DNA from: a virus
IMG/VR virus record: IMGVR_UViG_3300037961_003713
Location: 6,724-44,861 of that record
DNA length: 38,138 nt
Strand: one strand, 5' to 3'
A program made the translations under genes and the position numbers. Of the stretch, positions 1 through 38,138 are shown one piece after another. The stretch's first letter is position 1. Each line of letters begins with the position of its first letter. The notes under the pieces are model-generated. The model was not told the DNA's origin. It worked only from the letters and a program-made list of their open reading frames with translations, and did not search any database.

Positions 1-182
1 AAGCTGATCCTTCATTTGATTTGAAGGAAAGCAACTCCGAGGTTATGGAAAAATATTCAATTCTGGATTTATTGGATTGGTACGCCGTCATGGGACGATG
101 GGCTAACGAAACAAATACGAAAAATCTTGAAAAGCTTGCTGATTACATCAACGCAATAGATATTTGCAGCATTGACGGTTAG
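1..182 (+). CDS. 3' end of an unidentified protein (partial)
   Basis: An open frame enters from before the window (first full codon at position 3) and stops at TAG 180-182, giving 59 visible residues. The visible C-terminus is acidic and helical-looking, with stretches such as DLLDWYAVMGRWANE and LEKLADYINAIDI. No motif is recognised. The start lies outside the window, so full length and function cannot be judged. It reads in the same direction as the next genes. Confidence 0.6.
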   Translation, partial: ADPSFDLKESNSEVMEKYSILDLLDWYAVMGRWANETNTKNLEKLADYINAIDICSIDG

Positions 183-273
183 TAGGGTTTCTCGTCATTG
201 CTGTTTGGGTTGGCTCCGTTTGGTTATTGCGGAGTCAACCTTTTTACTTTGTTGGATATATTTAAACCTAAAA

Positions 274-393
274 ATGAAAAAGAACAAGTCTACAAATCAA
301 AAAAGCCCGAAAAAAGGTGTAAAAAAACCTAAGAAGCCTGTAAAATCTTATGAAGCTATTAACGCATGGATTCGCGGAGGTATAAATGAATAA
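274..393 (+). CDS. Small lysine-rich hypothetical protein
   Basis: A 39-residue protein, very rich in Lys (repeated KKxxKKPxK pattern in residues 1-28), ending in a less charged tail AINAWIRGGINE. The frame is open upstream to a TTG at 172, but the ATG at 274 is preferred because the upstream residues are Cys/Trp-rich and the 172 start would lie inside the preceding gene. No clear Shine-Dalgarno sequence is visible. The basic composition would suit nucleic-acid binding, but this is inference. A terminator-like hairpin follows immediately. Confidence 0.45.
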   Translation: MKKNKSTNQKSPKKGVKKPKKPVKSYEAINAWIRGGINE

Positions 394-400
394 ATTTATT

Positions 401-428
401 ACTTCTTTCCTGCGGAAAGTAGTTTTTT
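401..428 (+). terminator. Rho-independent terminator
   Basis: The arms ACTTCTTTCC and GGAAAGTAGT pair around a TGC loop with a single mismatch and are followed by TTTTTT. It ends the transcript of the small basic gene upstream. Confidence 0.7.
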
Positions 429-439
429 AAATTAATATC

Positions 440-874
440 ATGAAAGTCCACGGAGCAGATAAAGCAATATTTAACATAAATGATTTCGCAAAAACTGCGC
501 CCGAATTCGGGTTCAGTAGAACTTTGAATAAAATCATTTTTAAGAACAGAGAAGCGTTTTACTTGTGCGTAATCGCCACAGAAAACCCTACGGTTTTAGA
601 TGGGGTTCCTATTAATTGCGATAATGAATTCAAATCTCGTTTATGCAAAGAATTAAAAATCAAACCCGCTGATTTAAAATACAACGATATTAAATTATAC
701 ATTCAAAAAAATATAGTTGAAGCGATGCAGGTTTCAGATCAAATCGAAGAACATGAATCATACAAAATGTTTAGCGTAAATCCCAACGACCCAAACAACG
801 TTAATGATATGTATCACATAAAGTCAAAAGCAAACAGCAAAAAACACGTTAAGATACAAAATGAACTTCAATAA
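440..874 (+). CDS. Hypothetical protein, 144 aa
   Basis: A 144-residue soluble protein of mixed alpha/beta composition with a basic C-terminus (KSKANSKKHVK). No domain is recognised. The ATG at 440 lies only 12 nt after the upstream terminator, with no obvious promoter or strong Shine-Dalgarno between them, so expression probably depends on read-through. It is AT-rich and uses AAA/AAT/ATT codons like the right-hand genes, unlike the GC-richer RIIB-like gene that follows. Confidence 0.6.
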   Translation: MKVHGADKAIFNINDFAKTAPEFGFSRTLNKIIFKNREAFYLCVIATENPTVLDGVPINCDNEFKSRLCKELKIKPADLKYNDIKLYIQKNIVEAMQVSDQIEEHESYKMFSVNPNDPNNVNDMYHIKSKANSKKHVKIQNELQ

Positions 875-961
875 AAAAATACTATAAGATTATTGATTGG
901 TCGATTCAAGGGCAAAGCCTCGCCGTATGCAAAAGAAAGTAAAAGTTTTTTAAAAAAACCC

Positions 962-990
962 TTGACGGCAAGGCAAATTTGTGGTATATT
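962..990 (+). promoter_or_regulatory. Sigma70-type promoter for the RIIB-like gene
   Basis: -35 TTGACG at 962-967, 17-nt spacer ending TGTGG, -10 TATATT at 985-990. Predicted start of transcription is near 997, leaving a leader of about 33 nt before the ATG at 1030. Confidence 0.8.
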
Positions 991-1029
991 GTATATATAG
1001 AGAGCGAAAAACATAAAACCAAACACAAA

Positions 1030-1836
1030 ATGAGCATACCTTATATCTTAACCGACGAATCGCTAACTGTGGTCATCAATGGCAAGGCCCAAACCATGCG
1101 AAATGACCATGTAAACTGGCAAGCCGCCTTAGACGCCTTATCCGCAGAAGAGTTCGACTCTTTGCCCAACCTTTTCGACGAATCCAAAGCAGTCCAAGAT
1201 TACTTTGACGAAGAATCGGGCGTGATGGTGTGTGATGGAGCAGTTTTCCTCAAGGGTGAGGACGAACCACTACACGGAGTAGTAATCGACAAGATTCTCC
1301 ATTTTATGCGAAATGGGCTTCCATTTAAGCCTCTGCTGCGTTTTGCTGCCAAGATGGCAGACAACCCCTCCAGACGCGCTATAAACGAGTTATACACGTT
1401 CCTAGAGCACAAGGCGATGCCTCTCACGCCCGATGGCAACTTCATCGCCTACAAAGGTGTAAAAAGCGACTTCAAAGACCATTACTCTGGCAAGTTTGAC
1501 AACTCGGTTGGTGAGGTTCTTGAAATGCGCCGAAATCGTGTTTGCGATGATGCAGACATTGGTTGCAGCTACGGATTCCACGCTGGCAGCTATGAGTACG
1601 CCAAGGGCTATTCTTCTGGCGGAGGACATTTGATGCGCGTCGAGATTGATCCTAGAGACGTTGTTAGCGTTCCCAAGGATTGCGATTGCCAGAAGCTACG
1701 CACTTGCAAATACAAGGTCGTTGCTCTGCACGAAACAATCGAAAAACCTCTGGATGAGGGAATCTACGGAGAGTACGACGAACACGACGAATACTACGAC
1801 GAATACTTGGAAGAACAAGATTACGAAAACAATTAG
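1030..1836 (+). CDS. rIIB: RIIB-like protein
   Basis: A 268-residue protein. The C-terminal half carries the pattern typical of T4 rIIB-like phage proteins: LTPDGNFIAYKGV, then SVGEVLEMRRNRVCDD, then CSYGFHAGSYEYAKGY, then a VEIDPRDVVSVP segment (roughly residues 133-225). T4 RIIB acts with RIIA in lysis inhibition and rex exclusion; the molecular function is unclear. No rIIA is visible. The start is set at ATG 1030: a longer frame from 979 exists, but its first codons are the promoter -10 box. The tail is very acidic and Tyr-rich (EYDEHDEYYDEYLEEQDY). Codon use is GC-richer than its AT-rich neighbours. Confidence 0.8.
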   Translation: MSIPYILTDESLTVVINGKAQTMRNDHVNWQAALDALSAEEFDSLPNLFDESKAVQDYFDEESGVMVCDGAVFLKGEDEPLHGVVIDKILHFMRNGLPFKPLLRFAAKMADNPSRRAINELYTFLEHKAMPLTPDGNFIAYKGVKSDFKDHYSGKFDNSVGEVLEMRRNRVCDDADIGCSYGFHAGSYEYAKGYSSGGGHLMRVEIDPRDVVSVPKDCDCQKLRTCKYKVVALHETIEKPLDEGIYGEYDEHDEYYDEYLEEQDYENN

Positions 1837-1854
1837 TATGACATAACAGGAGAG

Positions 1855-1885
1855 CCGCGCCTCCTTAATTGCGCGGTATATTTAT
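1855..1885 (+). terminator. Probable terminator after the RIIB-like gene
   Basis: CCGCGC (1855-1860) pairs with GCGCGG (1871-1876) around a 10-nt loop, followed by an AT-rich TATATTTATT tract. It is a good stem with an imperfect U-tract. Confidence 0.5.
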
Positions 1886-1974
1886 TAATTAATATATAAA
1901 CTTAACCTTCTTACATATAAAAAGAATACCTGTGAGATATACAAATAACAACCTAGTAACATCAAAGGACAACA

Positions 1975-2073
1975 ATGACAGAAGAGTTCGCAGAATTGAT
2001 AGTTGGTTTGATAATAGCATGGATAGCATGGCAATTTGGTCGATTACTGGTTTATTCAGTTAGCAAAGACTGA
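1975..2073 (+). CDS. Small single-membrane-span peptide, 32 aa
   Basis: A 32-residue peptide: short acidic N-terminus (MTEEFAEL), then one hydrophobic segment (residues 8-28, IVGLIIAWIAW...), then a polar tail. AAAGGA lies 8 nt before the ATG and a strong terminator follows, so it reads as a complete one-gene unit. The function is unknown; small phage membrane peptides of this shape often act in superinfection or lysis control, but nothing here shows that. Confidence 0.5.
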   Translation: MTEEFAELIVGLIIAWIAWQFGRLLVYSVSKD

Positions 2074-2087
2074 CTACATAAAAAAAA

Positions 2088-2116
2088 GAAAAGCCCCTTT
2101 TTTGAGGGGTTTTTGT
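2088..2116 (+). terminator. Rho-independent terminator
   Basis: CCCCT/AGGGG stem flanked by A and T runs (AAAAGCCCC ... GGGGTTTTT). It can work in both directions and closes the small membrane-peptide gene. Confidence 0.75.
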
Positions 2117-2120
2117 TTAA

Positions 2121-2148
2121 TTATGAATGATTGAATGCGAAATATTAC
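2121..2148. repeat. Diverged copy of the GTGAATGA repeat
   Basis: TTATGAATGATTGAATGCGAAATATT matches the later copies at the GAATGATT and GCGAAATA ends but lacks the TTTGTG start. It lies immediately after the terminator at 2088-2116. Confidence 0.45.
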
Positions 2149-2563
2149 TATACCCTATAAGGAACAAATATATAGATTTTATTTTTAAATTTTAATATAT
2201 TATATTGTAGCCCTCAGTGTCGCAAAGTGGGGCGGAATGGGCCAAGGGGTATGCCAGATTTTTATATTTAGTCAAGTAAATAACTTAAAAAATCTATTTA
2301 TATTATATTATGTATTACTTTCTATTACCTTTATATTGGATTTATGGTATATGTATTATACTTTGGGATTGGGTCAAGAGAAAAATGAAATAAAATTAAT
2401 TAAATTAATAATCATTATTTGTGAATGAACTTGATCGAAATAAAACAACCAGTATTTGTGAATGAATTAAAGCCAAATACAATAAGGATACCGCCGATAT
2501 ATTAAAATTTAAATATATAATATATTAAGGTCTATTTGTGAATGATTTTGCCCGAAATAATAG

Positions 2564-2592
2564 TTGACAAGTAATCAAAAATATGTTAATGT
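2564..2592 (+). promoter_or_regulatory. Promoter inside the repeat region
   Basis: TTGACA at 2564-2569, 17-nt spacer ending TGT (extended -10), then TAATGT at 2587-2592. Same architecture as the gene promoters, but no clear gene follows. Confidence 0.6.
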
Positions 2593-2598
2593 ATATAT

Positions 2599-2680
2599 AG
2601 TGTTAGTTAGTATGTATTATTAGTATGTGTATGGATAAGCCCCTCTTCGCTGACGAGTTCACAGCGGAGGGGGGTTTATT
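2599..2680 (+). ncRNA. Candidate small RNA of about 80 nt
   Basis: Starts from the promoter at 2564-2592 and ends in a hairpin: CCCCTC (2640-2645) and CGCTG (2648-2652) pair with CAGCG (2662-2666) and GAGGGG (2667-2672), with a 2-nt bulge, followed by GTTTATTT. A 33-codon frame starting at ATG 2631 overlaps the hairpin and remains an alternative. The hairpin could also simply be a terminator. Confidence 0.35.
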
Positions 2681-2834
2681 TGTGAATGAATTGCGGCGAA
2701 ATAATATTAGAATAATAAGCCACTCAATATAAATAAACCTTAATATCTTTTGTTGTTTTTCTGAATTTTTATTATTTTTTAAAAGAAATTAGATTATTAA
2801 TGATGTAATATAATATATAACAAATTTTTTGTTG

Positions 2835-2863
2835 TTGATTGGTAACCAAAAAGGTGCTATAGT
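2835..2863 (+). promoter_or_regulatory. Promoter for the gene at 2870
   Basis: TTGATT at 2835-2840, 17-nt spacer ending TGC, TATAGT at 2858-2863. The ATG at 2870 begins 6 nt after the -10 box, so the transcript should begin at or next to the start codon. Confidence 0.75.
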
Positions 2864-2869
2864 AAGTGT

Positions 2870-3115
2870 ATGACTATGAAAACGCCAAAAAAAGAACTCA
2901 AAAGAATCGCGCTTGTATACGAAAAGTGCTGGAACGAAGTCGTGAGCGGCATGGCCCCGTGGAGACGCAAAGTAATTACAGAAAACTTTGAGGTTGTAGA
3001 CGGACATCATGTATATCACAGTCGCAAAGATCAAGAAATAGCCGACGCCGCCGCCCACCAAGCTGCTAAAGACGCAGAAGCGATTATCTACGAGATGTAT
3101 TCGGGCAAATACTAA
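2870..3115 (+). CDS. Hypothetical protein, 81 aa
   Basis: A small, charged, mostly helical-looking protein (basic N-terminus, then a repetitive ADAAAHQAAKDAEAII segment near residues 60-74). ATG 2870 coincides with the predicted transcription start; ATG 2876 is an alternative start giving 79 residues. It is followed 19 nt later by the gene at 3135, probably in one operon. No family is recognised. Confidence 0.65.
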   Translation: MTMKTPKKELKRIALVYEKCWNEVVSGMAPWRRKVITENFEVVDGHHVYHSRKDQEIADAAAHQAAKDAEAIIYEMYSGKY

Positions 3116-3134
3116 TCCCTAACTTTGAAATAAT

Positions 3135-3617
3135 ATGAAATTAATTCAAAAGGGATACAAGCACGAAGAAACTTTCCCCCTTCCTTGTAGCTACGAGAAC
3201 GGGGTACTCAAATATAGTGAACAATGGGCCGGTGAGATGGTTTGTAAAGCCTACGGAGACGACACCGATAACTATTATTTAAATAAATCAACATTAGAAT
3301 TATATTATCAACCCACTAAGAAACTAAGATTTAAAGTGGCTGAAGTAAATTATGAATCTTATTTTACTGATATTAAAGGCACTGATTGGGAGCAAGAGTG
3401 GTTAGATATGTACGGCGATATTGAACCCGACCAATCGCCCGAAGATTACGAAATGTATAATCTTACTTTATATCATTACGATCACCCATCATTAAGATCA
3501 TTACAATTAAATAAAAAAAATAAATTAAATGGTATTAATACAGAAGAATACATTCAAGATATAATGGAAGAAATAGAACGAGAAGATAAAAAAGATGATG
3601 ATGATTTTTTATATTAA
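3135..3617 (+). CDS. Hypothetical protein, 160 aa
   Basis: A 160-residue acidic protein rich in Tyr, Asp and Glu, ending in a very acidic Lys/Asp tail (EIEREDKKDDDDFLY). No domain is recognised. It is the second gene of the unit starting at 2870. Codon use is AT-rich in its second half. Confidence 0.65.
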   Translation: MKLIQKGYKHEETFPLPCSYENGVLKYSEQWAGEMVCKAYGDDTDNYYLNKSTLELYYQPTKKLRFKVAEVNYESYFTDIKGTDWEQEWLDMYGDIEPDQSPEDYEMYNLTLYHYDHPSLRSLQLNKKNKLNGINTEEYIQDIMEEIEREDKKDDDDFLY

Positions 3618-3632
3618 AGTTTAAATAGGCTC

Positions 3633-3661
3633 TTGACAGGCTATCAAAACGATGTTATATT
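3633..3661 (+). promoter_or_regulatory. Promoter for the gene at 3668
   Basis: TTGACA at 3633-3638, 17-nt spacer ending TGT, TATATT at 3656-3661. The ATG lies 6 nt downstream: leaderless layout. Confidence 0.85.
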
Positions 3662-3667
3662 AAGATC

Positions 3668-3988
3668 ATGCCACGCAAAGGAAATTCAGGAAGAAAGAAA
3701 GGCGCGACCTCTTGCATTCGCGTATCACTCACGCAACTTACTGCTCTGTTAAGCGATAAAGCCACTGTATTAGTCAACAAGCGTTGGGCTGAACAAGTAG
3801 GCGTGTCTGTGCGATACGAGGCTGTCTCTATGGAGGGAGAGCGAGTGTATGCTACCACCGAAAACGTCAACGCTGATTCTCAGTTGGTTGATGTTCAAGT
3901 AAACGACCTCGCGGAAGAAAAAGAAGCTGCCGCACAAATAAAATCAGTAGATTTGTCCGAAGAGTCGGATGAAGTAATTGATTGGTAA
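3668..3988 (+). CDS. Hypothetical protein, basic N-terminus, 106 aa
   Basis: A 106-residue protein. It begins with a basic Gly/Lys/Arg segment (MPRKGNSGRKKGAT), continues with a more ordered central part (residues about 17-60), and ends acidic (EESDEVIDW). The layout suggests a nucleic-acid-contacting N-terminus, but no family is recognised. No Shine-Dalgarno is possible because the predicted mRNA begins at the ATG. The tRNA-Arg gene begins 4 nt after the stop and is probably co-transcribed. Confidence 0.65.
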   Translation: MPRKGNSGRKKGATSCIRVSLTQLTALLSDKATVLVNKRWAEQVGVSVRYEAVSMEGERVYATTENVNADSQLVDVQVNDLAEEKEAAAQIKSVDLSEESDEVIDW

Positions 3989-3991
3989 TTT

Positions 3992-4068
3992 GGACAAGTA
4001 GCTCAGTTGGATAGAGCAACGGTCTTCTAAACCGTGGGTCGTGGGTTCGAGTCCCACCTTGTCTACCA
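3992..4068 (+). tRNA. tRNA-Arg (anticodon TCT)
   Basis: A full cloverleaf of 77 nt. The acceptor GGACAAG/CTTGTCT has a G-U first pair. The D arm is GCTCAGTTGGATAGAGC, the anticodon stem ACGGT/ACCGT has loop CTTCTAA (anticodon TCT at 4026-4028), and the T arm is GTGGGTTCGAGTCCCAC. The discriminator is A, and CCA is encoded. It reads AGA, a codon frequent in the AT-rich right-hand genes of this window. Confidence 0.95.
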
Positions 4069-4072
4069 TTTT

Positions 4073-4149
4073 TGGCCCGTAGCTTAATTGGTTAAAGCAG
4101 CGAACTCATAATTCGTTGAGTCAGGGTTCGAGTCCCTGCGGGCCAACCA
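4073..4149 (+). tRNA. tRNA with CAT anticodon (Ile2 favoured over Met)
   Basis: A full cloverleaf of 77 nt. The acceptor TGGCCCG/CGGGCCA is a perfect 7-bp stem. The anticodon stem GCGAA/TTCGT has loop CTCATAA (CAT at 4107-4109), the T arm is CAGGGTTCGAGTCCCTG, the discriminator is A, and CCA is encoded. A paired 1-72 position argues against an initiator. C4-G69 and C5-G68 pairs are present; in E. coli these help the lysidine synthetase TilS choose tRNA-Ile2, so reading of ATA codons is more likely than Met. This assignment is inference. Confidence 0.85.
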
Positions 4150-4159
4150 AAAAAAAAAT

Positions 4160-4188
4160 TTGACAACGAACCAAAACCGTGCTATATT
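4160..4188 (+). promoter_or_regulatory. Promoter for the RuvB-like gene
   Basis: TTGACA at 4160-4165, 17-nt spacer ending TGC, TATATT at 4183-4188; ATG 6 nt downstream (4195). It lies just after the tRNA CCA end. Confidence 0.85.
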
Positions 4189-4194
4189 AGAATC

Positions 4195-5259
4195 ATGCAA
4201 ACAAAAGATACAATGTTCGACAATTTAATCGGTCAAGACAAGGCAAAACGCCGCCTCAAGTTTTACCACAAGGGCTACGCCGCCACGGGTATCTGCCCAC
4301 ACCTCATGTTCATCGCCCCCAAGGGTGCTGGCAAAACCACGCTTGCCAAGGCGATGGGTACATATCTCATGTCGAGCGAGAATCCCGACAAGCCCAAACC
4401 CTTCTTGGAGATTAACTGCTCGACCCTCAAGAATGTCAAACAGTTCTTCAATCAAGTTGTCGTACCTCACGTTGCTCATAAAGAATGCACCATCCTTTTC
4501 GATGAGTGCTCCGAGCTTCCCCGCGATATTACTATGGCGTTATTGACCATCTTGAATCCCAACCCTCAGAACCGCACTGAGTTTTCTTATGATGATTATA
4601 ACGTAGAGTTTGATTTTTCTCAGCACACGTTTATGTTTGCAACAACCGAGGCTCAATCGGTATTCCACGCATTGATGGATCGTTGCGAGCGTATCGACTT
4701 GGAAGAGTATGATTACTCTCAGTTGGGGCAAATCGTCCAGCGCACTCTCCCGAACGTTAAGTTTGGCAACGGGCTGTTGGAAGAAGTTGCCACCGTGTTA
4801 CGAGGCAATGCTCGCGCCGCACAAAAGATGGCGAACAACATCGCTATCAACCTCAAGGCGCAGAACAAAAAGACCTTCAATGATTCTGATTGGCAGACAA
4901 TCAAGTACGAGTTGGGCATTGCTCCGCTCGGTCTGTCTCCAATCGAGATTCAAGTGTTGCAGGAGTTGGACAAGAAGAAGGAATGCTCGCTGACTCACCT
5001 CGCCTCCAAGACGGGCTTGACCAAGGCTTGCCTCCAGCGCGATTTCGAGATGTACCTTCAGAAGATGGACTTGATGCAGATCACAACTGCGGGACGCGCT
5101 ATCACCCGACAAGGTAAAGACTACCTCAAGCAACTAAACAAGCAAGAAGAAGCACCTCCCACACCAGAGTCTAAGAAACCAGTTAGAGTAAAACTACCCG
5201 CTGGAATAGTTACTAATTTACCTGACGGATTTATGCCAGTAAAGAAAGAAAATAATTAA
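4195..5259 (+). CDS. RuvB-like AAA+ ATPase (Holliday junction helicase family)
   Basis: A 354-residue protein. DNLIGQDKAKRRLKFY (residues 9-24) matches the RuvB-type sensor-entry motif. The Walker A is APKGAGKTT (41-49) and the Walker B ILFDE (100-104). An ATTEAQ segment near residue 149 fits sensor 1, and a winged-helix-like region (about 245-310, GLSPIEIQVLQELD...) resembles the RuvB C-terminal DNA-binding domain. RuvB motors drive branch migration of recombination intermediates. The last 40 residues are Pro/Lys-rich and atypical. The start is set by the promoter 6 nt upstream, so the mRNA is probably leaderless. Clamp-loader-like AAA+ is an alternative. Confidence 0.8.
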   Translation: MQTKDTMFDNLIGQDKAKRRLKFYHKGYAATGICPHLMFIAPKGAGKTTLAKAMGTYLMSSENPDKPKPFLEINCSTLKNVKQFFNQVVVPHVAHKECTILFDECSELPRDITMALLTILNPNPQNRTEFSYDDYNVEFDFSQHTFMFATTEAQSVFHALMDRCERIDLEEYDYSQLGQIVQRTLPNVKFGNGLLEEVATVLRGNARAAQKMANNIAINLKAQNKKTFNDSDWQTIKYELGIAPLGLSPIEIQVLQELDKKKECSLTHLASKTGLTKACLQRDFEMYLQKMDLMQITTAGRAITRQGKDYLKQLNKQEEAPPTPESKKPVRVKLPAGIVTNLPDGFMPVKKENN

Positions 5260-5310
5260 TAAATAAATTGTAATTTTTTAATGTAGATCAATAGTATATA
5301 TAAATTTTGC

Positions 5311-5470
5311 GAAATAGAGCCGAGGGAGAACCTCGGACACCGAAGCACTGCACAGGTTTCGGGCGTTGAACATCGCTTTGTCCCGAAAGGGGGGCGTAGG
5401 AATAGAGGTGCGGGAGAGCCGCGCACGAGGCGAGTATCACATGCCTGTTTTGAACACCTACGTCCCTCTT
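5311..5470 (+). ncRNA. Structured non-coding RNA candidate A
   Basis: No credible gene, but dense complementary pairing. The stems are CCGAGG 5320-5325 with CCTCGG 5331-5336; TTTCGGG 5357-5363 with CCCGAAA 5382-5388; a 10-bp stem of 5391-5400 with 5457-5466 (one G-U); and inside it GTGCG 5408-5412 with CGCAC 5422-5426. ACAGG 5352-5356 can also pair with CCTGT 5444-5448 as a pseudoknot. It is GC-rich inside AT-rich flanks. A TATATA box lies at about 5295-5300 without a clear -35. No known RNA family is recognised. The strand is chosen from the upstream AT box and the direction of neighbouring genes. Confidence 0.6.
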
Positions 5471-5610
5471 ATTTCTTTTACACATAAACCCGCACGGATG
5501 CGAACCAAATAAAAGCCAAATAATAAACAAATAAATGATAAACCAAATAAAGACAAATAAAGACATATATATTTAGATTTTTATATATTATATTGAGATT
5601 GAGTCTCATT
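5471..5610. other. AT-rich spacer with CAAATAAA-type short repeats
   Basis: No gene. Several copies of CCAAATAA/CAAATAAA occur between about 5495 and 5570, including adjacent CAAATAAAGACs, then a TATATATT run and a small TGAGA/TCTCA hairpin near 5594-5608. Nothing further is recognised. Confidence 0.4.
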
Positions 5611-5648
5611 CGCAGGGGGGGCAGCCCCCCCCGCAAAATTTGTCAAGC
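5611..5648. repeat. GC-hairpin element, copy 1
   Basis: GGGGGGG-CAG-CCCCCCCC core followed by GCAAAATT and the right arm TGTCAAG (5641-5647). The left TTGACA arm is degenerate here (TTGAGT). First of nine related elements. Confidence 0.7.
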
Positions 5649-5775
5649 TTTATTTTAAGGTTTTTTTATATTGACCGCCAAGCAAAACAGTGTTAGTATT
5701 AGGACGTGGGTGATAAAAACAACATTAACGCAACAAGCACTGAAAAAAAAATCATAAAAAAATCATCTCACGCTA

Positions 5776-5804
5776 TTGACAAACCAACAAAACCGTGCTA
5801 TATT
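5776..5804 (+). promoter_or_regulatory. Promoter for the DUF932 gene
   Basis: TTGACA at 5776-5781, 17-nt spacer ending TGC, TATATT at 5799-5804. A normal leader of about 30 nt with an AAAAGGA ribosome site precedes the ATG at 5841. Confidence 0.85.
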
Positions 5805-5840
5805 AAGGTATAACTTAACAGCGAAAAGGAAAAAAACAAA

Positions 5841-6728
5841 ATGGCTAGAACATCAACACACGCAATCACCTCCGACTATAACTACGAAGTGGAAAAGGTT
5901 CCCGTCTTCACCCCAGAGGGCAAAGACACTGGCTCGTTTATGACGCGCCGAGTGGACAACGGGACAATCCTCAAAGTGGGAGTGTCCAAGGATTACAACG
6001 TGGTTCAGAACCGCGAGGTAATGGAACCAGTGCGAAACGTCTTGGCTGACCTCGGTCTTGAGCCTACCAGCGAGAAGCATTTCGTTATGGGCGGAGGAGC
6101 GCGTTTCAAGGCTCGTTTCGAGTTCAAGGACACTCAAGTGGAAATCCCCAAAGTGGGCGACACTCTGGGCTTCCGCTTGGACATCGACAACTCATTCAAC
6201 CTGATGCACCGCATTCGCTCCATTGGCGGTGCGCTGCGCTTGGTTTGCACCAACGGAATGACTACGCTCGACAAGGAGCACGGCATTTCTTGCAAGCACT
6301 CCAACAAGTTCAGCGTGGACAACATTGTTCGCGCCGTTGAGGATGCGCTCGAAGCCTTTCAGGATTTGGGCAAGGCTGACAACCCTTTCACTCTGATGGC
6401 TTCCCGCGAAGTCACCCAAGAGCAGGGCTTGAACATCCTGCAAAACCTCACCAACAAGGGAACCATTTCAGAGGTTCGCCGTGAGGGTATTGCTCGCATC
6501 TGGAACGGGCCAGACTATCGAGAGGACGAGGCTCGCAACCTCTACAACCTTCTCAACTCTGCGACTCAGTTCACGACTCACGAAGTTGCTGAAACCAATT
6601 TCGAGATGAGCGAACGACTCAACAACAACATCACCAAGCGTTTGCTTGCTGCTGCCAAGGATGAGTCAACTCTGAACGCGCTCTGGACTCCCGCAAAGTC
6701 TGACGCCGTTGTAGTGGCTACTGCATAG
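5841..6728 (+). CDS. DUF932 family protein
   Basis: A 295-residue protein matching the DUF932 family found on phages and plasmids. Visible hallmarks are an N-terminal VSKDYNVVQNREV-like segment (residues 48-60), a central GDTLGFRLDIDNSF...LRLVCTNGM segment (about 105-141) and a C-terminal helical part. The biochemical role of the family is not established. Codon use is strongly biased to GC-ending codons (CTC, AAG, GAC, AAC), like the capsid gene, which suggests high expression. Unlike the leaderless genes around it, it has a Shine-Dalgarno sequence (AAAAGGA). A strong terminator follows, so it is a one-gene unit. Confidence 0.8.
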   Translation: MARTSTHAITSDYNYEVEKVPVFTPEGKDTGSFMTRRVDNGTILKVGVSKDYNVVQNREVMEPVRNVLADLGLEPTSEKHFVMGGGARFKARFEFKDTQVEIPKVGDTLGFRLDIDNSFNLMHRIRSIGGALRLVCTNGMTTLDKEHGISCKHSNKFSVDNIVRAVEDALEAFQDLGKADNPFTLMASREVTQEQGLNILQNLTNKGTISEVRREGIARIWNGPDYREDEARNLYNLLNSATQFTTHEVAETNFEMSERLNNNITKRLLAAAKDESTLNALWTPAKSDAVVVATA

Positions 6729-6743
6729 GCTACCCAACCAAGT

Positions 6744-6785
6744 CCCTCGCCCCTTTGTGTATTGGGGGGCGGGGGATTTTTTTTT
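6744..6785 (+). terminator. Rho-independent terminator after the DUF932 gene
   Basis: CCCTCGCCCC (6744-6753) pairs with GGGGCGGGGG (6766-6775) allowing one U-G, followed by A and a run of nine T. Confidence 0.85.
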
Positions 6786-6804
6786 CATTTGTTGAAACTT
6801 TTTG

Positions 6805-6851
6805 CTTGACAAGCCCAGAGGGGGGGCAGCCCCCCCCGTGCCAAAGTCAAG
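6805..6851. repeat. GC-hairpin element, copy 2
   Basis: CTTGACAAG arm, GGGGGGG-CAG-CCCCCCCC core, then GTGCCAAAGTCAAG. The outer arms TTGACa and GTCAA form an inverted repeat around the inner palindrome. The promoter at 6865 begins 14 nt downstream. Confidence 0.85.
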
Positions 6852-6864
6852 TAAAAAAAAGTCC

Positions 6865-6893
6865 TTGACAATCGCCGCCAACTGTGTTACATT
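6865..6893 (+). promoter_or_regulatory. Promoter for the gene at 6900
   Basis: TTGACA at 6865-6870, 17-nt spacer ending TGT, TACATT at 6888-6893, ATG 6 nt downstream. Confidence 0.85.
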
Positions 6894-6899
6894 TACACC

Positions 6900-7031
6900 A
6901 TGAAAACGAAAGATATAAAAGCAAGAGTTAACCCCGAGGGCTTCATGGGTAGTGCGTCCCGCGAGCATCGCACGAAAAAAGGCAAAGGCTCTTTTCGTCG
7001 TCGTGAGAAACACCAAAAAAAGTTTCTTTAA
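6900..7031 (+). CDS. Small basic protein, 43 aa
   Basis: A 43-residue protein, highly basic (KGKGSFRRREKHQKK near the C-terminus) with NPEGFMGSASREHRTKKG in the middle. Its own promoter sits 6 nt upstream, so it is probably leaderless. The charge suits nucleic-acid binding. No family is recognised. The next promoter's -35 begins 5 nt after the stop. Confidence 0.6.
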   Translation: MKTKDIKARVNPEGFMGSASREHRTKKGKGSFRRREKHQKKFL

Positions 7032-7035
7032 GCTA

Positions 7036-7064
7036 TTGACAAACGAGCGAAAGTGTGCGATATT
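7036..7064 (+). promoter_or_regulatory. Promoter for the gene at 7074
   Basis: TTGACA at 7036-7041, 17-nt spacer ending TGC, GATATT at 7059-7064; ATG 9 nt after the -10 box. Confidence 0.8.
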
Positions 7065-7073
7065 GTCAGACAT

Positions 7074-7262
7074 ATGAAGGCGATAGAAAAACCAGACATT
7101 CAGGATTGGCCTGACGTTGTAAACCTAAAGGTCAATGGCGTTCCAATTAGAATAAACTATAAAAAACAGATGATAATGGTTCCCGATGAAGCGCACGAAC
7201 GTGCCGATAACATCGCGGCGTACTTAATTGACGAGGGATTTGTAATTGTAGAAGAGGATTAA
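7074..7262 (+). CDS. Hypothetical protein, 62 aa
   Basis: A 62-residue protein. It looks like a compact alpha/beta fold (VVNLKVNGVPIRINYKK, then a helix AHERADNIAAYLI, ending acidic VEED). An upstream extension to 7053 would translate the promoter and is rejected. The start codon is 9 nt after the -10 box. The following gene starts 2 nt after the stop, so they share a transcript. Confidence 0.65.
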   Translation: MKAIEKPDIQDWPDVVNLKVNGVPIRINYKKQMIMVPDEAHERADNIAAYLIDEGFVIVEED

Positions 7263-7264
7263 AC

Positions 7265-7708
7265 ATGGTAAAAAACACAGTATATAAAAACGGAAGTGTC
7301 ATTGCTGTTTGGATTAACTCCGACAACAACGACGAATTAAAACAAAACTATTGGTCTTTTTATAATCATGGCGCGACGAGCGCAGAAGATTTGAATTGGA
7401 CTAACAAGGGCGAAGGATATTTTTGGACGAACGAACGAAAGTTGAAACGCTATTTCAAAAACTCATCCCGCGCAATAGTATTGAACGAATTAGGCGAGGA
7501 TTGGGAAGGCGATGCCACGACAGGCCCAGAGGTGGGCGAACGTATCGCGGAGATGGCGCAGAATCGTTTTGACGAATTGATGTCGAACTCTGGCCCAAAC
7601 CCTTTGGCAAAAACTTTGGTAGAGCCTTATTTGATGGGTTCGGTTTCAGCAGAGAAAGACTCTGGAAATTTCGACGACTATTTAACAAAAGTTATCCAAG
7701 GAGCTTGA
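7265..7708 (+). CDS. Hypothetical protein, 147 aa
   Basis: A 147-residue soluble protein with a Trp/Tyr/Asn-rich N-terminal half (INSDNNDELKQNYWSFYN) and a helical C-terminal half (PEVGERIAEMAQNRFDELM). It is second in the unit starting at 7074, with a 2-nt gap. Its last codons overlap the -35 box of the promoter at 7705. No family is recognised. Confidence 0.65.
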   Translation: MVKNTVYKNGSVIAVWINSDNNDELKQNYWSFYNHGATSAEDLNWTNKGEGYFWTNERKLKRYFKNSSRAIVLNELGEDWEGDATTGPEVGERIAEMAQNRFDELMSNSGPNPLAKTLVEPYLMGSVSAEKDSGNFDDYLTKVIQGA

Positions 7709-7733
7709 CAAGCTCCCTTTTGTGTGGTACATT
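7705..7733 (+). promoter_or_regulatory. Promoter for the Gp88-like gene
   Basis: TTGACA at 7705-7710, overlapping the TGA of the previous gene, 17-nt spacer ending TGTGG, TACATT at 7728-7733. The ATG at 7758 is 24 nt further. Confidence 0.8.
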
Positions 7734-7757
7734 GTACATAACAAAACAAAACGTGAT

Positions 7758-8498
7758 ATGAAAATTCTAGGAATCGACAACAACGCAAAGACGGTCAAGG
7801 GCCGTAAAAAACAATACTCCACCGCCATCATTTACCTTGCGCCAAGCAACGCGAGCGGCGTTATCAACACTTGCACGAGCGCGTCTCGTGGGTGTCGTGC
7901 TGCTTGCCTGTTCACTTCTGGCCGTGGTCGCATGAATCCAATCCGCGAGGCGCGAATCAACAAAACAAAGTTTTTTGTTAACGATCAAGAAACCTTTTTG
8001 CGCCAACTCTGGAAAGAGACGGACAACCATATAAAACTATCAAACAAAAAGGGTTTGATACCGTGCGAACGTCTCAACGGCACAAGCGATTTGCGTTGGG
8101 AAGATTACAAACTCGACGGGCAAAACATCTTCCGAGCTTTCCCCGATTTGCAGTTTTACGACTACACAAAGCATCTAGACAGAGCGGCTGCGTTTGCCAA
8201 TGGCAAGTTGCCAAGCAACTACCATTTGACATTCTCCCGCAGCGAAAACACCAGCGATGCCACCGTGCGCGATCTTCTCAAGCGTGGTGTGAATGTTGCA
8301 GTAGTTTACCACAAGGAATTGCCAGAAACTGATTTTGGTGGATTCGAGGTTATCAACGGAGACGAAACGGATTTGCGCTTTGCTGATCCGATGGGCAAGG
8401 TGGTTGGCCTCAAGTACAAGCCAAGCGCAGGAGAAGCGGAGAAGGTCAAGCCATTCATTCGCCAAACTAAAACCGTGGTGGAGGAGGTGGCTGCATGA
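7758..8498 (+). CDS. Cys-cluster phage protein, resembling the Gp88 family
   Basis: A 246-residue protein. Residues about 36-70 hold a distinctive cluster: CTSASRGCRAACLFTSGRGR followed by a helical REARINKTKFF. This resembles the phage Gp88-type family (tentative), whose function is not established. The three clustered Cys could bind metal. The start is ATG 7758; a longer frame from 7722 begins inside the promoter. The stop overlaps the next start (ATGA at 8495), so translation is coupled. Codon use is GC-leaning. Confidence 0.65.
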   Translation: MKILGIDNNAKTVKGRKKQYSTAIIYLAPSNASGVINTCTSASRGCRAACLFTSGRGRMNPIREARINKTKFFVNDQETFLRQLWKETDNHIKLSNKKGLIPCERLNGTSDLRWEDYKLDGQNIFRAFPDLQFYDYTKHLDRAAAFANGKLPSNYHLTFSRSENTSDATVRDLLKRGVNVAVVYHKELPETDFGGFEVINGDETDLRFADPMGKVVGLKYKPSAGEAEKVKPFIRQTKTVVEEVAA

Positions 8499-8572
8499 TT
8501 GTTGCAATGCTTTTGGTATTGATTGTTTTTATTTTTCTACTAGACCTTATAAACACGGATACAAAAAAATGA
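8495..8572 (+). CDS. Small membrane peptide, 25 aa
   Basis: A 25-residue peptide, almost entirely one hydrophobic segment (MIVAMLLVLIVFIFLLDL) with a short polar tail NTDTKK. It starts by ATGA overlap with the preceding gene, with a strong GGAGGAGG ribosome site upstream, and its stop overlaps the next start in the same way. The double overlap and strong ribosome site support it as real. Function unknown. Confidence 0.6.
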   Translation: MIVAMLLVLIVFIFLLDLINTDTKK

Positions 8573-8706
8573 CATTAAAAGCTCTTAATAAAATAATCAA
8601 TGACGATACGCGCCACCCTCAAACGAGAATGTCCGCGCTATTTAAAAAACAAGAATTAATAATCAAGCGTTGCGGGCAGATGAAAAGAAAACAAAAAAGT
8701 TCTTGA
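8569..8706 (+). CDS. Small basic hypothetical protein, 45 aa
   Basis: A 45-residue Lys-rich protein (NKIINDDTRHPQTRMSALFKKQ..., ending KRKQKSS). The start overlaps the stop of the membrane peptide (ATGA). The end overlaps the left arm of GC-hairpin element 3, whose CTTGAC contains its TGA. It is the last gene of the three-gene unit from the promoter at 7705. Confidence 0.55.
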   Translation: MTLKALNKIINDDTRHPQTRMSALFKKQELIIKRCGQMKRKQKSS

Positions 8707-8749
8707 CAAACCCCCTCGGGGGGGCAGCCCCCCCTATGCCAAAGTCAAC
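8702..8749. repeat. GC-hairpin element, copy 3
   Basis: CTTGACAAA arm, then GGGGGGG-CAG-CCCCCCC, then ATGCCAAAGTCAA. The left arm includes the stop codon of the gene at 8569. Confidence 0.85.
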
Positions 8750-8783
8750 CATAAAAAAAATTATTTTTTTTGCATTTGGCCCC

Positions 8784-8811
8784 TTGACAAATCGCGGTTC
8801 TGTGCTATATT
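8784..8811 (+). promoter_or_regulatory. Promoter for the gene at 8826
   Basis: TTGACA at 8784-8789, 16-nt spacer ending TGTGC, TATATT at 8806-8811, ATG 14 nt downstream. Confidence 0.85.
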
Positions 8812-8825
8812 GTAATAACAAAACG

Positions 8826-9095
8826 ATGAAAACGCGAAACATAAAACACTCAGACGGAAAGGGCGAATCCTTTGCCGTATCACGACACATCATCCTGCGA
8901 AACTTTTGGGAGTATTACGTTGAAGAACCCAACGAGAACGGAATGACCTTTGGCTTTGTGATGGGATTTGAAAACGAATGGGGAAGCGTTGATTACAACG
9001 AGATTAAACCCTACATCATCAGCGAGGCGAAAGGCACAGCCCTTGACGACGTTATGCCGCCAGCAGACTACTACTGGGAGGACGAAGAAAATTAA
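8826..9095 (+). CDS. Hypothetical protein, 89 aa
   Basis: An 89-residue acidic protein with aromatic-rich segments (NFWEYYVEEP, YYWEDEEN at the end). The frame runs upstream to 8670, but that part crosses the promoter and GC-hairpin 3, so ATG 8826 is chosen. It is a single-gene unit. No family is recognised. Confidence 0.65.
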   Translation: MKTRNIKHSDGKGESFAVSRHIILRNFWEYYVEEPNENGMTFGFVMGFENEWGSVDYNEIKPYIISEAKGTALDDVMPPADYYWEDEEN

Positions 9096-9114
9096 AAAAA
9101 GTTCCTTCCAGCCC

Positions 9115-9143
9115 TTGACAAACAAACATTTGTGTGCTATATT
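9115..9143 (+). promoter_or_regulatory. Promoter for the gene at 9179
   Basis: TTGACA at 9115-9120, 17-nt spacer ending TGTGC, TATATT at 9138-9143. The leader is about 29 nt. Confidence 0.85.
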
Positions 9144-9178
9144 ATAACATAATTAAACGACAGAACAAAAGAAACCCT

Positions 9179-9526
9179 ATGAAAGAATACAAAACCTATC
9201 AAGCTCGCAACGCAGTCAAGGCTGCGTTAGTCACCAACCACATCAAGGCCGCCAAGAAAAACGGCGTGTCTCACATCGAAGCGAAGGCTGAAGCCTATCG
9301 CCTCTATAACATCAAGGCAGGTTTGCCCTTCCTTGTCCAAGGTTTGAAAACCAAGGCCGTAGTCGAGTCGATTCCGAAGGTGCAGGTTCCTGTACCTGCT
9401 GCGCCGCCTTCCAAGCTGCCGCCTTTGCCAGTTCCTCAACTGGAAAAGCCAGCACTACCAAAACCCGACTTGTTTAAGTCTTTGGGACTGCCACCTCTAC
9501 CACCTTTGCCAAAAGTAGGCGCATAG
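9179..9526 (+). CDS. Hypothetical protein with proline-rich C-terminus, 115 aa
   Basis: A 115-residue protein. The N-terminal 60 residues look helical and basic (YQARNAVKAALVTNHIKAAKKNG...). From about residue 65 it becomes Pro/Val/Leu-rich with PVPAAPPSKLPPLPVPQ and ends LGLPPLPPLPKVGA. Such PxxP tails are usually extended linkers or docking segments. No family is recognised. Single-gene unit. Confidence 0.65.
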   Translation: MKEYKTYQARNAVKAALVTNHIKAAKKNGVSHIEAKAEAYRLYNIKAGLPFLVQGLKTKAVVESIPKVQVPVPAAPPSKLPPLPVPQLEKPALPKPDLFKSLGLPPLPPLPKVGA

Positions 9527-9545
9527 GGAAACAACACTTTGCCCC

Positions 9546-9574
9546 TTGACAAAAGGGGCATTGTGTGTTATCTT
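9546..9574 (+). promoter_or_regulatory. Promoter of the six-gene small-protein operon
   Basis: TTGACA at 9546-9551, 17-nt spacer ending TGTGT, TATCTT at 9569-9574; ATG 9 nt after the -10 box. Confidence 0.85.
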
Positions 9575-9583
9575 ATTGCAACA

Positions 9584-9751
9584 ATGAAAACGTACAAAGT
9601 AAAAGTAAGTGACGGTTACGTCGAATGGTGGGAGAAACTAGAAGCAAAAAACGAAGACCACCTGTGGGATATTATTGACGCAGAGGGTTTGGATGTGGTG
9701 AACTACCACCTTGATTCTTCCACGCCAGCCATAGTAAATCTGGAGGACTAA
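9584..9751 (+). CDS. Small hypothetical protein, 55 aa (LED-end family)
   Basis: A 55-residue protein with MKTYKVKVSDGYVEWWEKLEAKNE at the start and NLED at the end. It looks like a distant relative of the gene at 9939: same MKxxYKV start, Trp near residue 15-18, EA/E pattern, acidic LED end. First gene of the operon 9584-10620. Its final GAG-GAC codons form the ribosome site of the next gene (GGAGGACTAAATG). Confidence 0.65.
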   Translation: MKTYKVKVSDGYVEWWEKLEAKNEDHLWDIIDAEGLDVVNYHLDSSTPAIVNLED

Positions 9752-9937
9752 ATGAAAGACAAGCCAGAAAATTGGGACAAAGGATTCGACCACCCGTGGA
9801 AGATTGGTTGCGGCGGACACGAAACACCGTTCATCTCAAACAACAAATGGTGGTTGTATATGTGGAACAGTATTGAAAAGAATCATTATTATTATTGTTT
9901 TGATGATGACCTGTTCACAAAAGAATTGGAGTATTAA
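9752..9937 (+). CDS. Small hypothetical protein, 61 aa
   Basis: A 61-residue aromatic-rich protein (WWLYMWN, NHYYYCFDDD). It starts directly after the previous TAA (9749-9751), with GGAGGA supplied by the previous coding sequence. No family is recognised. Confidence 0.6.
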   Translation: MKDKPENWDKGFDHPWKIGCGGHETPFISNNKWWLYMWNSIEKNHYYYCFDDDLFTKELEY

Positions 9938-9938
9938 A

Positions 9939-10121
9939 ATGAAAAGATTATACAAAGTAACGACTCAAGAAATCCACCACTCGGTTTGGGAGGTGGAAGC
10001 AACTAGCGAACAAAACGCGTTCAACGAAGTGTTCGACGGTGCGGGAGACTTAAAAACGACAGAGTATTACGAGACGGTAGATGACCCTGACACCGTACAC
10101 ATCGAACGATTGGAGGACTAA
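9939..10121 (+). CDS. Small hypothetical protein, 60 aa (LED-end family)
   Basis: A 60-residue protein, MKRLYKVTTQEIHHSVWEVEA at the start, ending IERLED. It resembles the gene at 9584 in its start, the W-x-V/L-E-A core and the ending, so the two may be paralogues. Longer upstream starts overlap the previous gene in another frame and are rejected. The LED codons again supply the ribosome site of the next gene. Confidence 0.65.
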   Translation: MKRLYKVTTQEIHHSVWEVEATSEQNAFNEVFDGAGDLKTTEYYETVDDPDTVHIERLED

Positions 10122-10280
10122 ATGAAACTAACAAAACAAGACGCCGAAAACCTACTCGACGCCCTAAAAGAATGGGAAGAATGCGTTGGCCCAAAAGAAT
10201 TAGAAGATAATGAAGTGGGCTTGAATGAAATGCGTTACCATAAACTCGCAAACAATATCAAAAAAATGTTGGAGGACTAA
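10122..10280 (+). CDS. Small hypothetical protein, 52 aa
   Basis: A 52-residue acidic, helical-looking protein (MKLTKQDAENLLDALKEWEECVG...), ending KKMLED. The start ATG follows the previous TAA directly, with GGAGGA 4 nt before the ATG. Fourth gene of the operon. Confidence 0.6.
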   Translation: MKLTKQDAENLLDALKEWEECVGPKELEDNEVGLNEMRYHKLANNIKKMLED

Positions 10281-10454
10281 ATGAATAAACAAGAACACAA
10301 CGAACCGATTGAGTTGCACACTGGCAGCCCCGAGGTTGACGCTTACATTGAAGAGAACGACATGAAACCAATCGCGGAAGACCTTTACGAATGCGCGGGT
10401 GGTCATGTCTGGCACATTGACGATATTAAACGTGATATAAAAAACGACAATTAA
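10281..10454 (+). CDS. Small hypothetical protein, 57 aa
   Basis: A 57-residue acidic protein with a short core YECAGGHVWHIDDI. It starts directly after the previous TAA, again with GGAGGA in the preceding LED codons. Fifth gene of the operon. No family is recognised. Confidence 0.6.
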   Translation: MNKQEHNEPIELHTGSPEVDAYIEENDMKPIAEDLYECAGGHVWHIDDIKRDIKNDN

Positions 10455-10455
10455 A

Positions 10456-10620
10456 ATGACAACTAAAGAATCAAAACAATTAGATGTTTGTCTCGCCTTG
10501 TTAGCGATGGCATCCGCAAAGGGAGCGAACCACACCGATATGCTGAACGCGTTCACCTACGACATTAATCTAATAAGAAACGGAAAGAATCCAACCGAGA
10601 CACAAAAGCTAATAGATTAA
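10456..10620 (+). CDS. Small hypothetical protein, 54 aa
   Basis: A 54-residue helical-looking protein (LDVCLALLAMASAKGANHTDMLNAF). It starts 1 nt after the previous stop but lacks the GGAGGA seen for the earlier genes. Last gene of the operon; GC-hairpin element 4 begins 7 nt after its stop. Confidence 0.6.
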   Translation: MTTKESKQLDVCLALLAMASAKGANHTDMLNAFTYDINLIRNGKNPTETQKLID

Positions 10621-10627
10621 AAAAAAA

Positions 10628-10674
10628 CTTGACAAATAGCCCGAGGGGGCAGCCCCCCCCGAAAAAATGTCAAA
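10628..10674. repeat. GC-hairpin element, copy 4
   Basis: CTTGACAAA arm, GGGGG-CAG-CCCCCCCC core, A-rich stretch and ATGTCAAA right arm. It lies at the end of the small-protein operon. Confidence 0.85.
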
Positions 10675-10710
10675 TAAAAAATTAATTACCTTAATTGTTT
10701 GCGTTAATTA

Positions 10711-10780
10711 GCCGATCACTTTTGACGCATAAAGGCCCATAATCGCAGTTTACCGATCACTTTTGGCCTTTTTTGATCGG
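10711..10780 (+). promoter_or_regulatory. Overlapping hairpins: possible attenuator or operator pair
   Basis: CCGATCACTTTTG occurs twice (10712-10724 and 10753-10765) and its inverse TGATCGG once (10774-10780). Separately, AAAGGCC (10731-10737) pairs with GGCCTTT (10765-10771), which runs into T6: a terminator-like hairpin. The second CCGATCA would compete by pairing across it. It sits about 90 nt upstream of the next promoter, with no gene of its own. It could be a regulatory RNA switch or protein-binding DNA repeats. Confidence 0.5.
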
Positions 10781-10868
10781 CAAGTTTCTTAAAAACGCAA
10801 CATTTCGCACCGGAGAAAACACCACTTTTTACGAAACAAAAAAATGATAAAAAAGTGCCTTCCGCCCC

Positions 10869-10896
10869 TTGACAAATCAGAGAAGTATGCTATATT
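10869..10896 (+). promoter_or_regulatory. Promoter for the genes at 10913-11526
   Basis: TTGACA at 10869-10874, 16-nt spacer ending TATGC, TATATT at 10891-10896, ATG 16 nt downstream. Confidence 0.85.
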
Positions 10897-10912
10897 GTAA
10901 TAAGAAAACGAA

Positions 10913-11119
10913 ATGAACGTAACAAGAACATCAATCAAATCGGGAATCACCCGCACCCTCAACCTCGACGTTTACCCCCACGAACTCGCAGCGTGGGAAG
11001 CGGGCGAGCTTATCCAAAACGCCTGTCCTCGCCTCGGTGCTGACGCACGAGAGTTCGTCAAAACGGGAATGACCCCAAGAGAGTGGCAGGAAATATTCCC
11101 ACCGGAGGAGGGCGAATAA
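10913..11119 (+). CDS. Conserved small phage/plasmid protein, 68 aa
   Basis: A 68-residue protein of a pattern widespread on phages and plasmids: TRTSIxSGITRTLNLDV, then AWEAGELIQNACPRL, then DAREFVKTGMTPREWQEIF. The function of the family is unknown to me. First of a two-gene unit; its TAA overlaps the next ATG (TAATG), so translation is coupled. Confidence 0.75.
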   Translation: MNVTRTSIKSGITRTLNLDVYPHELAAWEAGELIQNACPRLGADAREFVKTGMTPREWQEIFPPEEGE

Positions 11120-11526
11120 TGGAAAAGGTACAAGTATATCGCAACCTGCATCGCACAAAAGAAGATGGAACGCACGTTTACAGCGTTCGCAATGACAAAG
11201 GTATCGTGGTGGATCACGTTACAGAGATCGCACTCTCTAAACCTATTCTTCGAGTAGGGCCAAAGGGCAACCAGCGAGTGCGTGACGAGAAGCGCAAAAA
11301 TGTTCACGCTTACATTCAGGGCAAAAGAATGAGAGAATCCGTAATTGATGATCCTGCTTCTGGTTGCTCTGGTAAATGGGAGAAAATTACTTACAATCCT
11401 TACTTGCACAAAAGTTTTGTTTTAGTAAGTGATGAGTCAATTAGAGTTCCTGAAGCGTGGTTTGTTGAGATTCGTCGAGATGGTGTGTGGGCCTTCTCTC
11501 CGACAAAAATAAAGATTGACAAGTGA
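11119..11526 (+). CDS. Hypothetical protein, 135 aa
   Basis: A 135-residue beta-rich, basic protein (YRNLHRTKEDGTHVYSVRNDKG..., GPKGNQRVRDEKRKNVHAYIQG). Strong GGAGGAGGG ribosome site within the previous gene; TAATG overlap. Sections of this type are seen in phage proteins with nucleoside or DNA-modification neighbours, but no function can be assigned. Its last 4 codons hold the -35 box for structured RNA B. Confidence 0.65.
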   Translation: MEKVQVYRNLHRTKEDGTHVYSVRNDKGIVVDHVTEIALSKPILRVGPKGNQRVRDEKRKNVHAYIQGKRMRESVIDDPASGCSGKWEKITYNPYLHKSFVLVSDESIRVPEAWFVEIRRDGVWAFSPTKIKIDK

Positions 11527-11544
11527 GCAAAATTTTGACATAAT
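11516..11544 (+). promoter_or_regulatory. Promoter for structured RNA B
   Basis: TTGACA at 11516-11521 (inside the end of the preceding gene), 17-nt spacer, CATAAT at 11539-11544. Predicted start near 11551, exactly where the structured region begins. Confidence 0.75.
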
Positions 11545-11550
11545 AAACAT

Positions 11551-11830
11551 AGTTCGTGAGAGTAATACTTCTCACGGAAGCCACCTCTGAAGGCGGTGAA
11601 AGAGACGACCTTTACAGTGGCATAACAATTTGCTGGGAGACGAAACACAGTCTTGGCAAGCCTAACGTAGCGAACAGGGTACGCGATCCTTGTTAGGGAC
11701 GAGGAAGCACCAGTAAACAATTTCTCGCAACAACGCGGGGAACGGAACCTAGTATAAAACCGTGAAGCATCGGACTAGGGACTAGAACAAGAAAGGCCTG
11801 TGCGGGGAACACAGAAAGGTTGAAAACATA
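11551..11830 (+). ncRNA. Structured non-coding RNA candidate B, about 280 nt
   Basis: No gene is supported on either strand, but there is dense pairing, listed in order. CGTGAGA 11555-11561 pairs with TCTCACG 11570-11576. GCCAC 11580-11584 pairs with GTGGC 11617-11621. CCTAAC 11661-11666 pairs with GTTAGG 11692-11697 and encloses AGGGT 11676-11680 with ATCCT 11686-11690. CGAGGAA 11700-11706 pairs with TTTCTCG 11721-11727. CCTAGT 11748-11753 pairs with ACTAGG 11774-11779. CTGTG 11798-11802 pairs with CACAG 11810-11814. It has its own promoter. The 3' end is uncertain (C/T-rich tract CTCCCCTTTTTT at 11841-11852). I see no match to tmRNA, RNase P or a complete group I intron. Confidence 0.7.
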
Positions 11831-11852
11831 CCGAAAAAAACTCCCCTTTTTT

Positions 11853-11900
11853 CTTGACAAACCCAGCGGGGGGGCAGCCCCCCCTGTGCCAAACGTCAAG
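11853..11900. repeat. GC-hairpin element, copy 5
   Basis: CTTGACAAA arm, GGGGGGG-CAG-CCCCCCC core, TGTGCCAAACGTCAAG right side. It separates structured RNA B from the convergent minus-strand operon. Confidence 0.85.
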
Positions 11901-11905
11901 CCTTT

Positions 11906-11974
11906 TTAGTGGAAAGCTTCGGCGTAAAAGGAAAGTGCTACGCTTGCGGTGGTAATATATACAATGATTTCCAT
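11906..11974 (-). CDS. Tiny hydrophobic peptide, 22 aa
   Basis: A 22-residue frame, mostly hydrophobic (MEIIVYITTASVALSFYAEAFH). AGGAAA, overlapping the stop of the upstream gene (TAGGAAATATTATG on the minus strand), is a good ribosome site. It would be the fourth and last gene of the minus operon ending at GC-hairpin 5. Very short, so only moderately supported. Confidence 0.4.
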   Translation of the reverse strand: MEIIVYITTASVALSFYAEAFH

Positions 11975-11982
11975 AATATTTC

Positions 11983-12204
11983 CTAGCTGGTGTAAACTTC
12001 CAAGTCTTCGAGGAAGTCGATAACTTCGTCTTGGCTTGCGTAGTGGCAATCGTCAAAACTAACGAGTTCGCCATAGCCTTGGCCGTCGTAAGCTTCGAGC
12101 CATACACCCTGACATGGAACGATGTTTACCAAGCGGCAGGGTCGATTGATTGCTGCATTCATGTAAATGCATCCGAGTTTTAGATTGTTTGCTTTTTCTT
12201 TCAT
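11983..12204 (-). CDS. Hypothetical protein, 73 aa
   Basis: A 73-residue protein with LGCIYMNAAINRPCRLVNIVPCQGVWLEAYDG: it looks like a small beta-barrel with conserved-looking Cys. The C-terminus is acidic (DEVIDFLEDLEV). The start ATG at 12204 is 4 nt after the stop of the previous gene. No family is recognised. Confidence 0.65.
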   Translation of the reverse strand: MKEKANNLKLGCIYMNAAINRPCRLVNIVPCQGVWLEAYDGQGYGELVSFDDCHYASQDEVIDFLEDLEVYTS

Positions 12205-12208
12205 AATT

Positions 12209-12358
12209 TTAACGCTCCATTGCGATTTGTTGGTTTACCAAGGCCACAAAGTGAAGTCTTGCCTCAAAGAAGGATTCAAAGCTGCGTTCGAATCCATCGT
12301 TCCACTTAATCTTCCAAGTGCCATTGTCGTTTACTAATTCCATTTCTTCGTTTTTCAT
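12209..12358 (-). CDS. Hypothetical protein, 49 aa
   Basis: A 49-residue protein (MKNEEMELVNDNGTWKIKWNDG..., then a helix ESFFEARLHFVALVNQQIA). A longer frame to 12433 exists, but the ATG at 12358 follows the stop of the upstream gene by 7 nt, with the same AAAAGATTATGAAA start context as that gene. Second in the minus operon. Confidence 0.6.
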   Translation of the reverse strand: MKNEEMELVNDNGTWKIKWNDGFERSFESFFEARLHFVALVNQQIAMER

Positions 12359-12365
12359 AATCTTT

Positions 12366-12527
12366 TTAGTCTCTGTCTTTCCAGTTAAGCGGGGCGTTAA
12401 ATTGGGCATCCCAACGGGCTTGCTCTTCGTCACGCTTGCGGTTTATCTCCCGCCGTCTGTTCATCTCAGCGAGCCAATCTTGGAGGTTGCTCTTGAATTC
12501 GTTTTGGTTTTCTTTGTTGTCTTTCAT
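12366..12527 (-). CDS. Hypothetical protein, 53 aa
   Basis: A 53-residue, highly charged helical protein (MKDNKENQNEFKSNLQDWLAEMN, then REINRKRDEEQARWDAQ). First gene of the minus operon, with a dyad-type promoter at 12546-12586. It is short enough to be missed by frame-length cut-offs, but its spacing in the operon supports it. Confidence 0.55.
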   Translation of the reverse strand: MKDNKENQNEFKSNLQDWLAEMNRRREINRKRDEEQARWDAQFNAPLNWKDRD

Positions 12528-12545
12528 AATCTTTTAACTGCGTCT

Positions 12546-12586
12546 AGTATAGCATAGGGGGTTGGACATCCGCCGTCCCACCAATT
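12546..12586 (-). promoter_or_regulatory. Dyad promoter A (minus strand)
   Basis: Read on the minus strand: an imperfect palindrome GGTGGGAC-GGCGGAT-GTCCAACC, then CCCCTATGC and a -10 box TATACT (12551-12546). The position 17 nt before the -10 is the palindrome centre and not TTGACA. First of three near-identical copies. Confidence 0.65.
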
Positions 12587-12594
12587 AATTTCTT

Positions 12595-12798
12595 TTACCA
12601 ATCCTCACCTCCACGGTCTGTCCACGTTGCCCCTTCGTCGTAGGAGTAAATCTCTCCGTAGCCTTCGAGGGTTGCGGTTTCTTGAGTGTATCCAAAATCA
12701 TCCCAACTGTGTATGTTGGTGACTTTGTAGCTTACCCCGTCAACGGTTGCGGCGGTAAAGTCTGTGTTCATTTCGATTTCGTTTTTCATTTTCATCAT
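12595..12798 (-). CDS. Hypothetical protein, 67 aa
   Basis: A 67-residue beta-rich acidic protein (TAATVDGVSYKVTNIHSWDDFGY..., ending TDRGGEDW). Start codons at 12798 and 12795; the first is 6 nt after the -10 of dyad promoter B, so it is probably leaderless. No family is recognised. Confidence 0.6.
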   Translation of the reverse strand: MMKMKNEIEMNTDFTAATVDGVSYKVTNIHSWDDFGYTQETATLEGYGEIYSYDEGATWTDRGGEDW

Positions 12799-12804
12799 AT
12801 AATT

Positions 12805-12845
12805 ATGTTAACATAGGGGGTAGGACATTGGCAGTCCTACCATTC
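12805..12845 (-). promoter_or_regulatory. Dyad promoter B (minus strand)
   Basis: Perfect 8-bp arms GGTAGGAC/GTCCTACC around ATTGGCA (12820-12842 region), then the -10 box TAACAT (12810-12805, minus). The start codon is 6 nt further. The palindrome contains the stop codon of the gene upstream (12837-12839). Confidence 0.7.
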
Positions 12846-13037
12846 ATTTTTTTCAAATTCTTCTACCATCTTGGCAGACCATACAAGGTCATCTCGGCTG
12901 GAGAAAATCTTGAGCCAGTAGCCGCCATAATCTGCGGCTTGCTCTAGGGCTGCGGTGTAGCCCTCACGGGTGTGAGGGTAAGTGTGGAGGAGTTTGCTTC
13001 CGTCCCAGAGAGTGTATGTTGCTTTCTCAATCATCAT
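12837..13037 (-). CDS. Hypothetical protein, 66 aa
   Basis: A 66-residue protein (MMIEKATYTLWDGSKLLHTYPHTREG..., then AALEQAADYGGYWLKIF). The fold looks like a small alpha/beta unit. The start at 13037 lies 6 nt after the -10 of dyad promoter C. The stop lies inside dyad promoter B. Confidence 0.6.
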   Translation of the reverse strand: MMIEKATYTLWDGSKLLHTYPHTREGYTAALEQAADYGGYWLKIFSSRDDLVWSAKMVEEFEKNEW

Positions 13038-13043
13038 GCAATC

Positions 13044-13084
13044 AGTCTATCACAGGGGGTAGGACATCCGCAGTCCAACCAATC
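13044..13084 (-). promoter_or_regulatory. Dyad promoter C (minus strand)
   Basis: GGTTGGAC-TGCGGAT-GTCCTACC on the minus strand, then CCCCTGTGA and the -10 box TAGACT (13049-13044); start codon 6 nt further. Third copy of this cassette. Confidence 0.7.
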
Positions 13085-13105
13085 AAAAACTTTTTTTTCT
13101 TTTTG

Positions 13106-13154
13106 CGTTGACTTTGGCATGAGGGGGGCTGCCCCCCCGCAAAAACTGTCAAGC
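13106..13154. repeat. GC-hairpin element, copy 6 (inverted relative to most)
   Basis: GTTGACTTTGGCAT side, GGGGGG-CTG-CCCCCCC core, then CTGTCAAG. The core reads GCTGC rather than GCAGC and the TTTGGCAT side is the complement of the ATGCCAAA side of copy 3, so this copy is reversed. Confidence 0.85.
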
Positions 13155-13174
13155 ATAAAACGCCCCAATAAGGC

Positions 13175-13200
13175 AAAAAAAAAGCCCCCTCGCGGGGGTT
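13175..13200 (-). terminator. Terminator of the gene at 13205 (minus)
   Basis: On the minus strand CCCCCGCGAGGGGGC runs into nine T. It begins 4 nt after the stop codon of the gene at 13205. Confidence 0.85.
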
Positions 13201-13204
13201 GATC

Positions 13205-13438
13205 CTACAGAAGCTCGTGCTTCAGAAGCTCGCGCTTCTCTACCCACTTGAGGTAGGCGTCGGAGTGATAACCGCACCACTCTTGTTGGTACTCGTCATC
13301 ATACTCGCGAATTTCCTCCTCGCTCACGCGGAAGGACTTGTCGCCATCGACGACCAGCCACTTGCCGTTGCGCGGCGAGGCGGCGACTACTCCGAGGTAG
13401 CCGTTGAGGTTCTCAACCTCCATACCTAATTCGATCAT
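13205..13438 (-). CDS. Hypothetical protein, 77 aa
   Basis: A 77-residue protein. The N-terminal half looks like a small beta-barrel (MEVENLNGYLGVVAASPRNGK...VSEEEI); the C-terminal half is acidic then helical (EWCGYHSDAYLKWVEKRELLKHELL). The open frame extends to 13708 but lies antisense to nothing sensible; the ATG at 13438 gives a protein with a clear start after a hairpin. GC-rich codon use. Probably co-transcribed with the gene at 13491. Confidence 0.65.
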   Translation of the reverse strand: MIELGMEVENLNGYLGVVAASPRNGKWLVVDGDKSFRVSEEEIREYDDEYQQEWCGYHSDAYLKWVEKRELLKHELL

Positions 13439-13451
13439 AATGATATAATAA

Positions 13452-13483
13452 GGGCGCGATCTCCAAGGCCATCGCGCTGGCCC
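13452..13483 (-). promoter_or_regulatory. Intergenic hairpin
   Basis: GCGCGAT (13454-13460) pairs with ATCGCGC (13471-13477) in the 52-nt gap between the genes at 13491 and 13205. On the minus strand it is followed by TTATTATAT. It may be a weak terminator, an RNA stability element or part of a promoter. Confidence 0.45.
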
Positions 13484-13490
13484 ATAATTA

Positions 13491-13766
13491 TTACTTGCAA
13501 GGCCCGTCCGAAAACCAAGCCTCTGGATCATCGTCTTCGTCGCACTTGAAAGCGTTCTCAAATGCGGCATCGCGCTCGGCCATGATCTCGGCCATGTCCT
13601 TGTGGTAGGCGTCCAACTCGGTCTTGGTGAGTAGCGGCCCGTGAGTGGCCTCGACAGCCTCCCAGCGTTCGCGCTCCTCGTTGCCCCGCTCCCACTCGCG
13701 AAATTCAATCTCGGCGGCGATGTCGGGGGTGATGGTTTCTTCGATTGTCATGTTGTCGTTCATCAT
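13491..13766 (-). CDS. Acidic hypothetical protein, 91 aa
   Basis: A 91-residue, Glu-rich helical protein (TIEETITPDIAAEIEFREWERGNEER region, later YHKDMAEIMAERDAAFENAFKCDEDDD). The start at ATG 13766 (or 13763) lies 9 nt after the -10 box; the longer frame from 13787 begins inside the promoter. No family is recognised. Confidence 0.65.
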   Translation of the reverse strand: MMNDNMTIEETITPDIAAEIEFREWERGNEERERWEAVEATHGPLLTKTELDAYHKDMAEIMAERDAAFENAFKCDEDDDPEAWFSDGPCK

Positions 13767-13775
13767 CTTGAAAAC

Positions 13776-13803
13776 AAGATACCACAATTCAGCAAAAAGT
13801 CAA
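13776..13803 (-). promoter_or_regulatory. Promoter for the gene at 13766 (minus)
   Basis: TTGACT (13803-13798), 16-nt spacer ending TGTGG, TATCTT (13781-13776); ATG 9 nt further. Confidence 0.8.
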
Positions 13804-13852
13804 GCCCTCAAATTAAAAAAGTTATTCACAGCCGCCAACTGTCCAACTTTTC

Positions 13853-13902
13853 CTTGACATGTGACCTCGGGGGGCAGCCCCCCCCTTGAAAAAAATGCAA
13901 GC
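13853..13902. repeat. GC-hairpin element, copy 7
   Basis: CTTGACATG arm, GGGGGG-CAG-CCCCCCCC core, A-rich stretch and a diverged right arm ATGCAAGC. It lies between two minus-strand units. Confidence 0.8.
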
Positions 13903-13924
13903 TTTTTATATTAATTTAAGACAA

Positions 13925-13955
13925 GAAAAAACCCCGCCTTGTTTTGGCGGGGGCG
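13925..13955 (-). terminator. Terminator of the gene at 13965 (minus)
   Basis: GCCCCCGCC/GGCGGGG stem with AAAACAA loop, followed on the minus strand by TTTTTTC. Confidence 0.85.
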
Positions 13956-13964
13956 TGGTGGTGT

Positions 13965-14168
13965 TTAGCCTCTCGCTAACTCTCGGCGGCAGTCTTGCTT
14001 AATCTTATGAAAACTGCCTCTATCTTTAGGAGTCGTTGAAGTAACAACGAACCGATTGTTTTCGAGGAGCAGTCTCATGTGACCGCTCCGCTTTGCCATT
14101 TGAAAGGCTACCACCTTGATGCCAGCTTTGGCGAGGTATTCCTTGATTGCTTTTTGTCTCTTCTTCAT
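13965..14168 (-). CDS. Small basic hypothetical protein, 67 aa
   Basis: A 67-residue basic protein (MKKRQKAIKEYLAKAGIKVVAFQMAKRSGHMRLLLENNRFVV...). The shape of a short basic helix, then strand, then a R/L/E strand is reminiscent of small DNA/RNA-binding hotdog- or HicA-like folds (the order K-x-G-x-G-H-x-R is only loosely similar), so this is not claimed. Second gene after 14342, with an 18-nt gap. Confidence 0.6.
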   Translation of the reverse strand: MKKRQKAIKEYLAKAGIKVVAFQMAKRSGHMRLLLENNRFVVTSTTPKDRGSFHKIKQDCRRELARG

Positions 14169-14186
14169 GTTTCGTTTTTTATTAGA

Positions 14187-14342
14187 CTAATTGATTTGCC
14201 ATTTGTTTTTAAGGTTGGTGGCGAGTTTACCGTTTGAATTGGTAACGAAAACTCTATTTCCTACCACAATACGTTTGGCTTTGTTTTCTTGTCGGGTAAC
14301 TCTGTCCCGAAGTTCTTTGAGTTTCTGTATCACTTGCTTCAT
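14187..14342 (-). CDS. Small basic hypothetical protein, 51 aa
   Basis: A 51-residue protein starting MKQVIQKLKELRDRVTRQENK (basic helix) followed by RIVVGNRVFVTNSNGK. The second part resembles the RFVVTSTTPK part of the downstream protein, so the two may be related. Its promoter lies 8 nt upstream at 14351-14378. Confidence 0.6.
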   Translation of the reverse strand: MKQVIQKLKELRDRVTRQENKAKRIVVGNRVFVTNSNGKLATNLKNKWQIN

Positions 14343-14350
14343 CTACTTAC

Positions 14351-14378
14351 AATTTAGCACAATTTGAGCAAAAGTCAA
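14351..14378 (-). promoter_or_regulatory. Promoter for the genes at 14342-13965 (minus)
   Basis: TTGACT (14378-14373), 16-nt spacer ending TGTGC, TAAATT (14356-14351); ATG 8 nt further. Confidence 0.8.
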
Positions 14379-14397
14379 CTGTGGAAAGTCATTTTTT

Positions 14398-14688
14398 TTA
14401 ATTTCTTTTTGCGTAGAAAATTTCTCTCTCATCCACAAAACTATTCCAGAAAGGAAGGCGAGCCAATACTTGCCAATCCCACTTGTCAGAGGGGTTAGTC
14501 TTAACGAGACGCAAGCCCAAGTTGCGAGTGCGAAAGAGCTTCATCTTTTCTGGAAGGTCTGCAATGTCGTAGCGGTGAAAAGAGTTGTCCGCATAAACAA
14601 AGTGCGCTTCATTAGCACCGTTTGCCAATGCTTCGTTATACCTTTTCAGTGTTTCGGGGCTGAGTTGTTCTAAAATGTTCTCGTTCAT
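14398..14688 (-). CDS. Hypothetical protein, 96 aa
   Basis: A 96-residue protein (MNENILEQLSPETLKRYNEALANGANEAHFVYADNS..., ending FVDEREIFYAKRN). ATG 14688 lies 9 nt after a clear -10 box; the longer frame to 14844 runs antisense through the neighbouring gene and promoter. No family is recognised. Confidence 0.65.
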   Translation of the reverse strand: MNENILEQLSPETLKRYNEALANGANEAHFVYADNSFHRYDIADLPEKMKLFRTRNLGLRLVKTNPSDKWDWQVLARLPFWNSFVDEREIFYAKRN

Positions 14689-14697
14689 TGTTCTTAT

Positions 14698-14726
14698 ACT
14701 ATAACACAGGTTTACTGATTTGTCAA
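14698..14726 (-). promoter_or_regulatory. Promoter for the gene at 14688 (minus)
   Basis: TTGACA (14726-14721), overlapping the stop of the gene at 14723; 17-nt spacer ending TGTGT; TATAGT (14703-14698); ATG 9 nt further. Confidence 0.85.
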
Positions 14727-14923
14727 GCGGTTTCTGAATAAAACTTAAACATTTCTTCCAGCTTCTTGAGGTGTCCGTTGTGTGTGCCTTCGTTGGCTTC
14801 GTGTTGTAAACGGCTGAAGATTCCCACACACTTTTGATAGCCAAAGCCTTTTCTCTTGGCGTATTCGATGGCCTTGATCATTCTAGCGTGTGCGTTGTTA
14901 GTTGGTCTGTAGTAGCTGCTCAT
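14723..14923 (-). CDS. Small basic hypothetical protein, 66 aa
   Basis: A 66-residue helical-looking basic protein (NNAHARMIKAIEYAKRKGFGYQKCVGIFSRLQHEAN..., ending FKFYSETA). Start ATG 14923, 9 nt after its -10 box, with the same ATAAGAACAATGA context as the gene at 14688. No family is recognised. Confidence 0.65.
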   Translation of the reverse strand: MSSYYRPTNNAHARMIKAIEYAKRKGFGYQKCVGIFSRLQHEANEGTHNGHLKKLEEMFKFYSETA

Positions 14924-14932
14924 TGTTCTTAT

Positions 14933-14961
14933 AGAATACCACAGTTCTCTCTATTTGTCAA
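14933..14961 (-). promoter_or_regulatory. Promoter for the gene at 14923 (minus)
   Basis: TTGACA (14961-14956), 17-nt spacer ending TGTGG, TATTCT (14938-14933); ATG 9 nt further. Confidence 0.85.
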
Positions 14962-14994
14962 GGGGTAAAAAGATTTTTTTTTATGTATTTTTTG

Positions 14995-15041
14995 CTTGAC
15001 AAGATCGTGGGGGGGCAGCCCCCCCTGTGCCAAATGTCAAA
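14995..15041. repeat. GC-hairpin element, copy 8
   Basis: CTTGACAAG arm, GGGGGGG-CAG-CCCCCCC core, TGTGCCAAATGTCAAA right side. It sits between the divergent promoters at 14933-14961 (minus) and 15083-15110 (plus). Confidence 0.85.
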
Positions 15042-15082
15042 CATTATGGGGAAATTTTTTTTACTTTTTTTTATTTTAGGGG

Positions 15083-15110
15083 TTGACTTTTTGCGGGGTT
15101 GTGGTATACT
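15083..15110 (+). promoter_or_regulatory. Promoter for the gene at 15120
   Basis: TTGACT at 15083-15088, 16-nt spacer ending TGTGG, TATACT at 15105-15110, ATG 9 nt downstream. Confidence 0.8.
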
Positions 15111-15119
15111 GTTTACACA

Positions 15120-15305
15120 ATGAAGGACATGAAGAACACAAACTGGACAAGCTACAAACGCCACCGTTTCAACAAAGCAGAGTTTGACGCAGAGATGGCT
15201 CGCATTGAAAAGCAGACTTTTGTACTACAACACATAACATCCTTTTGTATCGGGGCAAGCATTGCACTTGGATTTGTTTTAATTCATATGAATTATTTTG
15301 CATAA
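15120..15305 (+). CDS. Small membrane protein, 61 aa
   Basis: A 61-residue protein. The basic N-terminal 35 residues (NWTSYKRHRFNKAEFDAEMARIEK) are followed by one membrane segment (about residues 40-58, SFCIGASIALGFVLIHM). It likely sits with the N-terminus in the cytoplasm. The longer frame from 15099 is promoter. Function unknown. Confidence 0.65.
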   Translation: MKDMKNTNWTSYKRHRFNKAEFDAEMARIEKQTFVLQHITSFCIGASIALGFVLIHMNYFA

Positions 15306-15310
15306 ACCCC

Positions 15311-15339
15311 TTGACTAAACCCTAAACCTGTGTTACATT
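15311..15339 (+). promoter_or_regulatory. Promoter for the endolysin operon
   Basis: TTGACT at 15311-15316, 17-nt spacer ending TGTGT, TACATT at 15334-15339, ATG 8 nt downstream (15348). Confidence 0.8.
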
Positions 15340-15347
15340 TAATCAAG

Positions 15348-15473
15348 ATGAACGAAGAAAACAACTACAACGAACAAGACGCACAAACCGCCAAGCTCCT
15401 CGACATGGTCTGCGAAGGTATAGAAGTACCCACAGACGAAGAGATGGAAGAGGCATACAACTCTCACCACTAA
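15348..15473 (+). CDS. Small acidic protein, 41 aa
   Basis: A 41-residue acidic protein (MNEENNYNEQDAQTAKLLDMVCEGIEVPTDEEMEEAYNSHH). Promoter 8 nt upstream. The endolysin ATG follows its TAA directly, so the two are translationally linked. No family is recognised. Confidence 0.6.
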   Translation: MNEENNYNEQDAQTAKLLDMVCEGIEVPTDEEMEEAYNSHH

Positions 15474-15950
15474 ATGAATGGTTATAGCTACATTGTTATT
15501 ACTATTTTGTGTGGTGTTTATTCATCAACTGCTCAAACCTTAACACACGAACAGAACATCATCGCCCAAACTCTCCTCGGAGAAGCACGAGGGGAGGGAA
15601 AGGCGGGGATGTATGCGGTCGCCTGTATTGTGAAGCGTCGTGTGCAACTAAAGAGCTACCCTAACACGCCAGCGAAAGTTTGCCTTGAGCCTAGCCAGTT
15701 TGATTACTGGACGCAACGCAAGCGTGTAAAGTGGGACGACCAGAACCGTGCTAACGTGCGCCGTCTCATGCAGACAGACACCGAGCTAGTACGCTACGCC
15801 AAGATGCTCGCAATCAACATAAACAGAGTAGACCTAAACTATATAAAGAACGCAGACCATTACTGTACGCTAAAGACGCATAACTATTGGACTAAAGGGC
15901 GCAAGCCTGTCGCAACTATTGGACAACATAAGTTTTATAAACTAAAATGA
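15474..15950 (+). CDS. SleB-type cell wall hydrolase (endolysin)
   Basis: A 158-residue protein. An N-terminal hydrophobic segment (residues 4-20, cleavage plausible after STA-Q) looks like a signal peptide or signal-anchor. It is followed by the Hydrolase_2/SleB signature: LLGEARGEGKAGMYAVACIVKRRV (residues about 35-57) with the key Glu in GEARGE, then PAKVCLEPSQFDYW and ADHYC. SleB-family enzymes cut the glycan strands of peptidoglycan as lytic transglycosylases. Export by the signal would make this a Sec-dependent endolysin that may not need a large-pore holin. A small membrane gene overlaps its end (ATGA). Confidence 0.85.
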   Translation: MNGYSYIVITILCGVYSSTAQTLTHEQNIIAQTLLGEARGEGKAGMYAVACIVKRRVQLKSYPNTPAKVCLEPSQFDYWTQRKRVKWDDQNRANVRRLMQTDTELVRYAKMLAININRVDLNYIKNADHYCTLKTHNYWTKGRKPVATIGQHKFYKLK

Positions 15951-16033
15951 AAACATATCACTACAACATCCTGACCGCTGTGGCGGTGGGCTTCCTACTA
16001 ATCCAACTACTTGACCGCTTGCGCGTCTGGTAA
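15947..16033 (+). CDS. Small membrane peptide after the endolysin, 28 aa
   Basis: A 28-residue peptide with one hydrophobic segment (ILTAVAVGFLLIQLL) and a basic end (DRLRVW). Its start overlaps the endolysin stop (ATGA). Position and shape fit a pinholin or antiholin-like partner of an exported endolysin, but size is the only support. Confidence 0.5.
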   Translation: MKTYHYNILTAVAVGFLLIQLLDRLRVW

Positions 16034-16040
16034 AAAAACC

Positions 16041-16089
16041 CTTGACAAGCCCCCCTCGGGGGGCTGCCCCCCTTGGCGATCTGTCAAGC
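16041..16089. repeat. GC-hairpin element, copy 9
   Basis: CTTGACAAG arm, GGGGGG-CTG-CCCCCC core with flanking CCCCCCTC, then CTGTCAAG. Core orientation GCTGC as in copy 6. Promoter at 16142 follows. Confidence 0.85.
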
Positions 16090-16141
16090 AAAAAAGAAGC
16101 GGGGGCGGAAATTTTTTTTCGTTTTTTTTTCATTTAGGGGG

Positions 16142-16169
16142 TTGACTTTTCTGCGAGTTGTGGTATTCT
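16142..16169 (+). promoter_or_regulatory. Promoter 1 before the gene at 16292
   Basis: TTGACT at 16142-16147, 16-nt spacer ending TGTGG, TATTCT at 16164-16169; an in-frame ATG at 16178 is 8 nt downstream, as in the leaderless cassettes. Confidence 0.75.
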
Positions 16170-16231
16170 GTTTGTAGATGAGCGAGCAACAGGCCAACGA
16201 AAAGAATCATAAAAAAAGCACTGTTGCCCCC

Positions 16232-16260
16232 TTGACAAATGCACCAACGTGTGCGATCTT
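16232..16260 (+). promoter_or_regulatory. Promoter 2 before the gene at 16292
   Basis: TTGACA at 16232-16237, 17-nt spacer ending TGTGC, GATCTT at 16255-16260. It lies inside the longer reading frame begun at 16178. Confidence 0.75.
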
Positions 16261-16291
16261 GTTACTAACAAAGCGAAGGAAAAAGAATCAT

Positions 16292-16489
16292 ATGAATAAG
16301 AACATCAAGAAGCCCTCCCTCACCCGCAAGCTCAAGCCCTATTACAGCTACACCGACTATGAAGACGGTACGCGTGTGGAGCGTTGGGCCAAGAAGAACA
16401 CCCTCGGTGATGTCATCGAGTGGACTGAAGTTACCACTAATCCCTTTGGCGAGAAGCTCACCGAAGTAACTCCCGTCGAACTCTGGTAG
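16292..16489 (+). CDS. Small basic hypothetical protein, 65 aa (longer form possible)
   Basis: A 65-residue protein (MNKNIKKPSLTRKLKPYYSYTDYEDGTRVERWAKKN...). AAGGAAAA precedes the ATG at 16292, and its own promoter lies 31 nt upstream. The same frame is open back to ATG 16178, which sits 8 nt after another promoter and would give 103 residues. The extra N-terminus includes the second promoter, so two products from two promoters are possible. No family is recognised. Confidence 0.6.
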   Translation: MNKNIKKPSLTRKLKPYYSYTDYEDGTRVERWAKKNTLGDVIEWTEVTTNPFGEKLTEVTPVELW

Positions 16490-16530
16490 AATAATTTCAA
16501 CATAAACCCAAAACGAAAGGACATAACAAA

Positions 16531-16767
16531 ATGGCTAATGCCGTAACTGAACTGACTCCGAACGAACTGCCTGAGTGGGCAGCATGGAACAAGGACAACT
16601 GGTTGATCATCGCAAACGAATACGCGGAGAATCGGGACAGCATTGATTGTGCTGGAGTGTTTGACTTTAGCGTGTGGATGTGGAGCAACTACCCGCAGCG
16701 CGTTGAATACTTGGCCGACACCAACCCGCGCAACTACGACGAGTTGATGTTAATTCTTGACGAGTGA
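16531..16767 (+). CDS. Acidic hypothetical protein, 78 aa
   Basis: A 78-residue acidic, Trp-rich protein (ELTPNELPEWAAWNKDNWLIIANEYAENRD..., VWMWSNYPQRVEYLAD). AAAGGA lies 10 nt before the ATG. It is 41 nt after the previous gene and before a strong terminator, so it is the last gene of this unit. Confidence 0.65.
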   Translation: MANAVTELTPNELPEWAAWNKDNWLIIANEYAENRDSIDCAGVFDFSVWMWSNYPQRVEYLADTNPRNYDELMLILDE

Positions 16768-16789
16768 CCGAGTTTCATCGTCTTTGCAC

Positions 16790-16820
16790 GGGGGTCTCTC
16801 ACCGAGGCCCCCCCTTTTTT
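16790..16820 (+). terminator. Rho-independent terminator ending the accessory region
   Basis: GGGGGTCTC (16790-16798) pairs with GAGGCCCCC (16804-16812) with one U-G, loop TCACC, then T6. Confidence 0.9.
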
Positions 16821-17053
16821 CAAAAGTTATGTTATTTTATATCACTCTTTTCGTCGGGGGGGGGTTGACTTCAATATTCGCGGGAATCCGGCGGCCTTAC
16901 ATATATATAAATCATAATATATAAACAATCACATAAATCACCCCCCCTTTAAATAAAATCTACTATCTTCTGTCATACTAATAGACATAAAGACAAAAAA
17001 ATCCCCGAAGGGGTATTGAAAATAAAGTTCTTTTCATATATAATCTATTATAG
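16821..17053. other. Non-coding junction between accessory and late regions
   Basis: No gene. It holds a G9 run (about 16857-16865) directly followed by TTGAC, and a matching C8 run near 16941-16948. A small CCCC-GAA-GGGG hairpin at 17003-17013 has a T run only on the minus strand (weak minus-strand terminator). A TATATAATCTATTATAG box lies just before the gene at 17054. AT-rich otherwise. Confidence 0.4.
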
Positions 17054-17761
17054 ATGTTAAATCCCAACCACAACACCGCCGAATTGGCCGCTAAATTCGC
17101 CGTACATCAATCTTTGGAGATAGACAACTACCTTGACCCTGACTTTGCAAATAAATTGTACGAATGGCTCGCTTTAAAGATGCCAGAAAACTGGTGGTTC
17201 GCTAGTTACAAACAAAACGCCGCCAAAGGATACAAATCAGTAAACAATATACAAAGATTTCCAAAATACAAACACAAAATAGAGTATGAATTAAAAAAAT
17301 GTTATAGTATATTCAATAATGGTAGTTTTACTTATATGTTTGACCGTACAATGCCTCATAAATCTACATGTAGATGCTTTGAATGTGAATTTCGCAGTTT
17401 TTTAGTTAGTGAACAACATTTATCTTTCGTTGGTTCTATAATTAATCAAAAATTAACCAAATCAAAAGAAATGTTTGCTTCAAGATTCACTTCAGGGCAG
17501 TTTTTAAGCCCACATCATGACTTAAATAAAGGTAAAGTCGGTTTTGTGTTGAATTTAACTCCAAAATGGAAAGCAGAATGGGGTGGTTTATTACATATCC
17601 TTGAAAAAGACTATACGACATTAAAAAAAGTAATAGTTCCATCTTTTAATAAAATAACTTTATTCACAATTCCCGAAGGAGGCGGCTTGCCGCACTTTGT
17701 ATCGCATGTAGCCCCTGATATACCCCACAAAAGAATATCTTATACAGGTTGGCTTCAATAA
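17054..17761 (+). CDS. 2OG-Fe(II) oxygenase (prolyl hydroxylase-like)
   Basis: A 235-residue protein with the double-stranded beta-helix dioxygenase pattern. It has the HxD iron motif at H154-D156 (LSPHHDL), the beta strands GFVLNLTPKW and GGLLHIL, the distal iron ligand H218 (HFVSHV), and the 2-oxoglutarate-binding Arg R227 in HKRISYTGW at the end. Such enzymes hydroxylate Pro/Lys or other residues using Fe(II), oxygen and 2-oxoglutarate. A C-x-C-x2-C cluster lies at 106-111. The genome also encodes collagen-like Gly-Pro-Thr proteins, so a prolyl hydroxylase role is attractive but unproven. It starts the late plus-strand genes after a junction with no clear TTGACA promoter. Confidence 0.8.
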   Translation: MLNPNHNTAELAAKFAVHQSLEIDNYLDPDFANKLYEWLALKMPENWWFASYKQNAAKGYKSVNNIQRFPKYKHKIEYELKKCYSIFNNGSFTYMFDRTMPHKSTCRCFECEFRSFLVSEQHLSFVGSIINQKLTKSKEMFASRFTSGQFLSPHHDLNKGKVGFVLNLTPKWKAEWGGLLHILEKDYTTLKKVIVPSFNKITLFTIPEGGGLPHFVSHVAPDIPHKRISYTGWLQ

Positions 17762-17834
17762 TCTTAACATTTTTGGCGTTTTATATTTATATACGTGTAA
17801 ATTACTGTGTGAAGGCAAACTTCGCATCACGATC

Positions 17835-18623
17835 ATGAACAAAAAGACTAAGCGTTCGAGACGCTCTCAAAGAGACGATCTAAAAGCACTAGACCTTGAA
17901 AACGAAATTCGAGATTCAATGACAAACACAGGATTTGTTGATAACCCAAATCCTATGAAAACCAACCTTAGAATCAAACAATTACCTTGGACAGAAAAAC
18001 AAAAAGAGTTTTTTAAATTGGCGTTAGATGATTCTACTAGAATTGTATTTGTTGATGGCCCTGCTGGTACTTCTAAGACACTTTTAAGTGTTTATTGTGG
18101 ATTACAACTATTGAACAAAAAAGTTATTTCTGATATGATGTATATTAGAAGTGCTGTTGAATCTAGTGACGCCCGATTAGGTTATTTACCTGGTTCTGCT
18201 GAAGATAAATTAAAGTTTTATAATTTGCCTTTTTTAGATAAATTAGAGGAATTATTATCTGAACAAAGAGTAGATAAATTGGAGCGAGAAGAAAGAATAT
18301 CTATGTTTCCTGTTAATTTCGCTCGCGGAATGAACTGGAACAATAAATGTATTATTTTTGATGAAGTTCAAAATAGTTCTGCCAAAGAAATTACTACTGT
18401 TTTGACCAGAATGGGCAAACACAGTAGATGTTTCATTTTAGCCGATCCTATGCAAACCGATCTAAGAACAAAAGATTGCGCGTTTGAGGATATGTTTAAG
18501 CTGTTTTCTGACGAAGAGTCTTATGACAAAGGTATTAGGACATTTAAATTCACGGAAGACGACATTATGAGGTCCGAACTAGTCAAGTTCCTCATCAAAA
18601 AATTAAAAAATTTGAAAAAATAA
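17835..18623 (+). CDS. phoH: PhoH-like ATPase
   Basis: A 262-residue protein of the PhoH family. TEKQKEFFKLALDD precedes Walker A GPAGTSKT (75-82). MYIRSAVESSDARLGYLPG (102-120) is the typical PhoH arginine region. Walker B is IIFDE (173-177) with following VQN, and a LADPMQTDLR motif lies near 205-214. PhoH proteins are ATPases, often with RNase or helicase links, very common in marine phages and of unclear role in infection. The N-terminus is basic (KKTKRSRRSQR). The convergent minus-strand gene ends 4 nt after its stop. Confidence 0.9.
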   Translation: MNKKTKRSRRSQRDDLKALDLENEIRDSMTNTGFVDNPNPMKTNLRIKQLPWTEKQKEFFKLALDDSTRIVFVDGPAGTSKTLLSVYCGLQLLNKKVISDMMYIRSAVESSDARLGYLPGSAEDKLKFYNLPFLDKLEELLSEQRVDKLEREERISMFPVNFARGMNWNNKCIIFDEVQNSSAKEITTVLTRMGKHSRCFILADPMQTDLRTKDCAFEDMFKLFSDEESYDKGIRTFKFTEDDIMRSELVKFLIKKLKNLKK

Positions 18624-18627
18624 AACT

Positions 18628-18879
18628 CTAGTAAAGGTCGCCTTTTTTAACTGGAGCATAAGGAGAATCAGATTTATATGTTTCTCTTCTGTACTCGGCT
18701 TCCATTCTTTCTATAAGTTTATTTATTTTATGGCATTGACTGTTTAAAGATAAGTTGTGGTTTGCTATTTCAGGATTTTCATGTTTGCATTTGTGAAACG
18801 AGTCAAACATCATATCTTTTAATTGTTCTTTTATTTGTTTTATATATTCAGTTACTTTTTTCGTTTTTTTCATCTTCAA
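18628..18879 (-). CDS. Hypothetical helical protein, 83 aa
   Basis: An 83-residue basic, largely helical protein (VTEYIKQIKEQLKDMMFDSFHKCKHEN, later CHKINKLIERMEAEYRRE), possible coiled coil. It starts inside the 3' end of the metalloprotease gene (32-nt overlap), so the two are co-expressed on the minus strand. No family is recognised. Confidence 0.65.
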   Translation of the reverse strand: MKMKKTKKVTEYIKQIKEQLKDMMFDSFHKCKHENPEIANHNLSLNSQCHKINKLIERMEAEYRRETYKSDSPYAPVKKGDLY

Positions 18880-19195
18880 GTTTTCTCCAGTGACAATGGT
18901 TGTATAACATTCTGCTCACAGCATTCGCATAATTGAAAATGTCGCTTTCTGATTTGTCCCAAAAGAAAGCATGAGCCATTTCATGAATTATTGTATTGAG
19001 TTCTGTTTGTTTACTTAAATAAGGTGAAATTAGAATTTTTGGGTCTTTATCCTTGGGATCGTAACAAATACCGTCACAATGTTCTCCGTAGGTGTTTTTA
19101 TTGGGTTTTCTGAAAATTACCTCGTATTCTACACCTTTTGTGTTTTTAAAGGTAAAATTCTGCTTTTTCTTTGATTTTGTTTTATTTTTAGACAT
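18848..19195 (-). CDS. HExxH metallopeptidase-like protein (SprT/phage type)
   Basis: A 115-residue protein. The zinc motif is H71-E72-M-A-H75 (LNTIIHEMAHAFFWDKSE) with a likely third ligand E83 and the helix FNYANAVSRMLYN. CDGICYDP (40-47) precedes it. This is the small HExxH domain common in phages and related to SprT/WLM-type peptidases; substrates are not known. The N-terminus is basic (SKNKTKSKKKQ). It lies on the minus strand in an otherwise plus-strand region. Confidence 0.75.
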   Translation of the reverse strand: MSKNKTKSKKKQNFTFKNTKGVEYEVIFRKPNKNTYGEHCDGICYDPKDKDPKILISPYLSKQTELNTIIHEMAHAFFWDKSESDIFNYANAVSRMLYNHCHWRKLEDEKNEKSN

Positions 19196-19303
19196 TGCGT
19201 ATTACCCCCTACATGTAATTACAGCTAAATACTGGCAAAACGCGACTTTTAGTAAAAAAAATATTATAATTTCAATTTTCGTGTAACTATAATTGTTTAG
19301 ACT

Positions 19304-19627
19304 ATGAAAATATTTTGTCCTCAGTGCGGATTCAAAAACGAATACGTAGGCAAAAAGCCTAATTTTTGTTCTTCCTGCGGCTCTAGCTTAAACTCTTTAG
19401 ACAAACAAGAGAACTCGGCTAAAATCGAAGAGCAAGCGGTCGCAAATGAAGAGGTTTTAGATGATGAAGATTATGAAGACGAATATGTTGAAATTCCTAA
19501 CATAGATAGCTTAAAGTTTGATTTATATGAAGGCCAATCCCACAAAAGACAAACATTAGGTTCTCTATTAAACAATCCAAATAATAACTCATCAAATCAA
19601 CCAGCACCAAGAGACAAGTCTCCATAA
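19304..19627 (+). CDS. Zinc-ribbon protein, 107 aa
   Basis: A 107-residue protein. The N-terminal zinc ribbon has C5-x2-C8 and C22-x2-C25 (CPQC and CSSC), followed by a long acidic, low-complexity tail (LDDEDYEDEYVEIPN) and an Asn/Pro-rich end. Such ribbons with acidic tails are seen in transcription accessory factors. Directly upstream of the sigma-like factor, so a role in late transcription is a reasonable guess. TATAAT boxes lie in the upstream intergenic DNA without a clear -35. Confidence 0.65.
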   Translation: MKIFCPQCGFKNEYVGKKPNFCSSCGSSLNSLDKQENSAKIEEQAVANEEVLDDEDYEDEYVEIPNIDSLKFDLYEGQSHKRQTLGSLLNNPNNNSSNQPAPRDKSP

Positions 19628-19672
19628 AACGCGCTTGATTAAAACAAAGCGTGAAATAAGGAAAAAATATGA

Positions 19673-20356
19673 ATGTCGAAAAAGAAGCTGGAATTTGAAG
19701 AATGTATCGAAAAGATAGATCACGAAATAACTAAACGTAAGAATAAGTGGAATCTTACGGCGATTAGTTGGATGGATTTTGATGATGTATCTCAAATTCT
19801 AAGAATACATATATTTAAAAAATGGCATTTATACGATCAAAGTCAACCTTTGGCTCCTTGGTTAAACAGGATAATATCAAACCAAATAAAAAATTTAGTA
19901 CGTAATAACTATGGAAACTATTCTCGCCCCTGTTTAAAGTGTGCGGCTGCCGAGAGTTCAGATTTATGTAAGATATACGGAAAACAAGATAGCACCTGTC
20001 CATTATATGCAAACTGGGAAAAAACAAAAAAAGTAGCTCACGATGTAAAAATACCATTACCTTTAGAGAACCACTCTCAAGAGGTTTTCAACATGAGCGA
20101 AGACAAAGTAGATTTACAAAGGAATATAGATAAAATACACAGTAAAATGCAAGAAGTCCTAAAACCTTTAGAATGGAAAATATATCAGTGCCTATATATA
20201 GAGAATTTAACAGAAGAGCAAACAGCGAAGAAAATGGGCTACAAAACCACAGAAAAAAATCGATCACCAGGATATAAACAAATTAAAAATATACAAAAGA
20301 TAATAATCGCAAAGGTTAAGAAGAATTTAGATACAGGGGAAATTGATATAATCTAA
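19673..20356 (+). CDS. Sigma-like RNA polymerase factor with a Cys-rich insertion
   Basis: A 227-residue protein resembling small (ECF/group-4) sigma factors. The region 2-like segment is residues about 34-80 (DFDDVSQILRIHIFKKWHLYD, then APWLNRIISNQIKNLVRNN). The region 4-like helix-turn-helix is about 160-215 (LEWKIYQCLYIENLTEEQTAKKMG). Between them sits a cluster C87-x2-C90-x8-C99-x9-C109, a likely zinc-binding insert unusual for sigma factors. It would direct host RNA polymerase to phage promoters. AAGGA precedes the start; the stop overlaps the next ATG (TAATG). Late-gene sigma is the favoured role, by position. Confidence 0.75.
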   Translation: MSKKKLEFEECIEKIDHEITKRKNKWNLTAISWMDFDDVSQILRIHIFKKWHLYDQSQPLAPWLNRIISNQIKNLVRNNYGNYSRPCLKCAAAESSDLCKIYGKQDSTCPLYANWEKTKKVAHDVKIPLPLENHSQEVFNMSEDKVDLQRNIDKIHSKMQEVLKPLEWKIYQCLYIENLTEEQTAKKMGYKTTEKNRSPGYKQIKNIQKIIIAKVKKNLDTGEIDII

Positions 20357-21441
20357 TGTCTATAGAACTAACAGAAGAACAACAGGCAAATATTTTAAAA
20401 GCATGGAACGACTCTGACGATCCTCCCGCGCTTTTAGAATTAATAAGAGCAGCATACCCAAACGAAAATTACGACGGCAGAACCAAAGAAGGGCGAGCCG
20501 TTAAAAAGTTTTTGGCTTCGCGACAAATAGTTGCTGATGGGGCGCACGTTTACAAACCCAAAAATAAAGTAGAACTTACAGAGGAACAAAAAGAGTATAC
20601 ATCCAACAATGTAAGCGTAATGTCTGCCGTAGAAATAGCCAGAATAATTTTCAACGATAATTCTCTTTCAAATTTGAATCAGGAGTCTCGGGCTGTAGCA
20701 GATTATATAAACACGCTAGACAATAAAGTTATTTATAGCGATCCAACCTCAGATGTTCCGCAGTCTCCAGAGTACAAGCCGCCTAAAACGGCTCTGAGAA
20801 TGACGCAGAGAGTAAACAAATATGTTCACGAGGGCTTAGAAGAAGGTAACCTAAAAGCCGTAGAGAAAAAAGGCATAGAAGCTTTAATTGGTTATCTGCA
20901 TACGTTTAGATTTTTGCATCAAATCAATAATTATGAAAACCAAAACGATAGAGATTTATTCGAGTCTAGCTTTATTCGTTATACTTACGACAAACCAGAT
21001 TTAACACAAGAAGAAGTTGATCAATATATAGTGTTATCTACCGAGGTTGTAATAGCAGCAAACATACAAAGACGAAAAGAACACCTAACCCAATTACTTG
21101 ACAACACTGTAGAAGACACCGACGGTAGAGCGTCTATGTCATTAGTCGAAGTCATAGGAAAAATAGAAACAGAATATAATCAATCAGTAAATAGACAACA
21201 GAAACTTTTAGGAGACTTAAAAGAAAAAAGATCGGATAGACTAAGTAAGCAAGTAAAAGAAAATGCTAGTATTTTAAATTTAGTCCAAATGTGGAAAGAA
21301 GAAGAATCAAGAAAGAAAATGATCCACCTAGCGGAGCTAAGAAAACAAGTAATTAAAGAAGAAGTTGAGAGACTATCTTCTATGGATGAAATTAAATGTA
21401 GAATAATGGGTTTAAGCGAAGACGAGGCTTTAGATGGTTAA
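20356..21441 (+). CDS. Possible small terminase subunit / DNA-binding protein, 361 aa
   Basis: A 361-residue protein with two similar N-terminal modules. Residues 3-55 start with ELTEEQQANIL and end GRAVKKFLA; residues 73-120 start with ELTEEQKEY and end SRAVADYIN. Each looks like a small helical HTH unit. The rest is helical and charged, with a coiled coil near 265-345. Position just before nuclease and large terminase fits a small terminase, but no direct sequence match is seen. The start overlaps the previous stop (TAATG) and the end overlaps the next gene by 8 nt. Confidence 0.55.
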   Translation: MSIELTEEQQANILKAWNDSDDPPALLELIRAAYPNENYDGRTKEGRAVKKFLASRQIVADGAHVYKPKNKVELTEEQKEYTSNNVSVMSAVEIARIIFNDNSLSNLNQESRAVADYINTLDNKVIYSDPTSDVPQSPEYKPPKTALRMTQRVNKYVHEGLEEGNLKAVEKKGIEALIGYLHTFRFLHQINNYENQNDRDLFESSFIRYTYDKPDLTQEEVDQYIVLSTEVVIAANIQRRKEHLTQLLDNTVEDTDGRASMSLVEVIGKIETEYNQSVNRQQKLLGDLKEKRSDRLSKQVKENASILNLVQMWKEEESRKKMIHLAELRKQVIKEEVERLSSMDEIKCRIMGLSEDEALDG

Positions 21442-22381
21442 ATGTGCAATTTGCAATAAAGAATTCGAAAATGATCGAAAATTACACGCTCATCTAAAAG
21501 CACACAAGATGAGGATGGCTGAGTATTATCAAACTCAATACCCTAGATACGACAAGTACGATGGCAAGATAATTAAATTTAAAAACAAAGTTCAATATTT
21601 CGAGTCGGACTTTAATTCTAGAACCAATCTTAGAATGTGGCTAAAAAACTCCACCGCAGAAGAAGCCAAGCAGTATTGCAAAGAAATCTTAAAGTCAAGA
21701 AAAAATAAAAAAGACTTAATATATTCTCCCTCGCAAGTTGAATTAAGAACTCTGATGTTTCCGCCAATTCAATACTACAATAAAATATTTGGTGATTATT
21801 ACAAACTATGCGAAGAGATAGGGCTTAAAAATAAATACAGTAACACAGAAGAAGTTATTAGCCACTCTGAGTGGCAAAAGCCAGAATATGAAATTTTAAT
21901 AGACACAAGAGAACAGCGTCCACTCAAGTTTAAGAGAAATGTAAAATTAATGAAGCTTGATTATGGAGACTATGCATTTAGTAGCTCTGAGGCTTCGTGT
22001 AAGGCGTTTATTGAGAGAAAGGCTGTAGGAGACTTCCTTGGTACTATAAGCGGCGGATACGAGCGTTTCGAGCGCGAAATACAACGTGCCGTAGAAGATG
22101 ACGCAAGCTTGATAGTTGTAGTAGAGCAAAAGCTGTCAAAAGCTATACATTTTAACCAACAAAGGAAAAGTCATGGAGGTTTAGTATACAACAAAGTAAG
22201 AGCTACTCCAGAGTTTATTTTTCATAGAGTTAGATCATTATGTCAAAAATATCCAAGTATACAATTTTTATTTGTCGATGGTAAAAAAGAATCTTCCAGA
22301 ATAATAGAAAAGATTTTTACTTGCGACTGCGTCTATAAAAAAACAGATTTACAACTAGCCTACGATACAGGTAAATTATAA
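21434..22381 (+). CDS. C2H2 zinc finger-ERCC4-type nuclease
   Basis: A 315-residue protein. The N-terminal C2H2 finger is C4-x2-C7-x12-H20-x3-H24. The C-terminal nuclease domain of ERCC4/XPF/Mus81 type has D157-T-R159-E160 (ILIDTREQRPL), GDY at 178-180 and E194-R195-K196 (FIERKAVGDFLG), with a SGGYERFEREIQRA segment after. These residues form the metal-dependent ERKxxxD-like centre that cuts branched DNA in the family. Between them is a linker of about 120 residues. It overlaps its neighbours on both sides (8 nt and TAATG), so it belongs to the packaging operon. Confidence 0.85.
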   Translation: MVKCAICNKEFENDRKLHAHLKAHKMRMAEYYQTQYPRYDKYDGKIIKFKNKVQYFESDFNSRTNLRMWLKNSTAEEAKQYCKEILKSRKNKKDLIYSPSQVELRTLMFPPIQYYNKIFGDYYKLCEEIGLKNKYSNTEEVISHSEWQKPEYEILIDTREQRPLKFKRNVKLMKLDYGDYAFSSSEASCKAFIERKAVGDFLGTISGGYERFEREIQRAVEDDASLIVVVEQKLSKAIHFNQQRKSHGGLVYNKVRATPEFIFHRVRSLCQKYPSIQFLFVDGKKESSRIIEKIFTCDCVYKKTDLQLAYDTGKL

Positions 22382-24216
22382 TGTGGTACGCAAATCCAAA
22401 TCAGCCAAGCAGAGCGGAAGAAATAAATAGTCAACTTCTCAATCTTGAGGGTGAACTAGAAGATAAAGAAGCGAAAATAACATTAGCTAAATTTTTGCGA
22501 AATAATCTTGCGTTTACTACAGAGTTAATCTCTGGTATAAAACTCGCTCCATTTCAGGAAATAACTTTAAGAGCAATGCTCAATAGGAATTTCTCAATGT
22601 GCGTTTGGGGTCGTGGCTGCGGTAAAACTTTTATTGCGTCTGTATTTTGTTTCATGCAGTGTATATTTGAACCAGGTACAAAGATTCTCATAGCGGGGCC
22701 AACTTTTCGTACCGCTAGATTTATATTCAATAATTTAGAAAAGATAGTAAATTCGAAAGGCGCAGAACTTTTGTGTCAAGCTTTTGGCGCGAAACCCTCA
22801 AAAAGAAACGATCAATACGAATGGATAATTAATGGAGGCTCGATTACGGCGGTTCCTCTTTCGGGTGAAAAGATTCGTGGTTTTCGCGCAAACATTTTGG
22901 TTCTTGACGAGTATCTTTTGTTGCCAGAGGAAATTATTAAAACCGTATTGATGCCGTTCTTGGTGGCTCCTCAAGACATGTCCGAACGAATAAAAATTCG
23001 CGAAATGGAAGACAGTTTAATCAAGGCTGGCAAAATGGAAGAAAACCAGCGCATGGTATTCGAAAATAACTCTAAAATGGTAGCGTTATCATCTGCTTCT
23101 TACACTTTCGAAAATTTATATAAAACTTACAAAGATTGGACTCACAAAATATACAGCCCAGAAGAGTCTGGAGATTCTTCTTATTTTATTTCTCAAATGG
23201 GATACGAGTCTTTACCAGAAGAGATGGTCGATAAAACAATTATTGATGAGGCTGCTTCAGGTGGAACATCTAATTCCTCTTTCATGAGAGAGTATTGCGC
23301 TCAATTTACAGATGGCAGTGATTCATATTTTAGTGCTAAAAAAATGCATAATTGTACTATAGATGATGGCCAAGTACCCACAACCTTAATCAAAGGCGAG
23401 TCTGGCAAAAAATATATATTGGGGATTGACCCATCTTTTTCAAATAGTCCAAGTTCTGACTATTTTGCTATGTCGCTACTGGAAATGGACGATGCAACTA
23501 AACAGGGTATCTTGGTGCATAGTTATGCCGTCGCTGGAGGAGATTTAAAGCAACATATAGATTATCTTTATTACTTAATGACAAGCTTTAACATTGAAAT
23601 GATTTGTATTGATAATGCGGGATTTGGCTTTATTGATAGCTGCAACGAATCAGAATTGTTTACTAAGGGAAATTTAAATTTAGATTTCTTTGATTTCGAC
23701 ACGAACAAAGAAGGTTTAGCTTACAAAAAAGAATTGATAAAAGTCAGAAGAAACTATAACAAAGAATCTGGTAAAATTGTATTTAAGCAGATTTTTATTT
23801 CGGATTGGTTACGTAAAGCCAACGAACATTTACAGGCTTGTATAGATCATCAAAAAATATGGTTCGCTTCTAAAACAGTGGCAAACCCATCCGAGTTCAA
23901 TAGACAAACCGCTAGACATATTCCGACCAAGTTAACTGGATCAGAAAATATGCTAGAACTTATAGAAACTCAAGATGACCTTATTTACCAAACCAAGAAA
24001 CAATGCGCTATGGTCGAGGTTAAAAGCACTGCAAGAGGAACACAGACATTTGACCTTCCGCAGCATTTAAAACGCTCCACAAGCGCGAACAGAGCCAGAA
24101 AAGATAATTATACAACACTTATGTTAGCAAACTGGGCGTTGAAATCGTATTATGATGTGATGGCAGTCGATAAAGATCAAACAAATGATACTTTTAATCC
24201 AATAATGATACCATAA
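22381..24216 (+). CDS. terL: Terminase large subunit
   Basis: A 611-residue protein. The ATPase half has Walker A GRGCGKT (77-83) and Walker B ILVLDE (172-177) after an adenine-binding [12 protein letters not shown] segment. The nuclease half has D350 (YILGIDPSF), then [11 protein letters not shown], then a third acidic site in [10 protein letters not shown]. It cuts concatemeric DNA and drives it into the prohead through the portal. Its length is normal for the family. The ATG overlaps the upstream stop (TAATG). Confidence 0.92.
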
Positions 24217-24235
24217 AAGTGTAATTTTTAAAGAA

Positions 24236-25138
24236 ATGGCCGACAATAGACTTAGAATATCGCAAATATATACTCCAGATATTTCTGGTTACGTTAATAC
24301 CGTGATTAGCAATGCCAACTTGGCTGGCCCAACCGGAGCTACCGGAGCCACTGGAGCAGATAGCACGGTTGCGGGTCCAAGTGGACCTACTGGACCAACT
24401 GGCGCAGATAGCACTGTAACTGGTCCAACAGGGCCAACAGGTAATACTGGCATTTCTGTAACTGGCCCAACTGGACCCACTGGAGCAGATAGTACAGTTA
24501 CAGGACCAACTGGCCCCGCTGGCCAAACTGGACCCACCGGAGCAATAGAAAACATGGTTTACGATGCGGGTTCTTCGACTTTCTTGCTCCACGAAAAAAG
24601 TTTAAAGTTTGGAAAAACTGGTATATTCTCTGGGGCTAATGATGGATATATTTATGTTGAACCTAGTAATGACGATTTAGTTATTAGAAAAGCAAACCAA
24701 GACGTACAAATAACCGTTGATGGAAACGTTGGTAATGTTGGCCTTCATTTGCCTACGGGTACAACCCCATCTTATGCTTTAGATGTTTCGGGAGGGGCTG
24801 GTTTTAGAGGTGCTACCTCTAATAAAGTTCTTATTAGCCATGAAACTGACGGGTCAGAAATCAAGCTACATAACTCTGCTGGAACAGCTAAAACAAAAAT
24901 TTCGTCTCACGAAAATAGTTGGCTTCTGGGCGGGTTTTTAGGGGTTGGAGATTCGACTCCAGACTATCCAATAGATGTAACGGGTATGGGTAGATTTCAA
25001 CATGTTATACTTACTGGGTTAGCTCCAGCTACCCCCAGTAGCCTCGGCGTAGTCGGACAAATGGCTACTAGCGGAACTTATTTATACGCTTGTACTGGGG
25101 TTAATCAATGGGGTAGAGTCCAACTTAGTTCTTGGTAA
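24236..25138 (+). CDS. Collagen-like repeat protein, 300 aa
   Basis: A 300-residue protein. Residues about 30-105 are Gly-X-Y repeats, mostly Gly-Pro-Thr, with recurring GADSTV and GISVT interruptions. Then comes a beta-rich region with heptad-free strands ([38 protein letters not shown]) and a C-terminal [26 protein letters not shown] end, typical of trimeric fibre or decoration proteins. Collagen-like repeats make extended trimers on virions. Its place between terminase and portal, both assembly genes, is unusual. It starts 20 nt after the terminase stop. Confidence 0.8.
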
Positions 25139-25171
25139 TTTATTTTATTTTTAGCTTATTTTACTCTTGTC

Positions 25172-25200
25172 TTGACTTTCAAGGCTATTTTGTGTAATAT
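25172..25200 (+). promoter_or_regulatory. Promoter for the portal gene
   Basis: TTGACT at 25172-25177, 17-nt spacer ending TGTG, TAATAT at 25195-25200. The ATG at 25222 is 21 nt downstream. Late-region promoter with the same form as the left-hand ones. Confidence 0.7.
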
Positions 25201-25221
25201 ATAGTGTAAATTTAATTGAAA

Positions 25222-27225
25222 ATGAGCGTAAAAAAGAACACCACTACGGGCAAAAAGCAAAATTCTGCAAATAACGCCAAAGAAGAGGAAAAAAGCCTAT
25301 TAGAAACACAGGATACTTCTCCCTTGATGGCAGAATTTTCTGACTCGTCTACAGCCTCATCAACAAGAACTCGCAGAAACGCGGCTTCTACGATGACTCG
25401 CAGCGATAGATACAAAAATATCGAAGATGGCTTAGTTCCTTGGAAATACACCACAGGATCAAAATACCAAAAGGCTGGCCCCAAAGCTATAGACATAGAA
25501 GAAGCTGTTGCGCTTTGTCAAAAAGCTTATTATAATTTTTCAGTATTTAGAAACACAATCGATTTAATGACGGAGTTCTCTGTTAGTGATATATATCTAC
25601 GGGGAGGCAGTAAAAAATCTAGACAGTTCTTTGAGGCGTTATTTAGAAAAATAAACATAATTGAATTCATGGACAAGTTCTTCCGTGAGTATTATCGTTC
25701 TGGTAACGTGTTTGTGTATAGATTTGATTCTGTTTTAAGAAAGGAAGATTTAAGAAAAATCACACAAACATTTGGGTCTGGCCTTAGCTCTTTGAGTCAA
25801 GACAACTCTTTATTGATTCCAACTAAATACATGATTCTGAATCCTGCGGATGTAAGACTTACAGGTTCACTAACTTTTAATTCAGGGACTTATTCTAAAG
25901 TAGTTACTGATTACGAGTTACAAAAGCTACAAAACCCGACCTCCGAAGAAGAAAAAGAATTAGCTGAATCGTTACCAGAGGAAGTAAAAAAACAATTAAA
26001 GTCTAAAAAGATTTCTTCGGTAATGATTCCTTTGGATACTCAGAAGGTTCAGGCTATTTTTTACAAAAAGCAAGACTACGAACCATTCGCTGTTCCTATG
26101 GGTTATCCTGTTTTAGAGGATATAAACGCCAAAGCGGAAATGAAAAAAATTGACATGGCTATAGCTCGCACAATGCAGCAAGCCATCCTTTTGGTTACTA
26201 TGGGTTCCGAGCCAGAAAAAGGAGGGGTCAACCAGAAGAATTTACAGGCGATGCAAAAGCTTTTCGCTAACGAGTCTGTTGGTAGAGTTTTAATTGCAGA
26301 TTATACAACTCAGGCTGAATTTGTTGTACCCAAGATCGGAGAACTTATGGACTCCAAAAAATATGAAATCTTCGACAAAGATATCAGAATGGGCCTCAAC
26401 AATATTTTAATTGGAGAAGATGAAAAATTTGCTAACACGAGCATAAAAGTAAAAATCTTCATAAAGAGATTAAAGCAAGCTCGTAAAACTTTTATTAATG
26501 ATTTTCTTTTCCCAGAGATTAAAAGAATTTGTCGTCAGCTAGGATTTAAAAACTTTCCTACTCCTTATTTTGAAGATATAGATATTAGAGACGAGCTATC
26601 TTACGCTAAAGTCTACAATAGACTAATGGAGCTTGGCGTACTAACTCCAGAGGAAGGTTTAAAAGCAATCGAAAGCGGGAAGCTTCCCGATTTGGAGGAG
26701 TCCGTGGAAAATCAAAACGTTTTCAAAGAGTTGAGAGAGAAAGGTATTTATCAACCTCTTGTCGGGGGCAAGGTAAATCTAGACGATAACGAAGATGAAG
26801 GCGAAGAGGTTTCGCAACCCGCGCCTCAACCTGGTAGACCCGACGGAACAGATGGTATACCTCAAGACAACCCAAGAACCCCAACGGATAACCAATCACC
26901 AGCATCTAGTTTCTTTAGTTTAACTAAAGTTAAAGATAATTTAATATTAGCTCAAAAATTAACAAGTGAAGTTGAAAAAGAGCTACGCTCAAAGCATAAA
27001 ATCAAAAGATTAACAAACAAGCAAAAAGAAGTAGCTAATTGTATATCTGAAGTTATTATTGCTAATGAGCAATCTGAAGATTGGATTAATAAAATCAAAC
27101 AATATGTAGATAGCCCAATCGACACAAACGCCGCCAGAACAAAAGAAATAAATAAACTAGCGGCAGAGCATCAAGTAGACTATTATTTAGCTTCTATTTT
27201 GTATGCAAGCACAAAGGAAAATTAA
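25222..27225 (+). CDS. Portal protein
   Basis: A 667-residue protein. It has a long disordered N-terminus (Thr/Ser/Lys-rich, residues 1-60), then the portal-like core with RNTIDLMTEFSVSDIYLRGG, FMDKFFREYYRSGNVFVYRFD and a MILNPADVRL segment. A long acidic Pro-rich stretch follows (about residues 515-565, QPAPQPGRPDGTDG). It forms the dodecameric ring through which DNA enters and leaves. Start ATG 25222; TTG two codons earlier is rejected. Identified from position and typical segments; no catalytic motif exists to confirm. Confidence 0.75.
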   Translation: MSVKKNTTTGKKQNSANNAKEEEKSLLETQDTSPLMAEFSDSSTASSTRTRRNAASTMTRSDRYKNIEDGLVPWKYTTGSKYQKAGPKAIDIEEAVALCQKAYYNFSVFRNTIDLMTEFSVSDIYLRGGSKKSRQFFEALFRKINIIEFMDKFFREYYRSGNVFVYRFDSVLRKEDLRKITQTFGSGLSSLSQDNSLLIPTKYMILNPADVRLTGSLTFNSGTYSKVVTDYELQKLQNPTSEEEKELAESLPEEVKKQLKSKKISSVMIPLDTQKVQAIFYKKQDYEPFAVPMGYPVLEDINAKAEMKKIDMAIARTMQQAILLVTMGSEPEKGGVNQKNLQAMQKLFANESVGRVLIADYTTQAEFVVPKIGELMDSKKYEIFDKDIRMGLNNILIGEDEKFANTSIKVKIFIKRLKQARKTFINDFLFPEIKRICRQLGFKNFPTPYFEDIDIRDELSYAKVYNRLMELGVLTPEEGLKAIESGKLPDLEESVENQNVFKELREKGIYQPLVGGKVNLDDNEDEGEEVSQPAPQPGRPDGTDGIPQDNPRTPTDNQSPASSFFSLTKVKDNLILAQKLTSEVEKELRSKHKIKRLTNKQKEVANCISEVIIANEQSEDWINKIKQYVDSPIDTNAARTKEINKLAAEHQVDYYLASILYASTKEN

Positions 27226-27228
27226 ACT

Positions 27229-28383
27229 ATGAGCGAAGAAAATCATAAAAAAGAAGAGGACGTTGTATCGTACAACTTTGGTGGGGATATAGATATCTCT
27301 TTACCAGAGATACCAATTCCTGCTGCGGCAGAGAAAAAAGAAGTAGCAAAAGATGAATGTGACGTAGCATTTAAATTTGCTTTCATAGGTGCTGGGCAAG
27401 GCGGCTCAAGAATCGCGGAAGCTTTTTATAATCTGGGCTACAGAAAATTATCTGCTATTAATACAGCGCAACAAGATTTAAATACAATTAAACTTGACAA
27501 CAAGTTGTGCATTGGTGACGGCGGTGCTGGTAAAGACCCAGCCAAAGCAGAAAAATTATTCAATGGAAGAAAGGAAGATGTCTTAGACTTCATGAGAGAC
27601 TCTTTCGGTGATGATATTGATAGAATTTTTGTATGCGCTGGTGCTGGCGGGGGTTCTGGTGCTGGAATGTGTGAACCCTTGATTCACGCCGCAGAAGAAC
27701 TTCAGCAGATAGTAAATGCCACCAACAAAAAAGTGGGCTGCATTTTGGCTTTACCCAAACACTCGGAGGGTAAAAGAGTGAATGAGAATGCTCACAACAC
27801 TTTAGTTAAAGTATTAGACTTGGTTGAGAAAGGAACCGTTTCTCCTTTAATTATTTTAGATAATGAAAAAGTTCATCAGCTTTATCCTGGTTTAGCTGTC
27901 AACTCTTTCTGGAGAACCGCTAATTCTAGCACGGCAGGATTATTTCATTTATTTAATTTAACAGCATCAAAAGATAGCAGCTATTCTTCTTTCGATTCTA
28001 ATGATTACAAGCAGTTATTGGATTCAGGCTTGATAGTTTTTGGTGCTTCTCCTGTTCCAGATTGGCAAAACGCTTCCGACATAACTAAAACAGTTAGAGA
28101 CAATCTAAGAAATAATATTCTTTCTGGCGGTGTTGATTTAAGCACGGGCAATTCTGCTGGCGTTGTTATGATCGGAGGAAAAGAAGTTTTAGATAATGTA
28201 CCTCAAGAAAACTTAGATAGAGCTTTTGATCAATTTACGAGAATCTTAGGCCCGCACAGCGTTGTTCATAGAGGTATTTATAGTGGCGACAAACCTACAC
28301 TGACGGTATATACGTTAATTGGCGGGTTGGGCAAGCCAGAAGAAAAAATAGGAGAATTGAAGAAATTAGGAGAACTACAATAA
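27229..28383 (+). CDS. Tubulin/FtsZ-superfamily GTPase
   Basis: A 384-residue protein. After a 45-residue acidic leader come FIGAGQGGSRIAEAF (52-66, T1-like loop) and SAINTAQQDL (75-84, matching the FtsZ AINTD-type T3 segment). GDGGAGKDP (96-104) follows, then the tubulin signature GAGGGSGAG at 138-146 (FtsZ GGGTGTG equivalent). ALPKHSEGKR and LIILDNEKV match FtsZ T5/T6 positions. A T7-like FDSNDYKQLL then leads to GLIVFGASP. Tubulin-like proteins bind GTP and polymerise. It starts 3 nt after the portal stop and is in the head gene cluster, unlike known phage tubulins (PhuZ, TubZ) that I know of. Confidence 0.85.
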   Translation: MSEENHKKEEDVVSYNFGGDIDISLPEIPIPAAAEKKEVAKDECDVAFKFAFIGAGQGGSRIAEAFYNLGYRKLSAINTAQQDLNTIKLDNKLCIGDGGAGKDPAKAEKLFNGRKEDVLDFMRDSFGDDIDRIFVCAGAGGGSGAGMCEPLIHAAEELQQIVNATNKKVGCILALPKHSEGKRVNENAHNTLVKVLDLVEKGTVSPLIILDNEKVHQLYPGLAVNSFWRTANSSTAGLFHLFNLTASKDSSYSSFDSNDYKQLLDSGLIVFGASPVPDWQNASDITKTVRDNLRNNILSGGVDLSTGNSAGVVMIGGKEVLDNVPQENLDRAFDQFTRILGPHSVVHRGIYSGDKPTLTVYTLIGGLGKPEEKIGELKKLGELQ

Positions 28384-28450
28384 GTTAATTAATTAAATAT
28401 TTTTTAGAAATATTGTCGTCTACTTTTAAGTATATAGAAAGGAATAAAAT

Positions 28451-28663
28451 ATGGCTACTAAAAATAATGATGTTAAACCAGGTTGGAAAACCACTGAGTT
28501 CTGGATCACAGTTTGCGTTACTTTGGCTTCTTTAGCTTGGGGTGCTGGTGTGGTAGACCCAGAGGGCAGCACTAATGCTGATAAAATCTTTGGTTTCATT
28601 TGCTCTGCCGCAGCGGGTTTGGGTTATACCATTTCCAGAGGCTTGGCTAAGAAACAAGGTTAA
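28451..28663 (+). CDS. Holin-like membrane protein, 70 aa
   Basis: A 70-residue protein with a polar N-terminus (KNNDVKPGWKTTEFW) and two membrane segments (about 17-36 and 46-62), ending basic (RGLAKKQG). This GWKTTEFW-plus-two-spans layout is typical of small class II-like phage holins. AAAGGA lies 9 nt before the ATG. It begins a cluster of membrane and lipoprotein genes. The endolysin is 13 kb away. Confidence 0.65.
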   Translation: MATKNNDVKPGWKTTEFWITVCVTLASLAWGAGVVDPEGSTNADKIFGFICSAAAGLGYTISRGLAKKQG

Positions 28664-28669
28664 TCTTTT

Positions 28670-28831
28670 ATGACTTGGTTAACTGCATTGTTTAAGGCAA
28701 TCTTAGATTGGCTTACTGCGGAGGTAAAAAAAGATACCAAAGCAAGCGATGCAGATAAAACACCACAATCTTTAAAAGATAGATGGAAGCAGAGAATACA
28801 AGAACAGGAAAATAAAGTTAATAAGAAATGA
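28670..28831 (+). CDS. Small amphipathic protein, 53 aa
   Basis: A 53-residue protein. The N-terminus is amphipathic (MTWLTALFKAILDWLTAEVKK), and the rest is charged and probably helical (LKDRWKQRIQEQENKVNKK). Only 6 nt separate it from the holin-like gene, and its stop overlaps the lipoprotein start (ATGA). It could be a membrane-associated lysis partner (i-spanin-like), but there is no true membrane span. Confidence 0.6.
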   Translation: MTWLTALFKAILDWLTAEVKKDTKASDADKTPQSLKDRWKQRIQEQENKVNKK

Positions 28832-29037
28832 AAGCTTTACTTCTAATTGGTTCAATCTTTCTTTTGGGCTGCGGCTCTACGAGGGTCGTATTTGTAGACA
28901 CACAGTCGAACTTGGTCCGCATCGGACCAAACGTCGAAGGTAAAGTATACGTCTTAAAAGATGGCGAATGGATACTATCTAAGAATAAGGTAAGATTACC
29001 TGAAGGGTGGTATGCTGGGGGTATTCCGCAGGAATAG
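28828..29037 (+). CDS. Small lipoprotein, 69 aa
   Basis: A 69-residue protein with a signal peptide ending in a lipobox (IFLLGC, Cys15), then a compact beta-rich domain (VVFVDTQSNLVRIGPNVEGKVYVLKDGEW). It would be anchored to the outer leaflet of a membrane. With the holin-like gene and the 53-aa gene it may form a lysis cassette (o-spanin-like), by position only. A terminator follows. Confidence 0.65.
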   Translation: MKALLLIGSIFLLGCGSTRVVFVDTQSNLVRIGPNVEGKVYVLKDGEWILSKNKVRLPEGWYAGGIPQE

Positions 29038-29065
29038 TCTTCCACATTTACCTTCGGCCAACTAA

Positions 29066-29093
29066 GCTCACGGAGAAATCCGTGGGCTTTTTT
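29066..29093 (+). terminator. Rho-independent terminator
   Basis: GCTCACGG (29066-29073) pairs with CCGTGGGC (29080-29087) with one U-G, then T6. Confidence 0.9.
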
Positions 29094-29107
29094 GCTTTTT
29101 AATAGTG

Positions 29108-29113
29108 TATAAT
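29108..29113 (+). promoter_or_regulatory. Likely -10 box TATAAT without clear -35
   Basis: GTGTATAATAT directly after the terminator and upstream of the gene at 29147. No TTGACA at 17 nt. It could depend on the phage sigma-like factor or another activator. Confidence 0.4.
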
Positions 29114-29146
29114 ATATTTACGCAACTTCATAAAGGAAAACTAATT

Positions 29147-29407
29147 ATGAAAGCAAAAGATAAACATAAATTAAAAGTGAGTAATCCGCCCCCAAAATCG
29201 CTTTTTTACGCTAATAAAGCCTCGATTCGGGGAGGTTTAGCTAAAACACGAGACGGAATTGCTATAGCGTTTTTTGTAGTAGCTATGGTGTTTTTTACTA
29301 TATTTTCTATTTTGAGTGTAATTGATAATAAGGACAAAGAGGAAAATGAGAAAAAAACTACTCCAACTCAAAGGTTTAAAGAACTCATTTTCAAACCTTT
29401 TATGTAA
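29147..29407 (+). CDS. Single-span membrane protein, 86 aa
   Basis: An 86-residue protein. The basic N-terminus (residues 1-37) is followed by a membrane span at about 38-58 (GIAIAFFVVAMVFFTIFSIL) and an acidic/basic tail. AAAGGA precedes the ATG. It overlaps the next gene by 62 nt. Function unknown. Confidence 0.65.
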   Translation: MKAKDKHKLKVSNPPPKSLFYANKASIRGGLAKTRDGIAIAFFVVAMVFFTIFSILSVIDNKDKEENEKKTTPTQRFKELIFKPFM

Positions 29408-29714
29408 ATTCAAAAACGAAATTTTTGTATTTGTAATAACTTGCATTATTGCATTTCTCGTTATTGTAATTCAAAACTTGACCGCAAACACTAAGTCTTT
29501 AATGTTAATTAAAGATAATGATTTATTAATGCTTGAAAATTTAAATATGAAAGTTATTAATAGCAGACAAGACGCGCTAATCAAACAACAACAAGAATAC
29601 ATAAACGAACTTGAGAAGCTTAAGAGGGCTGTTCTTGAGGGTAACTATATAAATCATGAAACAAATAAAGATACTAAACAAAGAAACGGCAAAGTGGTGG
29701 GGGAAGGAGCCTGA
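29346..29714 (+). CDS. Membrane-anchored coiled-coil protein, 122 aa
   Basis: A 122-residue protein. Membrane span at about residues 24-46 (EIFVFVITCIIAFLVIVIQNL), then a coiled coil (DNDLLMLENLNMKVINSRQDALIKQQQEYINELEKL, about 55-95). This is the shape of an inner-membrane spanin (Rz-like) but without further support. It overlaps its neighbours on both sides (62 and 59 nt). Confidence 0.6.
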   Translation: MRKKLLQLKGLKNSFSNLLCKFKNEIFVFVITCIIAFLVIVIQNLTANTKSLMLIKDNDLLMLENLNMKVINSRQDALIKQQQEYINELEKLKRAVLEGNYINHETNKDTKQRNGKVVGEGA

Positions 29715-29925
29715 CACAACATGGGCCTTGAAAAAGGGAAATGATTGGTGGCTGCTTCATCCTGAAGTAAAACCACAAAAACAAAAAGAGCCGCGAAAGG
29801 CGAAAGAGACTTTTAGTTTCTCTAAATTTTTAGTAGCCTGTTCCTTGGGCAGTTTTGGCGGTTTGTGTCTGTTTTCTTTTATTTACTTTTTAACCCTGTT
29901 AACGAAAATCTATTATGCCAAATAA
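29656..29925 (+). CDS. Single-span membrane protein, 89 aa
   Basis: An 89-residue protein. The polar, Trp/Lys-rich N-terminal half (NKETAKWWGKEPDTTWALKKGNDWW) is followed by a C-terminal span at about 60-83 (VACSLGSFGGLCLFSFIYFLTLL). Overlaps the genes on both sides. Function unknown. Confidence 0.6.
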   Translation: MKQIKILNKETAKWWGKEPDTTWALKKGNDWWLLHPEVKPQKQKEPRKAKETFSFSKFLVACSLGSFGGLCLFSFIYFLTLLTKIYYAK

Positions 29926-30424
29926 AGCTTTATTACTTTGTTTGCTAGTCTCATTTTGTCTTATTAACATAAGCTGCTCTATTTTAAATCCAGAGTGGGT
30001 TGAAAAAGACGCAGAAGGTTACTACGTAAGGCACTATAGCTCTTGTGGCCCAAAAGCTTTACACAAAGCGTTTGAAGTCTTGGATTTACATTTATCGCAA
30101 AAACAAATATCTAGAGACATCCAAGATACAGGCAACGTTATAAGAACCTTGTCGGCTTCACTAATACATCATAGAACCGTATGGATGTCATTACCTAGCG
30201 AAATAAAGCAAGTGGCTGAAAAATATAATTTTAATATATTAGAAGTCAGCGAGCTAAAAGATTTAGATAAAAAAATAGATGTAGCCATTGTACTGATCTC
30301 TGGAAGATATCACAAGGGAGAATTACATTGGCTGTGCTTTCCTGCGGATATAAATATAACTAAATATTTTGGAGACAAAACAAAAATACATAAAATCTTT
30401 CTTCTGCAAAAAAAAGTTGACTAA
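29915..30424 (+). CDS. Lipoprotein with C39-like cysteine peptidase domain
   Basis: A 169-residue protein. Signal peptide with lipobox at C21 (INISC). Then a papain-like C39-type pattern: catalytic Cys C44 in SSCGPKALHKAFEVLD and catalytic-type His H138 in GELHWLCFPADINITKYF. C39 domains cut leader peptides after double Gly or act as bacteriocin-type processing proteases; here it would be on the outer side of the membrane. It overlaps the previous gene by 11 nt. The role in phage is unknown (superinfection exclusion or lysis control are guesses). Confidence 0.65.
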   Translation: MPNKALLLCLLVSFCLINISCSILNPEWVEKDAEGYYVRHYSSCGPKALHKAFEVLDLHLSQKQISRDIQDTGNVIRTLSASLIHHRTVWMSLPSEIKQVAEKYNFNILEVSELKDLDKKIDVAIVLISGRYHKGELHWLCFPADINITKYFGDKTKIHKIFLLQKKVD

Positions 30425-30445
30425 CATCCAAAACCATGCTAGTAT
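30417..30445 (+). promoter_or_regulatory. Promoter for the gene at 30457
   Basis: TTGACT at 30417-30422, overlapping the previous stop, 17-nt spacer ending TGC, TAGTAT at 30440-30445; ATG 11 nt downstream. Confidence 0.75.
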
Positions 30446-30456
30446 ATACTTGTACT

Positions 30457-30678
30457 ATGAAAAGAAACATGGTTAAACTAGTTATAATTAGTGCGTTTAT
30501 CGCCGTTTTTTCGGTTGGATGCGCTTTTTCTCAAAAACTTCCATCCGTAACTTTGGGTGGAGCAGCTAACAAGGAGTCGGTTCTAGATGCCTCGGCTGGA
30601 AAGTCTGGAGTATCAGTAACAGCACCTCTTGTTAATGTTGACGTACCCTTCCCCACGTTGAAGGGAACTGAAGAATAA
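30457..30678 (+). CDS. Small lipoprotein or secreted protein, 73 aa
   Basis: A 73-residue protein with a hydrophobic signal (LVIISAFIAVFSVGC, lipobox Cys about 23), then a Gly/Ser/Val-rich mature part (SVTLGGAANKESVLD). A longer frame from 30436 crosses the promoter. Single-gene unit with its own promoter and strong terminator. Function unknown. Confidence 0.65.
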   Translation: MKRNMVKLVIISAFIAVFSVGCAFSQKLPSVTLGGAANKESVLDASAGKSGVSVTAPLVNVDVPFPTLKGTEE

Positions 30679-30703
30679 ATTAAATAACATTCAGTAAATC
30701 CAC

Positions 30704-30732
30704 CCCGCACTACTACAGTGCGGGTTTTTTTT
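30704..30732 (+). terminator. Rho-independent terminator
   Basis: CCCGCACT (30704-30711) pairs with AGTGCGGG (30717-30724), loop ACTAC, then T8. Confidence 0.95.
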
Positions 30733-30770
30733 GTAAAAAGTAGTTTTTAAAGTGTATATTATTGTAGAGT

Positions 30771-31241
30771 ATGCCCAAAGACTCAGAATATAACGAAGAT
30801 TGTGCTATTGCCTTTTCAGGGGCATTAGTTTCTTTATTTAAAAATAAAATGAGACGACACAACAAAGAAAACTCTAGTTGTAAAGTCTCTTTAACAGAAT
30901 TAAAAGATGTTTTTATAAACGCAGCCGCCTCTTACAATTACGCAGGGTATACTCGAACACACTGGGCATTAGCTCGTGTTAATACTTACCTCGGCGTAAA
31001 AAAGGGCGAACAACCAAAAGTAGTAACTAATTATGAACAAACTTCTTTAGGCGGTTTCGTTTTTGAAGCTAAAGTGATTCAAAAGAGGGAATATGACATT
31101 TCTTCTGATTGGGTGCCTTCTACAAAAGATTTTAGTTTAGCTAAGTTAGAAATAGAAGAAAACAAATTAAATTATAAATTTTCTGATATAAGCGAATTAT
31201 ATCTGGAAGATTACAAACCACTAAAAATTAACAATTATTAA
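30771..31241 (+). CDS. Hypothetical protein, 156 aa
   Basis: A 156-residue protein with a helical, charged N-terminal half (FSGALVSLFKNKMRRHNKENSS..., AAASYNYAGYTRTHWALARVNTYLG). Its position just before the head genes suggests a structural or assembly role, but no family is recognised. GTGTATATTATTG upstream is a possible -10 region. Confidence 0.65.
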   Translation: MPKDSEYNEDCAIAFSGALVSLFKNKMRRHNKENSSCKVSLTELKDVFINAAASYNYAGYTRTHWALARVNTYLGVKKGEQPKVVTNYEQTSLGGFVFEAKVIQKREYDISSDWVPSTKDFSLAKLEIEENKLNYKFSDISELYLEDYKPLKINNY

Positions 31242-31252
31242 GGAGATTAAAA

Positions 31253-31549
31253 ATGGGATTAGGAAGAATTTATAGCTTACCTGTCGAGGGCCGCTCAATC
31301 GCAAACGAAAGCGGAACAGGTCTATTGGTTGCGGCGCCAGGATCAGGCAAGAAAATATTAATAACAGACATTATAACAAGAGGTGACACCATTATCTCAA
31401 CGGCTTCTGGCGGCGGCGGAACCGTTATAGCTTATTTGGGTGAAAACTCTGTTTGTAACTTCACCTCACCAATTAGCGTTCCTGAAAACAGTGATGTTTA
31501 TTCAAACGCTGATTTTGTCACGCTGGTATATCATATAGTAAGCGTATAA
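31253..31549 (+). CDS. Small beta-rich structural-type protein, 98 aa
   Basis: A 98-residue Gly/Ser/Ile-rich protein (GTGLLVAAPGSGKKILITDIITRGDTIISTASGGGG...), all-beta in appearance like small decoration or tip proteins. The AAPGSGKK stretch resembles a P-loop, but the rest lacks ATPase features, so it is not called an ATPase. AAGGAG precedes the start. Confidence 0.6.
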   Translation: MGLGRIYSLPVEGRSIANESGTGLLVAAPGSGKKILITDIITRGDTIISTASGGGGTVIAYLGENSVCNFTSPISVPENSDVYSNADFVTLVYHIVSV

Positions 31550-31567
31550 TTTATATAGGAATAAATC

Positions 31568-33169
31568 ATGAAAGAATTCAAGAATACAACAATTTTTAGT
31601 TCAAAGATTAAGCCTTTGGTATCTGAAGAAAAAGATCAATATCTAGCTATGGCTAGTTTGATGGATGTGGCTGATTTTATACCAGACATAGACACCGAAA
31701 AGAATATTGACTTACTGCCGATTGCTTTTAATGCTTTTGTTGCTAATAGAGTTAATAAAAATGACGACGTTCTGGATGGCGAGACTGCCGTTTTGATCGC
31801 TGAAAATTTTATAAACAAACCAATCAATATTGAGCATGATCGCCACAAGGTTATCGGTACTATTTTGAATGTTGGATTCAGCGAATTCGGAACTGATAAA
31901 TCTTTAGCTGCTAGTGATATCAAAAACATAGATGGCCCTTTCAACGTCACCTTGGGGGGCGTGTTATGGAGGGTTGTGAATAACTCGCTTACCGACATGA
32001 TCGAGGAAGCTAGTGATCCAACTAGTCCATTTTATCAAAAAATATCAGCAAGCTGGGAGTTAGGCTTTGATGACTATCAACTGGTTCTTTTGCCAGATGG
32101 AAAGAAAAACATAGAAGACGCCGAAATCCTAACGGACGAAGAGGAAATAGGCGAAGCCAAAGCTAATTTAAGGTCTTTAGGCGGCACGGGAGAATACAAA
32201 GATAAGAAAATATACAGAAAAACAGTAGGAAACGTAGTTCCTTTGGGGATTGGTCTTACTGAAAACCCAGCCGCAGATGTGGTTGGAGTCGCCACAGAAT
32301 CTTCCAATAAAGATAAAGAAAATCTTTTTGAAGAAAAAGAAGAAAAAATAGAAAAAGCTCAAGAAGAAGGTATTATTACTGAAAACCGAGTTTTTGAAAA
32401 AAATAGTTCACATGTTCAGGAAACTGATGTAATTGAAAATAAGGATAGTGTTATGGAAATTAAAAGCATTAACGACATTAACGAGGAAACTCTCAAAGAG
32501 GTTTCTGCTTCGTCTGTTACTGAGTTCATTCAAAGCGAGCTAGAGAAGGCTTCCGAAGAGTTCGCCGCTGAAAAAGTGGCCCTCGAAGATGCCGTGAAGG
32601 CCGAATCTGAAAAGAACGAAGCTTTACAGACTGAGCACAACGCTGTTAAAGAGGAACTTGACAAGCTCAAGGCAAATCTTGAACAGTTAGAAGCTGAGAA
32701 AATTGAGAGGGATAGAATTGAAACATTTAACGAGCGTATGTCCACTTTGGATGATCAATATGTTCTCAGCGATGCTGAACGTGAATTGATTGCTTCTGAA
32801 ATCAAGGATATGGGTGAGGAAGATTTTTCTGCATATGCAACCAAGCTTGAAGTCTTTTTGAAAGACAAAAGCAAAGAAGCTATTGCAGAGAAAGAGGCCG
32901 CTGCTTCGGAAGAGGTGGTAGCCGAAACGACTGAAGTTGTGGAAGAGACTGTGGCATCTGAAGAGGTGAAAGCCGAAGAAGTTACAGAGGAAGCCGCTGC
33001 CGAAGTGCAAGAGGAAACAGCCTCTGAAGAGGAAGTGATCGAGGAAGCTATTGACCAAGCTGAACAAGTTGAAGCTGGTATTCCTGTTACTGCCCCTGCT
33101 GAAGAGCCTACTGTTCAAGATAAATATAAAGATGCCTTCAGCATCGATAATTTTGACATTAAACTATAA
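31568..33169 (+). CDS. Prohead protease fused to scaffold
   Basis: A 533-residue protein. The N-terminal 230 residues look like a prohead serine protease of the herpesvirus-assemblin-like fold, with His H90 in INIEHDRHKVIG and the Ser in KISASWELGF (S160/S162). The rest is a long Glu/Ala coiled coil (about 295-500), as in scaffolds, ending in a conserved-looking KDAFSIDNFDIKL. A start codon at 32453 (residue 296), preceded by AAGGA, could produce a separate scaffold protein as in lambda C/Nu3. The role is to build and then digest the capsid scaffold. Order before decoration-like and major capsid genes is classic. Confidence 0.8.
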   Translation: MKEFKNTTIFSSKIKPLVSEEKDQYLAMASLMDVADFIPDIDTEKNIDLLPIAFNAFVANRVNKNDDVLDGETAVLIAENFINKPINIEHDRHKVIGTILNVGFSEFGTDKSLAASDIKNIDGPFNVTLGGVLWRVVNNSLTDMIEEASDPTSPFYQKISASWELGFDDYQLVLLPDGKKNIEDAEILTDEEEIGEAKANLRSLGGTGEYKDKKIYRKTVGNVVPLGIGLTENPAADVVGVATESSNKDKENLFEEKEEKIEKAQEEGIITENRVFEKNSSHVQETDVIENKDSVMEIKSINDINEETLKEVSASSVTEFIQSELEKASEEFAAEKVALEDAVKAESEKNEALQTEHNAVKEELDKLKANLEQLEAEKIERDRIETFNERMSTLDDQYVLSDAERELIASEIKDMGEEDFSAYATKLEVFLKDKSKEAIAEKEAAASEEVVAETTEVVEETVASEEVKAEEVTEEAAAEVQEETASEEEVIEEAIDQAEQVEAGIPVTAPAEEPTVQDKYKDAFSIDNFDIKL

Positions 33170-33193
33170 TAATTAATCAGAAAGAAATAAATT

Positions 33194-33742
33194 ATGGCAA
33201 CAACATTATTACCATTCAGAGATTATGACGAGCATGATGTAATCAATTTATTTGGGTTGCAAAGCTCTGCTACATTACCTGTTACCAAAGGTCACATGGT
33301 AAAGATCACAACGGGTTGGAAAAACACCGATGAGATTTCTTTACTTGGCGATGCTGGTAACAATTTCACCAACACAGTTTCCGAGCGTTACGGAGTAGTG
33401 GCTAGAGTCGGTTTGGCCGACGCTAACGATACCGACGTTTTGGGTATGCTTCTTCACGACGTTAAAGAAACTGATGAAAACGGAGAGAAACTTCTCTTTA
33501 ATCCTCGCAAAGCTGCGGAGATGGAAATTGCTCTCAGCGGTCAAGCCGTTCCTGTGTTAACTAGAGGCATTGTTTTATACAGTGGTTCTCAACTTACTAC
33601 AGACGATCCTGCTGCTGGTGCTGTTCTTTACTCCGACGCAAACGGCGAACTTACTACCAGTAATGGTGGCGGTGACGCAGTTGGCGTTGCTCTTGGAGCT
33701 AAAGATGACAACAATCACGTTTTAGTGAGAATTAATCTGTAA
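33194..33742 (+). CDS. Head decoration-like or capsid-adjacent protein, 182 aa
   Basis: A 182-residue Gly/Ala/Asp-rich beta protein (GHMVKITTGWKNTDEISLLGDAGNN..., then VPVLTRGIVLYSGSQLTTDDPAAGAVLYS). Composition and position between scaffold and capsid genes fit a decoration (head-stabilising) protein. The late part resembles a beta-barrel of decoration type. Not confirmed by a family match. Confidence 0.65.
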   Translation: MATTLLPFRDYDEHDVINLFGLQSSATLPVTKGHMVKITTGWKNTDEISLLGDAGNNFTNTVSERYGVVARVGLADANDTDVLGMLLHDVKETDENGEKLLFNPRKAAEMEIALSGQAVPVLTRGIVLYSGSQLTTDDPAAGAVLYSDANGELTTSNGGGDAVGVALGAKDDNNHVLVRINL

Positions 33743-33772
33743 CCTACAACTTAATAAAGGAGAATTATAAAG

Positions 33773-34846
33773 ATGAAATTAAAGTTAAAAAACACTCCAG
33801 AGCAAGTTGAGCTTGTAAAAGCTATGGGTTCTAAGAATCAGGTTGCTGCAAGAGAAGCTCAAGAAGCTTTCGCAGCCTTCCTCGGACCAGTGGTTCGTGA
33901 GGTTCTTTCCCAAGCTGGCACAGCTTCGTCCGTCTATACAGACGCACCTTATGACGAGGATGACAGCCCAAGCTTCCCACTTGACCTATATTACAGCGAC
34001 TCCGACAACCATGTGTCCGTTTGGATGCAAGGCATGGCTGGTGGTCTTCCTTCTAGCCACGTTGAGGGCATGAATGAATTGAAGATTGCTACCTACCGTT
34101 TGGACAGCGCAATCAACATGAATCGCAAGTATGCTCGCAGAGCACGTTTAGACGTGATCAGCAAGGGTATTGAAAGAATGGCGCAGGAAGTTCTTGTGAA
34201 GCAAGAGCGCAATGCTTGGGCCGTTATCATCAAGGCTCTTGTGGATTCCACAACTCACGTTGTCGAGTCTGCTGCTGACGATGTCTTCCAGTTGGACGAC
34301 CTCAACAAGTTAATGACTAAAATGAGCAGACTCAATGAGTCTTTCGCTAACGGTACAACCGATGCTTCTCATGGTCTTACTGACTTGTACATGAGTCCTG
34401 AAATGGTTGAGCAAGTTCGCGGATTTGCTTACCAGCCAATGAATACCCGCAACGGTAAAGTTGGTGGAGGTTCCGACACTTCGACTTCGATTGCCCTTCC
34501 TGACAGTGTGCGTAGCGACGTGTTCAATAACGCTGGTGCTGCATCGATCTACGGTGTTAACATCAACGAAATGAATGAGTTCGGCGCAAGCAAGAAGTAC
34601 AACACACTCTACACATCACTCGGAGCGAGCTTCGCTTCTGGTAAGGGTGAGTTGGTTGTTGGTATCGACAATAGCCGTGGTGCTCTTATTCGTCCTGTGG
34701 CGATTCAGTCTGAAACAGGCGGACAGTTCCAAGCTCTTGCTGATGATCAGTGGAGCGCACGTTCTGACAAGATCGGTTTCTACGGATTCTTGGAAGAGGG
34801 TCGCGTTTGCATCGACAATCGTGCCATCGTTGGTCTCGAAATCTAA
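33773..34846 (+). CDS. Major capsid protein
   Basis: A 357-residue protein. Length, position after scaffold and decoration genes, strong AAAGGAG ribosome site and strongly optimised, GC-leaning codon use (CTC, CGC, AAG, GGT) compared with its AT-rich neighbours all point to the abundant major capsid protein, likely HK97-fold. Segments such as TYRLDSAINMNRKYARRARLDVISKGIERMAQEV and GLTDLYMSPEMVEQVRGFAYQPMN fit capsid E-loop/P-domain layout but no motif is diagnostic. A strong terminator follows. Confidence 0.85.
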   Translation: MKLKLKNTPEQVELVKAMGSKNQVAAREAQEAFAAFLGPVVREVLSQAGTASSVYTDAPYDEDDSPSFPLDLYYSDSDNHVSVWMQGMAGGLPSSHVEGMNELKIATYRLDSAINMNRKYARRARLDVISKGIERMAQEVLVKQERNAWAVIIKALVDSTTHVVESAADDVFQLDDLNKLMTKMSRLNESFANGTTDASHGLTDLYMSPEMVEQVRGFAYQPMNTRNGKVGGGSDTSTSIALPDSVRSDVFNNAGAASIYGVNINEMNEFGASKKYNTLYTSLGASFASGKGELVVGIDNSRGALIRPVAIQSETGGQFQALADDQWSARSDKIGFYGFLEEGRVCIDNRAIVGLEI

Positions 34847-34872
34847 CATCAGATCAATTAAAATTAATCAGA

Positions 34873-34896
34873 CCCCGCCTTCGGGCGGGGTTTTTT
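34873..34896 (+). terminator. Rho-independent terminator after the capsid gene
   Basis: CCCCGCC-TTCG-GGCGGGG tetraloop hairpin then T6. Confidence 0.95.
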
Positions 34897-34898
34897 AT

Positions 34899-34926
34899 TT
34901 GACTTTTTTCATAAAACGTGTATAAT
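34899..34926 (+). promoter_or_regulatory. Promoter for the post-capsid genes
   Basis: TTGACT at 34899-34904, 16-nt spacer, TATAAT at 34921-34926, ATG at 34949. Confidence 0.75.
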
Positions 34927-34948
34927 ATATAACAAAGGATAAAGGATT

Positions 34949-35341
34949 ATGCCATCTAAAAAGACAAAAAAACAATCGAAATCGTCAATAAAGCCCAAAT
35001 TATCATCTTTAGACCAAACACACGGCAAAGAAGAATCTAACGGCGGCGAATCTAAACCCACTACTTTAGACCAAGTTTGGGGCGATACTGGATTGTGGAA
35101 ATACAACACCACAAAATTAAATGAATATACCCAAACGTTGGATGAAATGACACTGTCTGACATTCAGGCTCACGCCTCAAAAATAGGCTTGGTTCCTCGC
35201 GGAAGTAGAATTCAATTAACTAAAAAACTAATCGCTGAATTTAAAAGATTTGTTAGTCAATACAAATCGCCAGAAGTAAAGTCAACTAGTAACAAAAAAG
35301 CTTCTCCTAAAGCATTAAAAATTCTAAAAGAAGGTCAATAA
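34949..35341 (+). CDS. Basic protein with SAP/LEM-like helical motif, 130 aa
   Basis: A 130-residue basic protein. The N-terminal third is low-complexity Lys/Ser. The middle (about 75-110) has MTLSDIQAHASKIGLVPRGS followed by a helix LTKKLIAEFKRF, the pattern of a SAP or HeH/LEM-type DNA-binding hairpin. It could bind DNA or join head and neck. Tentative. Confidence 0.6.
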   Translation: MPSKKTKKQSKSSIKPKLSSLDQTHGKEESNGGESKPTTLDQVWGDTGLWKYNTTKLNEYTQTLDEMTLSDIQAHASKIGLVPRGSRIQLTKKLIAEFKRFVSQYKSPEVKSTSNKKASPKALKILKEGQ

Positions 35342-35383
35342 TGTTATAAAATTTATAATTTGTGGTGTAATATTAAATGTATT

Positions 35384-35773
35384 ATGGCTACGAGTTATGA
35401 TTTAAATGTTGTTAGGGGTTCGGATTTTTCGGTTCGTTTAGCTGTAAAGGATAGCACTGGAAGTGCTTATAATTTAAGTGGCTATTCTACAAGCGGCTAC
35501 GCTAAATTCAGATACTCAAGTTCTGGGTCTTTAGCGAACCTCAATCCAACTGTTGTTTCTGGTGACGCTGGTTCTTTGTACGCTAGTGGATATATAGATT
35601 TATATCTAGCGGCCAATTCTACCACTGGAGTACCCATTACTCAAGGCGTTTACGATGTAGAAATTTACTCTGGAACCTATCACGAAAAAGTGATCAAGGG
35701 TTATATAAATGTTATTCCAGAGGTGACTAGATTAGCTAATTCTGAATTTACTAAGTCAGGAAAATATTTATAA
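35384..35773 (+). CDS. Beta-rich structural protein, 129 aa (Ig-like/baseplate-adjacent)
   Basis: A 129-residue beta-rich protein: MATSYDLNVVRGSDFSVRLAV and VYDVEIYSGTYHEKVIKGYINV. This NIVRGSDF-type start is seen in small Ig-like or baseplate-upper-protein-like units placed before phage tail fibres. Start ATG 35384; the frame from 35360 begins in a GTGTAATATT box that could be its promoter -10. Directly followed by the collagen-like fibre. Confidence 0.65.
   Translation: MATSYDLNVVRGSDFSVRLAVKDSTGSAYNLSGYSTSGYAKFRYSSSGSLANLNPTVVSGDAGSLYASGYIDLYLAANSTTGVPITQGVYDVEIYSGTYHEKVIKGYINVIPEVTRLANSEFTKSGKYL

Positions 35774-38138
<2,365 letters not shown>

Follow-up and report, generated by a model that had tools for sequence, protein, structure and literature searches.

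A tubulin with a predicted TubZ-like fold, encoded next to the portal gene in a clade of large uncultured tailed phages

The stretch of virus DNA analyzed here (IMG/VR record IMGVR_UViG_3300037961_003713; 38,138 nucleotides, in the following called the window) encodes a true member of the tubulin/FtsZ superfamily. It represents a separate family, with members on hundreds of contigs from uncultured viruses and in no fewer than three phage settings. Tentatively, and by analogy with PhuZ, this protein is regarded as an accessory late phage cytoskeleton that would place capsids, proheads or packaging sites.

27229 to 28383, plus strand: tubulin/FtsZ-superfamily GTPase with a predicted TubZ-like fold (PF00091, AlphaFold2 model, VIA-align Z)

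The ORF starts with ATG, codes for 384 amino acids and begins 3 nt past the stop codon of the 669-aa portal ORF (25216 to 27225), exactly as the earlier note on this DNA had described its position, strand and spacing. Two of the signatures on which that note had based its assignment, GAGGGSGAG (residues 138–146) and the FtsZ-type segment AINTAQQDL (residues 76–84), can be read directly from the translation. Profile searches agree with it, as the protein matches the Pfam family PF00091 with 44.4 bits (cut-off 33) and TIGR00065 with 55 bits (E 8e-15). The latter score is far under the FtsZ equivalog cut-off of 295, and an FtsZ orthologue was therefore ruled out. The TubZ-like_C profile PF22453 reached 20.1 bits, which is under its cut-off of 26. 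In a phmmer search of PDB sequences, RepX/TubZ-Bc (4ei7) was matched with an E-value of 1.9e-14; the identity to solved tubulins is about 20%. Host contamination as the source of the gene was ruled out as well.

An AlphaFold2 model was built from 29 relatives, with a mean pLDDT of 85.6 and a pTM of 0.84; values below 50 occur only at residues 1–19 and 34–36. The best Foldseek match is TubZ-Bt (2xka, E 2.4e-23), and TubZ-Bc was matched as well. Alignment with VIA-align to TubZ-Bc (4ei7) gave a Z of 36.6 with an rmsd of 2.5 over 330 residues at 20% identity, followed by CetZ2 (35.5), TubZ of c-st (32.0) and FtsZ (about 31), and all 721 of 721 aligned chains had a Z above 8. Judged from the model, the closest solved fold is that of plasmid TubZ. 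A dinucleotide-binding Rossmann protein, which the earlier note had named as the alternative, was ruled out because chains of the tubulin superfamily top the fold search; a Shikimate_DH match (13.8 bits) is below its cut-off. Among predicted viral structures (BFVD) the top match is A0A6J5RW92 of an uncultured Caudovirales phage (TM 0.82, 26% identity), which probably belongs to the same group, though distantly, and whose annotation as 'FtsZ' is itself only a database prediction. We know of no described biology for it. Predicted structures of PhuZ are far more distant (TM about 0.5).

The nucleotide-binding loops and the catalytic loop are among the best-conserved parts of the protein. Two of them are located in the gene as follows:

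27640 to 27666, plus strand: glycine-rich T4 signature GAGGGSGAG (residues 138–146; direct reading)
27991 to 28005, plus strand: catalytic T7 loop F255-D256-x-x-D259 (invariant in 29 aligned relatives)

In the T4 loop of the window protein (GGGSGAG) a serine replaces the threonine of the pattern [SAG]GGTG[SAT]G. Many relatives have GGGTGxG, and GGG[ST]GxG is kept in nearly all of them. In the 29 aligned relatives, the invariant residues comprise G54, G56, Q57, G58 and G59 of T1 (GxGQGG), G98, G99, G101 and K102 of T3 (GGxGK), G141, G142, G144 and G146 of T4 (GGGxGxG), N212 of T6 as well as F255, D256 and D259 of T7. The same active-site residues are present in 90 distinct cores save in a few, which are taken to be truncated or variant. 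By structural element, conservation is 0.81–0.90 for the loops T1, T2, T3, T5 and T6 and for strand S9, and 0.76 for T7, compared with an overall mean of 0.68. The T7 loop is of the FDxxD type, like that of plasmid TubZ (FDASEF in 4ei7), and has Ser or Ala at the position of the first Asn of the FtsZ T7 loop. Among relatives pN is 0.02–0.12 and pS 0.43–0.86, and the family is under strong purifying selection. Conservation of this degree in the nucleotide-binding loops and the T7 acids makes it probable that the protein works as a GTPase and polymerises. The earlier note had also considered a divergent non-polymerising homologue. Such a protein, degenerate and retained for some other purpose, could explain the identity of only about 20% to solved tubulins and the missing first Asn of T7; it is a very improbable reading, because FDxxD, GGGxGxG and GxGQGG are invariant and selection is strong.

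The relation to known tubulins was analyzed in a tree of 42 proteins, which included seven PhuZ, three plasmid TubZ and FtsZ. The new tubulins form one group (93/95). Nearest to it is L044, a protein on a contig of a Chloroflexota MAG, followed by the three plasmid TubZ. The seven PhuZ lie beyond a 100/100 branch, with the new proteins, TubZ and FtsZ on its other side; the deeper order is unsure because of the long branches of FtsZ and PhuZ. The contig of L044 is 3.3 kb long and has a short integrase-like ORF, and the protein shares 32% identity with the tubulin; it may point to a source lineage. No relative of the window tubulin, and no PhuZ, was found with it by tblastn (E up to 1) in the 50,697 phage records of INPHARED, 179 of which match PhuZ of phiKZ by tblastn. 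In the literature consulted, phage tubulins are either PhuZ of nucleus-forming jumbo phages or TubZ of the c-st type. No description of the window family was found in this literature; one 2025 chimallin/phuz paper lies outside the comparison.

TubZ of the plasmid TubZRC (type III) systems is the best structural match, provides the closest named sequences and shares the FDxxE/D motif of T7. It differs in that TubR is encoded upstream and that it carries a long C-terminal tail, which in Bacillus and Clostridium is involved in cofactor recruitment (PMC3678025). The window protein lacks both, has an acidic N-terminal extension with a motif of its own, and is encoded by tailed phages beside the portal gene. 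With the FtsZ group it shares the fold, the glycine-rich T4 signature and the NTxxxDL segment, whereas its score falls far short of the equivalog cut-off and the C-terminus is short and variable in the family; in the window it is the short helix GKPEEKIGELKKLGELQ.

The likeness to TubZ raises the question whether the cargo of the filaments would be phage DNA, moved or held at replication sites or in a carrier state like that of a plasmid, and not capsids. The closest fold and the closest named sequences belong to plasmid TubZ, and the nearest outside sequence lies beside the integrase-like ORF on the Chloroflexota contig. However, in four of four plasmid TubZ loci an ORF of about 100 aa is found directly upstream, in the place of tubR, while no gene of the size of TubR directly precedes the window tubulin, where the portal gene is located instead. 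The C-terminal tail is also short, in contrast to the cofactor-recruiting tail of TubZ. Such DNA positioning is thus an unlikely function, although it deserves to be kept in mind.

PhuZ of the Chimalliviridae (phiKZ, 201phi2-1, RAY) resembles the window tubulin in being phage-encoded, present as a single copy, accessory and carried by large tailed phages. PhuZ is absent from a third of the Chimalliviridae (PMC10299810), and capsids travel on treadmilling PhuZ (PMC7950403, PMC10299810). In contrast, the window family forms a clade of its own, and the branch between the two is long and fully supported. A single-sequence search with ChmA of phiKZ, with phiKZ as positive control, gave no match in nine large, incomplete records, which proves little by itself. 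There may accordingly be no PhuZ-style nucleus for the filaments to center.

A further difference concerns the termini. The acidic C-terminal knuckle of PhuZ is critical for polymerisation (PMC3678025); the window tubulin has its acidic extension at the N-terminus instead. It comprises about 45 residues, mostly of low model confidence, and contains a short linear motif:

27286 to 27321, plus strand: short linear motif DIDISLPEIPIP (residues 20–31) in the acidic N-terminal extension (strict regular expression, relatives)

The earlier note had called this extension unusual. It is real, and extensions of such length are the norm in the family (median 51 aa, net charge about -9). The motif (DIxLPxIPLP) follows the pattern D-[IVA]-x-[LIVMF]-[PSG]-[DEN]-...-P. 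Of 90 distinct relatives, 71 match its strict form, where 0.035 would be expected after shuffling of the N-termini; the misses that were displayed are near variants like NISLPDIPMP. It occurs in all three phage settings. As it is kept across phages with unrelated head genes, its conservation more readily suggests a self-contact in filaments or a partner in the host than a contact with portal or capsid. It could be conjectured to be an N-terminal counterpart of the PhuZ knuckle.

The tubulin gene is located in a region of the window which comprises terminase, portal and further head genes or candidates for them:

22381 to 24216, plus strand: terminase large subunit, TerL (PF03237, Terminase_6N; phrog_2, E 7.6e-26)
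24236 to 25138, plus strand: collagen-repeat tail-fibre-like protein between TerL and portal (phrog_819 tail, E 5.8e-11)
25216 to 27225, plus strand: portal protein, directly upstream of the tubulin (phrog_16240, E 7.1e-6; conserved synteny)
28451 to 28663, plus strand: small membrane protein that by eye resembles a holin, encoded immediately after the tubulin (relatives)
28828 to 29037, plus strand: small lipoprotein, conserved downstream of the tubulin (66–88% identity in related loci)
31568 to 33169, plus strand: probable prohead protease-scaffold fusion (H90, S160/S162, coiled-coil tail)
33194 to 33742, plus strand: head decoration/cement protein (PF09956, 26.4 bits; phrog_122, E 1.1e-5)
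33773 to 34846, plus strand: probable major capsid protein, suggested by position (weak structural matches)

The portal gene is the second gene after TerL. Between tubulin and protease gene lies a lysis-like island (28451–30424). Its membrane protein is conserved in many relatives (61–88% identity in related loci), and neither this protein nor the small lipoprotein had a match in Pfam. The same island encodes, at 29915–30424, a lipoprotein which by eye resembles a papain/C39-type peptidase, with no clear family match. The putative protease gave no family match in Pfam or PHROG searches; its residues H90 and S160/S162 are invariant in 21 relatives, and its C-terminal half is coiled-coil-like. 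For the capsid candidate the AlphaFold2 model reached a pLDDT of only 61, and the best Foldseek matches are chains of phage portal-vertex/capsid structures, which are weak (E 0.015). The placement of the tubulin inside a head cluster, as claimed earlier, therefore stands firmly for the portal neighbor, and is less secure for the protease, which lacks a family match, and for the capsid protein with its poor model.

Just upstream of the TerL cluster, a protein with sigma-70 region 2 (19673–20353; PF04542, 26.7 bits) was found, a candidate late sigma factor conserved in the window lineage. Collagen-repeat fibre proteins are encoded at 24236–25138 and 35777–38137. Further upstream, the ORFs in about 6 kb (9500–15400) are all small and lie on both strands. 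The part from 11550 to 11840 may be structured; an Rfam search of this region found no family. The 15-bp G/C palindrome GGGGGGCAGCCCCCC occurs nine times in the window (0.01 expected), at 5616, 6821, 8719, 10644, 11869, 13123, 13869, 15010 and 16058, with a spacing of 0.75–1.9 kb in a region of tiny genes, and several copies are flanked by TTGACA...TGTCAA. Among small minus-strand ORFs, the element GGGGGNNGGACATNNGCNGTCC is present in three copies (12557–12578, 12816–12837, 13055–13076), without a match in Rfam.

Relatives of the tubulin are encoded on at least 340 IMG/VR contigs of up to 211 kb, with a single copy in each of 14 large records. The carriers are uncultured, mostly marine viruses of bacteria. 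The gene order ERCC4-TerL-portal-tubulin-...-protease-cement-capsid is maintained across the window lineage. The co-occurrence with the portal, which the earlier note had proposed to check, was found, as the tubulin directly follows the portal in 69 of 90 distinct loci with both genes, most of which were fetched through tubulin or TerL. An insertion of 0.2–5 kb separates the two genes in 20 loci, and in one the tubulin is located upstream of the portal. In this sole case (L271) the distance is about 3.4 kb and the N-terminus is Pro/Ala-rich. When loci were sampled by the portal alone, 8 had the tubulin, 37 were without it across at least 3 kb downstream and 30 were too short. In 20 whole records of tubulin-free sisters, which may be incomplete, no tubulin match was found anywhere.

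On the portal tree, the presence of the tubulin needs only 5 changes (shuffled mean 31), which indicates a clade-level accessory gene. Portal and tubulin identities are correlated (Mantel r 0.70, reached by 0 of 2000 permutations), so that the tubulin appears to have been passed on vertically with the portal, and it is more conserved than the portal in 85% of locus pairs. In the tubulin-free sisters, which have the same portal, protease and capsid genes, the interval between portal and protease is occupied by genes that by eye encode fibre-like, holin-like and lysin-like proteins and lipoproteins, in one sister by a single 196-aa gene. By this gene content, the interval is an island of accessory and lysis genes inside the head cassette, and the tubulin is what one clade carries there.

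The position directly after the portal in most loci and the co-inheritance with it would also suit a protein that is built into the prohead or the packaging motor or helps to assemble them. Sisters with the same head genes lack the tubulin, however. This absence indicates that head assembly can do without the gene, and no other finding argues as strongly against the tubulin being obligatory for assembly or packaging. Its clade-level distribution on the portal tree and its location elsewhere in myoviruses with other head genes argue in the same direction, so that this function is improbable. Of the role suggested in the earlier note, direct participation in head assembly or packaging is thereby weakened, and the positioning of proheads stays the best guess.

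The family was also identified in T4-like and jumbo myoviruses. The loci L020, L030, L031 and L032 and their relatives, among them the 211-kb record G001, are without a TerL of the window type. G001 encodes a tail sheath, a phrog_213 portal, UvsX and a DNA polymerase, and has a GC content of 0.53 in the sampled stretch. L024 and L029 are T4-like; L024 has a large terminase, a gp32-like SSB and a tail tube near the tubulin, with the terminase about 4 kb away. In the myovirus stretches examined, no recognised head gene adjoins the tubulin. Matches to phrog_23 occur in the myovirus settings and are missing in the window lineage; PF04984 was dropped as a myovirus marker, as it missed phiKZ and G001. 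A 158-kb relative (G013) contains a 502-aa ORF (L304:13130–14638) which by eye resembles a TnpB/IS605 OrfB nuclease. In the tree, the myovirus tubulins group together within the window family with a support of 100/99, so that the gene has moved between phage lineages.

A further reading is that the tubulin acts on the host, co-assembling with or capping host FtsZ or another factor, and would thereby block division or wall growth and keep a productive cell shape. Retention of the motif in phages whose head genes are unrelated is in keeping with a shared host partner. The gene adjoins lysis-like genes in the window, and among the T4-like phages it has the appearance of an accessory gene standing on its own. 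A simple inhibitor would, however, not need the full catalytic apparatus including T7, and the GC contents of the phage groups differ (0.39 and 0.53), which makes one shared host partner doubtful. We consider an action on the host quite unlikely.

The preferred reading remains that of a phage cytoskeleton. The gene for this TubZ-type tubulin with complete catalytic residues is an accessory gene of one clade of large uncultured tailed phages. We infer that it binds GTP and polymerises head to tail, with GTP hydrolysis at the subunit interface through D256 and D259 of the T7 loop of the next subunit. Dynamic filaments would form late in infection and would position or transport proheads and packaging sites within the cell. 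This cargo seems the most likely one because of the position next to portal and TerL and the precedent of PhuZ; in the T4-like and jumbo myoviruses, where the tubulin has no recognised head genes beside it, its location gives no such hint. The acidic N-terminal tail with DIxLPxIPLP may serve as a filament-bundling contact, like the PhuZ knuckle, or alternatively bind a partner that unrelated phages have in common.

With the same reserve, the family can be seen as a second, independently acquired phage cytoskeleton, which would be derived from TubZ, work without a nucleus, use its N-terminal motif for bundling or cargo, and have been passed from a widespread, mostly marine tailed-phage lineage to T4-like and jumbo myoviruses. 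As the family is distant from PhuZ and has spread to other large phages, phage cytoskeletons look commoner and more diverse than one would judge from jumbo phages that form a nucleus. The N-terminal motif is a concrete target for a partner search, and tubulin-bearing and tubulin-free sisters with the same head genes provide a natural experiment. The family makes it possible to test whether infected cells are actively organized by filaments in the absence of a phage nucleus.
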